DNA of 54,220 nucleotides from positions 1-54,220 of IMG/VR virus record IMGVR_UViG_3300020222_000028; one strand, given 5' to 3'. Each line of letters begins with the position of its first letter. Positions within the stretch are counted from its first letter, which is position 1. The translations under genes and the position numbers were made by a program. The notes under the pieces are model-generated. The model saw only the letters and a program-made list of their open reading frames with translations. It was not told where the DNA came from and searched no databases. Of the stretch, positions 1-54,220 are shown in pieces. The stretch is from a virus.

Positions 1-3000
1 GGTGATAATCCAATCTACACTCTTAGTGGATCTGCTGTTGAGAAGTTCGCAACTCAAGGTGGAGAATCAACTCAACTCTTCATTCTATCTGGTAATGCAG
101 ATCAAAAGAATACAGAATCATATGTTGCTACTGGATCTCTCTTCAGCATCGTTGATGGCAGCGAGGCGAGAACATATATCTATGTTGCTCAGTCGCCAGA
201 TACACCAGCAACGATTATTACCGAGACTTATGATGATATTACACAGACAGCAAATGCTTATGAGAACTATGGATTCATCACTGATGTAGTAACCACTTCC
301 GAAGACTATGGCATCACTGATGTTATAGAGTTCTTTGTACTCAAGGGTGCTGCTGACGAATCGTTCAATAAGGGTCTATACACAGCTTCTGGTTCTATTA
401 ACATCAGTGGAGTTGGCAAAGTTAGAGAGATTCCAAAATGGGTTGGCGGTGGTACGATTGCCATTGCTGGCACTATTACCGAGAAGAATACTGAGTCTTA
501 TACGGGCACAGGATCTATTGCTGCTCTATCTGGTGCTGCTGAAGCATTTGGTGCAAATCCACCAGAGAATACTCAAGCATTCACTTACAGTGGATCTGCA
601 GTTGAGAAGTTCAGAGCGAACCCACCAGAAGACTTTGCTCAGTACACCTTCGGCAACTTTGCAACCGAAAGCTTCACTGCACAGACGCCCGATAATACAG
701 TTGCGATTAGTATTGATGTTGATTCAGTTGAAAGAAATACTGAGTCTTATACGGGCACAGGATCTATTGCTGCTCTATCTGGTGCTGCTGAAGCATTTGG
801 TGCTAACCCACCAGAATCTACACAAGCATTTACTACTTCTGGTACTGCTGTTGAGAAGTTTAGAGCAAACCCACCCGAAGACTTTGCTCAGTACACCTTC
901 GGCAACTTTGCAACCGAAAGCTTCACTGCACAGACGCCCGATAATACAGTTGCGATTAGTATTGATGTTGATTCAGTTGAAAGAAATACTGAGTCTTATG
1001 TTGGTACTGGTAATGCATTCACCTTCGTTGATTCTGACGAAAAAGTAACATTTGACTATACTGTTGAGATACCAGAAGTTCTTAATGAGTATAGAAATCT
1101 TATTAAGGATGCCACTGTATCCACAGAAGATTATGGATTGATTTCCGTTGCTGCGGATTCGTTTGATGATTGGGGTGCAACTGCAAGAAGTTATATTGAG
1201 ATCATTCCAACATCTATTGTTCGTTCTGCTCCTAGAGAGTTTGGTGTCGGTAATCTATTTGCAGTATCTGGTGCAGCAGAAGTCTTTGGTGCTAACCCAC
1301 TAGAGAACACCCAGATCTTTAGCTACACTGGCACTGCTACGGAGAAGAATACCGAGTCTTATGTTGGTGTAGGACAATCTGATCTGACTGGTGATGCGGG
1401 TGAAGATTTAGTTAAGACTTACGAAGGTTCTGGTGGATTGTTCAATATTGGTGGATCTATCTTCTTCATTGGATACTATCCATACGTTGATTATATAACA
1501 TTATTTACTTCTGGCGCTGCTTCATATATTGAAGTTAATGCATTCAATGGAACTGGCACAACTTCGCTGACTGGTGATGCGGGTGAAGATTTAGTTAAGA
1601 CTTACGAAGGTTCTGGTGGATTGTTCAATATTGGTGGCGGATCTGAGGCAAGAGTATATGTATATGGTTCTGATGTTATCATCGGATTTAATGAAGTTGA
1701 TTACGGATTTATCACTGAAACACCAACTGCTGATATTGACTACAGTACCATCACTATTGGCGAAATCGGTGGAATCTTTGATTATGGCAAGATAACATTT
1801 GAAGAGACTATTATTTCTGCAACGGGTCTTGTTGATATTTCTGGTGCTGTATATGTTACCACATCTCCAGCATACTATGGATCTGGTACTCTCACTCTTA
1901 GCGACACTGCACTTGAAAGAAACACTGAGGCGTTCAACGGAACTGGTACTGCTTCGCTTACTGGTGTTGGACTTGAGAATAATACAGAAAGATATATTGG
2001 TGTTGGCAATCTATTTACAACTGGAGGACATAGCGAAGTATTCGGTGCTAACCCAGTTGAATCCACTCTACTCTTCATCTACGCTGGTGCTGGAGTTGAG
2101 AAGAACACTGAGTCTTACGTTGGTACTGGCACCGCAACTGCTAGCGGTGTTGGTATTGAGAAGAACACCGAAATATTCAATGGTTCTGGTAATCTATTCA
2201 CTACATCTGGTGCTGCTGAGGCATTCATTGTTGATGTACCACCATCAACTCAGATCTTTAATATCGCTGGATATTCAGTTGAGAAGTTCACTGCTAATCC
2301 ACCAGAAGACTTTGCTCAGTTCAGCATCAACGTTACTTCTGTTGAGAAGAACACTGAGGATTATGTCGGTATTGGATCTGTATCTATTGACATCACTTCC
2401 GTTGAGAAGAACACTGAAGTATATGTTGGTACGGGAACTTCAACTCTAAGTGGCGTTGGATTAGCGAATAACACAAAAGTTTATATTGGCGTCGGTTCTC
2501 TGTTCACTGTTGGTGGATCTGCAGAAAGAGTTCGTTTCAACCCACCAGAAGGCACACAACTATTTGCTGTAACTGGTTCTATCACAGAGAAGAACACAGA
2601 GTCTTACGTTGGCGTTGGATCTACTGCTCTCACTGGAGCTGGTATTGAGAAGAACACTGAGGTATTTGTCGGCACTGGTTCCACTGCTCTCACTGGAGCT
2701 GGTGTTGAGAAGAACACTGAGGTATACATCGGAACTGTAGTTTCTGCTTCGTTTGATGGAGTTGCTGAAACTAAATTCATCACGGTTTACACTGCTGTTG
2801 TTTCTGGTGATGGAAAGTACGTTGTTTCGGTATCTTCGGTTGAAAGAAATACCGAGTCTTACGTTGGTACTGGCACTGCAACTGCTACTGGTGTTGGTAT
2901 TGAGAAGAATACCGAAGCATTCCTTGGTACTGGAGAACTATTCTCGTTCAATGGTCTTGCAGAAAGCTTTACCGTCAACCCAGAAGAAGGTACAGTTCTC

Positions 3001-5148
3001 TACACATTCGTTGGCGCTGGCGTTGAGAAGAACACCGAGAAGTGGGTTGGAACTGGCACAACGACTCTCAGTGGAACTAAGATTGAGAAGAACACTGAGT
3101 CCTACGTTGGTGTTGGTACTGAGACTCTCGGCGGTGCAGCAGTTGAGAAGAACACCGAAATATTCAATGGTTCTGGTAATCTATTCACTACATCTGGTGC
3201 GGCTGAAGTCTTTGGTGCTAACCCACCAGAGAATATTGTTCTCTTCACTTATGCTGGAGCTGCAGTTGAAAGAAACACTGAGTCTTATGTTGGCACTGGC
3301 ACCGAGACTCTTACAGGAACTGCAGTTGAGAAGAATACAGAATCCTATGTCGGAACTGGTATTCTCAACGCTTTATCTGGTGCTGCAGAAGCATACAGTG
3401 CTCAGAAACCAGAGAATACTGTTCTCTTTACATTCGCTGGTGCTGGCACAGAAAGATTCATTGCTCAAACCCCAGAGAATACTCAACTCTTCAAAATCAC
3501 TGGATTCTCTGTTGAGAGAAATACCGAAGCACACTTCGGTACTGGAACTACAACTGTCGCAGGAACTGCAGTTGAGAAAAACACTGAAGTATACAACGGT
3601 ACTGGCACTTTCACTGCATCTGGCGTTGGACTCGAATCTTTTGCACCAGTATATATTGCATCTGGAAATCTATTTACTACATCTGGTTCTGCCGAGTCGT
3701 TTGGTGCTAACTCACCAGAAGATACTTCTCTCTTCACTATTCTTGGCTTTGCAGTTGAGAGAAATACAGAAGCACACTTCGCAACTGGTGAAGCAACTGT
3801 AACTGGCACAGCAGTTGAGAAGAACACCGAGTCTTATGTTGGTATCGGTCAACTATTCTCCTATACTGGAGCGGCAGAAAGTATAACTGTAAATCCAGAA
3901 GAAAATACTGTTCTGTTTACATTTGTTGGTTTCGCTGCCGAAAGTTTCTCTGCTCAAACACCAGAAAATACACAACTATTTGAAATCACTGGATTCTCTC
4001 ATGAAAGAAATACAGAAACATATGATGGTAGTGGAACACTAACTGCTTCTGGTGATGTATATGCTCCAATATTCAAATCATATTTTGGTTCTGGTTCTGT
4101 ATTTGCAATAAACGGAGCAGCAGAATCCTTTGGTGTCAATCCACCCGAAGATACTGTTCTCTATAACTTTGTTGGCGCTGCAACAGAAAGAAATACTGAA
4201 GTATACTATGGCGAAGAAATAATCTATGTTGAGATCGATTCTGATGAATCATCTTCAAGAATATATACTGGTTTTGGATCACTTTCCAGTGTATCTGGTG
4301 CAGCAGAAGTCTTTGGTGCTAACCCACCAGAGAACACTCAGTTATTTACATACACTGGCGCGGCTACAGAGAAAAACACCGAGTCTTATAGTGGTGTTGG
4401 AAATATCAATATTGATGTTTCTTCAACAGAAAAGAATACAGAATCATATGTAGGTGCTGGAACTTTAACTACATCTGGTTCTGTAAATGTTTCAGAAACA
4501 AATATTGTTATTGCTTCTGGATCTCTGTTTACATTCTACGGTGCTTCAGAATCTATAGGCGTAAATCCACCAGAAAGTATTGTTCTGTTTGCTTATAATG
4601 GAGCAGCAGTTGAAAGAAATACAGAATCATATGAAGGATTTACTGATATTTCAATTACTGGATTTATTGAAGAAAGAAATACTGAATCGTATGAGGGAAG
4701 TGGTTCACTAACATTTAATGGTATTTCTGATATTTCTTCCACAAATATTTACTTAGGTGAGACGGATATCCAACTATCTGGAACTGCAAACGAAGAATAT
4801 GTGCCTAGTGGATATAGAGGTAGAGGAACAGCTACTATATCAGGTGCTAGTGTAGAATCTATTAGTGAAGTATTTGTTGCTTCTGGTTCTCTATTTGGTG
4901 TTGGAGGTTCGGCAGAAGCAACCACAAATGTTGTTGACAGTAATATTTTTGCAACTATTAGTGGTTCTGCAGTTACCACCAAGACAAATATTGTTCTCGG
5001 GAACGGAACATTATTCACATTTAATGGTGTGGCAGAATCTATTAGTAGAAATCCAGACACACAAACAACAGCATTTGTTATTTCTGGTTCAAGTGCAACT
5101 GTCAATAATCCATATCGCCCACCCAGAACTTACGTCTCCATTATCTAA
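1..5148 (+). CDS. Giant repeat-rich virion/tail-fibre-like protein, 5' end outside the window
   Basis: The frame is open from base 1 to the TAA at 5146-5148, so 1,715 codons are visible and the true start lies upstream. A TTG at 1138 is only an internal codon. The protein is almost wholly repetitive. About 30 copies of a [E/Q][K/R]NTE core followed by a YVGTG-like turn alternate with a longer unit of the type GNLFTTSGAAE-x-FGANPPENTQLF. A sparser motif, EDYGFIT-like, occurs near residues 87-107, 375-380 and 565-595. Charged turns alternate with short Thr/Val/Ser-rich stretches, which suggests a beta-solenoid or a string of small beta domains. Long exact DNA repeats inside it point to recent internal duplication. 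It heads a block of structural genes, so a virion-surface or fibre role is likely but inferred. The exact function is unknown. Confidence 0.8.
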   Translation, partial: GDNPIYTLSGSAVEKFATQGGESTQLFILSGNADQKNTESYVATGSLFSIVDGSEARTYIYVAQSPDTPATIITETYDDITQTANAYENYGFITDVVTTSEDYGITDVIEFFVLKGAADESFNKGLYTASGSINISGVGKVREIPKWVGGGTIAIAGTITEKNTESYTGTGSIAALSGAAEAFGANPPENTQAFTYSGSAVEKFRANPPEDFAQYTFGNFATESFTAQTPDNTVAISIDVDSVERNTESYTGTGSIAALSGAAEAFGANPPESTQAFTTSGTAVEKFRANPPEDFAQYTFGNFATESFTAQTPDNTVAISIDVDSVERNTESYVGTGNAFTFVDSDEKVTFDYTVEIPEVLNEYRNLIKDATVSTEDYGLISVAADSFDDWGATARSYIEIIPTSIVRSAPREFGVGNLFAVSGAAEVFGANPLENTQIFSYTGTATEKNTESYVGVGQSDLTGDAGEDLVKTYEGSGGLFNIGGSIFFIGYYPYVDYITLFTSGAASYIEVNAFNGTGTTSLTGDAGEDLVKTYEGSGGLFNIGGGSEARVYVYGSDVIIGFNEVDYGFITETPTADIDYSTITIGEIGGIFDYGKITFEETIISATGLVDISGAVYVTTSPAYYGSGTLTLSDTALERNTEAFNGTGTASLTGVGLENNTERYIGVGNLFTTGGHSEVFGANPVESTLLFIYAGAGVEKNTESYVGTGTATASGVGIEKNTEIFNGSGNLFTTSGAAEAFIVDVPPSTQIFNIAGYSVEKFTANPPEDFAQFSINVTSVEKNTEDYVGIGSVSIDITSVEKNTEVYVGTGTSTLSGVGLANNTKVYIGVGSLFTVGGSAERVRFNPPEGTQLFAVTGSITEKNTESYVGVGSTALTGAGIEKNTEVFVGTGSTALTGAGVEKNTEVYIGTVVSASFDGVAETKFITVYTAVVSGDGKYVVSVSSVERNTESYVGTGTATATGVGIEKNTEAFLGTGELFSFNGLAESFTVNPEEGTVLYTFVGAGVEKNTEKWVGTGTTTLSGTKIEKNTESYVGVGTETLGGAAVEKNTEIFNGSGNLFTTSGAAEVFGANPPENIVLFTYAGAAVERNTESYVGTGTETLTGTAVEKNTESYVGTGILNALSGAAEAYSAQKPENTVLFTFAGAGTERFIAQTPENTQLFKITGFSVERNTEAHFGTGTTTVAGTAVEKNTEVYNGTGTFTASGVGLESFAPVYIASGNLFTTSGSAESFGANSPEDTSLFTILGFAVERNTEAHFATGEATVTGTAVEKNTESYVGIGQLFSYTGAAESITVNPEENTVLFTFVGFAAESFSAQTPENTQLFEITGFSHERNTETYDGSGTLTASGDVYAPIFKSYFGSGSVFAINGAAESFGVNPPEDTVLYNFVGAATERNTEVYYGEEIIYVEIDSDESSSRIYTGFGSLSSVSGAAEVFGANPPENTQLFTYTGAATEKNTESYSGVGNINIDVSSTEKNTESYVGAGTLTTSGSVNVSETNIVIASGSLFTFYGASESIGVNPPESIVLFAYNGAAVERNTESYEGFTDISITGFIEERNTESYEGSGSLTFNGISDISSTNIYLGETDIQLSGTANEEYVPSGYRGRGTATISGASVESISEVFVASGSLFGVGGSAEATTNVVDSNIFATISGSAVTTKTNIVLGNGTLFTFNGVAESISRNPDTQTTAFVISGSSATVNNPYRPPRTYVSII
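628..999 (+). repeat. Exact 123-base direct repeat (628-750 and 877-999)
   Basis: Bases 628-750 and 877-999 are identical. They are offset by 249 bases (83 codons), so the frame is kept. The flanks up to about 487 and 736 are also nearly identical. This is an in-frame tandem duplication of one long and one short protein repeat unit within the giant gene. Confidence 0.9.
1384..1637 (+). repeat. Exact 71-base direct repeat (1384-1454 and 1567-1637)
   Basis: Both copies encode the same stretch LTGDAGEDLVKTYEGSGG plus the next six residues. The offset of 183 bases (61 codons) keeps the frame. The copies diverge sharply on both sides, which fits a recent duplication or gene-conversion tract. Confidence 0.9.
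2156..3200 (+). repeat. Exact 58-base dispersed repeat (2156-2213 and 3143-3200)
   Basis: The two 58-base copies lie 987 bases (329 codons) apart in the giant repeat gene. Both encode EKNTEIFNGSGNLFTTSG. Neighbouring units encode similar protein with different synonymous codons, so perfect DNA identity here suggests a recent copying event. Confidence 0.85.
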
Positions 5149-5151
5149 TCT

Positions 5152-5159
5152 TATAAATA
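5152..5159 (+). promoter_or_regulatory. T4-type late promoter TATAAATA
   Basis: A perfect TATAAATA lies just after the stop of the giant repeat gene and 30 bases before the next start. T4-like phages use this box with the gp55 sigma factor, and gene 55 is in this window. It would serve the 62-residue gene and the 2,206-residue gene behind it. Confidence 0.75.
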
Positions 5160-5189
5160 AGAAAAGAAAGCATTCGGATAGGGAATTCC

Positions 5190-5378
5190 ATGACTACCAG
5201 AGTCAAACTAAGAAGAGGAACGACCGCTGAACATAATGTATTTACTGGTGCTGAAGCGGAAATTACATTTGATACTGATAAAAAATCAGTAATCATGCAT
5301 GATGGTACAACTCAAGGTGGATTTGAAGTTGCCAAACAGAGCACAGCAGTAGCCCTATCAATCGCCCTAGGTGGTTAA
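5190..5378 (+). CDS. Small orphan fibre-head domain protein (Mtd N-terminal-like), 62 residues
   Basis: The protein has the signature V-K-L-R-R-G-T-T-A-E-H-x3-FTGAEAE, then TFDTDKK and MHDGTTQGG. This is the N-terminal domain seen on many phage fibre proteins, related to the major tropism determinant N-terminal family. The same domain opens the 538-residue protein at 12060, where it continues into a long fibre. Here it stops after 62 residues, followed only by a short Ala/Ser/Leu tail. ATG 5190 has an AGGG-type ribosome site six bases upstream and a late promoter at 5152. It could be a free-standing adaptor or capping domain, or the remnant of a fibre gene. The domain call is fairly sure; the role is inferred. 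Confidence 0.7.
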   Translation: MTTRVKLRRGTTAEHNVFTGAEAEITFDTDKKSVIMHDGTTQGGFEVAKQSTAVALSIALGG

Positions 5379-5407
5379 TCTAGTAATATTAAGAGAGACA
5401 TAAAAAA

Positions 5408-8400
5408 ATGGCAAAACGCTTAGTACATAGTTACACCTTTTCCCCATCAACTAATACGGTAGTTATTGATGGCAATATTCATCTAAGAAGATTACTTCTG
5501 ATTACTAATGTATCAGAAAATATTCTCATTTACAACTTTGCAGAACCAACCTTAGGTGCGAGTTCCGTAACATTTGATTCTGTTACCGAACAGACAACTC
5601 TTGTCTTGGCAAAAAATTGTTCTGAAATGAGTGCTACGGATAGTCTTCAAATCTTCATTGAAGAGGATGCAGTTAAGTTTGAACCAGACGAGGCATATAC
5701 TGACCCAGTATCTAAGTTTAGAATCTCAGAAGCTCAGACTTTGATTGATACTGACTTTGAATATGGTCTTCAGTCAACTAAGTGGGAAACTCTTGAGATG
5801 CTCAATAATATCCCATCGTTTTTCAGCAGAAGTGGAGATACTCCTCTTGCGGTTACAAACGTAACCGTAACTGCAGATAATGATACATTGATTGTAACTG
5901 CACCTTCTCATGGTCTCTCGACAGGAACTCCCATTGATGTCCGTGGTCTTAGTGTAACTACACTTGAAGGTAGTTATATTATTAGATCGGTATTAGACTC
6001 CGATAGATTCACTTTTATCGCTAGAGAAGAAGCAACTTTTACTGGATCTGTTTTTGGTAGTTATACTACTATTGTTCCTGGGCAGTTTTATCAGAGTGCA
6101 TCAGTATCATATAAAAAAATCATTACAGATGCTGCAACCCCATCAACGATTACGATTGAAACCCCATTCCCATCTGGGTTTGTTTCTGGTGCTTCATTTT
6201 ATCTAACTAATACGATTGCTCTTACAAACATTTCGTTTGATTCTACTTTAGTAGATGTTGCCGATACTTTAACAAGCACCGCAACATTCGATCCAACTGG
6301 AACTCAGTCCGCTGGAACTTTAGATGGATATAATGTAACTATTTGGGATAAGCAAGGTGTTTCTGGTATCGCAAATAGCAGAACTATTACTAGCGATTCT
6401 ATTGATATTTCAACAAATAATATCACATTAAATGCTCACGGATTTACTGATGATACAGCTGTAGTTATTTTCCCTGCTGCTGGTGCTTCAATCCCTGACG
6501 GATTAACTGGTGGTAGAGCATATGTTCTCAGAACTGTTGATGCAAACGTTTTCTACCTAACAAGATATTGGGGTTCAACGTCAGCAGTTGATATTACTAG
6601 TGTAGGTTCTGGTCAGTTCCTTATTGTCAAGGCATATGGCGTAAGATCTATTAATCCTTCAACAGATAACTTTAAGTTCTACGAGTCTCCTGGGTGGGCA
6701 GCAACACAAAAATTTGTTTACTATAGAGGTGATCAATCCCCATCTCTTATTCAATCAACTTCTTACTCAGGCGCTTCTTCTGTATCTGGTCCTGCCGATG
6801 CAGTTGGAACTATTGGGGAATGGTATACTGCTGACACAGCAAACTTATCTAGTACATATTTTATTACTGCTGGTTCTACTGTTGATTGGACCACAAATAC
6901 TGCGTCAACTGGCACATACAATATTACAGAAGGACCACTTCTTGCCTTAAACTCACTAAGAAAAGAAGCAGGTTCTTTCAGTGGAACTGGTACTATTTCT
7001 ACCACTACTTTAACCATTTCAGCTGTAACTGATGGTCGTTTAAGAATCGGCAGTGTTATTTCTGGTACTGGTGTAACTGTTGGTACTAGAATCACTGCCC
7101 TTGGTACTGGTACTGGTGGTATTGGAACTTATACCGTAAGTGCTTCACAGACTGTTTCCGCCGCAACAACGATTACAGGTAACCTACAATATTCCGTAGA
7201 CTCACTAGCAGTAACTCCACTTGGAGCTACATCGCGCAAAGGAGAAACATATGATACTACTGGTTCTAGTGGTATTGCTCTTGTTACTCCGAATATGATC
7301 TCGGGTAACTTGATTAACTTTGGTGCAAACACACAACCATTCACAGATGCTCAAGGTGTTGCTGTTATTCCTCTTCCTGGAACAACTCTTCCTTCTGGTT
7401 TGATTGGTGGTAGAGCATATGCTATCAGAACAACTGGTCCTTCTGGAGCTTCAGCATCTACTCCAGCTCTAGTACTGGCACAAAACAGCACTACAGCACA
7501 GACTCTAACAGGATTTTCTGGTCCTGGATTCTTGCTGATTGCTGGTATGGTAATCAGCACCGTTGCTAATAACAGTGCAACGATTACCATGCAAGCTGCT
7601 GATGTCAATAATAACAATGCTGGTAGAGGTTTTGCGATCAATGGAACAACTGACCAAAAGTTTGTATACTTCAATGGTCCTGCTCTAAACAACCTTTCTT
7701 CAGCAGGAAACGTTTTCCAAAGTGCTATTAGTGGCGTTGGTTCTTCTGGTAACTCATGGGCAGCATCTGAATGGACTACTAATGGTAGCACATTTATTGG
7801 TACTGTTGCCACAACTAATGCCAGTGCTACTATTACCGTTTCTGCCTCACCAACTGCTATTACAGGATCACTTGAAATTGGTTCGGCAGTTGCTGGTCCT
7901 GGTATTCCAAACGGCGCATTTATCACTGCATTTGGAACTGGTACTGGTGGTGCTGGTACTTATACGATCAGTGCTGCTGCTGGTGCTGGATTTGGTACTG
8001 GAGTTATTACGGGTCAAAATATTAGTCTTACAAATACTTTCTTCAGTAGATCATATCCATCTGCAACCACAATGACTCTTTCTACTACAAGAGGTGGTAC
8101 AGCATTCAATTTCTCTGCTGCGTACTCATTTTCTACTGGTCAACAGATTCACCTTCTAGTTCCTTATCGTTCATTAGAAACCGCTTGGTCTATCTTCCAA
8201 CCTAATCACGGATATTCAAATAATGATGTAGTACGTTATGATTCCCACGGTTCTACTGCTATCAGTGGTTTAACATCTGGCACAGATTATTACGCAAGAG
8301 TCTACGATGTAAACAGATATTCACTATCTACAACTTCAGGTGGCGTTAAGATTAATCTCACTAACTTTGGCGCTACTGCAGCAAACACTCATGTGTTTGC

Positions 8401-11400
8401 TCAGACTAAGGGTATTCATGCATTCTTACCATACCAAGAATATACTGGAAGAAACCTTATCAACTTCCCATCTGCACACGGATTCTCAGATAACGACATC
8501 GTTACCTATTCAAATGGTGGGGGAACAAGTATTGCTGGTCTAACTCAGAATGCTGCAATATCAGTCTCTGCTATTACATCAAATTCTACTACATTTACAG
8601 TAACTACATCTTCAACTACATGGGCTGCAGGAGATGGTGTTGTAATCAATAATGTAACTCCTTCTGCTTATAACGGTAGTTGGACGATTGCTAGCACAAA
8701 CGGAAGTACTTCATTCACTGTTAACAGCACAGCAAACCCAGGATCAGCAACTGCTTTCGGAACGGCAACAAAAGGATATTTTGTTGAGCTTAGTACGCCA
8801 TTGAAGTTTGGTCTTAAGCAGACTGCAGCTGGTTCGCGTATAGATTTGGAAAGTTTTGGTTCTGGTTCTGCTCATGTCTTCACTGAAACTGTTTCCAATT
8901 CAACTGCCGATACTATTTTGAAAGTAAACCACGGATTAACTCCTGGAACAGAACTTGTCTATGATGATGGAGGTAACACAACGATTGGCGGTCTTACTGA
9001 CTTACAGACATATTATGTCAAAGAAGTTATTGGACTTGATAGATTTACTCTTGCTTCAGAACCAAATGGCGTAAGAGTTAACTTATCATCTGCTGGTACA
9101 GGAACACAGTCCTTTAATGTTCAGACTGCTGGTTCATTTGATGGTGCATATGATATTAGCAATGTTATTTCTCCAACTGAATATAGCTTCTCTGTATCGT
9201 CGCAAGTTCCAAAGATTCAACGAAGCGTAAACCCAACAACTCAGCTTAACACAACTACTGACCTGTTCACAATCACAAACCACCGTTTTGCTACTGGTAC
9301 TGCTGTTGAGTATAGCAATAACGGTAATACAAGCATTGGCGGTTTAACAAATAATGCAACTTATTTTGTTATTCGTACTGATAAAGATACATTCAAACTT
9401 GCGGATACTTATGTTGATGCACTAGCTGGAAACGTCAGAGATATTACTAATGCTGGTTCTGGAACTTCACACGTTTTTACATCATTCAGTGTTGTTGGCG
9501 AAGTTGTTGGAACTGGAACAGTTGCTGTATCAAGTGGTCTTTCAACTATAACTGGTGCTGGAACTACATTCCTTTCCACATTCCGTGTTGGCGATACCAT
9601 CATAATCAACCTAGGAAATGGATCAGTTCTTCAATCAGAGATCATCGCAATCAAGGACAACTTATCACTTACGATTGCGACAGCAGCTTCAACAACTTCT
9701 TCAAATCTAGCATATCTGATTCCTTCTGGTCTGTATGTACGTCCTGGTTGCTACAGTCTACATAGACCATTTGACGGTGGTGTTGAAATCAATGCTGGTT
9801 ATGGTGCTGACTCTCAGATCGTTCGTCAGACTCGTAGATACTTCCGTTATCAGTCAGGTAAAGGTCTTGTCTGTCAGTTTGCGATTAACTTCAATCCATC
9901 TATTGAGATTCAGTCAATCACTGCATCTGGTAATGTTGCTACAGTGTCTACTCTACTTCCACATGGTCTTATTCCTACTAAGACATTTATTGTTGAAGAA
10001 GCTGAAGTTACTTCTGGTGTGAATCACTACAATGGATCTTTTTCTGTTCAATCTGTTCTTTCTAGTACCACATTTACTTATGTGATGGCGGGAGAACCAG
10101 ATGACGCATCTGCAAACGGATTCCCCAAACTACAGGTTAGAAACTGGAATGGTGCTGCTATTCGCTGTGGTATGAATGACTTCCAAAATGGTATGTTCTG
10201 GGAGTATGATGGAACCACTCTGTATGCTGTGAGAAGAAACAGCACTCAGCAGGTTGCTGGTACAATCAACGCAACTAGGAATAGCTCTGTTATCATTGGA
10301 AACGGAACTCGTTTCGTAGAACAACTTTCTCCTGGTGACTATGTTGTTATTCGCGGTCAATCATACAAGATTACTAGTATCGCATCTAATACTACAATGT
10401 ATGTTTCGCCTTCATATAAGGGAGTAACTACATCTCGTGCAGTTATTACCAAAACTATTGATGTCAAAGTTCCACAAAATGAGTTTAGTATTGATAAATG
10501 TGATGGAACAGGTCCATCTGGTTATGTATTGGATATTGGCAGGATTCAGATGACCTATATTGATTACTCTTGGTACGGTGCAGGTAAGATTCGCTTTGGA
10601 TTCAAGGACCAAGATGGTCATGTTAAGTATGTTCACGAGTTCAAGCACAACAACAAAGAGTATGAAGCGTATCTACGTTCTGGTAACTTACCTGCTCGTT
10701 ATGAGATTGTTAACACAGGAACTCCACAGTTTGCTCCTTCACTAGCACACTGGGGTACTACGGTTGCTATGGATGGTAAGTATGAAGATGACGGTTCATA
10801 CCTCTTCACTGGTTCGTCCTCACTCCTTTCGTTCTCTGGTAGCTCAACGACAACTAACGGTGATACTACTGGCAACTACTTATATGTAAATACTGATGGT
10901 TCTACAAGTACGATTCCAACTACGTTTACAAACACAACAACGATTGGTACTGCATCAGTTAATGTTGTAACAAACAGAATCACTCTGGCAAACCATGGAT
11001 TTGCTGCAAACTCGTTGGTTCAATATCAAAACGGTGGTGGTGCTGGCATTAACGGATTAACTAATGGTGCGTACTACTTTGTAATCTCACCACAAACGAA
11101 TGACTTCCAACTATCCGCAACTAAAAGTGGTAGTGTTATTGATATCACCAGTACAGGAAACGCCGCTCAGTTCTTCCGCCATAACTTCAGATTTGCAGTA
11201 ACTCTTACTAACATTCCTGGTTATGGCAATAAACTGATTCATAGATTCACCACTGACGCTTCTGGTTTTGCTGCTATTGGATCTATTTCGTTCGGTACTC
11301 AAATCAAAGCAACTGCCATTAACTCAGTAACTGCAACTGCTGGTGGTCAGGCAAGAGTATATCGTGTTCTGAATGCTGGTAGCGGTAAAGCATCTATTGA

Positions 11401-12028
11401 CTTCTTCTTCACTGCTGATGCTGCTTCACAAACAACCAACCCACCTGGAACCACTGGATTCATTCCTGCTTCAACATCTTATGGCAGTGTTCAGCATACC
11501 GTTGGTACTGATACTCCAATCCCACCATTGATTCCACTACTTTCGATTCGTCTTGCGCCTTCTGTTGATAGTGGTCTTGTTGGTCTAACTGGTGTCCGTG
11601 ATATTATCAACCGAATGCAGTTGGATTTACAAACTGTAGGTCTACTCACAACGCACGACGTTGAGATTCGTTTGATTCTGAATGGTTCTCTAAACCAGTA
11701 TAACTGGCAGAACATCGGTAGACCTTCTCTGTGTCAGTTTATTTCTCACGTTAATGATGATACTGTAACTGGTGGTACTATTGTGTTTACCTTCCGTGCT
11801 ACTGGCGGATCTACAGAAGCTAGCGGTAAGAAGTTGGCAAACGTATTCAATCAGTCTATTGATAACCTACTATCACTAGGTAACTCAATCCTAGGTGGAG
11901 ATGGTGTATTCCCTGACGGACCTGACGTTCTAACGGTTGCTATCGCGCCATTGAACACTTCTGGTATTACTGTTAACTCACCGTTCTCCCTATCATCTAG
12001 GATCACTTGGTCTGAATCACAAGCATAA
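5408..12028 (+). CDS. Giant virion structural protein with several repeat families (2,206 residues)
   Basis: The N-terminal ~150 residues are non-repetitive ([11 protein letters not shown]...). From about residue 165 a module recurs about eight times: a start like NHGF/SHGL-x-G-x-V, then G-x-x-x-I-x-GL and a YYV-x6-F-x-L ending (near residues 170, 345, 930, 1020, 1175, 1280, 1520 and 1860). Two copies of another module lie near residues 524-591 and 795-874, each carrying [12 protein letters not shown] or [21 protein letters not shown] module lies near residue 1085. Such modules are common in marine-phage structural proteins. The C-terminal ~200 residues are again unique. There are no membrane segments or enzyme motifs. 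It probably builds a long beta-rich appendage in one transcript with the orphan fibre-head gene. Its exact place in the virion is unknown. Confidence 0.8.
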
Positions 12029-12029
12029 T

Positions 12030-12037
12030 CATAAATA
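12030..12037 (+). promoter_or_regulatory. Late promoter variant CATAAATA
   Basis: CATAAATA overlaps the stop region of the giant gene and lies 22 bases upstream of the ATG at 12060. It fits the NATAAATA form described for cyanophage late promoters. Confidence 0.6.
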
Positions 12038-12059
12038 TCTAATAAAGAGATAGGAAACA

Positions 12060-13676
12060 ATGACTAAAGAAGTACAATTTAGAAGGGGTACTACAACCCA
12101 GCACAGCACCTTCACAGGTGCTCTTGCTGAGGTAACCGTTGATACTGATAAAAAGGTTGTCGTAGTACACGACGGTGTGACTGCTGGTGGGCAGGAGATG
12201 GTAGGTAGGACCGCTACACAAACACTCACAAATAAAACGCTCACCTCCCCGACTATTTCTGGTGGAACGATTAATAACGCTTCCGTTGGTGCTACTACCA
12301 GAGGTACTGGTGCATTTACAGCACTGGATGCAAATGGAAACGTCATTCTCGGTAGCGATACTGCTGATACTGTTACTATTAACGGTACTGTCAACAGTAC
12401 CCTCATTCTTGGAGATGGAGTTCAGATTCATGGTCCATCTACTCTAGTTATTGACCCAGCTGTTGTTGGAGATGATACTGGCACGGTTCAAATCAAAGGT
12501 AACCTAGAAGTTCTTGGAACTACTACTACTATTGATTCAACCACAGTCACATTCAACGATCCTTTGATTGTTTTGGGTGATGGATTGACAACTTCTGCAG
12601 AAGTAAATACTGGTGGTTTTACTCTAGGTACTACTGGCATCAGTATCAAATACAATAATACTGATACGAGATTTGACTGCACCGAAAGTATTGCTCTTGC
12701 ATCTGGCAAGTCATTAATCATCGGATCAACTACTGTCCTCACTGGTACTACAGTGTTTGGAAAAACTATTGGCGGAACAAACGCAGGTGATATTGTTTCT
12801 ATTGATGGAACACAAACACTAACAAATAAAACTTTAACAGCACCTAGGTTTGTCAATGATGGTTTTATTGCTGATAGTAATGGCAATGAGTTGATTGAGT
12901 TTGGCGTTGTTGCTGACGCGGTAAACGAAGTAAAGATCACCAACGCTGCAACTGGAGTTACTGGTCCTCTTATTCAATCAATCGGTGAAACAAACGTAGA
13001 TCTTCGTATCGGTGCTGCTGGCACTGGTGATATTGTTTTATCAAATGCTTTAAAGCCCCTCGCTGGTACAACAACAAAAGCACCTATTCATTTTACTGCA
13101 GGTTCAGAACTTTCTACTACAACAGCTGGTGCTTTTGAATATAATGGTACTCAGTTTTTCTTAACAAATGCTGATACCACAAACGGTAAAAAATATGTAG
13201 AAGCACTAGCACGTTACCAAGTAACAGCAAACCAAAGTTCTATTACTGGTACTTCTATTACTGATGTTTATGCTGCAAACAGTGCCTATTCTACTCTCGC
13301 TGGTGCTTATTATGAGATTGAATATCACATGTACTGGACTCGCGCAACAACTGCTGGTACTCACACATACACACTAGTAAGTACACAGAACTGGCAGTAT
13401 GCTGCATTGAGTGGCAATGGTTTACTAACTTCAGGAACAGCTGGTTTACACGTTAATACTGGTGCAGCTGGATCTCTTGCTCTTCCAGCATCTGCATCAA
13501 TGGCAATTGGCAACCATTACCATGTAGTTAGAGCATACTTCCAAGCAAACGCATCAACAGCAGGAAACATTCGTCTTCGTGTAACATCCTCCGCTAACGG
13601 TATTACACTTCAAAGAGGAAGTTTCTACGTTGTTAGAAGACTACCAGCGGGAAGCATCGGTACATTCGTTGCTTGA
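12060..13676 (+). CDS. Tail-fibre-like protein with fibre-head N-terminus (538 residues)
   Basis: Residues 1-45 match the orphan domain at 5190 (V-Q-F-R-R-G-T-T-x2-H, FTGALAE, VDTDKK, VVHDG), a typical phage fibre attachment domain. Next come TQTLTNKTLTSPTISGG shaft motifs near residues 52-70 and 245-260, as in many trimeric fibres. A domain from about residue 150 (LEVLGTTTTIDSTTVTF) and a C-terminal part (KAPIHFTAGSELSTT, then GAFEYNGTQFF) both recur in the 1,773-residue protein at 15145. The end is probably a receptor- or glycan-binding tip, by analogy. The ribosome site is TAGGA before ATG 12060, and a strong terminator follows at 13698. A fibre role is likely; the receptor is unknown. Confidence 0.8.
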   Translation: MTKEVQFRRGTTTQHSTFTGALAEVTVDTDKKVVVVHDGVTAGGQEMVGRTATQTLTNKTLTSPTISGGTINNASVGATTRGTGAFTALDANGNVILGSDTADTVTINGTVNSTLILGDGVQIHGPSTLVIDPAVVGDDTGTVQIKGNLEVLGTTTTIDSTTVTFNDPLIVLGDGLTTSAEVNTGGFTLGTTGISIKYNNTDTRFDCTESIALASGKSLIIGSTTVLTGTTVFGKTIGGTNAGDIVSIDGTQTLTNKTLTAPRFVNDGFIADSNGNELIEFGVVADAVNEVKITNAATGVTGPLIQSIGETNVDLRIGAAGTGDIVLSNALKPLAGTTTKAPIHFTAGSELSTTTAGAFEYNGTQFFLTNADTTNGKKYVEALARYQVTANQSSITGTSITDVYAANSAYSTLAGAYYEIEYHMYWTRATTAGTHTYTLVSTQNWQYAALSGNGLLTSGTAGLHVNTGAAGSLALPASASMAIGNHYHVVRAYFQANASTAGNIRLRVTSSANGITLQRGSFYVVRRLPAGSIGTFVA

Positions 13677-13697
13677 TATTTACTTACATTTTCCGAG

Positions 13698-13723
13698 TCC
13701 CTCCTTATGGGGGGATTTTTTTT
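13698..13723 (+). terminator. Rho-independent terminator after the fibre-like gene
   Basis: A 7-bp stem (TCCCTCC with GGGGGGA, one G-U pair) and TTAT loop are followed by eight T residues at 13716-13723. The last T is also the first base of a TATAAATA late promoter. Confidence 0.88.
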
Positions 13724-13730
13724 ATAAATA
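13723..13730 (+). promoter_or_regulatory. Late promoter TATAAATA fused to the terminator
   Basis: A perfect TATAAATA starts in the terminator T-tract and lies 36 bases before the ATG at 13766. It would restart late transcription for the 230-, 218- and 1,773-residue proteins. Confidence 0.78.
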
Positions 13731-13765
13731 TCTATGAAACATTATGGGGGGGAGAGTGAACCTTC

Positions 13766-14458
13766 ATGGCACTAGAAAACAAAAACTTTTCTGTTAAGAA
13801 TGGTTTATCCATTATTAACACTGAAGTAATCAGCGTAGACAGAAAAGCAAAAAATCTCACGTTTGATACTGCCGATTCTAATACATTAAAGTTAAATGGG
13901 AATCAGTTAGTAGCATCAGGTGCAGGAACATCTACTATTACTATACCAAGTGTCACTGATACATTGGTTGCTAAGAATACTGTAGATACTCTTACTAATA
14001 AAACACTTGATGATTTTGTTGTTCTAGGGACAATGACTGTTAATGGTTCTTATGGAACCGAAGGACAGATTTTGAAAGCAACAGGAAATGGAATGACGTG
14101 GGCAGATACATTCAATGGTCTACCTAGATTTGTTCCCAAAACTGCCAATTTTGTTGCAGAATCTCAAGGTCTATATTTAGTTGATTCTTCAAATAATACT
14201 ATTGAAATAACTTTACCTGATACAACAGAAATAGATTTATCGACAGGATTATATAAAGTTGAAAAAGGAGAAGGTATTGAGTTTATTGATGCTAAGGGTA
14301 TGTGGGGAATAAACTTCGTTAGATTAATATTAGGAGATAACACATCAAAATTTATTAACGCAGCAAACATTGAAGATGTCGAATATATATTCGATGTTTC
14401 TAACGTAATCGTTAGAGTTGTTTGGGATGGAGTATTTTGGAGAGTATTCTCAAAGTAA
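13766..14458 (+). CDS. Small fibre-like structural protein (230 residues)
   Basis: The start MALENKNFSVKNGLSI is typical of cyanophage structural proteins. One TNKTLDDFVVLGTMTVNG shaft-type motif lies near residues 76-93, and a GQILKATGNGMTWAD motif near 99-113. Both patterns are common in phage fibre and collar-like proteins. The C-terminal half has no motif I recognise and ends VIVRVVWDGVFWRVFSK, with a mixed beta pattern. The ribosome site is GGAGAG, nine bases before ATG 13766. It shares a transcript with the next two genes. It may be a short fibre or an accessory of the 1,773-residue protein; this is inferred from context. Confidence 0.68.
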   Translation: MALENKNFSVKNGLSIINTEVISVDRKAKNLTFDTADSNTLKLNGNQLVASGAGTSTITIPSVTDTLVAKNTVDTLTNKTLDDFVVLGTMTVNGSYGTEGQILKATGNGMTWADTFNGLPRFVPKTANFVAESQGLYLVDSSNNTIEITLPDTTEIDLSTGLYKVEKGEGIEFIDAKGMWGINFVRLILGDNTSKFINAANIEDVEYIFDVSNVIVRVVWDGVFWRVFSK

Positions 14459-14469
14459 GGAGAAAATAA

Positions 14470-15126
14470 ATGGCACTATATTTAAGTAGTGATTTATCTG
14501 GTTCTAGCTCTAGTTTTGGAGGTGGTAGTGGTAACATTAGTTCAGTTATTAGAACTACTACTAGTTGGTACTTTCATGCTTTAAGAAGAGATTCTGAAGG
14601 CATGTTGTATTACAACACCCTAAGACCAACTGATCCTGGAACTATTGATGTTTTCAACGAAGAAAATACACAGTTGTCGGATTTATTAGATGGCATAGAT
14701 AACGTAGATGCTAGATCTCCTATTTTGAGATTAAACTTATTGGCGGGTGGAACTAAAGTTGCTTCAGAGGCAAATGAAACATATTCAGTAAATAGTTTAG
14801 TATCTAACAATACAGGAAAAAATTTATCTTTAAATATTACTAGAGATGCTGAAGGTGTTATTAACAATATAGAAATAGTGAATGGTGGTAATGATTTTGC
14901 TTTAAAAGATCAAATCATTGTTTCGTCATCTTTGATCAAGGAAGAAAACTCCCAATCTGATTTATACTTAGAAGTAAGCGAACTAGTAAAAACATATTCA
15001 AACTCACCATCTGATAAATATCAACAGTATAGATTTGATGCGAGAAAAATTTCATATTATATTGACAATGAAGGATATTTGGTTGCTAAGTTTGGAAACC
15101 ACGATTATTCACAAGGACCACAATAA
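14470..15126 (+). CDS. Unknown protein of the fibre gene block (218 residues)
   Basis: I do not recognise this family. The N-terminus MALYLSSDLSGSSSS is Ser/Gly-rich. The middle is hydrophilic and includes a turn VINNIEIVNGGNDFALKD of a type seen in beta-rich structural proteins. There is no signal peptide, membrane segment or catalytic motif. The start has a good AAGGAGA ribosome site that overlaps the upstream stop region, and the gene sits 18 bases before the 1,773-residue gene. Position suggests a virion component or a fibre assembly factor. Confidence 0.6.
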   Translation: MALYLSSDLSGSSSSFGGGSGNISSVIRTTTSWYFHALRRDSEGMLYYNTLRPTDPGTIDVFNEENTQLSDLLDGIDNVDARSPILRLNLLAGGTKVASEANETYSVNSLVSNNTGKNLSLNITRDAEGVINNIEIVNGGNDFALKDQIIVSSSLIKEENSQSDLYLEVSELVKTYSNSPSDKYQQYRFDARKISYYIDNEGYLVAKFGNHDYSQGPQ

Positions 15127-15144
15127 CAACAGGAAGTACTAAAA

Positions 15145-18100
15145 ATGGCTGAATTTAGACTAGGTAGATTAAAGTTCAACTGGACTGGAGCATGGCAACC
15201 AAACCGTGCTTATGTACTGGACGATATCATCTCCTTCAAAGGCAACACCTATGTCTGTGTTGTCAATCACACTTCCGCTGCTAGCCAGGAAGCATGGGAA
15301 GATACAGATCTTAACGCAAGTCCAGCGGCAAAATGGGAACTCTATGTTCCTGGTGTCAGAAACGCTGGTGCGTGGACTCCAAATACCTTCTACGCAAGTC
15401 AGGATCTTGTGAGGTATGGTGGCAACATTTATATCTGTAAAGATAATCATACTTCCCCTTCTAACGAGAATCTTTTTTACCTAACCAACTTTGCTGGTAA
15501 CTGGGATCTGTTTCTTTATGGAAATGAAAATAAAGGAACTTGGCAAGCAACTACTTGGTATAAAGTCAACGATTTAGTAAAATACGGAAATAATATTTAT
15601 CTCTGTAATATTGGTCACACTTCGACAACAGCATTTGATATTACTAAGTTTAGTATATTTTTAGAAGCAGTTAAGTTTGAAGATAGTTGGAGCAATGACG
15701 TAGAATATCAACCAGGAGATATTGTTCTCTTTGGTGGTTATTCATACACCGCAAAAACTATTAATATAAACAAACAACCAAACAACTATGTAAACACTGA
15801 TTGGGAAGTAATCAGTGTCGGTTTTGATGCCAAGGGTATCTACAATTCAGCAACCATTTATGTTCCTGGAGATGTTGTAAGATATGGTGGTAATACTTTT
15901 GTAAAACTATTAACTAGTGTTGCTGGTGTTGCTCCCTCAGAATCTGGAGATGGTGCTCTCAAGTGGAGTTTGATTTCCGAAGGTCTTTCATATAAAAATG
16001 AGTGGGATAATCTGACCACTTATCAAAAGAATGATGTTGTAACATCAGCTTCGAGTACTTATGTTAGTATTGCATACAATAACACTGGAAGAGACCCTGG
16101 AACTAATGACGCAGATGGGTTCTGGGCAGTTGTTGCACGCGGAGATGAAGAGAGTACTATTACTGTTAAAGGTGATTTACTTTATAGAGCAACTGCTACC
16201 AATGCAAGATTACCAATCGGCAATCCTGGTCAAATCTTGTATGCCACAGAAAATGGCATTCCTGGATGGGGAAATGCAAAGACTAGAAAAGTATACTTCG
16301 TAACTCTAGATGGGGAAGATGATTTTTCTGAGGGTTATGGTGGTTCTATCGGCAGATCGTTTAGAACTGTAAAATATGCTACACAGATTGCCGCACAAGA
16401 AGGATGCGATGAGCAGAATCCTGCAACCATTTATGTAAAAGCTGGTGTTTATGACGAGCAGTGTCCCATCACTGTGCCACCTTATTGCTCTGTCGTTGGT
16501 GATGACAGTAGAGGAACTATTATTGAGCCTGGTCCTGGGGTCAGTCATATTCAAAAACTAATCATTGCTTCTACTTGTTTATTAAAACCAGGAGATACTT
16601 TAACGGTAAATACTCTTGCTGGCGCAACAAGAACTGCTAGAGTTCTTCACTTTGCTGATACAGACGCAACTCCTGTTGGTTCTGGGGAAGCAAATAGAAA
16701 GAAAATGGTTTATGTTGAAAGAATCGCAGGTGGTCCTATCATTGACACTGACACTTTCCTAAATGGAACTAACTTAGGTACTGCTCCTCAAGTAGATATA
16801 GTTTCGGTAGAAAATCTAGATAACACAAAAGCAACATTATTCTTCCTTTCGGAAGGTGTAATGCTAAAAGATTTAGTATTTAATAACCCAGATTTAGATG
16901 CAGGTTTTATCAAACCAGATATCACTGGATTAACGATCGAAGAACAGATTACAGATCAACTTGCAGATATTACAAAATCCCAAGTTGGATTTGTGTTCTT
17001 CAGAATCAATCCATTCCTCGTTTCACAAACAATCATTAAGAGTCCTTATATCTATAGTTGTGCATCTTATTGTCACAAAGGTATAGGTGCTATTGTTGAT
17101 GGTTCGGTTAACGAAGGAAAAGATCACCCTTCACACTTTGCTTCAGGTCACCAAAGTTTACTATTTGGTAACGTAACTCAATTCCCAGAAGACGGTGTTG
17201 CTATTTGGTGTAAAGATAACGGAAACTCTGAGATTGTTTCTTGCTTCACTTATTATTCTCATATTGGTTACGCTTGCTCTGGTGGCGCTCGTATGCGTTC
17301 ACTCGGAGGAAACAACTCATGGGGTAACTTCGGATGTTCCGCTAGAGGATTTGACCCAACCGAAATTCCTTTAGAAGCAACTATTCGTGGTACTGAGTTA
17401 AACTTCTACAATGCAGCAACAACTGCTGCAGAAACAGCAACTGTTAATGGTAACTTAGTATTAGGGACCATTACTCAGTCAGGAAAAGTGAATGGAGATT
17501 TCCAAGTTGGTTCTATTATTTCCAACGAAGGAGTTGCAAATGATACTGGTATTACTGACGTTGTTGGTAATGGAACAACTGCTACGGTTTCTTTTAATAC
17601 TAAACCATTCAATCCTTTCGTGATTGGCAAAAAGATTACTATCAGTGGTGTATCAAACAATGCTTTCAACGGAACTTTCACTATTACTGGTGTAGTAGGA
17701 ACTCAGGGTGTTATTACTGGTGTTCAGTTTGCTTCGACCACAACTGCTACTTCTTTAGGTTCAGGTGGTACTGTAAGACCTGCATTAGGAAAAGCAAGAG
17801 TTCTTTATGTTCTTGCTGGTAATGATTATACTAAAGTTCTCATTGAACCTATTACTGGATTTATTGGCGATGGACAAAGATGTGCTCAGATTACTGGAGC
17901 AGATCCAAACAATCCACCTCCAGTAAGTATTCCAGCAGCATCAACTGTTATTGCAAATAGTCAGTATCCTGCTGCTGACAATAGTACTAGTGCTGCAAAC
18001 CGAGCAACAAGAGGAGCTAAGTTTGCTGTTATTAATCTACCAGAAAAACCAAAGATTACTAGTGCTGTAACTTTTGCCAACAGTGGTGATAATATCAACT

Positions 18101-20466
18101 ATGTTGTTCAAGAGATTGAAAATTATAGCGATGGTCCATCTGCATCATTCAAAACTCTTGACGTAACTAGAACAGCAAGTTTACAAAACAGTGTTGTTAC
18201 TATTCCAATCGCTAAAACTGGTACTTTCCCAAATGGCGTTAATGTAGCAGCAGAGACTCATGTTGGTGGAACTGATATTTCTCTTTACAGTTTATTAACT
18301 GGCGCCAACAATCAAGTAGTTATTGATAATCCTGGAGATTTGTTAACTTCAACTTCAGCAACCAACATCAATATTCTAAATCCAGAAAGAGTAACTAATG
18401 CTTTACAAACTTACAATACTGCATCAACGACTCTATATCTATTAGTTGGAAATGAGTTGATGCTACCATCGACGGTTACCGATGATGCATTTAATAGCTA
18501 TGTAACTGTTACTAGAGGTCAAGAAGGTACGATTGCACAAGAGCACGCAGACCAAGATTCCCCCAACTTCCCACAAAATGCTGTTGTTAGATTTGTAGTT
18601 AAGTACACTCCAGTTACTACACTTCGTCAAGATGCAAATAATCTATCTAATGTTTTAACCTACAGTACATTAACTGGTAATGGAGGTTTACCTGTATTCT
18701 CATTTACAGATCAAGAAGGTTCACCAACAAAAACTATTGTTGAGGGAGATTTTATTAAGATTGATAACGAGTTTTTCCGAGTTGATTTGAAGACTTCGGC
18801 AAATCCAGGAACTGCTATTCTCACATTTTTCCCAGTAAAACTAATACCCGAAGCAAGTGGAAATGAGATACGGATTCGTTATCGCTACAGTCAGATTCGC
18901 CTAACTGGTCATGACATGCTTGAGATTGGAACTGGTGGTATTGCTACCACTAACTTCCCAGATGAGCCACTTGTCCGACCAGATGAAACTAGGGAAACTA
19001 ACTTTATTGCTCCTGCTAGAATTTATTATGTAACTACCAATCAAGATGGAAACTTTAAGGTCGGTCAGTTCTTTAGGATTGACCAAGCAACTGGTAAGTC
19101 AACTATTGATGCTTCAACCTTTGACCTAACTGGTTTATCAAACTTACAGTTTGCTTTACCAGATGGAACTAAAGTTGGTGTAGAAATTAATAAGTTTGAT
19201 GCAGATGGTACTTTAGGTGGTAGTGAAACTAGTGATTCATTTGTACCTACCCAAAAGGCAGTTAAAACCTATGTAGATACTAACTTTATTAACTCAAATG
19301 ATGATGTTACGGTTGGTTCCGAGCTATTAAGCAGGAACTTAACTGTAAACGGTAATACTAATATTACTGGCGATACAATCATTGGTGGAAGTTTACAGGT
19401 TAGTGGTACTACTACCAGTGTTAATACTACAGAACTTGTGGTAGAAGATGTTAATATTACTCTTGCTGCTGGTAATGTTACGGGAGACTCTGCTATTCAG
19501 GGTGCTGGTTTAACTATCAAAGGAACTATTGATAAAACTATTACATATGATGGTCTTGGTGATCTTGGAAGATTTGCAGTTAGCGAAAATGTTCTTCTTG
19601 CTCCTGGCAAATATATTGCTTCAAAACCAGCATTGGCAGATGGTACTGGAGTTTTAGCAACGGAAGAAATTATGATCGATACTAATGTCAGTGGATCCAC
19701 TGGTATTGGTCTTGTATTCCCAACTATTGCTCAGTTAGATATTGGTAATTCTTCAACTGCTATTACTCTTGGTGGTACATCTGGAACTACTTCAGTAAGA
19801 AATAGTTTGGTTCTTCCATCTGGAACCACTACACTAGCTCCAATGAGGTTTACTCCAACAGGTGCTGCTCTACTCACAACCGCACTGCAAGGTGGTTTTG
19901 AATATAACCAGATTGCATTCTATGCAACCCCAACTACTGAAAGTGGAAGAGGAATCATTCTCGCTCCACATATCCTGAGAGCTGCTGCAGATTTTGCACA
20001 AACAGGCACAACTAACACTGTTAGAAACGTATTCAGTCCAACTACGGCGGATGCCGCTCCCCTCAGAGCAAATACATTATACAGATTTAGAGGTGTTTAT
20101 TATCTATCTAAATCAACCACAACATCTGGTACTTGGAACTTACTGTTTACTTTCACAAACACGCCATCTAACTTCCGTTACACTGCTATTGGAGCAAACT
20201 CAGCCTCATCAACGGCCGCCTTGATTATGAACACAACTGCTCAAACATCAACGGCAGTTACTCAAAATGTAACTAATAATCAGGATTGCGCCATACGGTT
20301 TGAAGGTTACTTTGTATCAAACGCAACAACTGGTGGAACATTAACTCCTCAGTTTAACAAGAGCGATGCGGCCAACGCAACTGTAACTACTCGTATTAAC
20401 TCATACTTTGAGATTCAAGCTATGGGTGCTGCCAACCCATCGATTATCGCGGGTAACTGGAGTTGA
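15145..20466 (+). CDS. Giant fibre-like protein: aromatic repeats, beta-helix and fibre tip (1,773 residues)
   Basis: Residues 1-330 hold about seven repeats with a W-x6-Y-x3-D-x-V-x-Y/F-x-G-x2-Y pattern, often followed by HTS, resembling small chitin- or sugar-binding modules. Near residues 385-480 comes a pectin-lyase-like start (KVYFVTLDGEDDF, SFRTVKYA, IYVKAGVYDE, VVGDD) and then a long right-handed-beta-helix-like region with SHIGYACSGGARMRSLGG near 704-721. An SGVSNNAFNG module lies near residue 832. From about residue 1413 a domain (LQVSGTTTSVNTTELVV) and the C-terminus (LAPMRFTPTGAALLTT, GGFEYN) match the fibre-like protein at 12060. This looks like a host-surface polysaccharide-binding, possibly depolymerising, tail protein. 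Enzyme activity is not shown by the sequence. Confidence 0.78.
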   Translation: MAEFRLGRLKFNWTGAWQPNRAYVLDDIISFKGNTYVCVVNHTSAASQEAWEDTDLNASPAAKWELYVPGVRNAGAWTPNTFYASQDLVRYGGNIYICKDNHTSPSNENLFYLTNFAGNWDLFLYGNENKGTWQATTWYKVNDLVKYGNNIYLCNIGHTSTTAFDITKFSIFLEAVKFEDSWSNDVEYQPGDIVLFGGYSYTAKTININKQPNNYVNTDWEVISVGFDAKGIYNSATIYVPGDVVRYGGNTFVKLLTSVAGVAPSESGDGALKWSLISEGLSYKNEWDNLTTYQKNDVVTSASSTYVSIAYNNTGRDPGTNDADGFWAVVARGDEESTITVKGDLLYRATATNARLPIGNPGQILYATENGIPGWGNAKTRKVYFVTLDGEDDFSEGYGGSIGRSFRTVKYATQIAAQEGCDEQNPATIYVKAGVYDEQCPITVPPYCSVVGDDSRGTIIEPGPGVSHIQKLIIASTCLLKPGDTLTVNTLAGATRTARVLHFADTDATPVGSGEANRKKMVYVERIAGGPIIDTDTFLNGTNLGTAPQVDIVSVENLDNTKATLFFLSEGVMLKDLVFNNPDLDAGFIKPDITGLTIEEQITDQLADITKSQVGFVFFRINPFLVSQTIIKSPYIYSCASYCHKGIGAIVDGSVNEGKDHPSHFASGHQSLLFGNVTQFPEDGVAIWCKDNGNSEIVSCFTYYSHIGYACSGGARMRSLGGNNSWGNFGCSARGFDPTEIPLEATIRGTELNFYNAATTAAETATVNGNLVLGTITQSGKVNGDFQVGSIISNEGVANDTGITDVVGNGTTATVSFNTKPFNPFVIGKKITISGVSNNAFNGTFTITGVVGTQGVITGVQFASTTTATSLGSGGTVRPALGKARVLYVLAGNDYTKVLIEPITGFIGDGQRCAQITGADPNNPPPVSIPAASTVIANSQYPAADNSTSAANRATRGAKFAVINLPEKPKITSAVTFANSGDNINYVVQEIENYSDGPSASFKTLDVTRTASLQNSVVTIPIAKTGTFPNGVNVAAETHVGGTDISLYSLLTGANNQVVIDNPGDLLTSTSATNINILNPERVTNALQTYNTASTTLYLLVGNELMLPSTVTDDAFNSYVTVTRGQEGTIAQEHADQDSPNFPQNAVVRFVVKYTPVTTLRQDANNLSNVLTYSTLTGNGGLPVFSFTDQEGSPTKTIVEGDFIKIDNEFFRVDLKTSANPGTAILTFFPVKLIPEASGNEIRIRYRYSQIRLTGHDMLEIGTGGIATTNFPDEPLVRPDETRETNFIAPARIYYVTTNQDGNFKVGQFFRIDQATGKSTIDASTFDLTGLSNLQFALPDGTKVGVEINKFDADGTLGGSETSDSFVPTQKAVKTYVDTNFINSNDDVTVGSELLSRNLTVNGNTNITGDTIIGGSLQVSGTTTSVNTTELVVEDVNITLAAGNVTGDSAIQGAGLTIKGTIDKTITYDGLGDLGRFAVSENVLLAPGKYIASKPALADGTGVLATEEIMIDTNVSGSTGIGLVFPTIAQLDIGNSSTAITLGGTSGTTSVRNSLVLPSGTTTLAPMRFTPTGAALLTTALQGGFEYNQIAFYATPTTESGRGIILAPHILRAAADFAQTGTTNTVRNVFSPTTADAAPLRANTLYRFRGVYYLSKSTTTSGTWNLLFTFTNTPSNFRYTAIGANSASSTAALIMNTTAQTSTAVTQNVTNNQDCAIRFEGYFVSNATTGGTLTPQFNKSDAANATVTTRINSYFEIQAMGAANPSIIAGNWS

Positions 20467-20476
20467 TAAATAAATA
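20465..20476 (+). promoter_or_regulatory. Two overlapping NATAAATA late-type boxes
   Basis: GATAAATA at 20465-20472 and AATAAATA at 20469-20476 overlap the stop of the 1,773-residue gene. With the perfect TATAAATA at 20485 they make three late-type boxes within 28 bases, all pointing at gene 13. Confidence 0.45.
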
Positions 20477-20484
20477 ACATGATT

Positions 20485-20492
20485 TATAAATA
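20485..20492 (+). promoter_or_regulatory. Late promoter TATAAATA of the neck module (gene 13)
   Basis: A perfect TATAAATA lies 28 bases upstream of the gene 13 ATG. By T4 spacing, transcription should begin near 20498. That point is at the end of the 5' arm of the hairpin at 20491-20512, so a late transcript would lack most of that arm. Confidence 0.78.
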
Positions 20493-20519
20493 CCTCTAGG
20501 AAACTAGAGGTATTTTTTT
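20491..20519 (+). terminator. Terminator hairpin that also covers the gene 13 ribosome site
   Basis: A perfect 9-bp stem (TACCTCTAG with CTAGAGGTA) and GAAA loop are followed by seven T residues, and the gene 13 ATG follows at once at 20520. The only Shine-Dalgarno candidate, AGAGG at 20506-20510, lies in the 3' arm. The structure can stop upstream transcripts and would also block translation of read-through RNA. Confidence 0.85.
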
Positions 20520-21344
20520 ATGGCTAAACCAGCCAGCAGAGAAGAACTAAAACAATATTGCCTCAGAAAACTAGGTGCTCCAGTTTTAGAAATAAATGTT
20601 GATGATGATCAACTAGAAGATTTGATTGATGATGCTCTACAATATTTTAATGAGCGTCATTTTGATGGCATGGAAAAACTATATTTGAAGCACAAGTTTA
20701 CAGAGGCAGAACTAGAAAGATTTAGAGAAGAAAACACCATTCATACATCAGATGACGGAAGTGAGTGGGAAGAAAGAAACAACTATATTGAACTTCCAGA
20801 TCATATCGTTGGTATCGAAAGAGTTTTTTCTTTGTCTATGACTGCTCTACGTTCTGACTTTTTTGGATTTGGAAACCAGTATTTCCTGATGGATATGTTT
20901 TCTTTAAACGCTGGTTACTCCTTAGGTAATGTTGATTTAGTTAACTACTATATGTTTAAACAATATTTTGAAACACTCGATATGGTTTTGAACAGTGGTG
21001 CTATTATTCAATGCAGATTTACAAAAAGAAACGGTAAACTTTTTATTGACTACAATCCTAAAGTATTGCAACAAGATAACTACTTTATTGTAGAATGTCA
21101 TCGTCTTCTCAATCCAGCAGATGCACCAAAAGTTTGGAATGATTGGTTTTTAAAAAGATATGTAACTGCATTGTTTAAAAAACAATGGGGTCAAAACTTA
21201 ATCAAGTTCAATGGCGTTCAACTTCCTGGCGGTGTTTCTATTAATGGAAGAGAACTTTTCGAAGATGCACTAAGAGAGATTGATGAGCTAGAAAGCAGAA
21301 TGATTTCTGATTATGAACTTCCACCACTAGACGCAATAGGATAA
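20520..21344 (+). CDS. gp13: Neck protein gp13
   Basis: The 274-residue length and the position directly before 14 and 15 fit T4-like gp13, which joins the DNA-filled head to the tail. The N-terminal region has the family-like stretch REELKQYCLRKLGAP (residues 6-20) followed by an acidic DDDQLEDLIDDALQYFNERH helix. The ATG at 20520 directly follows the terminator T-tract, and the ribosome site is AGAGG in the hairpin arm, nine bases away. Gene 14 starts one base after the stop. The call rests on family resemblance and strict gene order; confidence is high. Confidence 0.88.
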   Translation: MAKPASREELKQYCLRKLGAPVLEINVDDDQLEDLIDDALQYFNERHFDGMEKLYLKHKFTEAELERFREENTIHTSDDGSEWEERNNYIELPDHIVGIERVFSLSMTALRSDFFGFGNQYFLMDMFSLNAGYSLGNVDLVNYYMFKQYFETLDMVLNSGAIIQCRFTKRNGKLFIDYNPKVLQQDNYFIVECHRLLNPADAPKVWNDWFLKRYVTALFKKQWGQNLIKFNGVQLPGGVSINGRELFEDALREIDELESRMISDYELPPLDAIG

Positions 21345-21345
21345 T

Positions 21346-22245
21346 ATGTCAAAGAGCGTTTATTTTCCACAATACGGTGGAGTCAATACCGAACAAAGTT
21401 TAGTTCAGGATTTAGTTGATGAACAGATTCATCTGTTTGGAATGGATTTATTTTACATTCCAAAAACTATGTTGATTGATAGAAGTTTGAATGATGTCGT
21501 TTTAAACGAGTTTAGAGAAGCTCATCTTATAGAAATGATGTTAATCAACGTAGAAGGATTTGGTGGTTCTGGCGCAGTTGCGATGAGTAAGTTTGGATTA
21601 AAGTTATCTGATGAAATCACACTTGCTGTATCAAAAAGAAAGTGGTCATTGAAACCAGATTTAATGAGTTCTACATCTGTGCCTGGAAGACCAAATGAAG
21701 GTGATTTAATTTATGTTCCAATGACGAAGAACATTTATGAGATTAAGTTTGTAGAAAGAGAAGTTCCATTTTATCAGTTAGGTAAAAACTATATTTTTGC
21801 TTTGACATGCGAACTACTACAAAATGCGGATAATCTATTTGATACAGGTAATGAGGACATTGATGATTACAAAAAAGAAAACTATGTTTTTCCAGTATAT
21901 CTAAAAGCAGGTGGTGTTGGCAACTATGCTATTGGAGAGCAAGTTCAACAATCATATACTTTAGGCGGTTCATCTGTAGTCGTAACTGCGACTGTTGCCG
22001 CTTGGAATGCCCCAACTAGAAAATTAGATTTAACGTATATCGATGGAGTATTGCAACAAAATGTAGAACTTGAAGGACTAGATAGTAACTCTACGTGGGA
22101 AGTTGAATCATTTTCAACTATTGATTTTGATATCGATAACTTCGATAATGCTCAGAATAAATACTACGAAGATAAAGCCGATGAGATTCTGGACTTTAGT
22201 GAAGGAAATCCATTTGGTGAGTTTGGAGATATGGGAGTATTCTAA
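21346..22245 (+). CDS. gp14: Neck protein gp14
   Basis: This 299-residue protein lies between gp13 and gp15. In T4 the gp13/gp14 complex forms the head-to-tail connector. The sequence begins MSKSVYFPQYGGVNTEQSLV, typical of gp14 in cyanophages, and ends in an acidic stretch with NPFGEFGDMGVF. No catalytic motif is expected or seen. The ribosome site AGGA overlaps the end of 13. The stop overlaps the start of 15 by one base (TAATG), implying translational coupling. Confidence 0.87.
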   Translation: MSKSVYFPQYGGVNTEQSLVQDLVDEQIHLFGMDLFYIPKTMLIDRSLNDVVLNEFREAHLIEMMLINVEGFGGSGAVAMSKFGLKLSDEITLAVSKRKWSLKPDLMSSTSVPGRPNEGDLIYVPMTKNIYEIKFVEREVPFYQLGKNYIFALTCELLQNADNLFDTGNEDIDDYKKENYVFPVYLKAGGVGNYAIGEQVQQSYTLGGSSVVVTATVAAWNAPTRKLDLTYIDGVLQQNVELEGLDSNSTWEVESFSTIDFDIDNFDNAQNKYYEDKADEILDFSEGNPFGEFGDMGVF

Positions 22246-23042
22246 TGTTAGGACAATATTATTATCACGAAATCATAAAGAAAAACGTCAAAGCTTTTGG
22301 AACCCTTTTTAATAATATTCAGATTGTTAAAAAAGATCCACAAACAGGTGATGTTATTCGGCAAGAAAAAGTTCCTCTTGCGTATGGACCTAAGAGTAAG
22401 TTCTTAGCCAGACTAGAACAAGATCCAAGTACAGAACGTAAAGTAAGTATTACGATGCCTCGCATCTCTTTTGAGATGACTGATATCACTTATGATTCAT
22501 CTAGAAAAACTTCTCCCATACAAAAATATAAACTGAGTGATACTGGTGAGAGTGTGAAGGTTCAGTATATGCCTGTTCCATATAATCTCAGATTTGAACT
22601 CGGAATACTTTCAAAAACCCAAGATGACGCATTGCAGATTTTAGAACAGATTCTGCCATTTTTTCAACCATCTTTTAATGTGACTATTATGCTCATTCCA
22701 GAAATGGAAGAGAAAAAAGATTTACCAGTAATATTAAATGGTATTTCATATGAAGATGATTATGAAGATGACATGATGCAAAGAAGAAGTATTACGTATA
22801 CTTTAGATTTTACTCTCAAGACTTATATGTATGGTCCTGTTAGTGATGCGGCAATCATTAAAAAAGCAACTGTGTTTGAAAATCTTGGAGATTTTAATGA
22901 ACATCGCAGATTTCTCAAGTATGAGGTTACTCCAGAAGCTATTACTGATTTAAATAATGATGGAGTTATTGATTCGACAGATGATAGCTTACTCATGCCA
23001 GACGATGACTTTGGATTCAATGAAGGCATTACACTACTATGA
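22245..23042 (+). CDS. gp15: Tail sheath stabiliser and completion protein gp15
   Basis: Length (265 residues), start (MLGQYYYHEIIKKNVKAFGT) and position fit gp15, which caps the upper end of the tail sheath and docks it to the neck. The stretch FNNIQIVKKD then KVPLAYGPKSKFLARL (residues about 22-60) is conserved in the T4-like family as I know it. The C-terminus contains a DLNNDGVIDSTDDSL stretch that resembles an EF-hand/dockerin calcium loop (residues about 241-255). The gene overlaps 14 by one base and 16 by four (ATGA). Confidence 0.88.
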   Translation: MLGQYYYHEIIKKNVKAFGTLFNNIQIVKKDPQTGDVIRQEKVPLAYGPKSKFLARLEQDPSTERKVSITMPRISFEMTDITYDSSRKTSPIQKYKLSDTGESVKVQYMPVPYNLRFELGILSKTQDDALQILEQILPFFQPSFNVTIMLIPEMEEKKDLPVILNGISYEDDYEDDMMQRRSITYTLDFTLKTYMYGPVSDAAIIKKATVFENLGDFNEHRRFLKYEVTPEAITDLNNDGVIDSTDDSLLMPDDDFGFNEGITLL

Positions 23043-23452
23043 ACGAGTTTGAAAAAAATATGGAAGAAATCTTTGAGATTGATATAGCACCTATAGAAAA
23101 AACTACTGAAATGATTACGCAAGCAAATAGTGAAGTATCTGTTGATGCCAACAAAGATTATGAATATACCAGAGGAGAGTTATACAGGCTCATCTCACAG
23201 GGTCAGGAAGCGGTTCAGGGAGCGTTAGAGGTCGCACAGGAGTCTGGGCACCCTAGGGCGTATGAGGTCGCTGTGAACGCTATGAAGCAGGTCTCAGACA
23301 TGACTGACAAACTGATAGACCTTCAGCATAAAATGAAGAATCTCGGTAAAGAAGATAAGAAATCAACTCCAACTACTGTCAATAATACTATGTTTATTGG
23401 CACAACTGCAGATCTTCAGAAGATGATTAAAGATGCTGCTAAGAATAAATAG
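23039..23452 (+). CDS. gp16: Terminase small subunit gp16
   Basis: This 137-residue helical protein follows gp15 with an ATGA overlap, the usual place of gene 16. T4 gp16 is a ring-forming DNA-recognition subunit that regulates the large terminase during packaging. The central stretch GELYRLISQGQEAVQGALEV and the following MKQVSDMTDKLIDLQHKM look like the helical oligomerisation core. The tail after residue 105 is Lys/Thr-rich. Unlike T4, where 16 and 17 adjoin, three small genes and a promoter separate it from 17 here. Confidence 0.85.
   Translation: MNEFEKNMEEIFEIDIAPIEKTTEMITQANSEVSVDANKDYEYTRGELYRLISQGQEAVQGALEVAQESGHPRAYEVAVNAMKQVSDMTDKLIDLQHKMKNLGKEDKKSTPTTVNNTMFIGTTADLQKMIKDAAKNK
23444..23451 (+). 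promoter_or_regulatory. Possible late promoter AATAAATA
   Basis: AATAAATA overlaps the end of gene 16 and lies 22 bases before the start at 23473. The context is A/T-rich, so chance occurrence is plausible. Confidence 0.35.
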
Positions 23453-23472
23453 AAAATAAACGGTAAGTAATA

Positions 23473-23748
23473 ATGAGATTAAAGATTTTAGGAACGGAAG
23501 TAGCACTTCCAACTACATCAGGCACAGCAACTACTGTTGGTGGAGCAGTAGAAGTTCGTCTTGTACATGATGCTGGCGGCAATCAAACACATTTAATAAC
23601 CATCACTGATGGAGAAGCATCACCAACAACGGTAGCAACTTTTAGTATGACTCCAAGTGAATCTTTAGTAATCAGAAAACTACCTACTCAAAAAATCTAT
23701 GCATCAAATGATGATGTAAGAGCTGTAGCAGTTTCGTATCAATCATGA
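23473..23748 (+). CDS. Conserved small phage protein between 16 and 17 (91 residues)
   Basis: The protein MRLKILGTEVALPTTSGTAT... has a beta-rich pattern (VEVRLVHDAGG, HLITITDGEASPTTVATF, SLVIRKLPTQKIYAS). Its length and composition resemble a small beta-sandwich virion protein. I recall similar proteins at this place in cyanophages but cannot name a function. The stop overlaps the next start (ATGA at 23745). It is probably a minor structural component. Confidence 0.65.
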   Translation: MRLKILGTEVALPTTSGTATTVGGAVEVRLVHDAGGNQTHLITITDGEASPTTVATFSMTPSESLVIRKLPTQKIYASNDDVRAVAVSYQS

Positions 23749-24248
23749 AAACTTTTAAACAACTCAAAGAATCACTTTCAGAAAATCATGTAGCAGTTGC
23801 CATGGGCAGAGAGATTGATGATGAAGGCGGAATGATTATGAGTCAACTAGACACGATTGATAACGCAGTGCAGCGTCTACGTGGTGTAGTGCAAGACCCT
23901 AAGATGCAACTTCCTGGTTGGGTTCAATCCAAAGTCACTCTTGCTTGCGACTACATTGATACTGCTGCCGATTATATGACTAGTAAGACTGAAGAGTATG
24001 TTGCTGAGGGGGCTGCTTGGACTAAAAAATCGGGTAAAAATTCCGAAGGTGGTTTAAATGAAAAGGGAAGAAAATCTTACGAGCGTGAGAATCCTGGAAG
24101 CGACCTTAAGGCACCTTCAAAAAAGGTTGGAAATCCCCGTAGGAAGAGTTTCTGTGCAAGAATGAAAGGTATGCGTAAGAGACAAAAAGATAGCAATAAC
24201 ACTGGAGAAGACCGTCTATCTAAATCGCTTCGTGCGTGGAACTGCTGA
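23745..24248 (+). CDS. DUF6321-like protein with basic C-terminus (167 residues)
   Basis: The first 85 residues are helical (VAVAMGREIDDEGGMIMSQL, then ACDYIDTAADYM). The second half is strongly basic and reads KKSGKNSEGGLNEKGRKSY, ENPGSDLKAPSKKVGNPRRK, SFCARMKGMRKRQK and a final LSKSLRAWNC. That second half matches a widespread phage domain of unknown function that I believe is DUF6321. Basic, Gly-rich and Cys-containing, it could bind nucleic acid, but that is inferred. It overlaps the previous gene by four bases. After it comes a gap with a host-type promoter, so it probably ends the gene 13 transcript. Confidence 0.7.
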   Translation: MKTFKQLKESLSENHVAVAMGREIDDEGGMIMSQLDTIDNAVQRLRGVVQDPKMQLPGWVQSKVTLACDYIDTAADYMTSKTEEYVAEGAAWTKKSGKNSEGGLNEKGRKSYERENPGSDLKAPSKKVGNPRRKSFCARMKGMRKRQKDSNNTGEDRLSKSLRAWNC

Positions 24249-24280
24249 CATTTCTCCACAAAACCATATCATTTGTTACT

Positions 24281-24308
24281 TAACAAACATTCTTTTTCAT
24301 ATATAATA
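24281..24308 (+). promoter_or_regulatory. Host-type (sigma70-like) promoter before the terminase genes
   Basis: TTAACA (24281-24286), a 16-base spacer and TATAAT (24303-24308) match the bacterial consensus at 11 of 12 positions. The inverted repeat TTTGTT/AACAAA (24273-24278 with 24283-24288) overlaps the -35 box and could be an operator. It would drive the 79-residue zinc protein and gene 17. Confidence 0.65.
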
Positions 24309-24333
24309 TCATTACAATATCAAGCTAAGACAC

Positions 24334-24573
24334 ATGGATACTAAAACCTGCCCCAAATGCGGGGCGTGCTGGATTGGTGGTCAGCATTTTTGGTCTGGCA
24401 CTACCAAGAAAGGCAGCGAGACAGAGCTTGCTAGTTTAGTTTGTGATAACAAAAGAATGAATGATGACAGATGCATCAACCCAGCAAAAGGAACAACAGC
24501 GGGTGATGGTTGGAAAAAAAGGTTAAATACATTTAAGAGTTTAGAAAGAGATTTAGAAAAAACAAATGAGTGA
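24334..24573 (+). CDS. Small Cys-rich (zinc-ribbon-like) phage protein, 79 residues
   Basis: Residues 6-12 read C-P-K-C-G-A-C, followed by WIGGQHFWSGTTKKG, a lone Cys at 37 and Cys 47 in DDRCINPAKG. I recall this pattern as a conserved cyanophage protein of unknown role. The CxxC and later cysteines could bind one zinc ion. The start lies about 20 bases downstream of the predicted transcription start, with only a weak TAAG ribosome site. The stop overlaps gene 17 by eight bases, so the two are probably coupled. A link to packaging is inferred from position only. Confidence 0.7.
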   Translation: MDTKTCPKCGACWIGGQHFWSGTTKKGSETELASLVCDNKRMNDDRCINPAKGTTAGDGWKKRLNTFKSLERDLEKTNE

Positions 24574-26227
24574 TGCAGTATATCTTGGTAATCCTAATCT
24601 AAAAAAAGCGAATACCGCTATTAGTTTTACAAAGGAACAAGTTGAAGAGTTCATCAAATGTAAAGATGACCCAGTTTACTTCGCAAAAAACTATGTAAAG
24701 ATTATCTCACTGGATGAGGGTCTTGTTCCTTTTGACATGTATGATTTCCAAGAGAAACTTATTGAAAATTTTCACAATCATAGATTTAATATAGCTAAAC
24801 TTCCAAGACAGACAGGAAAATCCACAACGGTTATTTCCTATCTGTTGCATTATGCTGTCTTCAACGACAACATTAAGATTGCTATTCTAGCAAACAAAGC
24901 AGAAACATCAAGAGAACTTCTATCACGTTTGCAGTTGGCATATGAGAATCTACCGAAGTGGATGCAGCAAGGTATTATAGCATGGAACAAAGGTTCGATG
25001 GAACTGGATAATGGTTCCAAGATTATAGCAGCATCTACTTCATCATCCGCTGTTCGAGGTAACTCTTTCAACATCATCTTCCTTGACGAGTTTGCGTTCG
25101 TTCCAAACCACATTGCCGAGCAGTTCTTCTCCTCTGTATATCCTACCATCTCGTCTGGTAAGAAGACAAAGGTGATTATTATTTCTACCCCACAGGGTAT
25201 GAATATGTTCTACAAGCTATGGCATGACGCAGAGCGTGAGAAGAACGGTTACGTGCCCCTGGAAGTGCATTGGAGTCAAGTTCCTGGCAGAGATGCCAAG
25301 TGGAAGGAAGAGACCATTAGAAACACCTCAGAGAGGCAGTTTACACAAGAGTTTGAATGTGAGTTCTTGGGATCGGTTGATACTCTTATCACGGCGTCTA
25401 AGCTGCGCTCTATGGTTTATGATGACCCATTGCATACTAACAAGGGATTGTCTGTTTACGAGGACGTAATAGATGACCATGATTATATTATGACCGTTGA
25501 CGTATCCCGTGGAACCAACAATGATTACTCCGCTTTTGTTGTATTTGATATTACCACTCTACCTTGGAAGGTAGTTGCCAAGTATCGAAACAATGAAATC
25601 AAACCAATCCTGTTTCCTAACATTATTGAGCAAGTTGCCAAAAACTATAACAAGGCATACATTTTAGCAGAAGTCAATGACATTGGAGAACAGGTCACAA
25701 ATATTCTTCACTATGACTTGGAGTATCCCAACATTCTGATGTGTGCTATGCGAGGTAGAGCAGGTCAGATTGTGGGTCAAGGATTCTCTGGCACCAAATC
25801 TCAGATGGGGTTGAAGATGTCTAAGGTGACTAAAAAAGTTGGGTGCTCAAACCTCAAGACATTGATTGAAGATGATAAGTTATTAATATCTGATTATGAA
25901 ATCATCAGTGAGTTGACAACATTCATTCAAAAAAATCAATCGTTTGAAGCTGATGACGGATACAATGATGACCTCGTGATGTGTCTGGTTCTTTTTGCGT
26001 GGTTGGCAGTTCAACCTTACTTTAGGGAGATGACTGATAATGATGTTCGTAAGAGAATCTACGAAGAACAGAAGAATCAGATTGAACAAGACATGGCACC
26101 GTTTGGATTTATATCAGATGGTATTATAGACGCCGAAGAAAAGTTTGTAGATGAAGATGGAAACATTTGGTATACCGATGGTTATGGAAATCCTTATGCA
26201 GATGTAGAGTACATGTTGGGATTCTAA
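24566..26227 (+). CDS. gp17: Terminase large subunit gp17 (packaging ATPase-nuclease)
   Basis: This is the DNA-packaging motor and headful nuclease. The Walker A variant is P-R-Q-T-G-K-S (residues 80-86), as in T4-like terminases. Walker B plus the catalytic Glu are IIFLDE (170-175), and STPQG (208-212) fits the coupling motif. The RNase-H-like nuclease domain shows Asp312 (VDVSRG), Glu369 (LAEVND) and Asp468/469 (YNDDLV). The 553-residue length is slightly below T4's 610. The start overlaps the zinc-protein gene by eight bases and the stop overlaps the next gene (TAATG). Having a host-type promoter upstream, rather than a nearby late box, is unusual. Confidence 0.95.
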   Translation: MSDAVYLGNPNLKKANTAISFTKEQVEEFIKCKDDPVYFAKNYVKIISLDEGLVPFDMYDFQEKLIENFHNHRFNIAKLPRQTGKSTTVISYLLHYAVFNDNIKIAILANKAETSRELLSRLQLAYENLPKWMQQGIIAWNKGSMELDNGSKIIAASTSSSAVRGNSFNIIFLDEFAFVPNHIAEQFFSSVYPTISSGKKTKVIIISTPQGMNMFYKLWHDAEREKNGYVPLEVHWSQVPGRDAKWKEETIRNTSERQFTQEFECEFLGSVDTLITASKLRSMVYDDPLHTNKGLSVYEDVIDDHDYIMTVDVSRGTNNDYSAFVVFDITTLPWKVVAKYRNNEIKPILFPNIIEQVAKNYNKAYILAEVNDIGEQVTNILHYDLEYPNILMCAMRGRAGQIVGQGFSGTKSQMGLKMSKVTKKVGCSNLKTLIEDDKLLISDYEIISELTTFIQKNQSFEADDGYNDDLVMCLVLFAWLAVQPYFREMTDNDVRKRIYEEQKNQIEQDMAPFGFISDGIIDAEEKFVDEDGNIWYTDGYGNPYADVEYMLGF

Positions 26228-26460
26228 TGGAACAAGAAGATCAGTTTTCTCTAGAGATAGAACACTTGCTTTTCAAAGAAAGAACTTGTAAAGTTTGTGG
26301 AGAAACCAAAGATCTTTTATCGGATTTTTATTTAACTAGAAAATCAAAAAGATATTTGCCATCTTCATATTCATATGAGTGTAAAGATTGCACCGTAAAT
26401 AGAATACTTTCTAAAAGAACCAAAACCATACATAAAGAATATGAATACCCTGACTGGTGA
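26227..26460 (+). CDS. Small two-CxxC zinc-finger protein after gp17 (77 residues)
   Basis: The start at 26227 overlaps the gene 17 stop (TAATG). The reading frame also runs 60 bases upstream, but that part lies inside gene 17. Cys21-K-V-Cys24-G-E-T-K-D-L-L-S-D-F-Y and Cys52-K-D-Cys55 form a treble-clef-like zinc site. This pattern is common in small phage proteins and in the N-terminal part of HNH-type nucleases, but no His-Asn-His motif follows. The C-terminus is basic (SKRTKTIHK). It may be a DNA-binding accessory or a nuclease remnant; the role is unknown. Confidence 0.68.
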   Translation: MEQEDQFSLEIEHLLFKERTCKVCGETKDLLSDFYLTRKSKRYLPSSYSYECKDCTVNRILSKRTKTIHKEYEYPDW

Positions 26461-26463
26461 CTA

Positions 26464-26483
26464 GTTCATGCATCGTTCATGCA
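26464..26483 (+). repeat. Two GTTCATGCA direct repeats, one helical turn apart
   Basis: GTTCATGCA occurs at 26464-26472 and 26475-26483, an 11-base period. The pair lies about 30 bases upstream of the late promoter of the sheath gene, in the only gene-free stretch there. It could be a protein-binding site; nothing else in the sequence shows this. Confidence 0.5.
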
Positions 26484-26511
26484 AAAATTCTCGATTTGAA
26501 ATACTCATTTT

Positions 26512-26519
26512 CATAAATA
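26512..26519 (+). promoter_or_regulatory. Late promoter CATAAATA of gene 18
   Basis: CATAAATA lies 42 bases before the gene 18 ATG in a 100-base intergenic region. It is a good NATAAATA match and would drive the sheath and tube genes. Confidence 0.68.
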
Positions 26520-26560
26520 CTTTTAGATTAAAATGAACTACTTTTCACGAGGAGAAAAAC

Positions 26561-28189
26561 ATGGCAGGTCAAGTATCACCTGGAATTGTTCTTAGAGAGC
26601 GTGATTTAACAGCACAAACTATCGTCAATACTCAAGCAAATACAGCAGCACTTGTAGGTTTGTTTGAGAAAGGACCAGTTGGCGTTATTACTAATATTGC
26701 ATCAGAAAGAGAACTTCTAGACGTATTTGGGGGACCAAATACAAGTAACCACGAAGATTGGTTTACAGCTTCAACTTTTCTATCATATGGCGGACAACTA
26801 TTGATTGTTCGTATAGCACCATCAGATTCCGAAAATGCTACTGATAATGGAACTGGTGTATTGATTGCATCAAAAGATCAATACGAAGCACAATACACAA
26901 CATACAACTGGAAGTTTGCTGCAAGAACAGCTGGAGCATGGGGCAACAATCTAAAAGTTGTTATTGTAGATTACACTGCAGATTATGCAGATGCTGTTCT
27001 TTACGAAGACAACAACGGAAATGATGTAATGTGGTCAGCATTTGCTCCTGATTTTTCTTTTGCGGCAAATAATACATGCCACGTTGCCGTCTTAAATGAT
27101 GAAAACGAAGTATTGGAACTATATCAATATGTTTCTACGAATGAATCTGCATTAGATTCTGAAGGTGGTTCGATCTATTATGTAAATGTTTTAAAAAATA
27201 GATCACGTTATGTATATGCAGGAGACAACTTCACTTTAGTAAATGGAAAAGGCACTTTCAATCTAAGTGGTGGAACTGATGATTACACTGCTTCTGTTGC
27301 AGATTACACTGATGGTTATGACGTATTTTCTGATACCGAAGCAATCGACATTAATTTCATTCTAACTGGCGGCAGTCTTTCGACACAAAATGATACAGTA
27401 ACTAAAGCTCAAGCTGCAATCGCCCTTGCAACAGGAAGAAAAGATTGCATCACCTTTGTTTCCCCATATAGAAATTTTGTTGGGTTAGCATCTGCATCAG
27501 ATCAAAGAGATGCTATTATCGCATACTTTAATCAACTCGGCACTAGTAACTCATATACTATTTTTGATAGTGGATATAAGTATGTTTACGATAGATACAA
27601 TGATGTTTATCGTTACGTACCTTGCTGTGGAGATGTAGCTGGTCTTTGTGTACAAACTTCAGAAACATTAGAAGATTGGTATTCGCCTGCTGGAACACAA
27701 AGAGGCAATCTTAAAAACGTAGTTAAGTTAGCATATGTTCCAGGTAAAACCGATAGAGATAAACTCTACCAGAAAAGAATCAACCCAATCACTTCTTTTG
27801 CTGGACAAGGTGTAGTTTTATTCGGTGACAAAACTGCTTTAGCAACGCCTAGTGCATTTGATCGCATTAATGTTCGTCGTCTTTTCTTAGCTATCGAAAG
27901 AAGAATAGGAAATCTAGCAAAAAATGTTTTATTTGAACTAAACGATGAATCAACTAGAGCAACATTTTCAAATGCTGTAAGCTCATACCTCACAGAAGTA
28001 AAAGCAAAGCGTGGCGTTACCGACTTCTTAGTTGTTTGTGACGATTCCAATAATACTCCTGATGTGATTGATAGAAATGAGTTTGTTGCTGACATTTATG
28101 TAAAACCAACCAGATCTATTAACTTCATTACTCTTACTTTTGTTGCCACTCGCACTGGCGTATCATTCTCTGAAGTTGTTGGTAGATAA
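26561..28189 (+). CDS. gp18: Contractile tail sheath protein gp18
   Basis: This 542-residue protein sits between terminase and tube genes. The N-terminus MAGQVSPGIVLRERDLT and following AALVGLFEKGPVG match phage sheath proteins. The C-terminal part has the conserved sheath features PITSFAGQGVVLFGDKT, FDRINVRRLFLAIER and a final FVATRTGVSFSEVVGR strand, which inserts into neighbouring subunits in sheath assembly. It is shorter than T4 gp18 (659), as usual in cyanophages that lack part of the protruding domain. A strong GAGGAG ribosome site precedes the ATG. It polymerises around the gp19 tube and contracts on infection. Confidence 0.95.
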   Translation: MAGQVSPGIVLRERDLTAQTIVNTQANTAALVGLFEKGPVGVITNIASERELLDVFGGPNTSNHEDWFTASTFLSYGGQLLIVRIAPSDSENATDNGTGVLIASKDQYEAQYTTYNWKFAARTAGAWGNNLKVVIVDYTADYADAVLYEDNNGNDVMWSAFAPDFSFAANNTCHVAVLNDENEVLELYQYVSTNESALDSEGGSIYYVNVLKNRSRYVYAGDNFTLVNGKGTFNLSGGTDDYTASVADYTDGYDVFSDTEAIDINFILTGGSLSTQNDTVTKAQAAIALATGRKDCITFVSPYRNFVGLASASDQRDAIIAYFNQLGTSNSYTIFDSGYKYVYDRYNDVYRYVPCCGDVAGLCVQTSETLEDWYSPAGTQRGNLKNVVKLAYVPGKTDRDKLYQKRINPITSFAGQGVVLFGDKTALATPSAFDRINVRRLFLAIERRIGNLAKNVLFELNDESTRATFSNAVSSYLTEVKAKRGVTDFLVVCDDSNNTPDVIDRNEFVADIYVKPTRSINFITLTFVATRTGVSFSEVVGR

Positions 28190-28223
28190 TAAAAATCATT
28201 CTAGTTTTACGAGGTAACAAAAA

Positions 28224-28817
28224 ATGGCAATCACAAGTAGTATTCAAACTTTTTTAAATAATGTACAAAATGGTGTAAGACCAAATCTTTATGAAGTCGA
28301 TTTCAGTTTCCCTGGGGAAACATCTTTAGCCGATGACGCCACCGATCAGTTAAGTGGACTGCTCTGCAAAGCAGCAGCATTACCTGCTTCTAACTTAGGC
28401 GTTATTGAAGTTCCTTTTCGTGGCAGAACTGTGAAAATTGCGGGGGACCGCACCTTTGATACATGGACTGCAACATTCATCAACGATAGAAACTTCGCTA
28501 TTCGCGGAGCTATGGAACAATGGATGGAAGCTATTAACGCACATGAAAAGAATAGTGCTACTCTTGTTCTCCCAGATACAACAAGTGGATATCTAGCAAA
28601 CATTCTAGTTAAGCAACTAGAAAGAGATGACAGTGCAGGTGGTGCTGTAAAAACTGTTTATAAACTATGGGGATGTTTCCCAACTAATATTTCTCAAATC
28701 GATCTTGCTTATGATAGCAATGATCAGATTGAAGATTTTACAGTTGAGTTTCAGATTCAATACTGGACTCGCGGCGATGCTGATCCATATACAAATATTA
28801 TCCAAGGACAAGCCTGA
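28224..28817 (+). CDS. gp19: Tail tube protein gp19
   Basis: Length (197 residues), start (MAITSSIQTFLNNVQNGVRPN) and position directly after the sheath gene identify the tube subunit, which stacks as hexamer rings to form the DNA channel. The motif LCKAAALPASNLG then EVPFRGRTVKIAGDRTFDTW (residues about 48-83) is a hallmark of T4-like tube proteins. The ribosome site is ACGAGG. It is probably co-transcribed with 18 from the CATAAATA at 26512. A GATAAATA box overlaps its stop. Confidence 0.95.
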   Translation: MAITSSIQTFLNNVQNGVRPNLYEVDFSFPGETSLADDATDQLSGLLCKAAALPASNLGVIEVPFRGRTVKIAGDRTFDTWTATFINDRNFAIRGAMEQWMEAINAHEKNSATLVLPDTTSGYLANILVKQLERDDSAGGAVKTVYKLWGCFPTNISQIDLAYDSNDQIEDFTVEFQIQYWTRGDADPYTNIIQGQA

Positions 28818-28823
28818 TAAATA
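28816..28823 (+). promoter_or_regulatory. Late promoter variant GATAAATA of gene 20
   Basis: GATAAATA overlaps the gene 19 stop codon and lies 25 bases before the gene 20 ATG, with the spacing seen at the other late boxes here. Confidence 0.55.
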
Positions 28824-28847
28824 TCAATAAAGTGAGTAAGTTTAAAC

Positions 28848-30464
28848 ATGAGTCAACTATTTGGATTCTCTATTAAACAAGAGGGGGGATTGAAAGGTCA
28901 ATCCCCCATTCCACCAAATGCCGACGATGGAGTAACCGCTGTAGCAGGCGGTTATTTTGGTTCGTATGTAGACATTGAAGGAGTAGCGCGTAATGAGTTT
29001 GAGCTCATTAGGCGCTATCGTGATATGGCACTTCACCCAGAAGTAGATTCTGCTATTGACGAAATCGTAAACGAAACTATTGTATCTGATTTAGATGATA
29101 GTCCCGTTCAGATAGAACTATCTAATCTAGAAGTAAGCACAAGTATTAAAAATAAAATCAGAGAAGAGTTTGATTATATTAAAAGACTTCTCAAATTTGA
29201 TTCTCGTTCTCACGAGATTTTTAGAAACTGGTATATTGATGGTAGACTTTATTATCACAAAGTAGTAGATTTAAACAATCCCAAATCAGGTATTCTCGAA
29301 CTTCGTTACATTGACCCAATGAAAATCAAGAAGGTCAAAGTTCAGAATAAAGATCAAAAAGAAATAATGAGTCAAGAGACTCGTGGCACAGCACTACAAT
29401 ATAACTTCGGAGAGTTTATTGAATATTACTTATACAATCCAAAAGGTTATGTAACTAGTGCAAACTTTGATGGCAATGCTATGGCAAATGGCATGAAGAT
29501 TGCTGCCGATGCTATTACATATGTTCCTTCAGGAATCCAAGATCTCAACAAAAAAATGACGTTGAGTTTCATGCACAAAGCAATCAAATCACTTAACCAA
29601 CTTCGCATGATTGAAGATGCGTTGGTTATCTATCGTTTGTCTCGTGCCCCAGAAAGAAGAATTTTCTACATTGACGTAGGTAATCTTCCCAAAGTAAAAG
29701 CGGAGCAATATCTACGCGAAACAATGGCACGTTACAGAAACAAACTTGTTTATGATGCAGCCACAGGAGAAATCCGCGATGACAAAAAGCATATGAGTAT
29801 GCTTGAGGATTTTTGGCTCCCTCGTCGTGAAGGTGGCAGAGGAACTGAAATCACAACTCTGCCTGGTGGTCAAAATTTGGGAGAGTTAAAGGATGTCGAA
29901 TACTTTAAAAAGAAACTATACAACTCACTTAACTTACCTCCATCACGTTTAGATGATGCAAACCAAGGATTCTCTCTTGGTCGTTCATCTGAAATCCTTA
30001 GAGATGAACTCAAGTTTTCCAAGTGGATTGGAAGATTAAGAAAGAGATTCAGTACTTTATTCCACGACACACTAAGAACTCAACTTATTCTAAAAGGAAT
30101 CATCACTCCCGAAGATTGGGAAGAGATGCAAGAGCATATTCAATATGACTATCAGTTTGATAATCATTTTGAAGAACTAAAGCAGGCAGAACTGATGGGT
30201 AATCGTCTGCAGGTTGCAACAGCTCTCGATCCTTTCTTAGGTAAATATTATTCTATTGAATATGTTCGCCGTCAAGTTCTCATGCAAAATGACGCAGAGT
30301 ATGACGAAATAACTAAGCAGATGGAAGCAGAGATTGCGGAAGGTAAAATACCAGATCCAATCCACACAAACCTAATGAACGCAGCAACTCTGGAGATGGG
30401 AGCTGTACCACCACCAATGCCAGAACCAGCAGCAACGCCAAAACCTAAAACATCTCAATCATAA
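28848..30464 (+). CDS. gp20: Portal vertex protein gp20
   Basis: This 538-residue portal forms the dodecameric ring through which DNA enters the head. The region FELIRRYRDMALHPEVDSAIDEIVNE (residues about 52-77) is a well-known conserved part of cyanophage gp20, often used as a marker. LPPSRLDDANQGFSLGRSSEILRDELKF near residues 365-392 is another. The C-terminus is Pro/Ala-rich and probably disordered. The start has only a weak GTGAG-type ribosome site. The stop overlaps a CATAAATA box that serves 67 and 21. Confidence 0.96.
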   Translation: MSQLFGFSIKQEGGLKGQSPIPPNADDGVTAVAGGYFGSYVDIEGVARNEFELIRRYRDMALHPEVDSAIDEIVNETIVSDLDDSPVQIELSNLEVSTSIKNKIREEFDYIKRLLKFDSRSHEIFRNWYIDGRLYYHKVVDLNNPKSGILELRYIDPMKIKKVKVQNKDQKEIMSQETRGTALQYNFGEFIEYYLYNPKGYVTSANFDGNAMANGMKIAADAITYVPSGIQDLNKKMTLSFMHKAIKSLNQLRMIEDALVIYRLSRAPERRIFYIDVGNLPKVKAEQYLRETMARYRNKLVYDAATGEIRDDKKHMSMLEDFWLPRREGGRGTEITTLPGGQNLGELKDVEYFKKKLYNSLNLPPSRLDDANQGFSLGRSSEILRDELKFSKWIGRLRKRFSTLFHDTLRTQLILKGIITPEDWEEMQEHIQYDYQFDNHFEELKQAELMGNRLQVATALDPFLGKYYSIEYVRRQVLMQNDAEYDEITKQMEAEIAEGKIPDPIHTNLMNAATLEMGAVPPPMPEPAATPKPKTSQS

Positions 30465-30467
30465 ATA
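30460..30467 (+). promoter_or_regulatory. Late promoter CATAAATA of 67-21
   Basis: CATAAATA overlaps the gene 20 stop and lies 19 bases before the gene 67 ATG. A second A/T-rich run, AATAAATA-like, directly follows it. Confidence 0.55.
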
Positions 30468-30486
30468 AAAATAAATATTAAATCAA

Positions 30487-30687
30487 ATGGATACTATTGA
30501 AGTTGTAAATGCCGTTCGTAACGGCGATAGAGTTCAAGCACTCGATAAAATCGCTGACATCCTCTATGGAAAAGCAGCGGAAGCAATGCAAGATTACAAG
30601 CAAGTCGTTGCTCATTCTTTTTTCGATGAACCAGAATCTCCTGACGAGGAGGTAGAAGAAACACCATCAGAGGAAACAGACCAATGA
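30487..30687 (+). CDS. gp67: Prohead core protein gp67
   Basis: This 66-residue protein lies between portal and prohead protease, the place of T4 gene 67. The first 45 residues are helical (VVNAVRNGDRVQALDKIADIL) and the last 20 are very acidic (ESPDEEVEETPSEETDQ), as in gp67, a small acidic scaffold-core component. The start is close to the CATAAATA box with almost no ribosome site. It overlaps gene 21 by four bases (ATGA). No separate gene 68 is present. Confidence 0.82.
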   Translation: MDTIEVVNAVRNGDRVQALDKIADILYGKAAEAMQDYKQVVAHSFFDEPESPDEEVEETPSEETDQ

Positions 30688-31328
30688 AACTAATCACCGA
30701 GAGCATTGAGGATATTCGAATCCTCGAAGAAGAATCAAACGGTAGAAAAATTCTACACATTGAAGGTGTATTTCTTCAAGGTGATATTAAAAATCGTAAT
30801 GGTCGCGTCTATCCATTTGGCGTTCTTGAACGCGAGGTTGGTAGATACAATGAGCAATATGTAAATGTTGGTCGTGCTCTCGGTGAACTAGGTCATCCTG
30901 ATGGTCCCACTGTAAATCTAGATCGTGTGTCACATAAGATCGTTTCACTCAAAGCAGAAGGAAGCAACTTTGTTGGTAAGGCACAAATCTTAAATACACC
31001 TATGGGAAATATCGCCAAGTCTCTTCTGGAGTCAGGAGTTAAACTTGGAGTTTCTTCTAGAGGCATGGGTTCGATCGAAGAAAAGAACGGGGCTAACTAT
31101 GTACGTGATGATTTTATGCTCGCTACTGCTGCCGATATTGTAGCAGATCCCTCTGCACCTGACGCATTCGTGAATGGAATCATGGAAGGAAAAGAGTGGG
31201 TGTGGGAAAATGGGATTATTAAGGAAGTTAATATTGCTAAATACCACAGATATATTTCTGAATCAACCAGAAAAAATATTGAGGAGAGGTCGTTGAAGGC
31301 GTTCAACCACTTCTTACAAAGTTTGTAA
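30684..31328 (+). CDS. gp21: Prohead core protease gp21
   Basis: gp21 is the assembly protease that degrades the scaffold and trims gp23. The 214-residue sequence shows the herpesvirus-like serine protease layout: GELGHPDGP with catalytic His71, and GVSSRGMGS with Ser124 or Ser125 as the nucleophile. The stretch GRVYPFGVLEREV is also typical. The start overlaps gene 67 by four bases. After the stop comes a 53-base gap with a late box that restarts transcription for 22. Confidence 0.94.
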   Translation: MKLITESIEDIRILEEESNGRKILHIEGVFLQGDIKNRNGRVYPFGVLEREVGRYNEQYVNVGRALGELGHPDGPTVNLDRVSHKIVSLKAEGSNFVGKAQILNTPMGNIAKSLLESGVKLGVSSRGMGSIEEKNGANYVRDDFMLATAADIVADPSAPDAFVNGIMEGKEWVWENGIIKEVNIAKYHRYISESTRKNIEERSLKAFNHFLQSL

Positions 31329-31331
31329 TTT

Positions 31332-31339
31332 CATAAATA
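31332..31339 (+). promoter_or_regulatory. Late promoter CATAAATA of gene 22
   Basis: CATAAATA lies in the 53-base gap after gene 21, 43 bases before the gene 22 ATG, which has an ACGAGGAA ribosome site. Confidence 0.65.
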
Positions 31340-31381
31340 ATCATAGAATAAACATATAGTAAGTATTACGAGGAATCTCAA

Positions 31382-32512
31382 ATGTCAGATAACTTAAACG
31401 AAAAGTTTGAGGAGCTTGTAACTGAGTCAGAAGTTGGCACAAGTGCGCTTTCTCCCGCAATCGTTCCTGGCCAATCATCTGGTATCGGTCAATACATGCA
31501 TCCTGTAACTGGTCAAGTCGGTGACGCACAAACTCGCGGTGGTGGAAAAGATAGTGGATTTACACTTGCCACTTCACTTGCTCCTGGTCAATCAGAAGAA
31601 GACAATGGTGGTTCGGATTTTGAATCACCAGAGGGTGAGGACAATCCTGGAGCAAAAGCAGCAAAGCATAACAAAAAAGTTAGCGATGCTCAAACTACTT
31701 CCAAAGGTGTTGAGTCGGCATTTTCAGTTAAGTCATCTGGTTATGGCGTAGAGAATGGTCAGAACAATACTAAAGTATTTGGCATGGAAGCAATCGAATA
31801 TTCCGCTGCGGAAGACGTTGCTGCCCTCACCGAAGGCGAAGAGTTCTCCGAAGATTTCAAAGCGAAAGCAACGACAATCTTCGAAGCTGCTGTTAAGTCG
31901 CGTATCGAAGAGCAAGTATCTTCAATCGCAACTAAACTCGAAGAGCAGTTCTCCGCCAAACTCCAAGAAGAGATTGCTACTCTCTCCGAAAAAGTTGATG
32001 AAACACTCAGCTATGCAATCACCACTTGGGTAGAAGAGAACCAAGTTGCACTCGATGCAGGTCTCAAGCTTGAGATTGCTGAAGAGTTCATGGGTGGTCT
32101 GAAAAAAGTTTTTGAAGAAAACTACCTCAATCTCCCAGAAGAGAAAGTCGATGTTGTAGAAACAATGACTGAGGAGCTTTGTGAAATGGAAGGTCGCTTA
32201 AACGAACAGATTGAGCGTAATATTGATCTTAATAATAAACTCGCTGGTTATCAAAAAACCGTTATCCTCAATCATATGAGCGAGGGTCTCGTTGATACTC
32301 AAAGAGAAAAACTTGCTTCTCTTGCTGAAGGAGTAGAGTTTGTTTCTGAAGAAGACTTCAAGAACAAAGTCGCAACTCTCATTAGCAGCTACTTCCCTAA
32401 GCATGTAGTTAATGAGCAAGTAGTCCCTGAAGTCTCAGGTGAGCAATCAACTGAAGAAGTATCGCCAGTAATGGCAGCATATCTTCAGGCGATTTCACGC
32501 TGGAGCAACTGA
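31382..32512 (+). CDS. gp22: Prohead scaffold core protein gp22
   Basis: The place between protease 21 and capsid 23, and a charged, mostly helical composition, identify the major scaffold. Residues 1-130 are Gly/Ser/Asp-rich and probably flexible. From about residue 150 the protein is acidic and coiled-coil-like (EEFSEDFKAKATTIFEAAV, SRIEEQVSSIATKLEEQF, EEIATLSEKVDETLSYAI). The C-terminus VSPVMAAYLQAISRW is family-like and probably contacts the capsid. At 376 residues it is longer than T4 gp22 (269). It should be destroyed by gp21 during maturation. Confidence 0.88.
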   Translation: MSDNLNEKFEELVTESEVGTSALSPAIVPGQSSGIGQYMHPVTGQVGDAQTRGGGKDSGFTLATSLAPGQSEEDNGGSDFESPEGEDNPGAKAAKHNKKVSDAQTTSKGVESAFSVKSSGYGVENGQNNTKVFGMEAIEYSAAEDVAALTEGEEFSEDFKAKATTIFEAAVKSRIEEQVSSIATKLEEQFSAKLQEEIATLSEKVDETLSYAITTWVEENQVALDAGLKLEIAEEFMGGLKKVFEENYLNLPEEKVDVVETMTEELCEMEGRLNEQIERNIDLNNKLAGYQKTVILNHMSEGLVDTQREKLASLAEGVEFVSEEDFKNKVATLISSYFPKHVVNEQVVPEVSGEQSTEEVSPVMAAYLQAISRWSN

Positions 32513-32516
32513 TAAT

Positions 32517-32524
32517 AATAAATA
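32517..32524 (+). promoter_or_regulatory. Late promoter variant AATAAATA of gene 23
   Basis: AATAAATA lies 36 bases upstream of the major capsid ATG, which has a CGGAG ribosome site. T4 gene 23 also has its own late promoter, which supports the call. Confidence 0.55.
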
Positions 32525-32559
32525 ATTTTAACCCAATCACTCAACGGAGTAAAAGCAAA

Positions 32560-33981
32560 ATGTCTGATACAAGAATTTTGCAGGAAAAGTGGGCACCTGT
32601 TCTAAATCACGGTGGTCTTCCTGAAATCAAGGATGCATATCGTAAACAGGTTGTTGCTACCCTGCTAGAAAACCAAGAGCGTGCTATTCGTGAAGAGTAT
32701 GCAATGCTCGGAGAAGTTACCTCTCAGGTAAACTCACTCGGCGCTGCAACCATCGCACCTGCTGGTTCAGCTCTATCCTCAAGCAACACTGCTGGTCTTG
32801 CTGGTTTCGATCCTATCCTAATCAGCCTAATCCGCCGTTCAATGCCTAACCTTGTCGCTTATGACATCGCTGGCGTTCAACCAATGAGCGGTCCTACTGG
32901 TCTCATCTTTGCGATGAGAGCTCGTTACGAGAACCAGAACGGTGCTGAAGCACTCTACTACGAACCAGACGAAGGTTTCTCAGCTGGTTACGATGCCAAC
33001 AAGGGCGACTACAATGTTCGTTCTGCTGCTGGTGTTGGTGGCGATGCTGAGGGTAATAACCCTGCTGTTCTTAATGACGGCACTCCTGGCACCTATGAAG
33101 TTGCTCGTGGCATGAGCCGTGAGACTTCTGAAGTTCTAGGCGAAGCAAATACTCTGTTCCGCGAGATGGCGTTCAGCATCGAGAAAACCTCGGTGACTGC
33201 TAAGACACGCGCACTCAAGGCAGAGTACACCTTAGAACTAGCACAAGACCTTAAGGCAATCCACGGTCTTGATGCTGAGCAAGAGCTCGCCAACCTACTC
33301 TCAAGCGAGATCCTCGCTGAGATCAACCGCGAAATCATCCGTACCGTTTATACTGTTGCACTTCCTGGTGCTCAGCAAGACGTTGCTACTCAAGGTACTT
33401 TTGACCTTGATATCGATTCAAACGGTCGTTGGATGGCAGAAAAGTTCAAGGGTCTCCTATTCCAGATTCAGCGTGATGCAAACGCAATCGGTCAACTCAC
33501 ACGTAGAGGTAAAGGCAACTTTATGATCTGCTCAGCAGACGTTGCTTCCGCTATGTCGATGGCTGGTATGCTTGATTACGCTCCTGCTCTCAACACTTCA
33601 CTTAACGTTGATGACACTGGTAACGTATTTGCTGGTGTTCTTCAGGGTGGTATCCGTGTTTACATCGATCCATTCGGTGCTCCTGTTTACTCACAGGGTC
33701 AGGCTGCTAAACACTACTACGTCATGGGTTATAAGGGCACCTCACCTTATGATGCAGGTCTCTTCTACTGCCCATACGTTCCTCTCCAAATGGTTCGTAG
33801 TATCAATCCTGATACCTTCCAACCTAAGATTGGATTCAAGACACGTTACGGTATGGTCAGCAACCCATTCGTTTCAACAACGAATAGCAATGGTATCGCT
33901 GGTGCTACTCCTGACGGTTCTGCTCTCACCGCTAATACTAACCAGTATTACAGAAGAGTTAAGGTTACTAACCTCACCTGA
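32560..33981 (+). CDS. gp23: Major capsid protein gp23
   Basis: This 473-residue protein carries well-known gp23 markers: FDPILISLIRRSMPNLVAYD (residues about 84-103), GVQPMSGPTGLIFAMRARY, and the C-terminal part with GVLQGGIRVYIDPFG and VMGYKGTSPYDAGLFYCPYVPL. It assembles into the head lattice after N-terminal trimming by gp21. Arginine is coded mainly by CGT/CGC, unlike the AGA-rich neck genes, which fits strong expression. It has its own late box upstream and a strong terminator 18 bases after the stop, so it can be made from a single-gene transcript. Confidence 0.97.
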   Translation: MSDTRILQEKWAPVLNHGGLPEIKDAYRKQVVATLLENQERAIREEYAMLGEVTSQVNSLGAATIAPAGSALSSSNTAGLAGFDPILISLIRRSMPNLVAYDIAGVQPMSGPTGLIFAMRARYENQNGAEALYYEPDEGFSAGYDANKGDYNVRSAAGVGGDAEGNNPAVLNDGTPGTYEVARGMSRETSEVLGEANTLFREMAFSIEKTSVTAKTRALKAEYTLELAQDLKAIHGLDAEQELANLLSSEILAEINREIIRTVYTVALPGAQQDVATQGTFDLDIDSNGRWMAEKFKGLLFQIQRDANAIGQLTRRGKGNFMICSADVASAMSMAGMLDYAPALNTSLNVDDTGNVFAGVLQGGIRVYIDPFGAPVYSQGQAAKHYYVMGYKGTSPYDAGLFYCPYVPLQMVRSINPDTFQPKIGFKTRYGMVSNPFVSTTNSNGIAGATPDGSALTANTNQYYRRVKVTNLT

Positions 33982-33998
33982 TTTACAGGTCAAGGTAG

Positions 33999-34024
33999 AG
34001 ACCCCCAAAAGGGGGTCTTTTTTT
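33999..34024 (+). terminator. Strong rho-independent terminator after gene 23
   Basis: An 8-bp perfect stem (AGACCCCC with GGGGGTCT) and AAAA loop are followed by a T-tract to 34024. It closes the major capsid transcript. Confidence 0.93.
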
Positions 34025-34029
34025 ATGCA

Positions 34030-34037
34030 AATAAATA
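34030..34037 (+). promoter_or_regulatory. Late promoter variant AATAAATA
   Basis: AATAAATA lies six bases after the gene 23 terminator and 20 bases before the ATG at 34057, so it could restart late transcription. Confidence 0.55.
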
Positions 34038-34056
34038 GTGAAAAAAGGATAAGGTC

Positions 34057-34569
34057 ATGCCTGCTAAGTGGTTTGATGAACAACCAAAAAATAGAAACTT
34101 TCTTGCCCCAGCTGGATTTAAGTTGGAGTTGGAGTTATTTCCTGGCGTAGATTTTTTCTGTCAACGTTCTGGTGTTCCAGATATTTCTGTAGGAACTACT
34201 GAAGTTCCAACTCCATTCAGAAGTCTACCGATCCCTTCTGCAGGTGGAGTTCGTTATGGTGATTTTAGAGTTCGATTTATTATTGATGAAGATTTAAAAA
34301 ACTATTTAACTATATTTGATTGGATACAAAAAAATAATCTAGCAGAAACATATGATGACAGTGGTATACAATTTTGTAATGCAGAGCTGCATATTTTAAA
34401 TAGTAACTTTAGAACAAATAGAATAGTAAACTTTGAAAAACTTTTCCCAGTTGATTTATCTGGTGTTGAGTTTGACGTAGCAGACCAAGACGTTGATTAC
34501 ATTACAGCTGATGTAACATTTAAGTTTTTTAAATATTATTTTACAGATAAAAATCACAAGGAGTTATGA
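34057..34569 (+). CDS. gp3: Tail completion/sheath stabiliser-like protein, probable gp3
   Basis: This 170-residue protein begins MPAKWFDEQPKNRNFLAPAG and carries FFCQRSGVPDISVGTTEVP and a long beta pattern (VRYGDFRVRFIIDEDLKNY). This resembles small tail-tube-related virion proteins of cyanophages. The place between 23 and uvsY is where cyanophages carry the gene named 3, whose product ends the tail tube. I favour gp3 from context and general likeness. A gp54- or gp19-like baseplate or tube protein is an alternative. A late promoter and an AAGG ribosome site precede it. Confidence 0.6.
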   Translation: MPAKWFDEQPKNRNFLAPAGFKLELELFPGVDFFCQRSGVPDISVGTTEVPTPFRSLPIPSAGGVRYGDFRVRFIIDEDLKNYLTIFDWIQKNNLAETYDDSGIQFCNAELHILNSNFRTNRIVNFEKLFPVDLSGVEFDVADQDVDYITADVTFKFFKYYFTDKNHKEL

Positions 34570-34572
34570 TAT

Positions 34573-35049
34573 ATGAAGTTTGATGATTTGAGAACACTTT
34601 TTAATCATGTTAAATCAGAATGGCAAGAAGATTCACATATCGATTTCCAGTTTAAAAACAAACAATACTCAGCAGACCTAGCACAAATATCGCTAGACAT
34701 TCCTTACCAGCACAATAAATATTTAAACTTCTATAACGATTTCTCAACAGAGAAGACAGCACTGGAGTTCCAGTATCGTATGAAGTTAAAAGAAAAAAGA
34801 GAATATTATCAAGGGGAAGCAGATCCCGAAGTTTACAAAGAAAAACCTTTTGGACAATCCATTAAAACATCCGAGAAGATGAAAGTATATTTGGAAGCGG
34901 ATGAGGATTTGATTAATATTGAAATGAAGATAGAGTTTATTAACAAGGCACTTTTCTTTTTGGATAATATTCTTAAAATGATATCCAACAGAAGTTTCCA
35001 AATCAAAAACGCTATCGAGTGGGAGAAATTTATTAATGGTAGCACCTAA
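34573..35049 (+). CDS. uvsY: Recombination mediator UvsY
   Basis: UvsY loads UvsX recombinase onto gp32-coated single-stranded DNA. The 158-residue sequence aligns with T4 UvsY through its centre and end: KREYYQGEADPEVY (T4 has LDYYSGRGD), the following SEKMKVYLEADEDLI, and the final SNRSFQIKNAIEWEKF. The N-terminus is about 20 residues longer than T4's. It shares a base with the uvsW start (TAATG), and the two are neighbours in other T4-like phages. uvsX lies 17 kb downstream in this window. Confidence 0.92.
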   Translation: MKFDDLRTLFNHVKSEWQEDSHIDFQFKNKQYSADLAQISLDIPYQHNKYLNFYNDFSTEKTALEFQYRMKLKEKREYYQGEADPEVYKEKPFGQSIKTSEKMKVYLEADEDLINIEMKIEFINKALFFLDNILKMISNRSFQIKNAIEWEKFINGST

Positions 35050-36527
35050 TGTCAGAACTTGTAGTAGCAAAGAAGAATAACATCTTCCTCACAATCAAAG
35101 CAGAACCACACGTTCACTATGAACTCGCAGATTATTTCACATTTGATATCCCTAACGCCAAGTTTATGCCCCAGTATAAAAGTGGCATGTGGGATGGAAA
35201 GATTCGACTCTACTCGCCAGGAACAGGCGAGCTCTATTGTGGTCTCATCTCACACCTCAAAGAGTGGAGCGGAGTCAAAGGTTATTCAATCGAGTATCAA
35301 GGTAATAAGTTCTATGGAGATGTAGAAGAAGTTAATCCACAGATTACACCAGAAGGTGTTAGTGGATTCATGAATGCTATCTGCTCCAATCATACACCAA
35401 GAGATTATCAAGTCAAGGCAGTATACGAAGCTCTTCTAAACAATCGCCGTCTGTTACTTTCTCCCACTGCTTCTGGTAAGTCACTGATGATTTACTCGTT
35501 AGTGAGATACTACTATGCTTCTGAGTATAAAAAGACAGGAAAGAAAACTCTCATCATTGTTCCCACCACTTCACTGGTCGAACAGATGTATAAAGATTTT
35601 GAAGATTACGGTTGGGATGTAGAAGAACATTGTCATAAGATTTACGGAGGTAAAGATAAGAACGTAGAGAAAGCAGTTATCATTTCTACGTGGCAATCTA
35701 TCTACAAGTTTCCTAAGCGTTGGTTTGATGACTTCTCCTGTGTGATTGGAGATGAAGCACACCTATTCAAATCTAAATCACTGACTGGCATCATGACTAA
35801 ACTCCATGAAGCTAAGTATCGTTTTGGTTTTACTGGAACACTTGATGGTTCTGCTACACACAAATGGGTGCTGGAAGGATTGTTTGGTGAATGTAAGCAT
35901 GTTACTAAAACAGAAAAGTTAATCAAAGAAGGTCATCTATCGGATTTTCGTATTAAGGTTCTTTTACTCAAACATGAAACAGAGCAGTTCTTTGATTATC
36001 AAAATGAAATCGATGCGATTGTAGATAATCCAAAACGTAATCGTTTGATTAGAAACTTAGTGCGTGACTTAGAAGGTAACACTTTGGTTCTCTTCAACTA
36101 TGTTGAGCGTCACGGAATGCCTCTATACGAAAGCATAAATAGAGTTGTTAAAGAAGGTCGTAAAGTTTTTCTGGTCTATGGTGGTGTAGACACAGAAGAG
36201 CGCGAAGAGATTAGAAGGATTACTGAAACTGAAAATGACGCAGTAATCGTAGCTTCATACGGAACATTCAGCACTGGCATTAACATTCGTAATCTACACA
36301 ATGTTGTGTTTGCCTCACCATCAAAATCAAGAGTAAGAAACTTACAATCTATTGGGCGTGTATTGCGTAAGGGCGATAACAAAACTTATGCAACTCTTTA
36401 TGATATTGCTGATGAGTATTGCAGAACTCCTCAGAAAAACTACACCCTGAAACATTTAGATGAACGATTGAAAATATACGAAGAAGAAAAGTTTAATGTA
36501 GAAATAATAAAAATAGATTTAAGATAA
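35049..36527 (+). CDS. uvsW: UvsW RNA-DNA and DNA helicase
   Basis: UvsW is a superfamily 2 helicase that unwinds branched DNA and R-loops, and in T4 helps switch from origin- to recombination-dependent replication. Visible motifs are the N-terminal KYKSGMWDGKIRLY-like region (residues 42-55), Q-motif TPRDYQ (116-121), Walker A SPTASGKS (138-145), GDEAHLF (234-240), FTGTLDG (261-267), and motif VI QSIGRVLRKG near the end. The 492-residue length fits T4 (about 500). It overlaps uvsY by one base. Confidence 0.95.
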   Translation: MSELVVAKKNNIFLTIKAEPHVHYELADYFTFDIPNAKFMPQYKSGMWDGKIRLYSPGTGELYCGLISHLKEWSGVKGYSIEYQGNKFYGDVEEVNPQITPEGVSGFMNAICSNHTPRDYQVKAVYEALLNNRRLLLSPTASGKSLMIYSLVRYYYASEYKKTGKKTLIIVPTTSLVEQMYKDFEDYGWDVEEHCHKIYGGKDKNVEKAVIISTWQSIYKFPKRWFDDFSCVIGDEAHLFKSKSLTGIMTKLHEAKYRFGFTGTLDGSATHKWVLEGLFGECKHVTKTEKLIKEGHLSDFRIKVLLLKHETEQFFDYQNEIDAIVDNPKRNRLIRNLVRDLEGNTLVLFNYVERHGMPLYESINRVVKEGRKVFLVYGGVDTEEREEIRRITETENDAVIVASYGTFSTGINIRNLHNVVFASPSKSRVRNLQSIGRVLRKGDNKTYATLYDIADEYCRTPQKNYTLKHLDERLKIYEEEKFNVEIIKIDLR

Positions 36528-36528
36528 T

Positions 36529-36948
36529 ATGGAAGAAGAATTTTACGCATCCATAAAACTTACTTCGGGTGAAGAGATTGTAGCTAAAGTTAGTTACGAT
36601 TCAAATGATGATGTTATTGTGGTATTAGAACCTAGAGTGATTGAAAAAGTAGAACAAAAAAAAGGAAAGATGATTGTGGAAGGAATCGTCTTTGATGATT
36701 GGATGAATGCTACTTTTGAAAATATGTTTATTATTCCTCGTTCTCAAATTATTACTATGATTGAACTTGATGAACGTATTATTTCTTTCTATGAAGATCA
36801 TTTAAAAGATAAAAGTCAATATAGAAAATCAAGAAGCAAAGAATCAAACTCTTCATCTAAAAGACAAAATCCCAGAAACTCAGAAGGTTATCTGGGATCT
36901 ATTAAAGAATCTAAGAAGTTATTAGAAGAGATATATAATAAATCTTGA
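36529..36948 (+). CDS. LSm-like small phage protein (139 residues)
   Basis: Residues 1-80 read as a short Sm/LSm-type barrel: ASIKLTSGEEIVAKVSYD, VIVVLEPRVIEKV, then MFIIPRSQIITMIEL. The first strand-turn (KLTSGEEIVAKV) recurs in the two small genes before polymerase. The last 50 residues are basic and Ser/Lys/Asn-rich (KSRSKESNSSSKRQN), so RNA binding or a flexible tail is possible. It starts one base after the uvsW stop. I recall this as a common cyanophage protein but know no tested function. Confidence 0.65.
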   Translation: MEEEFYASIKLTSGEEIVAKVSYDSNDDVIVVLEPRVIEKVEQKKGKMIVEGIVFDDWMNATFENMFIIPRSQIITMIELDERIISFYEDHLKDKSQYRKSRSKESNSSSKRQNPRNSEGYLGSIKESKKLLEEIYNKS

Positions 36949-36980
36949 AAGCGCAACACTGCTATTATATACGATTTTAA

Positions 36981-36996
36981 GGGTTGTGTCAAGCCC
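36981..36996 (+). terminator. Weak terminator-like hairpin before the gene 55 promoter
   Basis: GGGTTG pairs with CAA-CCC (one bulged G, TGT loop) and is followed by CTTTACA. The short T-run merges with the -35 box at 36998. As a terminator it is weak. Confidence 0.4.
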
Positions 36997-36997
36997 C

Positions 36998-37026
36998 TTT
37001 ACAATAACCGTTAGGTGTGTTACAAT
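36998..37026 (+). promoter_or_regulatory. Host-type promoter of gene 55, extended -10
   Basis: TTTACA (36998-37003), a 17-base spacer and TACAAT (37021-37026) are each one base off consensus. TGT directly before the -10 makes it an extended -10 promoter (TGTGTTACAAT). Transcription should start near 37033. Confidence 0.75.
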
Positions 37027-37049
37027 ATTAACACCAACGGATGTACACT

Positions 37050-37565
37050 ATGCTAACAGTCGAAAAGCCAATGGGTAGACGCACAACCAAGGAAAACTAT
37101 GTTAATAACCGAGAGTTCCTCGATGCCCTGATGGTGTATCGACAGCAGGTTTCTGCAGCTAAAAAAGCAGATCTACCCAAACCTAAAGTTCCCAACTATA
37201 TTGGGGAATGTTTTTTAAAGATTGCTACCCACCTATCATACAAACCTAACTTTGTCAACTACATGTTTAGGGATGATATGATCTGTGATGGGATCGAAAA
37301 CTGTCTTCAGTATATCGATAACTTTAATCCAGAGAAGTCAACCAATCCATTTGCTTACTTCACTCAGATTATCTATTATGCTTTCTTGCGTAGGATTCAA
37401 CGTGAGAAAAAGCAACTAGAAATCAAAACTAAGATTCTTGAAAAGTCTGGGTTTGATGAAGTTTTGTATACAGACAGTTACAGCGGTGACATGGCTGGTT
37501 ATAATAGCAGTTACTCTGATATGAATAGTATCAAAGAATCCCTTGAAATGAGATCTAAACGATGA
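37050..37565 (+). CDS. gp55: Late-transcription sigma factor gp55
   Basis: gp55 directs host RNA polymerase to TATAAATA late promoters, many of which lie in this window. The family match is in KENYVNNREFLDALMVYRQ (T4 has KYNYVNNKELLQAI), MICDGIENCLQYIDNFNP and NPFAYFTQIIYYAFLRRIQREKK, which correspond to sigma region 2 and the T4 pattern MIADGIEASIKG...[21 protein letters not shown]. I chose ATG 37050 because ACGGA sits eight bases upstream and transcription should start near 37033. An in-frame ATG at 37041 would leave almost no leader. The stop overlaps gene 47 by four bases. Confidence 0.93.
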   Translation: MLTVEKPMGRRTTKENYVNNREFLDALMVYRQQVSAAKKADLPKPKVPNYIGECFLKIATHLSYKPNFVNYMFRDDMICDGIENCLQYIDNFNPEKSTNPFAYFTQIIYYAFLRRIQREKKQLEIKTKILEKSGFDEVLYTDSYSGDMAGYNSSYSDMNSIKESLEMRSKR

Positions 37566-38611
37566 CAGTAGCATTGATTACAGACCAACATCTAGACGGG
37601 AGAAAGGGAAGTGTTGCGTTTTGGGAATACTTCAAAAAATTCTATGACGAGGTATTCTTTCCTACACTTGAGAAACATGGAATCAAAACTGTTATTGACC
37701 TCGGTGACACGTTTGATAATCGTAAGGGGATTGATTTTAATGTTTGGAGCAGGGTGCGTCAACATTATTTTCAACGCCTTGAAGACATGGGTATCTTCGT
37801 TCACATGATTCTTGGCAATCACTGTACCTATTATAAGAATACCAACGAGATTAACTCACCCGATTTGCTGCTGAAAGATTTTAGTAATATTGAAATCTAC
37901 TCTCGCCCAGAGACAGTAATGATTGATGGCACTAAGATTCTTATGATGCCATGGATTAACTCTTCTAACATGGAAGAGACAATGGCTTGGATTAATGATA
38001 CCAGTGCTGAGATTGCCATGGGTCATTTAGAGCTGAATGGTTTTGAAGTTACTCCTGGTATGAAGATGGAGCATGGCATGGATCCTTCTATCTTCAAAAA
38101 ATTCAAACAAGTATTCTCTGGGCACTTTCATCACAAATCTACCAGAGGTAACATTACATACTTAGGTAACCCCTATCAAATGTTTTGGAATGATTATAAA
38201 GACGAGCGAGGATTTCATCTCTATGAGCCAAAGACAAATAAACTCAAGCGGGTCAAGAACCCTTATGAGATTTTCCAGAAAATCTATTATAATGATTCTA
38301 CTAGTTCTCATCTCAGCTTCGATACCTGTGAGTGTGCAAATACTTTTGTCAAGATTATTGTAGAAGATAAAAAAGATTACTTGGCATTTGAAAAGTTCGT
38401 TGACGAAGTATTTGCTAAGCAACCACATGACGTAAAGATTATCGAGACATTAGTGAACGATGCATTTGTTGAAGATGATGAAGTCACTGAGGTTAAAGAT
38501 ACATTAACTCTTCTCAACGAATATATTGATGAGGTAGAGTTAACCGTTGACAGAAACAAACTTAAGAGTATCATGAAGACACTATATATTGAAAGCTGTG
38601 AGGTAGTATAA
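37562..38611 (+). CDS. gp47: Recombination nuclease subunit gp47 (Mre11-like)
   Basis: gp47 pairs with gp46 to resect DNA ends for recombination-dependent replication and repair. Metallophosphoesterase motifs are Asp8-x-His10 (ITDQHLDG), GDTFDNR (Asp49, Asn53 region), GNHC (85-88), MGHLELNG, and SGHFHHKS (two-His motif near residue 183). The 349-residue length fits the T4 protein. It begins with an ATGA overlap from gene 55. A small DUF3110-like gene starts directly after its stop and separates it from 46. Confidence 0.95.
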   Translation: MTVALITDQHLDGRKGSVAFWEYFKKFYDEVFFPTLEKHGIKTVIDLGDTFDNRKGIDFNVWSRVRQHYFQRLEDMGIFVHMILGNHCTYYKNTNEINSPDLLLKDFSNIEIYSRPETVMIDGTKILMMPWINSSNMEETMAWINDTSAEIAMGHLELNGFEVTPGMKMEHGMDPSIFKKFKQVFSGHFHHKSTRGNITYLGNPYQMFWNDYKDERGFHLYEPKTNKLKRVKNPYEIFQKIYYNDSTSSHLSFDTCECANTFVKIIVEDKKDYLAFEKFVDEVFAKQPHDVKIIETLVNDAFVEDDEVTEVKDTLTLLNEYIDEVELTVDRNKLKSIMKTLYIESCEVV

Positions 38612-38899
38612 ATGTTTCTGATCACTCTCCAAGAACAACCAGACGGTGTTTACTCGGTGCTTGACGAAGAGGGCGATCATGTAGTATACTTCTTTCGGGA
38701 GGAAGATGATGCCGAAAGGTATCTTGGTTTGTTGGAAGCAAACAGCACAGAAGAAAATCTTCCTCCTTTAATGACATACGAAATAGATGCCAAAGCTGGT
38801 ATCGGAATGTGTGAGATGAGAAACATGAAGTATCTCATCGTTGAACCCGACGACATTATTGTTCCCCCTCATTACTATGATAATCTTCAAGACGATTAA
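38612..38899 (+). CDS. DUF3110-like small protein between 47 and 46 (95 residues)
   Basis: The protein starts directly after the gene 47 stop. The pattern MFLITLQEQPDGVYSVLDEEGDHVVYFFREEDDAERYLGLLEAN is that of DUF3110, a family I know from cyanobacteria and their phages. It is small and very acidic, and ends IIVPPHYYDNLQDD. There are no catalytic motifs. The last 23 bases overlap the start of gene 46. A role tied to the 47/46 nuclease is suggested only by its place inside that operon. Confidence 0.72.
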   Translation: MFLITLQEQPDGVYSVLDEEGDHVVYFFREEDDAERYLGLLEANSTEENLPPLMTYEIDAKAGIGMCEMRNMKYLIVEPDDIIVPPHYYDNLQDD

Positions 38900-40601
38900 A
38901 TGGAAAAACTTTCTATCTACTGGCAATCAGTTTACTGAAATTTCGTTAACTGACAGTAAAAGTAGTTTGATTGTGGGGGCAAATGGTGCTGGCAAGTCAA
39001 CCATTCTCGATGCCCTCACTTTTGCTTTGTTTGGTAAACCATTTAGAAAGATTAACAAACCACAGCTACTCAACTCTATCAATCAATCAGATTGTGTTGT
39101 GGAAGTTAACTTTGATGTTGGTAGAAATAAATATACAGTAACTCGTGGTATTAAACCTAACAAGTTTGAAATACAACAGAATGGTGTGCTGCTTGATCAA
39201 GATGCATCTGCTGTAGATCAGCAAAAACATTTTGAGCAAACCATTCTCAAAATGAACTACAAATCATTTACTCAGATTGTGGTGCTAGGTTCATCTACCT
39301 TTGTGCCTTTCATGCGTCTTCCCCTGGCAGCTCGTAGAGAAATCATCGAAGACATCCTTGACATTCAAATCTTCTCAACAATGAATGTCAATCTAAAAGA
39401 AAAGATTAAAGTAATCAATGATGAGTTGAAAGACCACGAATATAAACTGTCTTTGGTCAAAGAGAAGATTGACATGCAAAAGCAGTTTATGCTTGACATT
39501 GAAAAGAAGAATAAAGAAGACATTCAGGAAAAAGAGAATCGTAAAGACACCCTATTAAAAGAGGCACTAGATTATGAATCGGAAATCCTCAATAACGACA
39601 CGGAAATCAACGCTAAGACCACTGCCGTTTCAGACACGCAGACTCTTAAAACAACGATATCTAAGATCACTTCGATCAAAGAGAAACTGTCAACCAAGCG
39701 AAAGTCACACGCAAAAGAGAAGAAATTCTTTGAGGAGAATGATGCTTGCCCAACATGCGGTCAGAGTATCGCAGAGCATTTTAAACAAGAAAAGATCACG
39801 ATTCTCTCGGATAAACTTGCTGAGGTGGAGAAAGGCGTGTCTGATTTGGGACAACAACTTTCAGATCTCCAAAGTAAAGAAGATACCTTTATTCTTTTGA
39901 TTGATGAAATAAACGAACTCAATCAAAAAAATAGACAACTCAATAATGAAATTAAGTCACTTCATAAACGAATTGAAGAACTGGACGACGACATCAGAAA
40001 ACTCAGGGATTCAGATGTCAATCAACGGGAGCAGTTTTCAATTCTTAAATCCCTTAGCGAAGACGGGAAGCGAGTCCAAGAAACAATTTCTGAAACAAAA
40101 GAAGAAAAAGACTGCTTACTCACAGCGGCACAACTTCTCAAAGATTCGGGCATCAAAACGCGCATCATCAAAAAATACTTACCGACGATGAATAAACTCA
40201 TCAACGATTACCTAGAAAAAATGGAGTTTTCTGCAAGTTTTATGCTGGATGATAACTTTGAAGAAGTAATCAAATCACGTTACCGAGATGAATTTAGTTA
40301 TGAATCTTTTTCTGAAGGTGAAAAAGCTAGAATTGATATTGCTCTATTGCTTACTTGGCGTAGTGTTGCTAAACTTAAGAATAGCGTGGATACTAATCTT
40401 TTAATCTTAGATGAAATCTTTGATGGGTCACTTGACCAATCTGGCAATAGCGACCTTGGATGGATTCTAAGAAGCTTTGATGATAAAACAAATGTGTTTG
40501 TTATTTCTCATCGAGAAAATATGGCGGATAAATTTGAAAGATGCTTAAGATTTGAGAAGCATAAAAATTTCTCATACGTCACTGACGAAATATTTGATTG
40601 A
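38877..40601 (+). CDS. gp46: Recombination nuclease subunit gp46 (Rad50-like ATPase)
   Basis: The start at ATG 38877 gives MIIFKTIKWKNFLSTGN, the usual beginning of gp46. Upstream in-frame codons (a TTG at 38841) lie inside the previous gene. It is an SMC/Rad50-type ATPase partner of gp47. Features are Walker A GANGAGKS (residues 34-41), long Lys/Glu-rich coiled coils flanking the zinc hook C291-P-T-C294, the signature FSEGEKARIDIAL near residues 481-493, and Walker B LLILDE with Asp512-Glu513, followed by an ISHRE His-loop. It has 574 residues, and a terminator-like hairpin lies directly downstream. Confidence 0.95.
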   Translation: MIIFKTIKWKNFLSTGNQFTEISLTDSKSSLIVGANGAGKSTILDALTFALFGKPFRKINKPQLLNSINQSDCVVEVNFDVGRNKYTVTRGIKPNKFEIQQNGVLLDQDASAVDQQKHFEQTILKMNYKSFTQIVVLGSSTFVPFMRLPLAARREIIEDILDIQIFSTMNVNLKEKIKVINDELKDHEYKLSLVKEKIDMQKQFMLDIEKKNKEDIQEKENRKDTLLKEALDYESEILNNDTEINAKTTAVSDTQTLKTTISKITSIKEKLSTKRKSHAKEKKFFEENDACPTCGQSIAEHFKQEKITILSDKLAEVEKGVSDLGQQLSDLQSKEDTFILLIDEINELNQKNRQLNNEIKSLHKRIEELDDDIRKLRDSDVNQREQFSILKSLSEDGKRVQETISETKEEKDCLLTAAQLLKDSGIKTRIIKKYLPTMNKLINDYLEKMEFSASFMLDDNFEEVIKSRYRDEFSYESFSEGEKARIDIALLLTWRSVAKLKNSVDTNLLILDEIFDGSLDQSGNSDLGWILRSFDDKTNVFVISHRENMADKFERCLRFEKHKNFSYVTDEIFD

Positions 40602-40606
40602 CTTAT

Positions 40607-40629
40607 AGGGGGTTGCTTCGGCACCCCCT
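40607..40629 (+). terminator. Terminator-like hairpin after gene 46
   Basis: The stem AGGGGGT-GC with GC-ACCCCCT (nine pairs, one bulged T) is closed by a TTCG tetraloop. Only three T residues follow, so termination may be partial. Confidence 0.6.
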
Positions 40630-40641
40630 TTGCCGTATAGT
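40613..40641 (+). promoter_or_regulatory. Possible host-type promoter of the metalloprotease/VWA gene
   Basis: TTGCTT (40613-40618, inside the hairpin), a 17-base spacer and TATAGT (40636-40641) lie 24 bases before the ATG at 40665. The -35 box is weak (three of six). Confidence 0.45.
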
Positions 40642-40664
40642 AGGTTCAACAACGCAAGAGACCA

Positions 40665-42803
40665 ATGCTGAACATGGAAGTCAAGGGCAATCTTGCCCGA
40701 CTCCTCGCTACCGAAAACCTCATCGTTGAGCATCGCAAGGTTGAGACCGCCATGTTCAATGTGAAAGACCGTGTGCTCACGCTGCCTATGTGGGATGTGG
40801 CATCGCCCAACGTCTACGATATGCTCGTGGGGCATGAGGTGGGTCATGCTCTGTATACGCCTGACAAGTGGGGCGCGGACTATGGTATCCCCCAATCCTA
40901 TCTCAATGTCTGCGAAGATGCTCGCATTGAGAAAATGATGAAGCGTAAGTTTCCTGGTCTCGCTCGCAACTTCTACACTGGATACAAAGAGTTGCATGAT
41001 GCTGACTTCTTTGAAGTTGGTGAGCGCAGCATGGATTCCTATCAACTGATTGACCGTATCAATCTTTACTTTAAGATTGGCGTTCATGCTGGTGAGGTAT
41101 TCACTTGGAAACCTGAAGAAAAAGTTCTGGTTGATGAACTGGAAGTTGCAGAAACTTTTGATGAAGTTGTAGAAGTTGCTCGTAAGATTCTGCAGTATAC
41201 GCAGGAGCAGCAGAAGATTGAGGTGGAAATGGATACTGCCAACTCTACTCAAGGTGGGGGTGATTCTACCCCAGATGAGGGTGATAGTTCTGAAGGTCAG
41301 GGTGAGCAACCTCAGCAAGTTTCTGGTAACGGCAACCAAACTCAGGGTGGTGCTGATGCAGACCAACCACAGGATTCTGGCGATAGTTCTACTGCTGGTC
41401 AATCTGGTGGCACTGAGAACTTTGATTCTGAAACTGACAAGGCATTCAGCGAGAAGCAGAAGCAACTGTCTTCTAATCATTACTCGCAAGAACTTCACTA
41501 CATTGAGTTGCCGCCACTGAATGTTGAGACCTTTGTGATTCCTAACAAGCAGGTGATGGAAGATTGCGGTGTTACTTATGGTGAGCAGGGAGCATCTCTT
41601 TTCATTGAAGTAGATAGTTCGTATGCTAAGTTTCGTGCAGAAGCTCAGCGTGAGGTGAACTATCTGGTCAAAGAGTTTGAGATGCGTAAATCTGCTGACC
41701 AGTATGCTCGTGCATCTACTGCCAAGACTGGTATCCTTGACACTCAGAAACTCCACACCTACAAGTGGAATGAAGATGTGTTTAAGAAGATTAACATCGT
41801 GCCTGACGGTAAGAATCACGGTCTGATTTTTATTCTTGACTGGTCTGGTTCTATGGGTAACTGCCTGGTGGATACTGTTAAGCAACTGCTGAACCTCGCA
41901 TGGTTCTGTAAGAAAGTGCAGATTCCTTTTGACATCTATGCTTTCACTAATGATTACTGGGGTGCTCGTAACTACGATTACTCTTCTATGACTCGCACTA
42001 AATCTAAGAAGCACCACAAAGAAGTGCCTGGTTATGTTTCCATCTACGAAAACTTCCGTCTGCTGAATATGGTCAGCAGCAACGGTCGTAATGGTAAAGA
42101 CCTTGAAGCTCAACTGAAGAACTTCTGGCGTCTTGCTAACTGTGAAGGTGGGTATCGTTCTTACTGCAACCCTCCTGGTTACGGTCTGTCTGGCACTCCT
42201 CTCCATGAGGCAGCGATTTCTCTGACTGCTGTTATCCCTGACTTTCAGAAGCGTAACAAGGTGCAGAAAACTAACGTGGTTATTCTGACTGACGGCGAAT
42301 CTCAATCTATTAACTACATTGTTGAGAATCCTTATCGTCACACCCGTGTAGGTTACAACCATGTTGGCAATGATTGTGTACTGCGTGACCGTAAAACTGG
42401 GCGTGTTTATCCTCGCTTTGAGGGCGGATACTATGGTTGCTCTGATAAAATCACCAAAGTGTTTCTGCAGAATGTGCGTGACCGTTTCCCCGATGTCAAT
42501 CTTATTGGTATTCGTCTGATTAGTGGTCGTCATCTTCACAGTGCTTATAGCAATGGTGACTGTAAGATTCCTTATAGTGACATTCAAAAGCAGTGGCAGA
42601 AAACTAAATCTGCTGAGCTGGTTGATCATCTTGGTTATCAATCTCTTTATCTGATGGCACTTGATGGGTTGTCTGCTACCACTGAGTTTGAAGTGGAAGA
42701 TGATGCAACCAATAAGGAGATTGGCAACGCTTTCAAAAAAGCACTTGCCAAGAAAAGTGTCAATAAGAAGATGCTGACCTCCTTCGCCTCACTCATCAGT
42801 TAA
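40665..42803 (+). CDS. HEXXH metallopeptidase-like plus VWA/MIDAS protein, CobT-like (712 residues)
   Basis: The N-terminal domain has His57-Glu-Val-Gly-His61 (VGHEVGHALYTP) and NVCEDARIEK (81-90), a likely third metal ligand; together they form a gluzincin-type zinc site. Residues about 190-255 are a Gly/Ser/Gln/Asp/Glu-rich linker. The C-terminal VWA domain has a complete MIDAS: Asp392-x-Ser-x-Ser396 (DWSGSMG), Thr511 (SGTPLHEA) and Asp543 (ILTDGE). This layout (acidic linker plus VWA) is that of CobT and other partners of MoxR/CobS ATPases, and such an ATPase is the next gene. Cyanophage homologues are, I believe, annotated as peptidases. Arginine codons are almost all CGN. Whether it cleaves protein or assists metal insertion is not known. 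Confidence 0.82.
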   Translation: MLNMEVKGNLARLLATENLIVEHRKVETAMFNVKDRVLTLPMWDVASPNVYDMLVGHEVGHALYTPDKWGADYGIPQSYLNVCEDARIEKMMKRKFPGLARNFYTGYKELHDADFFEVGERSMDSYQLIDRINLYFKIGVHAGEVFTWKPEEKVLVDELEVAETFDEVVEVARKILQYTQEQQKIEVEMDTANSTQGGGDSTPDEGDSSEGQGEQPQQVSGNGNQTQGGADADQPQDSGDSSTAGQSGGTENFDSETDKAFSEKQKQLSSNHYSQELHYIELPPLNVETFVIPNKQVMEDCGVTYGEQGASLFIEVDSSYAKFRAEAQREVNYLVKEFEMRKSADQYARASTAKTGILDTQKLHTYKWNEDVFKKINIVPDGKNHGLIFILDWSGSMGNCLVDTVKQLLNLAWFCKKVQIPFDIYAFTNDYWGARNYDYSSMTRTKSKKHHKEVPGYVSIYENFRLLNMVSSNGRNGKDLEAQLKNFWRLANCEGGYRSYCNPPGYGLSGTPLHEAAISLTAVIPDFQKRNKVQKTNVVILTDGESQSINYIVENPYRHTRVGYNHVGNDCVLRDRKTGRVYPRFEGGYYGCSDKITKVFLQNVRDRFPDVNLIGIRLISGRHLHSAYSNGDCKIPYSDIQKQWQKTKSAELVDHLGYQSLYLMALDGLSATTEFEVEDDATNKEIGNAFKKALAKKSVNKKMLTSFASLIS

Positions 42804-42814
42804 TCTAATCACTC

Positions 42815-42830
42815 GGGGGCTTGTGCCCCC
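42815..42830 (+). terminator. Terminator-like hairpin overlapping the cobS promoter
   Basis: A perfect 6-bp stem (GGGGGC with GCCCCC) and TTGT loop are followed by ACCCTTTTT. The loop and 3' arm also contain the -35 hexamer of the next promoter. Confidence 0.65.
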
Positions 42831-42849
42831 ACCCTTTTTCCTCTATAAT
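42821..42849 (+). promoter_or_regulatory. Host-type promoter of the CobS-like gene
   Basis: TTGTGC (42821-42826), a 17-base spacer and a perfect TATAAT (42844-42849) lie 27 bases before the ATG at 42876. The -35 lies in the loop and arm of the hairpin. Confidence 0.68.
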
Positions 42850-42875
42850 ACTTACATACAAAACGACCCCACCCC

Positions 42876-43973
42876 ATGAAAAACTTTGAAGTCGCCCCCA
42901 TCATCGAGCGTTTCGGTCAGGTTGTGACTGCCGCTGACCTTCGCACCTATGCCGATGAAACTGGCACTACCTATCAAACTCTCACTAAGAAACTGGAATC
43001 GTTCAAGGTGCAGCGTGGTCTGTGGCATCTGACTGCTGTAGAGCAACTGGAACAAACCTATAATCAACCTGCTGTTGAACCTGTGGTAGAGAAAGTCGAA
43101 AACCTTATCCCCGATAAAGATGATAACTTCGTCAGCTTTGGTAACTTCACTGATATTAAAAAGATTATTTCTTCTCGTCAGTATTACCCTGTGTTCATCA
43201 CTGGTCTGTCTGGTAATGGTAAAACTTTCGGTGTAGAACAAGCTTGTGCCCAACTGAAGCGTGAACTGATTCGTGTCAACATCACTATTGAAACTGACGA
43301 GGATGACCTGATTGGTGGTTTCCGTCTTATCAACGGTGAAACTGTGTGGCACGATGGTCCTGTGGTTCAAGCACTGAATCGTGGCGCTATCCTGCTGCTG
43401 GATGAGATTGACCTTGCCTCTAACAAAATCCTCTGCCTGCAATCTGTGCTTGAGGGTAAGGGTGTCTTCCTTAAGAAGATTGGTAAGTATGTCAAACCCG
43501 CTGATGGTTTCAATGTGTTTGCAACCGCCAACACTAAGGGTAAAGGTTCTGATGATGGTCGCTTCATCGGCACTAACGTTCTCAACGAAGCCTTCCTTGA
43601 GCGTTTCCCTGTAACTTTTGAACAGGCATATCCTTCTGTCAAGGTTGAAACTGCCATTCTGAAGAAAGCTGCAGAGTCGCTGAATGCTTACGATGCTGAG
43701 TTTGTTGAGCGTCTGGTAGCATGGGCAGAGATTATTCGTAAGACCTTCTACGATGGTGGTGTTGACGAAATCATTTCTACTCGCCGCCTTGTGCATATCA
43801 TCCGTGCCTTCAGCATTTTCGGCAAGCGCAAGAAAGCCATTGATGTTTGTGTCGCTCGCTTTGATGACGAAACCAAGCAATCGTTCATGGAACTCTATTC
43901 CAAGATTGATGCTTCTATTGACACTACCAAAGATGAACCCGAACTGACTGTTGAAACTGATGTTACCTTCTGA
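42876..43973 (+). CDS. cobS: CobS/MoxR-like AAA+ ATPase
   Basis: In bacteria CobS is the AAA+ subunit of cobaltochelatase; MoxR relatives remodel or activate partners with VWA domains. Motifs are Walker A GLSGNGKT (residues 110-117), DEDDLIGGFR (141-150, typical of this AAA+ group), Walker B LLLDEID (173-179), sensor ATANT with Asn219, and arginine finger LERF (Arg243). Residues 1-85 form a separate N-terminal part (DLRTYADETGTTYQTLTKKL) that may recognise a partner. cobS is a familiar cyanophage auxiliary gene. Here it directly follows a VWA protein of CobT layout, so the two probably act together. Codon use is CGN-rich like its neighbour. Confidence 0.88.
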   Translation: MKNFEVAPIIERFGQVVTAADLRTYADETGTTYQTLTKKLESFKVQRGLWHLTAVEQLEQTYNQPAVEPVVEKVENLIPDKDDNFVSFGNFTDIKKIISSRQYYPVFITGLSGNGKTFGVEQACAQLKRELIRVNITIETDEDDLIGGFRLINGETVWHDGPVVQALNRGAILLLDEIDLASNKILCLQSVLEGKGVFLKKIGKYVKPADGFNVFATANTKGKGSDDGRFIGTNVLNEAFLERFPVTFEQAYPSVKVETAILKKAAESLNAYDAEFVERLVAWAEIIRKTFYDGGVDEIISTRRLVHIIRAFSIFGKRKKAIDVCVARFDDETKQSFMELYSKIDASIDTTKDEPELTVETDVTF

Positions 43974-44170
43974 TGTTTGAAAACCTCTCTCGCCACACCC
44001 TCATTCGTAAAAAAGATGGGGGTCTTTTTTTAATCAAGTGCCGTATCACTGAATCACATGGCAACAAAGAAGTATTTTGTTACCTTGGTCATCTCTACGT
44101 TACGGAGGTTGACTACGAAGCAGCAAAGTGCTATACTAACCAAATAGATTCTATTATCCAGGAAATCTAA
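43973..44170 (+). CDS. Unknown small protein (65 residues)
   Basis: The start overlaps the cobS stop by one base (TGATG). The sequence MFENLSRHTLIRKKDGGLFLIKCRITESHG... shows alternating strands and a Y-L-G-H-L-Y turn, ending in an amphipathic helix. I recognise no family. The 3' third contains a convincing promoter for the next genes. The gene may be kept partly as a carrier of that promoter; coding potential is fair. Confidence 0.5.
   Translation: MFENLSRHTLIRKKDGGLFLIKCRITESHGNKEVFCYLGHLYVTEVDYEAAKCYTNQIDSIIQEI
44109..44137 (+). promoter_or_regulatory. Host-type promoter for the clamp operon, inside the 65-residue gene
   Basis: TTGACT (44109-44114), a 17-base spacer and TATACT (44132-44137) each differ from consensus by one base. 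TGC before the -10 makes it an extended -10 site. It lies 35 bases before the start at 44173 and would drive the DUF3310-like gene, 45, 44 and the genes behind. Confidence 0.72.
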
Positions 44171-44172
44171 CT

Positions 44173-44481
44173 ATGCAATGGAAATACAATGAAGACAAAA
44201 TCCTCAAAGAAGTTGAGGAGTATGTTGTGAGCACTTACGGTAGTCACTACTGTGGTCATAATGATGCCTATAATGACATTCAAACGATTGATTTGATGGC
44301 AGCAAAAGACCTGGCACCAGATTTTTGTCAGGCAAACATTCTCAAATACGGTAGTCGTTATGGTGACAAAGATGGTCATAACAAACGAGACCTTCTCAAA
44401 GTGATTCACTATGCTATGCTGCTGCTTCACTTTGATAGACACTATAGTCGCATGGAAAACGGTCTTGGAGAGTTTAAATGA
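44173..44481 (+). CDS. DUF3310-like small protein (102 residues)
   Basis: The pattern NDIQTIDLMAAKDLAPDFCQ, then ANILKYGSRYGDKDG and RDLLKVIHYAMLLLHF fits DUF3310, a small phage family sometimes described as nucleotide-kinase-like. The assignment is by pattern; I see no Walker motif. The start is 35 bases downstream of an extended -10 promoter. The stop overlaps the clamp gene by four bases (ATGA), so translation is probably coupled to gp45. Confidence 0.65.
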   Translation: MQWKYNEDKILKEVEEYVVSTYGSHYCGHNDAYNDIQTIDLMAAKDLAPDFCQANILKYGSRYGDKDGHNKRDLLKVIHYAMLLLHFDRHYSRMENGLGEFK

Positions 44482-45140
44482 GCACAGTCGCACTATCTCA
44501 AACCACACTGAATATTCTAAAGAACTTCGCCACGATTAATAATGGCATCATTATCAAAAAGGGTAACACTCTACGAACCATTTCCAACGCTGAGAATATC
44601 CTGGCTGCGGCAAATGTGGAAGAATCTTTTCCTCAAACCTTTGCTATCTACGACCTCAACCAGTTTATTGCTGGTCTGTCTTTGTTTGACAATCCTTCTT
44701 TGGTGTTTGACAATAATGACTATGTTACTATCAAAGATGGGCGTAGTCGTGTCAAATATTATTTCTCAGACCCTGAGATTACACTCAAAACTGCACCAGA
44801 CAAATCGGTAAAGTATCCTGGTTCTGATATTCAGTTTACTCTGTCTGCCTCTGATATCGCCGCCATTCAAAAAGCAACTGGTATCTACAAGCTTCCTGAT
44901 TTAAATATCAGTTCCGATGAAGAGATTGTTCTTTCAGTTCGTGACAATGAAATCACAACGTCAAACACTTATGATATCATTGTTCCTGGAACATTTGAAG
45001 GTTCCCATTCTCTTGACCTGAAAGTAGAAAACATTCGTTTGCTTCAGGGTGATTATCAAGTGGGTGTTTCCAAGCATCACATTTCTAAATGGAAGCATCT
45101 GACACTTGACCTTACTTATTACATTGCGCTTGAACCTTGA
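44478..45140 (+). CDS. gp45: Sliding clamp gp45
   Basis: gp45 is the trimeric DNA clamp for polymerase gp43 and, in T4, the mobile activator of late transcription with gp55. The 220-residue sequence aligns with T4 gp45: LNILKNFATINNGIIIKKG (T4 LLKNFATINSGIMLKSG), FAIYDLNQFIAGLSLF (T4 VAIYDLNGFLGILSL), and C-terminal YQVGVSKHHISKWKH then YYIALEP (T4 YVVALE). It overlaps the upstream gene by four bases and its stop shares a base with the gene 44 ATG. Confidence 0.96.
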   Translation: MSTVALSQTTLNILKNFATINNGIIIKKGNTLRTISNAENILAAANVEESFPQTFAIYDLNQFIAGLSLFDNPSLVFDNNDYVTIKDGRSRVKYYFSDPEITLKTAPDKSVKYPGSDIQFTLSASDIAAIQKATGIYKLPDLNISSDEEIVLSVRDNEITTSNTYDIIVPGTFEGSHSLDLKVENIRLLQGDYQVGVSKHHISKWKHLTLDLTYYIALEP

Positions 45141-46081
45141 TGAAAAACTTCCTGTGGGTGGAGGAATACAGACCTCATAAGATTGAAGATTGTATCCTCC
45201 CTACTTCGTTAAAGAAAGTATTTACTGGATTCATTGAGCAGGGTGAGATTTCTAATCTCTTGCTCTCTGGTCCTCCTGGCGTTGGTAAAACTACCGTTGC
45301 CAAAGCATTGTGTGAGCAACTCGAACTCAGTTACATTGTTATCAATGGTTCGGATGAAGGTCGTTTTCTTGATACAATCCGAACTCGTGTTAAACAGTTT
45401 GCTTCTACTATCAGTTTGACTGGTGGTGGTAAGCACAAGGTTGTGATTATTGATGAGGCAGATAACACCACCCATGATGTTCAGCTCTCGCTGCGAGCAT
45501 TCGTAGAAGAGTTTCATAGCAACTGTCGCTTCATCTTCACCTGCAACTTCATCAACAAAATCGTTGAACCGCTGCACTCACGCTGTACGGTCGTTGATTT
45601 CCGCATTAAGGCAGGCGAACAGCAGAAGTTACAGGCGCAGTTCTTTGAGCGCCTACAGGGCATCCTAGACGCCTCTGGCATGGCGTATGAGGACAAGGTG
45701 CTGGTCAAACTGATTCAGCGTTACTACCCCGACTGGCGACGCCTGCTGAACGAAGCGCAGCGTCACTCTGCCAGCGGTGCCCTTGACTCTGCTGTGCTCT
45801 GTGACATTGCTGATGTAAACACAGACCAGTTGATGCGAGCGATGAAGGGTAAGGAATATAATGTTGTGCGTCAGTGGGTGGTTGATAACATGGATAGTGA
45901 CCCTAACACTATCATTCGTAAAATCTACAACTCTTTGACTGAGGTGCTTGAAGGTTCTTCTATTCCTCCTGCTGTGTTGGTGCTTGCTAAGTATCAATAT
46001 CAGATTGCGTTCGTAGCTGATCAAGAGATTAATCTTCTCGCTTGTCTAACTGAAATTATGGTGGAGTGTAAGTTTAAATGA
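45140..46081 (+). CDS. gp44: Clamp loader large subunit gp44
   Basis: gp44 is the AAA+ subunit that opens the gp45 clamp. I chose ATG 45140 (MKNFLWVEEYRPHKIEDC); it overlaps the clamp stop as TGATG, and the TTG three bases earlier is unneeded. Motifs are Walker A GPPGVGKT (residues 44-51), Walker B IIDEAD (103-108), sensor TCNF (134-137) and arginine finger SRC (147-149). The 313-residue length fits T4 (319). In other T4-like phages gene 62 follows directly; here a restriction-modification-like pair intervenes. The stop overlaps the next start by four bases. Confidence 0.95.
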   Translation: MKNFLWVEEYRPHKIEDCILPTSLKKVFTGFIEQGEISNLLLSGPPGVGKTTVAKALCEQLELSYIVINGSDEGRFLDTIRTRVKQFASTISLTGGGKHKVVIIDEADNTTHDVQLSLRAFVEEFHSNCRFIFTCNFINKIVEPLHSRCTVVDFRIKAGEQQKLQAQFFERLQGILDASGMAYEDKVLVKLIQRYYPDWRRLLNEAQRHSASGALDSAVLCDIADVNTDQLMRAMKGKEYNVVRQWVVDNMDSDPNTIIRKIYNSLTEVLEGSSIPPAVLVLAKYQYQIAFVADQEINLLACLTEIMVECKFK

Positions 46082-46590
46082 TTGATTTTGCTCAGATTGA
46101 TTTGCCTTGGGTTGCTAGAACTCTCTCTACTATTTCCACTCCCACTGAAAATATTCAGTATTTTGATGTTGGGAGAATGGTGGAAATGATTTACGAGGAA
46201 TGTAGCAATGGGTTGCTGGTGAGGCAAAATAGTATTGGAGTTGATTTAGTTGACGGCAACAATGTCACTTATGAAAGTAAAAAGGTGACGTTTAAAAACG
46301 TTGCAAAAAAATCGGTTAGGGGTGCCATTGTTATGAATGGGTGGGGCGAAAAAGATGTGTCAGATTTTGTTCCTGCTGATTACTATATTTTTACCGACCC
46401 CAAACTGCTGAGAGCTTGTTGTGTTCCCAGTAATATGCTGTATAATATTAAGAAAAGCGGCACGAATATTGTTGCGTCATGTAATCCACAACCAGAGCAT
46501 TTTTTCCTAGATGGCGGTGAACGTATTGAAAGAGATTACTTCCATGAAAAAGAAATCTTTGCTAGAAACTTTATTCGGAGTATGAAATGA
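46078..46590 (+). CDS. Putative PD-(D/E)XK restriction endonuclease (170 residues)
   Basis: I do not recognise a close family. Residues 53-69 read I-G-V-Asp56-L-V-D-G-N-N-V-T-Y-Glu66-Ser-Lys68, which fits the D-x9-ExK catalytic core of PD-(D/E)XK nucleases, with strands on both sides and a possible helix Glu40/41 before it. At 170 residues it is the size of a small type II endonuclease subunit. The next gene, overlapping by four bases (ATGA), is a DNA adenine methyltransferase, the usual partner. It also overlaps gene 44 by four bases, so it is fully embedded in the replication operon. It could instead be another nuclease or an unrelated protein; the call depends on motif plus partner. Confidence 0.52.
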   Translation: MIDFAQIDLPWVARTLSTISTPTENIQYFDVGRMVEMIYEECSNGLLVRQNSIGVDLVDGNNVTYESKKVTFKNVAKKSVRGAIVMNGWGEKDVSDFVPADYYIFTDPKLLRACCVPSNMLYNIKKSGTNIVASCNPQPEHFFLDGGERIERDYFHEKEIFARNFIRSMK

Positions 46591-47477
46591 AATCCCTGAA
46601 AACCCCTCTTCGTTATCCTGGTGGCAAATCTCGTGCCATGAAATATCTACTACCTAAGTTCCCTAAAGATATCACAGAATACCGTGAACCTTTTCTGGGT
46701 GGCGGCAGTCCTGCTATTGCATTCAGTAAGGAATACCCAGACATTCCTGTATGGGTGAATGACCTTTACAATCCTTTGTTTACTTTCTGGTGTATTCTGC
46801 GTGATGAAGTAGATGGTCTCTATGAGATTCTGAAAGGATATAAAGAAGAATACAATACACCTGATGCCGCCCGTGAACTATTCAATCAAATGAAGATTGA
46901 ACTGAACCACCCAGAATCAGAAGATCTTTATCGTGCTGCTGCTTTTTATGTCATCAACAAATGTAGTTTCTCTGGTCTGACAGAATCATCTTCATTCTCT
47001 CCACAAGCAAGTGACCACAACTTCACTATGCGTGGTATTGAGAATCTTCCTAAGTATTCTGAACTGATTCATAACTGGAAGATTACAAATCTCAACTACT
47101 GGGAGATGATGATGACATCTGCTCCTGTCGGAACATTCTGGTTTTTTGACCCTCCTTACGATATCAAAGATAATCTCTATGGTAAGAAAGGAGAACTTCA
47201 TAAAGGATTTGACCATCAGATGTTCCATGCTTACATCACTCAAGGTAATGTAAAAGATAACTGGATGATTACCTACAACACCAATCCTACTCTCATGGAG
47301 TGGTATGATGGATACAATCAAACCAAATGGGATTTAACTTATACTATGCGTTCTGTAGGTGACTACATGAATGAACAAAAAGACCGTGCAGAACTTTTGA
47401 TTACTAACTATGACGAAACCAACTCTATCCGAATATCTGACTTCTATCAATCAAACCAAGAAGTCGGTAGTTATTGA
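46587..47477 (+). CDS. D12-class DNA adenine-N6 methyltransferase (Dam-like)
   Basis: All alpha-group motifs are present: motif X L8-R-Y-P-G-G-K-S-R16 (AdoMet and substrate side), motif I E34-PFLGGGS41 (AdoMet-binding loop), NDLYNPLF (residues 58-65), and catalytic D188-P-P-Y191 (FFDPPYD). The middle CSFSGLTESSSFSPQ and HNFTMRGI is the target-recognition region, similar in layout to Dam-type enzymes, though the target cannot be read from sequence. The normal family ending LLITNYD falls at residues 270-276. The frame then runs 21 more residues inside gene 62. It overlaps the putative nuclease by four bases. It would methylate host or phage DNA and protect it from the partner enzyme. Confidence 0.92.
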   Translation: MKSLKTPLRYPGGKSRAMKYLLPKFPKDITEYREPFLGGGSPAIAFSKEYPDIPVWVNDLYNPLFTFWCILRDEVDGLYEILKGYKEEYNTPDAARELFNQMKIELNHPESEDLYRAAAFYVINKCSFSGLTESSSFSPQASDHNFTMRGIENLPKYSELIHNWKITNLNYWEMMMTSAPVGTFWFFDPPYDIKDNLYGKKGELHKGFDHQMFHAYITQGNVKDNWMITYNTNPTLMEWYDGYNQTKWDLTYTMRSVGDYMNEQKDRAELLITNYDETNSIRISDFYQSNQEVGSY

Positions 47478-47796
47478 TGAAGAATCAGAAAAAGCATATC
47501 CACCTTTCATTGTAAACAAATGTCTATCTGCTTTCCATGACACAGTTCTCTTTGCCAATGAGATGAACATGTATCCTCAGTTGGATAAGAAGATGCAATA
47601 TGACTTTTTTATAAATAGTATCAATCCGCGTAAGCGGTTTTCGCCTTGGGCGAAAAAATCTCAAGTAGAATACCTTGATGCGATTAAGGAGTATTATGGT
47701 TATAATGACGATAAAGCTCTACAAGCATTGAGAATATTATCTAAGAATCAACTTGAACACATTAAAAAACTTGTAGACAAAGGTGGGAAACGATGA
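47410..47796 (+). CDS. gp62: Clamp loader small subunit gp62
   Basis: gp62 joins gp44 to form the clamp loader. The 128-residue sequence matches T4 gp62 in PFIVNKCLSAFHDTVLFANEMN (T4 [23 protein letters not shown]) and QYDFFINSINPRKRFSPWAKK (T4 [21 protein letters not shown]). The first 68 bases overlap the methyltransferase in another frame, and this start region (LSEYLTSINQTKK) looks conserved with cyanophage gp62, so it is the older sequence. A perfect TATAAATA lies inside it at 47610. It overlaps regA by four bases. Confidence 0.88.
   Translation: MTKPTLSEYLTSINQTKKSVVIDEESEKAYPPFIVNKCLSAFHDTVLFANEMNMYPQLDKKMQYDFFINSINPRKRFSPWAKKSQVEYLDAIKEYYGYNDDKALQALRILSKNQLEHIKKLVDKGGKR
47610..47617 (+). 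promoter_or_regulatory. TATAAATA inside gene 62, possible late promoter for regA
   Basis: A perfect late box lies inside the gp62 coding region, 176 bases before regA. It may be functional or a chance match. Confidence 0.3.
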
Positions 47797-48221
47797 CTCC
47801 TGATATCGAAGTAGAATGGAAGCAAGCTGATATGGTTGAGGTTACTCTCAATGAACCTGATGATTTCCTCAAAGTTCGTGAGACCCTAACTCGCATCGGT
47901 GTTGCTTCTAGAAAAGAAAAAAAGATTTATCAATCTTGTCATATCTTACATAAGCAAGGCAAGTATTATATCGTTCACTTCAAGGAGCTGTTTGCTCTTG
48001 ACGGAAAGAATACAAATCTTTCAGTGAATGATGTTCAACGTAGAAACAGAATCATTCAACTCCTCAGTGACTGGGGATTGATTGCTGTTGTAAAAGCAGA
48101 TGCTATTGCAGATGTTGCGCCGTTGAATCAAATCAAGGTTCTGGCTTTCAAAGAGAAAGACGAATGGACGCTTGAAAGTAAATACAACATTGGTCGTAAG
48201 AAGACCGAAGCAACCGAATAA
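47793..48221 (+). CDS. regA: Translational repressor RegA
   Basis: RegA binds the start regions of early phage mRNAs and blocks their translation. The sequence aligns with T4 RegA: VEVTLNEPDDFLKVRETLTRIG (T4 IEITLKKPEDFLKVKETLTRMG), YQSCHILHKQGKYYIVHFKE, RRNRIIQLLSDWGLI, and the ending KYNIGRKK. ATG 47793 has an AGGTGGG ribosome site and gives 13 residues more than T4; the in-frame Met14 (47832) equals the T4 start. A strong terminator follows and closes the 45-44-62-regA operon. Confidence 0.95.
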   Translation: MTPDIEVEWKQADMVEVTLNEPDDFLKVRETLTRIGVASRKEKKIYQSCHILHKQGKYYIVHFKELFALDGKNTNLSVNDVQRRNRIIQLLSDWGLIAVVKADAIADVAPLNQIKVLAFKEKDEWTLESKYNIGRKKTEATE

Positions 48222-48227
48222 TTTAGT

Positions 48228-48251
48228 AGGGAGTTCCACACTCCCTTTTTT
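48228..48251 (+). terminator. Rho-independent terminator after regA
   Basis: A 7-bp stem (AGGGAGT with ACTCCCT) and TCCAC loop are followed by a T-tract at 48246-48251. Confidence 0.9.
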
Positions 48252-48265
48252 ATTGCTCTTTGATA

Positions 48266-48271
48266 TATAAT
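48266..48271 (+). promoter_or_regulatory. Probable -10 box of the hsp20 gene
   Basis: A perfect TATAAT lies 15 bases after the regA terminator and 58 bases before the hsp20 ATG. I see no convincing -35 at 16-18 bases, so an activator may be needed. Confidence 0.45.
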
Positions 48272-48328
48272 ACTATGAGATGCCTTAGGGGTCTCTAATA
48301 AAAACTCGCTTATTCAAGGAGCAATCAA

Positions 48329-48772
48329 ATGACGAATACATATACATGGGATGTTTACACCCCATTCAACGTAGGATTGGAAAATGTTTTTAATCGACTT
48401 GATGCTATGTCAGGTCACAATACAAACTATCCACCCTACAACATCATCAAAAACGATAATGCTAACTACGAAATTGAAGTCGCTCTGGCTGGATTTAAAT
48501 CAGATGAGATCGAGGTCTCTACTGAACAGAACATTCTCAGAGTTGCCTCTAAAGTTGAGAAACGAGATTCTGAAAGAACATACATTCATAAAGGTCTCTC
48601 CAAGCGTTCATTCTCCCACAGCTGGCAACTCGCAGATGATGTCAGAGTATCCTCTGTAGATTTTGCAGATGGTCTATTAACAATCTCATTGGAGAAGATC
48701 ATCCCAGAACATCAGAAACGTACTACATATAATATTGGTGCTGATAAGCAACAACTTCTAACCGAAGGATAA
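48329..48772 (+). CDS. hsp20: Small heat-shock protein (Hsp20/alpha-crystallin)
   Basis: This 147-residue holdase has the alpha-crystallin domain at about residues 38-130: PYNIIKNDNANYEIEVALAG, FKSDEIEVSTEQNILRV, SFSHSWQLADDV and the conserved G-L-L-T-I-S-L strand (residues about 116-122), followed by an Ile-Ile-Pro C-terminal anchor (KIIPEH). The N-terminus is short. T4-like cyanophages carry hsp20 at exactly this place between regA and 43. It could protect host thylakoid or phage proteins during infection; that role is inferred. It has its own promoter and ends before a large terminator hairpin. Confidence 0.92.
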   Translation: MTNTYTWDVYTPFNVGLENVFNRLDAMSGHNTNYPPYNIIKNDNANYEIEVALAGFKSDEIEVSTEQNILRVASKVEKRDSERTYIHKGLSKRSFSHSWQLADDVRVSSVDFADGLLTISLEKIIPEHQKRTTYNIGADKQQLLTEG

Positions 48773-48807
48773 ATAAACGCGGGGTAACCCAAATATCGTC
48801 GGCACCA

Positions 48808-48851
48808 GGGGCACGGCTGGTCAGAATCAGCCCTTGCCCCCTTTTATTTTT
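48808..48851 (+). terminator. Two-part terminator hairpin after hsp20
   Basis: The outer stem GGGGCA/TGCCCC (48808-48813 with 48835-48840) and inner stem GGCTG/CAGCC (48815-48819 with 48828-48832) are followed by a T-rich tract. The 3' arm contains the -35 of the next promoter. Confidence 0.82.
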
Positions 48852-48862
48852 TGTGTTATAAT
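48834..48862 (+). promoter_or_regulatory. Host-type extended -10 promoter before the polymerase gene cluster
   Basis: TTGCCC (48834-48839, in the hairpin arm), a 17-base spacer and a perfect TATAAT (48857-48862) preceded by TGT. It lies 24 bases before the ATG at 48887. Confidence 0.72.
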
Positions 48863-48886
48863 ATTGAAATCTATAGGAGATTTTTT

Positions 48887-49249
48887 ATGGTCCCAAAAAT
48901 TGTTTTGACAAAGTACGGAGAAAAACTAATCACTGCAGTCGGAGAAGTAACTGATACAGAAACAGGAAAGGGATTGGGGTTTGTTTTCAAATGCCCTTAT
49001 ACTTTGAGTATGACGCCTTCAGCAGAAGGACAGTTTTCTGTAAACTTTACTAAGTGGATTCCTTATTCTATTGATAATGAGTTTAAAGTTCCTTATGATG
49101 TTGTATCTGCTGTTGGAGAACCAGAACCAGATATTCTAAATGTTTATATTGAAAAGTTTGGAGATAGATTAAATGACAACGACACCGTATCAACCACTGA
49201 TTCAAGTGATAGTGCTGAAGAATCAGGATTATCTGATAGCGCAGATTGA
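48887..49249 (+). CDS. LSm-like small protein upstream of 43, first of two (120 residues)
   Basis: ATG 48887 has an AGGAG ribosome site. The frame also extends upstream to a TTG at 48851, but that would lie in the promoter. Residues 1-85 resemble a small Sm-type barrel: MVPKIVLTKYGEKLITAVGEV, FVFKCPYTLSM, then SVNFTKWIPYS. The C-terminus is Asp/Ser/Thr-rich and overlaps the next gene by 77 bases. Similar proteins precede polymerase in cyanophages as far as I recall. RNA binding is an inference from the likely fold. Confidence 0.68.
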   Translation: MVPKIVLTKYGEKLITAVGEVTDTETGKGLGFVFKCPYTLSMTPSAEGQFSVNFTKWIPYSIDNEFKVPYDVVSAVGEPEPDILNVYIEKFGDRLNDNDTVSTTDSSDSAEESGLSDSAD

Positions 49250-49565
49250 GGAAAGAGAAGAAAGCCCAGAGTGTCTTCTAACAAATCCATATCGTATTAT
49301 AGATATGAGTTATTGGGATTACTCGAACAGAGAACAAAAACATGTTGCACCCGCAGGAGCGGTCTTTGTTGAACAATCTGAAGAAACTGAAATCAATGAA
49401 AAGACAGGAGAGGAAGTAATCACCACACAAACAGATTACATCACTCTTCAAAAGTTTCCCAGGTATACTACACAATCTCAGGTGTATCTCAGGTCAGATG
49501 ACATTCTGACCATTTGCGATCCTGGTCATCTTGTGCTAGAATGCTACCAGAAGACTGTGGGTTGA
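49173..49565 (+). CDS. LSm-like small protein upstream of 43, second of two (130 residues)
   Basis: This protein has the same layout as its neighbour: VIVLKNQDYLIAQIEE (residues about 12-27), CLLTNPYRIIDMSY, and a final LRSDDILTICDP strand. An acidic insert (QSEETEINEKTGEEV) sits in the middle. The first 77 bases overlap the end of the previous gene in another frame. A GTG inside could be an alternative start but has no better ribosome site. The stop lies three bases before polymerase, and a promoter for 43 lies near its 3' end. Confidence 0.68.
   Translation: MTTTPYQPLIQVIVLKNQDYLIAQIEEREESPECLLTNPYRIIDMSYWDYSNREQKHVAPAGAVFVEQSEETEINEKTGEEVITTQTDYITLQKFPRYTTQSQVYLRSDDILTICDPGHLVLECYQKTVG
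49514..49542 (+). promoter_or_regulatory. Host-type extended -10 promoter of gene 43
   Basis: TTGCGA (49514-49519), a 17-base spacer and TAGAAT (49537-49542) preceded by TGC. The 12 bases TGTGCTAGAATG recur exactly before uvsX. It lies 26 bases before the polymerase ATG. Confidence 0.6.
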
Positions 49566-49568
49566 CGC

Positions 49569-52061
49569 ATGAGGTTTTATACGAACATTGAACAGGCGGG
49601 GAATCGCATCCTCGTTCGTGGATATGAAAATGGTGACCGTGTTCAGTATCGTGTAAACTATAATCCCAAACTATACATCCCCTGTAATAAACAGACGGAT
49701 CATAAGAGCCTTGATGGGCGTTACCTCAAAGAGGTGCGCCCTGGTTCTATTAATGATTGTCGTCAGTTTATCAATCAATATGAGGGTGTAGAAGGATTTG
49801 AGATTCATGGAAATACTAGATACTTATATCAGTATATCAACGAGGCATATTCTGATGACGAGATTCGTTTCGATTCTTCTCTCATCCGCACATTTACTTT
49901 GGATATTGAAACTGGAGCAGAGAATGGTTTCCCTGATATTGAATCAGCAGACCAAGAGATTCTCCTTATTTCTATCCGTGATTCTTTTACAAATCGCATC
50001 ACTGTCTGGGGATCAAAAAGTTTCAAGAATGAAGACAGACAGGTTGATTACATCCACTGTAACGATGAGACGAAACTCCTTTCTAGCTTCCTCGGTTGGT
50101 GGCAGGAAAATACTCCAGATGTGATTACAGGTTGGAATGTTCAACTATTCGATATTCCATACATCTGCCGCCGCATGGATAGAATGCTGGGTGAAGACCA
50201 CACAAAACTTCTGTCGCCTTGGAAACTAATCTCTTCTCGTGAGATTTATATCAAGGGTCGCAAACAGATTGCATATGATATTCCTGGCGTTGCTTGTTTG
50301 GATTACCTGGAACTTTACAAGAAGTTCACATACACCAACCAAGAATCATATCGACTTGATCATATCTGTTCTGTAGAACTTGACGCTAAGAAACTCGACC
50401 ACTCTGAGTTTGATACTTTTAAGGAGTTCTACACGAAAGATTGGAATAAGTTTGTGTTGTATAACATTCATGACGTTCGCCTTGTTGACCAACTGGAAGA
50501 CAAGATGAAGCTGCTTGAGTTGGCATTCACTATGGCATATGACGCCAAAGTAAACTACGAAGATGTTTATTCTCAGGTGCGTATGTGGGATAACATTATC
50601 TTCATCTATCTGGCGAAGATGGGTATTGTGATTCCTCCTAAGAAAGATAGCGTCAAGGATGCTAAGTATGCTGGTGCGTATGTGAAAGAACCTATTCCTG
50701 GCATGTATGATTGGATTGTGAACTTCGACTTGAACTCGCTGTATCCACACCTCATCATGCAATACAACCTGTCGCCTGAGACGCTCCTAGACCGCCGTAG
50801 CAGCGTCAATGTGGATATGCTGCTGGATAAAGCGTTCGATACCTCAGACCTCGTAGGGGAGACCCTGTGCGCCAATGGAACGCATTATACGACGAAGCAG
50901 CAGGGGTTCCTTCCCAAGTTGATGGAGAAGATTTACGAAGACCGAACCATCTACAAAAAGAAGATGCTTGCTGCCAAGCAGCAGTATGAGAAAACCCCAA
51001 CGATTGAGTTGAAGAAAGAGATTGCTCGCTGTAATAACATTCAGATGGCACGAAAGATTCAACTCAACTCTGCCTATGGTGCTATCGGTAACGAGCACTT
51101 CCGTTACTACAAACTTGAAATCGCTGAAGCAATCACTCTTTCTGGTCAGCTATCTATTCGCTGGATTGAGAAGAAGATGAATGCTTATCTTAATAAAGTT
51201 TTGAAAACAGAGGATGTTGATTATGTTATTGCTTCAGACACTGATTCTATGTATCTTAATCTGGGCCCTTTGGTTGAAACTGTATACAAAGGAAGAGAGA
51301 AAACTTCTGAGAGCATTGTCTCGTTCCTTGATAAGGTCGCTTCGTTGGAACTTGAAAAGTTTATTGAAAGTTCTTACCAAGAACTGGCTGACTACCTCAA
51401 CGCCTACGACCAGAAGATGAAGATGAAGCGTGAGAACATTGCTGAGCGTGGTTTCTGGACCGCCAAGAAACGCTATGTTCTCAACGTCTGGGATAGTGAA
51501 GGTGTGCGTTATGCCAAACCCAAGATGAAAATCTGTGGTATGGAGACCGCTCGTTCCTCCACTCCAGCTTACTTTCGTGACAAACTGGAGCAGGCATATA
51601 CAATCATCATTACTAAAACTAACGATGACTTGATTGACTTCATCAACGAAATCAAAGAAGACACAAAGAAACAGAACTATCTCAACATCGCATTCCCTCG
51701 TGGATGTAACGGTCTGAAGAAGTATCGTAGTGCTGCTGACATCTATCAGAAGTCAACACCGATTCAGGTGCGTGGTGCTCTGCTGTATAACTATTACATT
51801 CGTAAGAACAATCTGGAGCACAAGTATCCTGTCATTCAAGAAGGCGAGAAGATTAAGTTTATCTATCTGAAGACACCAAATCCCATTCGTGAGAATGTCA
51901 TCTCGTTCTTTCAACAACTGCCGAAGGAACTGAACCTTGACAAATATATCGACTATACGCTACAGTTTGAGAAGAGTTTCCTCGAACCGTTGAAAACTGT
52001 GCTAGAATGTATTGACTGGCAATACGAACGCAAAGGCAGTTTAAGTAGTTTTTTCTTTTGA
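49569..52061 (+). CDS. gp43: Family B replicative DNA polymerase gp43
   Basis: Proofreading exonuclease motifs are Exo I LDIETG (Asp112, Glu114), Exo II TGWNVQLFD (Asp195) and Exo III YNIHD (Tyr298, Asp302). Polymerase motifs are A FDLNSLYP (Asp387), B KIQLNSAYG (496-504) and C ASDTDS (Asp557, Asp559). The last residues GSLSSFFF fit a clamp-binding peptide for gp45. The 830-residue length is typical for cyanophages (T4 has 898). The gene is intact, with no intron or split. Its own extended -10 promoter lies in the gene before. Confidence 0.98.
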   Translation: MRFYTNIEQAGNRILVRGYENGDRVQYRVNYNPKLYIPCNKQTDHKSLDGRYLKEVRPGSINDCRQFINQYEGVEGFEIHGNTRYLYQYINEAYSDDEIRFDSSLIRTFTLDIETGAENGFPDIESADQEILLISIRDSFTNRITVWGSKSFKNEDRQVDYIHCNDETKLLSSFLGWWQENTPDVITGWNVQLFDIPYICRRMDRMLGEDHTKLLSPWKLISSREIYIKGRKQIAYDIPGVACLDYLELYKKFTYTNQESYRLDHICSVELDAKKLDHSEFDTFKEFYTKDWNKFVLYNIHDVRLVDQLEDKMKLLELAFTMAYDAKVNYEDVYSQVRMWDNIIFIYLAKMGIVIPPKKDSVKDAKYAGAYVKEPIPGMYDWIVNFDLNSLYPHLIMQYNLSPETLLDRRSSVNVDMLLDKAFDTSDLVGETLCANGTHYTTKQQGFLPKLMEKIYEDRTIYKKKMLAAKQQYEKTPTIELKKEIARCNNIQMARKIQLNSAYGAIGNEHFRYYKLEIAEAITLSGQLSIRWIEKKMNAYLNKVLKTEDVDYVIASDTDSMYLNLGPLVETVYKGREKTSESIVSFLDKVASLELEKFIESSYQELADYLNAYDQKMKMKRENIAERGFWTAKKRYVLNVWDSEGVRYAKPKMKICGMETARSSTPAYFRDKLEQAYTIIITKTNDDLIDFINEIKEDTKKQNYLNIAFPRGCNGLKKYRSAADIYQKSTPIQVRGALLYNYYIRKNNLEHKYPVIQEGEKIKFIYLKTPNPIRENVISFFQQLPKELNLDKYIDYTLQFEKSFLEPLKTVLECIDWQYERKGSLSSFFF
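51998..52009 (+). promoter_or_regulatory. Possible extended -10 promoter of uvsX
   Basis: TGTGCTAGAATG is identical to the 12 bases at 49532-49543 before gene 43. No -35 is visible at the usual distance. It lies inside the 3' end of gene 43, 58 bases before the uvsX ATG. Confidence 0.4.
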
Positions 52062-52067
52062 GGTATT

Positions 52068-53096
52068 ATGAGTTTTTTACAATCTGTTATTAAGGAGTTA
52101 GATAATGAGTTTGCGAGTGTGGCGGATGACGGAATCGCAACGGGGGATTGCGACGGCTTTGTTGATACAGGCAGCTATATTCTCAACGCTCTCATTAGTG
52201 GGAGTATTTTTGGAGGATTACCCTCAAACAAAATCACCGCACTTGCTGGTGAATCCTCTACTGGTAAAACATTCTTCGCCCTCTCTATCGTCAAACATTT
52301 CCTGAATAGTAATCCTGATGCTCAGGTAATCTATTTTGAAACAGAATCTGCCGTGTCTAAAGACATGATGGTTTCTCGTGGTATTGATGTGAAGCGTGTT
52401 GGTCTTGTTCCTGTTACTACGGTTCAAGAGTTTCGCACACAATCTATCAAGGTTGTGGATGAGTATACCAAACTGAAGAAAGAAGATAGACCACCGCTGC
52501 TGTTTGTTCTTGACTCTCTGGGTATGTTGTCTACATCCAAAGAGATTCAGGATGCTACTGATGGTAAAGAAACTCGTGACATGACTCGTGCTCAGGTCAT
52601 CAAATCTATCTTCCGTATTCTGTCACTGAAACTGGCGCAAGCTGGTATTCCTCTTATCGTTACCAACCATACATATGAAGTAGTGGGTGCATATGTGCCG
52701 ACGAAAGAAATGGGTGGTGGCACTGGTTTGAAGTATGCTGCATCAACGATTCTCTTCCTGTCAAAGAAGAAAGAGAAAGATGGAACTGAAGTTGTAGGTA
52801 ACATTATCAAAGTGAAAGCACAAAAGTCACGCTTTACAAAAGAAAACTCAGACATCGAAACGAGGCTCTACTATGACGCAAGGGGATTGGATAAGTATTA
52901 TGGATTACTGGAGTTGGGTGAGAAATACGGAGTATTCGAACGCAAGGGCAATCGGATTGCTGTTGGGGAATCTTCCGTTTATCCTTCTGTTATCCTTGCC
53001 AATCCTGAGAAGTATTTCACAGAGGACATCCTCCAAGCCCTAGATGAATGTGCCCGTAAAGAGTTTCTATATGGAGTAGCGGATGGAGAGGATTGA
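52068..53096 (+). CDS. uvsX: RecA-like recombinase UvsX
   Basis: UvsX forms filaments on single-stranded DNA and drives strand exchange, loaded by UvsY. Walker A is GESSTGKT (residues 61-68), followed by [14 protein letters not shown] with the catalytic Glu. Walker B is [11 protein letters not shown], followed by [13 protein letters not shown] and the L2-like region [18 protein letters not shown]. The 342-residue length fits cyanophage UvsX (T4 has 391). The start lies six bases after the polymerase stop with a TTGAGG ribosome site. The stop overlaps the helicase gene by 14 bases. Confidence 0.95.
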
Positions 53097-54220
53097 GACA
53101 ACTATTTTACGCAACCTCCTGTGTAACGAACAGTTCTACAGGAAGGTTGTTCCTTTTGTAAAACCAGATTACTTTAATGAGATTCATGAAAAGGTAATCT
53201 ACGAAGAAGTGTGGAACTTTGCAAGCAACTATGAACTTGTTCCTACCAAAGAAGTATTGACAATCAACTTAGAAGCAAGGAAAGATTTAAATGAGGAAGT
53301 ATATCAAAACGCAGTTAAAACGATTCAAGAACTTACTACTGAATCAGTCGAGCACCAGTGGTTGCTTGACACCACAGAGAAGTGGTGTAAAGACAGAGCA
53401 ATCTATCTCGCACTCTTGGAGTCTATCAAAATCGCAGATGGCGGCAATAAGAAAGTATCAACTGATGCGATTCCAAGCATTCTTCAAGATGCCTTAGCAG
53501 TATCTTTTGACGAACATGTAGGTCACGATTATCTTGAGAATAGTGTAGAACGTTATGAGTTCTACCACATGACTGAAGAGAAGATTCCTTTCCATCTTGA
53601 ATACTTTAATAAGATTACGAAAGGTGGTCTACCAAATAAGACATTGAACGTAGCTCTTGCTGGCACTGGTGTAGGTAAGTCGCTCTTTATGTGTGACCTT
53701 GCCGCTCATTGTTTGTCGATGGGGCGTAATGTTCTTTACATCACACTGGAGATGGCAGAAGAGAAGATTGCAGAACGTATTGATGCTAACCTTTTCAATG
53801 TCAACATCAAAGACCTTGTGGATTTGCCCGAGACAATCTTTCAAAGTCGTATCAACGAACTCAAAAGAAAAACTCAGGGTCGCCTAATCATCAAAGAATA
53901 TCCAACAGCATCAGCACACGTCGGTCATTTTAAATCTCTTCTCAATGAACTCCAACTCAAAAAGACTTTCAGACCTGATATTATTTTTATCGATTACCTT
54001 AACATCTGTGCTAGTGCAAGATATAAAGGAGCGATTGTAAACTCCTATACCTATGTCAAAGCAATCGCAGAAGAACTACGTGGTCTTGCTGTCGAACACA
54101 ATGTCCCTCTTGTCTCAGCGACGCAAACAACCCGTAGTGGTTTTGGCAATAGCGACGTGGATCTTACTGATACTTCGGAATCCTTTGGTTTACCTGCTAC
54201 TGCTGACTTTATGTTTGCTC
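53083..54220 (+). CDS. gp41: Replicative DNA helicase gp41 (DnaB-like), 3' end outside the window
   Basis: The frame opens at ATG 53083 ([14 protein letters not shown]) inside the end of uvsX and is still open at the window end, giving 379 visible codons. A GGAG ribosome site lies at 53074-53077. The RecA-type ATPase core shows Walker A GTGVGKS (residues 194-200), [14 protein letters not shown], Walker [10 protein letters not shown] near residues 304-312, and [10 protein letters not shown]. gp41 unwinds the fork as a hexamer with primase gp61. The order uvsX-41 is standard for T4-like phages. About 90 C-terminal residues are missing, judging by the usual length. Confidence 0.94.

Follow-up and report, generated by a model that had tools for sequence, protein, structure and literature searches.

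A CobS-like ATPase gene is constantly paired with a gene for an HExxH-bearing vWA protein beside cyanophage replication genes

Cyanophage cobS is widely counted as a B12 auxiliary metabolic gene. In the stretch of DNA analyzed here (the window, i.e., the full 54,220 nt of IMG/VR record IMGVR_UViG_3300020222_000028, on whose numbering all coordinates are given), the CobS-like gene is one half of a two-gene module, the other half encoding a vWA protein with an N-terminal HExxH domain. We hold with middling confidence that the two products form a remodelling machine of AAA+/vWA/gluzincin type that is linked with DNA metabolism and is not a corrin enzyme. If this is true, a core gene of a very abundant ocean virus group has been misread as a B12 gene. 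Both open reading frames of the module that had been called in the first-pass annotation were borne out, and they lie among their neighbors as follows:

37562-38611: gp47, upstream of the pair, beside gp46
38880..40601, + strand: gp46 (SbcC/Rad50-type), a fixed neighbor upstream of the pair
40665..42803, + strand: vWA co-chaperone with an N-terminal HExxH (gluzincin-like) domain, CobT-like, 712 aa; phrog_459 'peptidase'
42876..43973, + strand: CobS-like MoxR/AAA_5 ATPase, 365 aa; phrog_249
44478..46081, + strand: gp45 sliding clamp and gp44 clamp loader, fixed neighbors downstream of the pair

Full-length PHROG profile matches were obtained for both the vWA protein (phrog_459, E 4e-244) and the ATPase (phrog_249, E 4e-131). 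The two genes are near-perfectly paired: 463 phage records have a match to the vWA protein and 458 have one that spans at least 80% of the ATPase, the genus counts being identical, and both genes are present in 127 of the 152 IMG/VR loci, each single-gene locus stopping at a contig edge. Apart from such edge-cut loci, no cobS without a vWA partner, the contrary case named in the first-pass annotation, was found in the phage records or the IMG/VR loci. Its proposal of a two-gene AAA+/vWA module rather than a lone cobS is thus upheld by the constant pairing, by equivalog scores below cut-off and by the placement of the ATPase outside the CobS clade. The module is not new: Iyer et al. (2021, PMC7824862) reported a MoxR and vWA-metallopeptidase pair from jumbo phages of group 2.2, and the adjacent cyanophage pair has been named cobST (Liu 2021, PMC8651126).

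The ATPase scored 70.6 bits against AAA_5 (cut-off 22) and is of the MoxR type of AAA+ protein, with Walker A and B, the sensors and the Arg finger all intact. Sensor 1 (N219), the Arg finger (R243) and sensor 2 (R303) are conserved along with the two Walker motifs:

43203..43226, + strand: Walker A, GLSGNGKT, residues 110-117
43392..43406, + strand: Walker B, LLLDE, residues 173-177

With an adjacent vWA protein whose MIDAS is intact, and with this pairing conserved, the two genes constitute a MoxR AAA+/vWA pair. Matches to the ATPase in Staphylococcus phages were dropped as pair members since no MIDAS-bearing vWA protein lies immediately downstream.

The N-terminal part of the vWA protein carries a putative metal site:

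40665..41243, + strand: N-terminal domain, residues 1-193 (model pLDDT 88.7, pTM 0.85)
40833..40847, + strand: HExxH motif (H57 E58 V G H61), whose H, E and H are invariant in both a 28- and a 56-sequence alignment
40914..40916, + strand: E84, presumed third metal ligand, within N81-x-x-E84-D85-x-R87-I-E89

All nine residues singled out in the first-pass annotation (H57, E58, H61, E84, D392, S394, S396, T511 and D543) stand at the positions it gave and are invariant in 28 diverse relatives at identities down to 27-32%, so these sites are not due to chance. When the N-domains of 56 viral and cellular relatives are aligned, N81 is likewise invariant, and E84, D85, R87 and E89 are each at least 90% conserved. 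The domain shares with gluzincin metallopeptidases a conserved HExxH and a conserved downstream Glu, the presumed ligand. A Pfam scan of the vWA protein gave no direct match, and neither the protein nor its profile matched any PDB entry by sequence. As a fold search with the full-length protein matched vWA domains only (including the NorD vWA and the MIDAS of MDN1), the N-domain was modelled alone. In the model, a three-strand beta region is followed by the HExxH helix (48-64), the Glu helix (77-95) and then more helices. A PDB fold search with this model placed minigluzincins first (selecase, probability 0.99; jannalysin) and also returned ArdC, all with E-values of 0.09 or worse, so that the fold matches support the assignment and do not prove it. 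The solved CobT N-domains (9uka chain G, 21vu chain H) and full-length NorD were absent from the matches in the fold library. The predicted helix order and these matches agree with a clustering of the HExxH residues. The genus Nickievirus (seen in Nican01) retains the pair without HExxH, and the metal site is thus dispensable in that genus.

Such a site would also suit a metal-insertion chaperone, in which the HExxH would bind or deliver metal while a target metalloenzyme is opened by the motor, as nitric oxide reductase is by NorQD, with no proteolysis involved. This is the alternative that survives best, and we still consider it unlikely. The best-studied MoxR-vWA pairs, NorQD and CobST, do serve metal insertion (PMC13036017, PMC8651126), and CobT N-domains work without HExxH; however, no candidate metalloenzyme is fixed beside the phage pair, and the gluzincin-like helix order together with the invariant catalytic-type Glu (E58) exceeds what a metal site needs.

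The remainder of the protein is laid out as follows:

41241..41429, + strand: low-complexity linker, residues about 193-255, predicted to be disordered
41811..42674, + strand: vWA domain, residues about 383-670, from the fold search and a profile match to plasmid/phage vWA
41838..41852, + strand: MIDAS D392-x-S394-x-S396
42195..42197, + strand: MIDAS T511
42291..42293, + strand: MIDAS D543
42297..42440, + strand: insertion of four strands following the D543 strand, residues about 545-592, from the secondary structure of the model

The linker had been described as acidic and of CobT type. It is indeed of low complexity and predicted to be disordered (model pLDDT below 50 across residues 192-251), but 'acidic' fits this copy only loosely, because Gly, Ser, Thr, Gln and Asn make up 46 of the 73 residues from about 190 to 262 and Asp and Glu only 15 of 73 (~20%). 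The insertion in the vWA domain is a candidate for a 'finger' like that of NorD (PMC9976466, PMC13036017).

The two phage proteins are not orthologs of cobaltochelatase CobST. Against the NCBIfam models, the vWA protein scored 8.2 bits for CobT (TIGR01651, equivalog cut-off 759) and the ATPase 75.7 bits for CobS (TIGR01650, equivalog cut-off 558.55), and the window ATPase falls outside a clade of 17 bacterial CobS with 100/99 support. The phage N-domain is linked by homology, through intermediates, to that of CobT. Cellular vWA proteins that bear HExxH score above the curated cut-off of PF06213, the CobT N-domain family. In profile comparisons, the N-domain of such cellular HExxH proteins matched both that of the phage (99.5%, E 2e-23) and that of CobT (96%, E 3e-9), whereas the direct comparison of phage and CobT N-domains was weak (E 0.017), the link going via the HExxH intermediates. 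True CobT retains the N-domain without HExxH. The PF06213 matches and the two-step profile links thus indicate that CobT has the same domain minus the metal ligands, contrary to the earlier suggestion that CobT has no peptidase-like domain, and they point to an origin of the CobT N-domain that can be tested.

Another alternative is a cobaltochelatase hijack (PMC8651126), in which the phage CobS/CobT-like proteins would join host CobN and raise cobalamin, e.g., for a host B12-dependent ribonucleotide reductase. The ATPase is homologous to CobS, and intermediates connect both domains of the vWA protein with those of CobT; moreover, CobN was found over cut-off in 31 of 41 picocyanobacterial host genomes and CobT in none of the 41, so a vacant partner slot exists. 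We nevertheless find a hijack quite improbable in view of the equivalog scores far under cut-off, the position of the ATPase relative to CobS, the metal site that is invariant in the phage protein and absent in true CobT, and the related HExxH pairs in SSU5-type phages (E. coli phages included) and on Enterobacteriaceae plasmids. E. coli is known to lack de novo synthesis of the corrin ring.

Across the IMG/VR loci the pair sits in the replication block between gp46 and gp45: where a locus has room, gp46 lies 5' of the pair in 97 of 99 and gp45 lies 3' in 112 of 113. In the window, a late-promoter motif precedes 12 of 24 genes in the virion half versus 1 of 19 in the replication half (Fisher p 0.002), and none was found upstream of the vWA gene or the ATPase gene. 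A sigma-70 scan of the region found promoter-like sites to be no commoner than chance, and a literature search on the expression timing of cobS or the peptidase gene found no gene-level statement. A PADLOC search for a defence role returned zero matches.

Related modules occur on 1,221 plasmids and in phage-plasmids, with examples beside ssb/bet/exo on IncC and others beside ssb/recT/exo, recT/exo, dnaE (phage-plasmids among these) or primase/helicase. Guilt by association with replication and recombination genes comes from about four lineages, and in one plasmid and one Gordonia phage no replication gene lies near the related module. The phage vWA protein itself was not found on plasmids at blast sensitivity.

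A chaperone-peptidase that assembles and trims structural proteins during virion maturation, as proposed for the jumbo-phage relatives on the model of a MoxR-vWA pair that an archaeal virus requires for its tail (PMC7824862), would fit the conserved HExxH but is very unlikely here, since a virion-protein target is weakened by the location between gp46 and gp45 and by the lack of the late-promoter motif that marks structural genes, and since relatives reside on conjugative plasmids, which make no virion.

The reading that we prefer, a remodelling machine in DNA metabolism, would have both genes contribute to one machine. The MoxR-type AAA+ ATPase, probably a hexameric ring by homology, would drive a partner in which a gluzincin-type HExxH domain is followed by a flexible linker and then by a vWA domain whose MIDAS is intact. 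The analogy with NorQD and CobST (PMC13036017, PMC9976466) suggests that the vWA domain is turned in the ATPase pore, transmitting force to a target on which the MIDAS may grip an acidic patch, with the N-domain engaging that target at another point. The metal site of the N-domain is invariant, so this domain probably binds metal and would either cleave the target or make a metal-dependent contact. We expect the target to lie most likely in the viral or host apparatus of DNA replication, recombination or nucleotides, rather than to be a corrin or virion protein.

In a bolder form, which we regard as a long shot, cyanophages, phage-plasmids and IncC-type plasmids would share an AAA+-powered metalloprotease machine acting at replicating or recombining DNA (e.g., removing protein obstacles or remodelling the replisome, as Wss1/SPRTN do with p97), with CobST as a side branch that lost the protease site. 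The link between an HExxH domain and the CobT N-domain also connects the phage machine with an uncharacterized block on the clinically widespread IncC plasmids; a literature search at title and abstract level found no functional study of this IncC/SXT block.

Among known systems, the MoxR/DUF3150/HExxH-vWA block of IncC and related plasmids resembles the phage pair in its CbbQ-type ATPase, its HExxH...EDxRIE vWA protein and the recombination genes beside it, and differs in an extra DUF3150 gene and an ATPase of a different clade. NorQ/NorD (PMC9976466, PMC13036017; PDB 9qh6, 9qhe) likewise combines a MoxR ring with an N-domain/linker/vWA partner that has a MIDAS, and NorD vWA is among the fold matches of the phage protein, but its target is the membrane nitric oxide reductase. 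CobS/CobT (TIGR01650/TIGR01651; PF06213, PF11775; PDB 9uka) shares adjacent AAA+ and N-domain/linker/vWA proteins with domains homologous through intermediates; in contrast to the phage protein, CobT has no HExxH, the phage proteins score far under the equivalog cut-offs, and the gene order is vwa then ATPase in the phage pair, whereas cobS lies upstream of cobT in alphaproteobacterial loci. The jumbo-phage pair of Iyer et al. (2021, PMC7824862) is alike by description, a MoxR AAA+ ATPase adjoining a vWA protein that begins with a metallopeptidase domain. That pair belongs to group 2.2 phages (cyanophages being group 2.1 there) and was assigned to virion assembly, whereas the window pair is tied to gp46 and gp45 and is without a late-promoter motif.

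The window is a 54-kb genome fragment from a T4-like (Kyanoviridae-type) phage, and it encodes the vWA protein and the CobS-like MoxR/AAA+ ATPase in two genes running in the same direction:

40665-42803, same direction as the ATPase gene, vWA protein, 712 aa
42876-43973, same direction as the vWA protein gene, ATPase, 365 aa

Upstream of the pair lie gp55 (late sigma factor), gp47, and gp46, and downstream lie DUF3310, gp45, gp44, a DNA methylase, gp62, RegA, Hsp20, DNA polymerase, and UvsX. The small DUF3310/nucleotide-kinase-like protein sits between the ATPase and gp45 (44173-44481). PHROGs labels the vWA protein as 'peptidase' (phrog_459, E 4e-244) and the ATPase as 'porphyrin biosynthesis' (phrog_249, E 4e-131).

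The pairing of the two genes is real. Among 50,697 phage records, the vWA protein finds a match in 463 and the ATPase, over at least 80% of its length, in 458; the genus counts agree for both (365 Synechococcus, 61 Cyanophage, and 24 Prochlorococcus). Both genes were present in 127 of 152 IMG/VR loci, and all 25 single-gene loci stop at a contig edge, which bears out the co-occurrence across cyanophages that the first-pass annotation had proposed as a check. Where a locus had room, gp46 was found upstream of the pair in 97/99 cases and gp45 downstream in 112/113.

The cyanophage late promoter, NATAAATA (PMC2984593), was counted within 100 bp upstream of genes in the window. It precedes 12 of the 24 virion-half genes versus 1 of the 19 replication-half genes (Fisher p 0.002), and is absent from this interval ahead of both pair genes. 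In cultured cyanomyoviruses, nucleic-acid genes are middle genes (PMC7238727); our literature search found no gene-level expression timing for the pair. GC-rich hairpins lie ahead of the vWA protein gene (GGGGGTTGCTTCGGCACCCCC, 40608-40628) and the ATPase gene (GGGGGCTTGTGCCCCC, 42815-42830), and a TATAGT or TATAAT hexamer comes after each hairpin (regions 40608-40641 and 42815-42849), as if each gene had its own terminator-promoter junction; a sigma-70 promoter scan of the region detected no promoters above chance. The virion half holds a 2206 aa ORF (5408-12028) with partial-length matches to virion structural/tail fibre PHROGs, and a second very large ORF (15145-20466, 1773 aa).

The residues singled out in the first-pass annotation, i.e., H57, E58, H61, and E84 of the N-domain and D392, S394, S396, T511, and D543 of the MIDAS, proved invariant across 28 aligned, diverse relatives, among them a Stenotrophomonas phage and a pelagiphage. 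With cellular relatives added (56 N-domains), H57, E58, H61, and N81 are invariant, and E84, D85, R87, and E89 are conserved at 90% or more. In the AlphaFold2 N-domain model (pLDDT 88.7, pTM 0.85), HExxH lies on helix 48-64 and E84 on helix 77-95. The model's best PDB fold matches are the minigluzincins selecase (probability 0.99 and 0.97) and jannalysin, together with the ArdC zincin; Wss1 and PprI rank lower. With E-values of 0.09 or worse, these matches support but do not prove such a fold. The full-length model matches vWA domains, including those of NorD and the human MDN1 MIDAS. The "CobT-type acidic linker" described earlier fits only loosely: residues 192-251 are predicted to be disordered, but no more than 15 of the 73 residues in 190-262 are acidic.

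The claim that a peptidase-like domain is foreign to CobT did not stand as worded. Scanning genomes with the phage profile retrieved cellular vWA proteins bearing HExxH, EDxRIE, and MIDAS motifs, and the Pfam CobT N-domain, PF06213, matches five of these over cut-off (E 2e-17 to 5e-7). By profile comparison, the phage N-domain matches the cellular HExxH N-domain (99.5%, E 2e-23), which in turn matches that of CobT (96%, E 3e-9); the direct phage-to-CobT match is weak (E 0.017), and the vWA domains are likewise linked through intermediates. In true alphaproteobacterial CobT, the ExxRxE helix (EQARVEA) is retained but HExxH is missing. One Pseudovibrio genome (comparison loci L199 and L206) carries both a true CobT without HExxH and an HExxH-bearing paralogue. 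On the simplest reading of these sequences, the CobT N-domain may be a degenerate copy of the HExxH domain. Such an origin would reconcile the description of the vWA protein of group 2.2 jumbo phages as a metallopeptidase (PMC7824862) with the statement that cobT was 'mistakenly annotated as a peptidase' (PMC8651126).

It has been proposed that phage CobS/CobT-like proteins hijack host CobN (PMC8651126). In the hosts' family, CobN scores over cut-off in 31/41 genomes and CobT in 0/41, and a hijack by this pair is therefore possible in principle. A cobaltochelatase by orthology is rejected, since the vWA protein scores 8.2 bits against the NCBIfam CobT model (cut-off 759), the ATPase scores 75.7 bits against the CobS model (cut-off 559), and a maximum-likelihood tree built from 44 such proteins places the ATPase outside the 100/99 clade of 17 bacterial CobS. 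It belongs instead to a long-branched 100/99 clade of Kyanoviridae-type, Stenotrophomonas, and Pelagibacter phages; the deep clade order was not used because several other rows are also long-branched. Together with the obligate pairing, these results support well the earlier reading that this is not a lone B12 gene. Among the control genomes, Caulobacter vibrioides has CobT over cut-off and is not among the listed matches to the CobN model, which may point to a bacterium that has CobST but no CobN.

MoxR-partnered HExxH-vWA relatives are found in Rhizobium, SSU5-type Klebsiella, Vibrio, Gordonia, and Roseobacter phages; Salmonella and Escherichia phages carry close relatives. A further 1,221 plasmid records, mostly conjugative, match an HExxH-vWA homologue, and all five plasmid vWA proteins inspected carry HExxH.

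Gene orders around relatives of the pair
IncC: MoxR-x-ssb-bet-exo-DUF3150-vWA
Plasmid: ssb-recT-exo-x-MoxR-DUF3150-vWA
Plasmid: recT-exo-x-MoxR-DUF3150-vWA
Acinetobacter plasmid: vWA-ATPase-x-x-dnaE
Klebsiella and Rhizobium phages: vWA-ATPase, then dnaE

In other phages, a primase or helicase adjoins the relatives, and this recurrent neighbourhood with DNA replication and recombination genes is suggestive; no such gene was found near the module in a Pseudomonas IncP plasmid or in Gordonia Amore2. The block in IncC and related conjugative plasmids comprises a MoxR ATPase, ssb, bet/recT, a lambda-type exonuclease, DUF3150, and HExxH-vWA (comparison loci L246, 2798-10791; L248, 162-8773; and L250, 1-6756), and our search of titles and abstracts found no functional study of it. 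Pseudomonas phage Nican01 (Nickievirus; comparison locus L154, 2451-4532) has a CobS/CobT-like pair beside dnaE with a vWA protein lacking HExxH, a natural variant for probing the role of the metal site.

The first-pass observation is thus borne out. This kind of module was already known in outline; this analysis adds numbers for its obligate pairing in cyanophages, a link to the CobT N-domain, relatives on plasmids and phage-plasmids, and the setting on the replication side. In NorQD, the vWA domain is seated on the MoxR ring with a finger inside the pore, ATP-driven subunit movement rotates it relative to the N-domain, and action on the target requires the MIDAS (PMC9976466, PMC13036017). 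The phage pair has the elements of this plan and adds an invariant gluzincin-type site, which leads us to propose an ATP-driven target-remodelling machine whose N-domain would bind metal and may cut, and whose target would lie in DNA metabolism; assembly into a ring, transmission of force, cleavage, and the nature of the target are all inferred.
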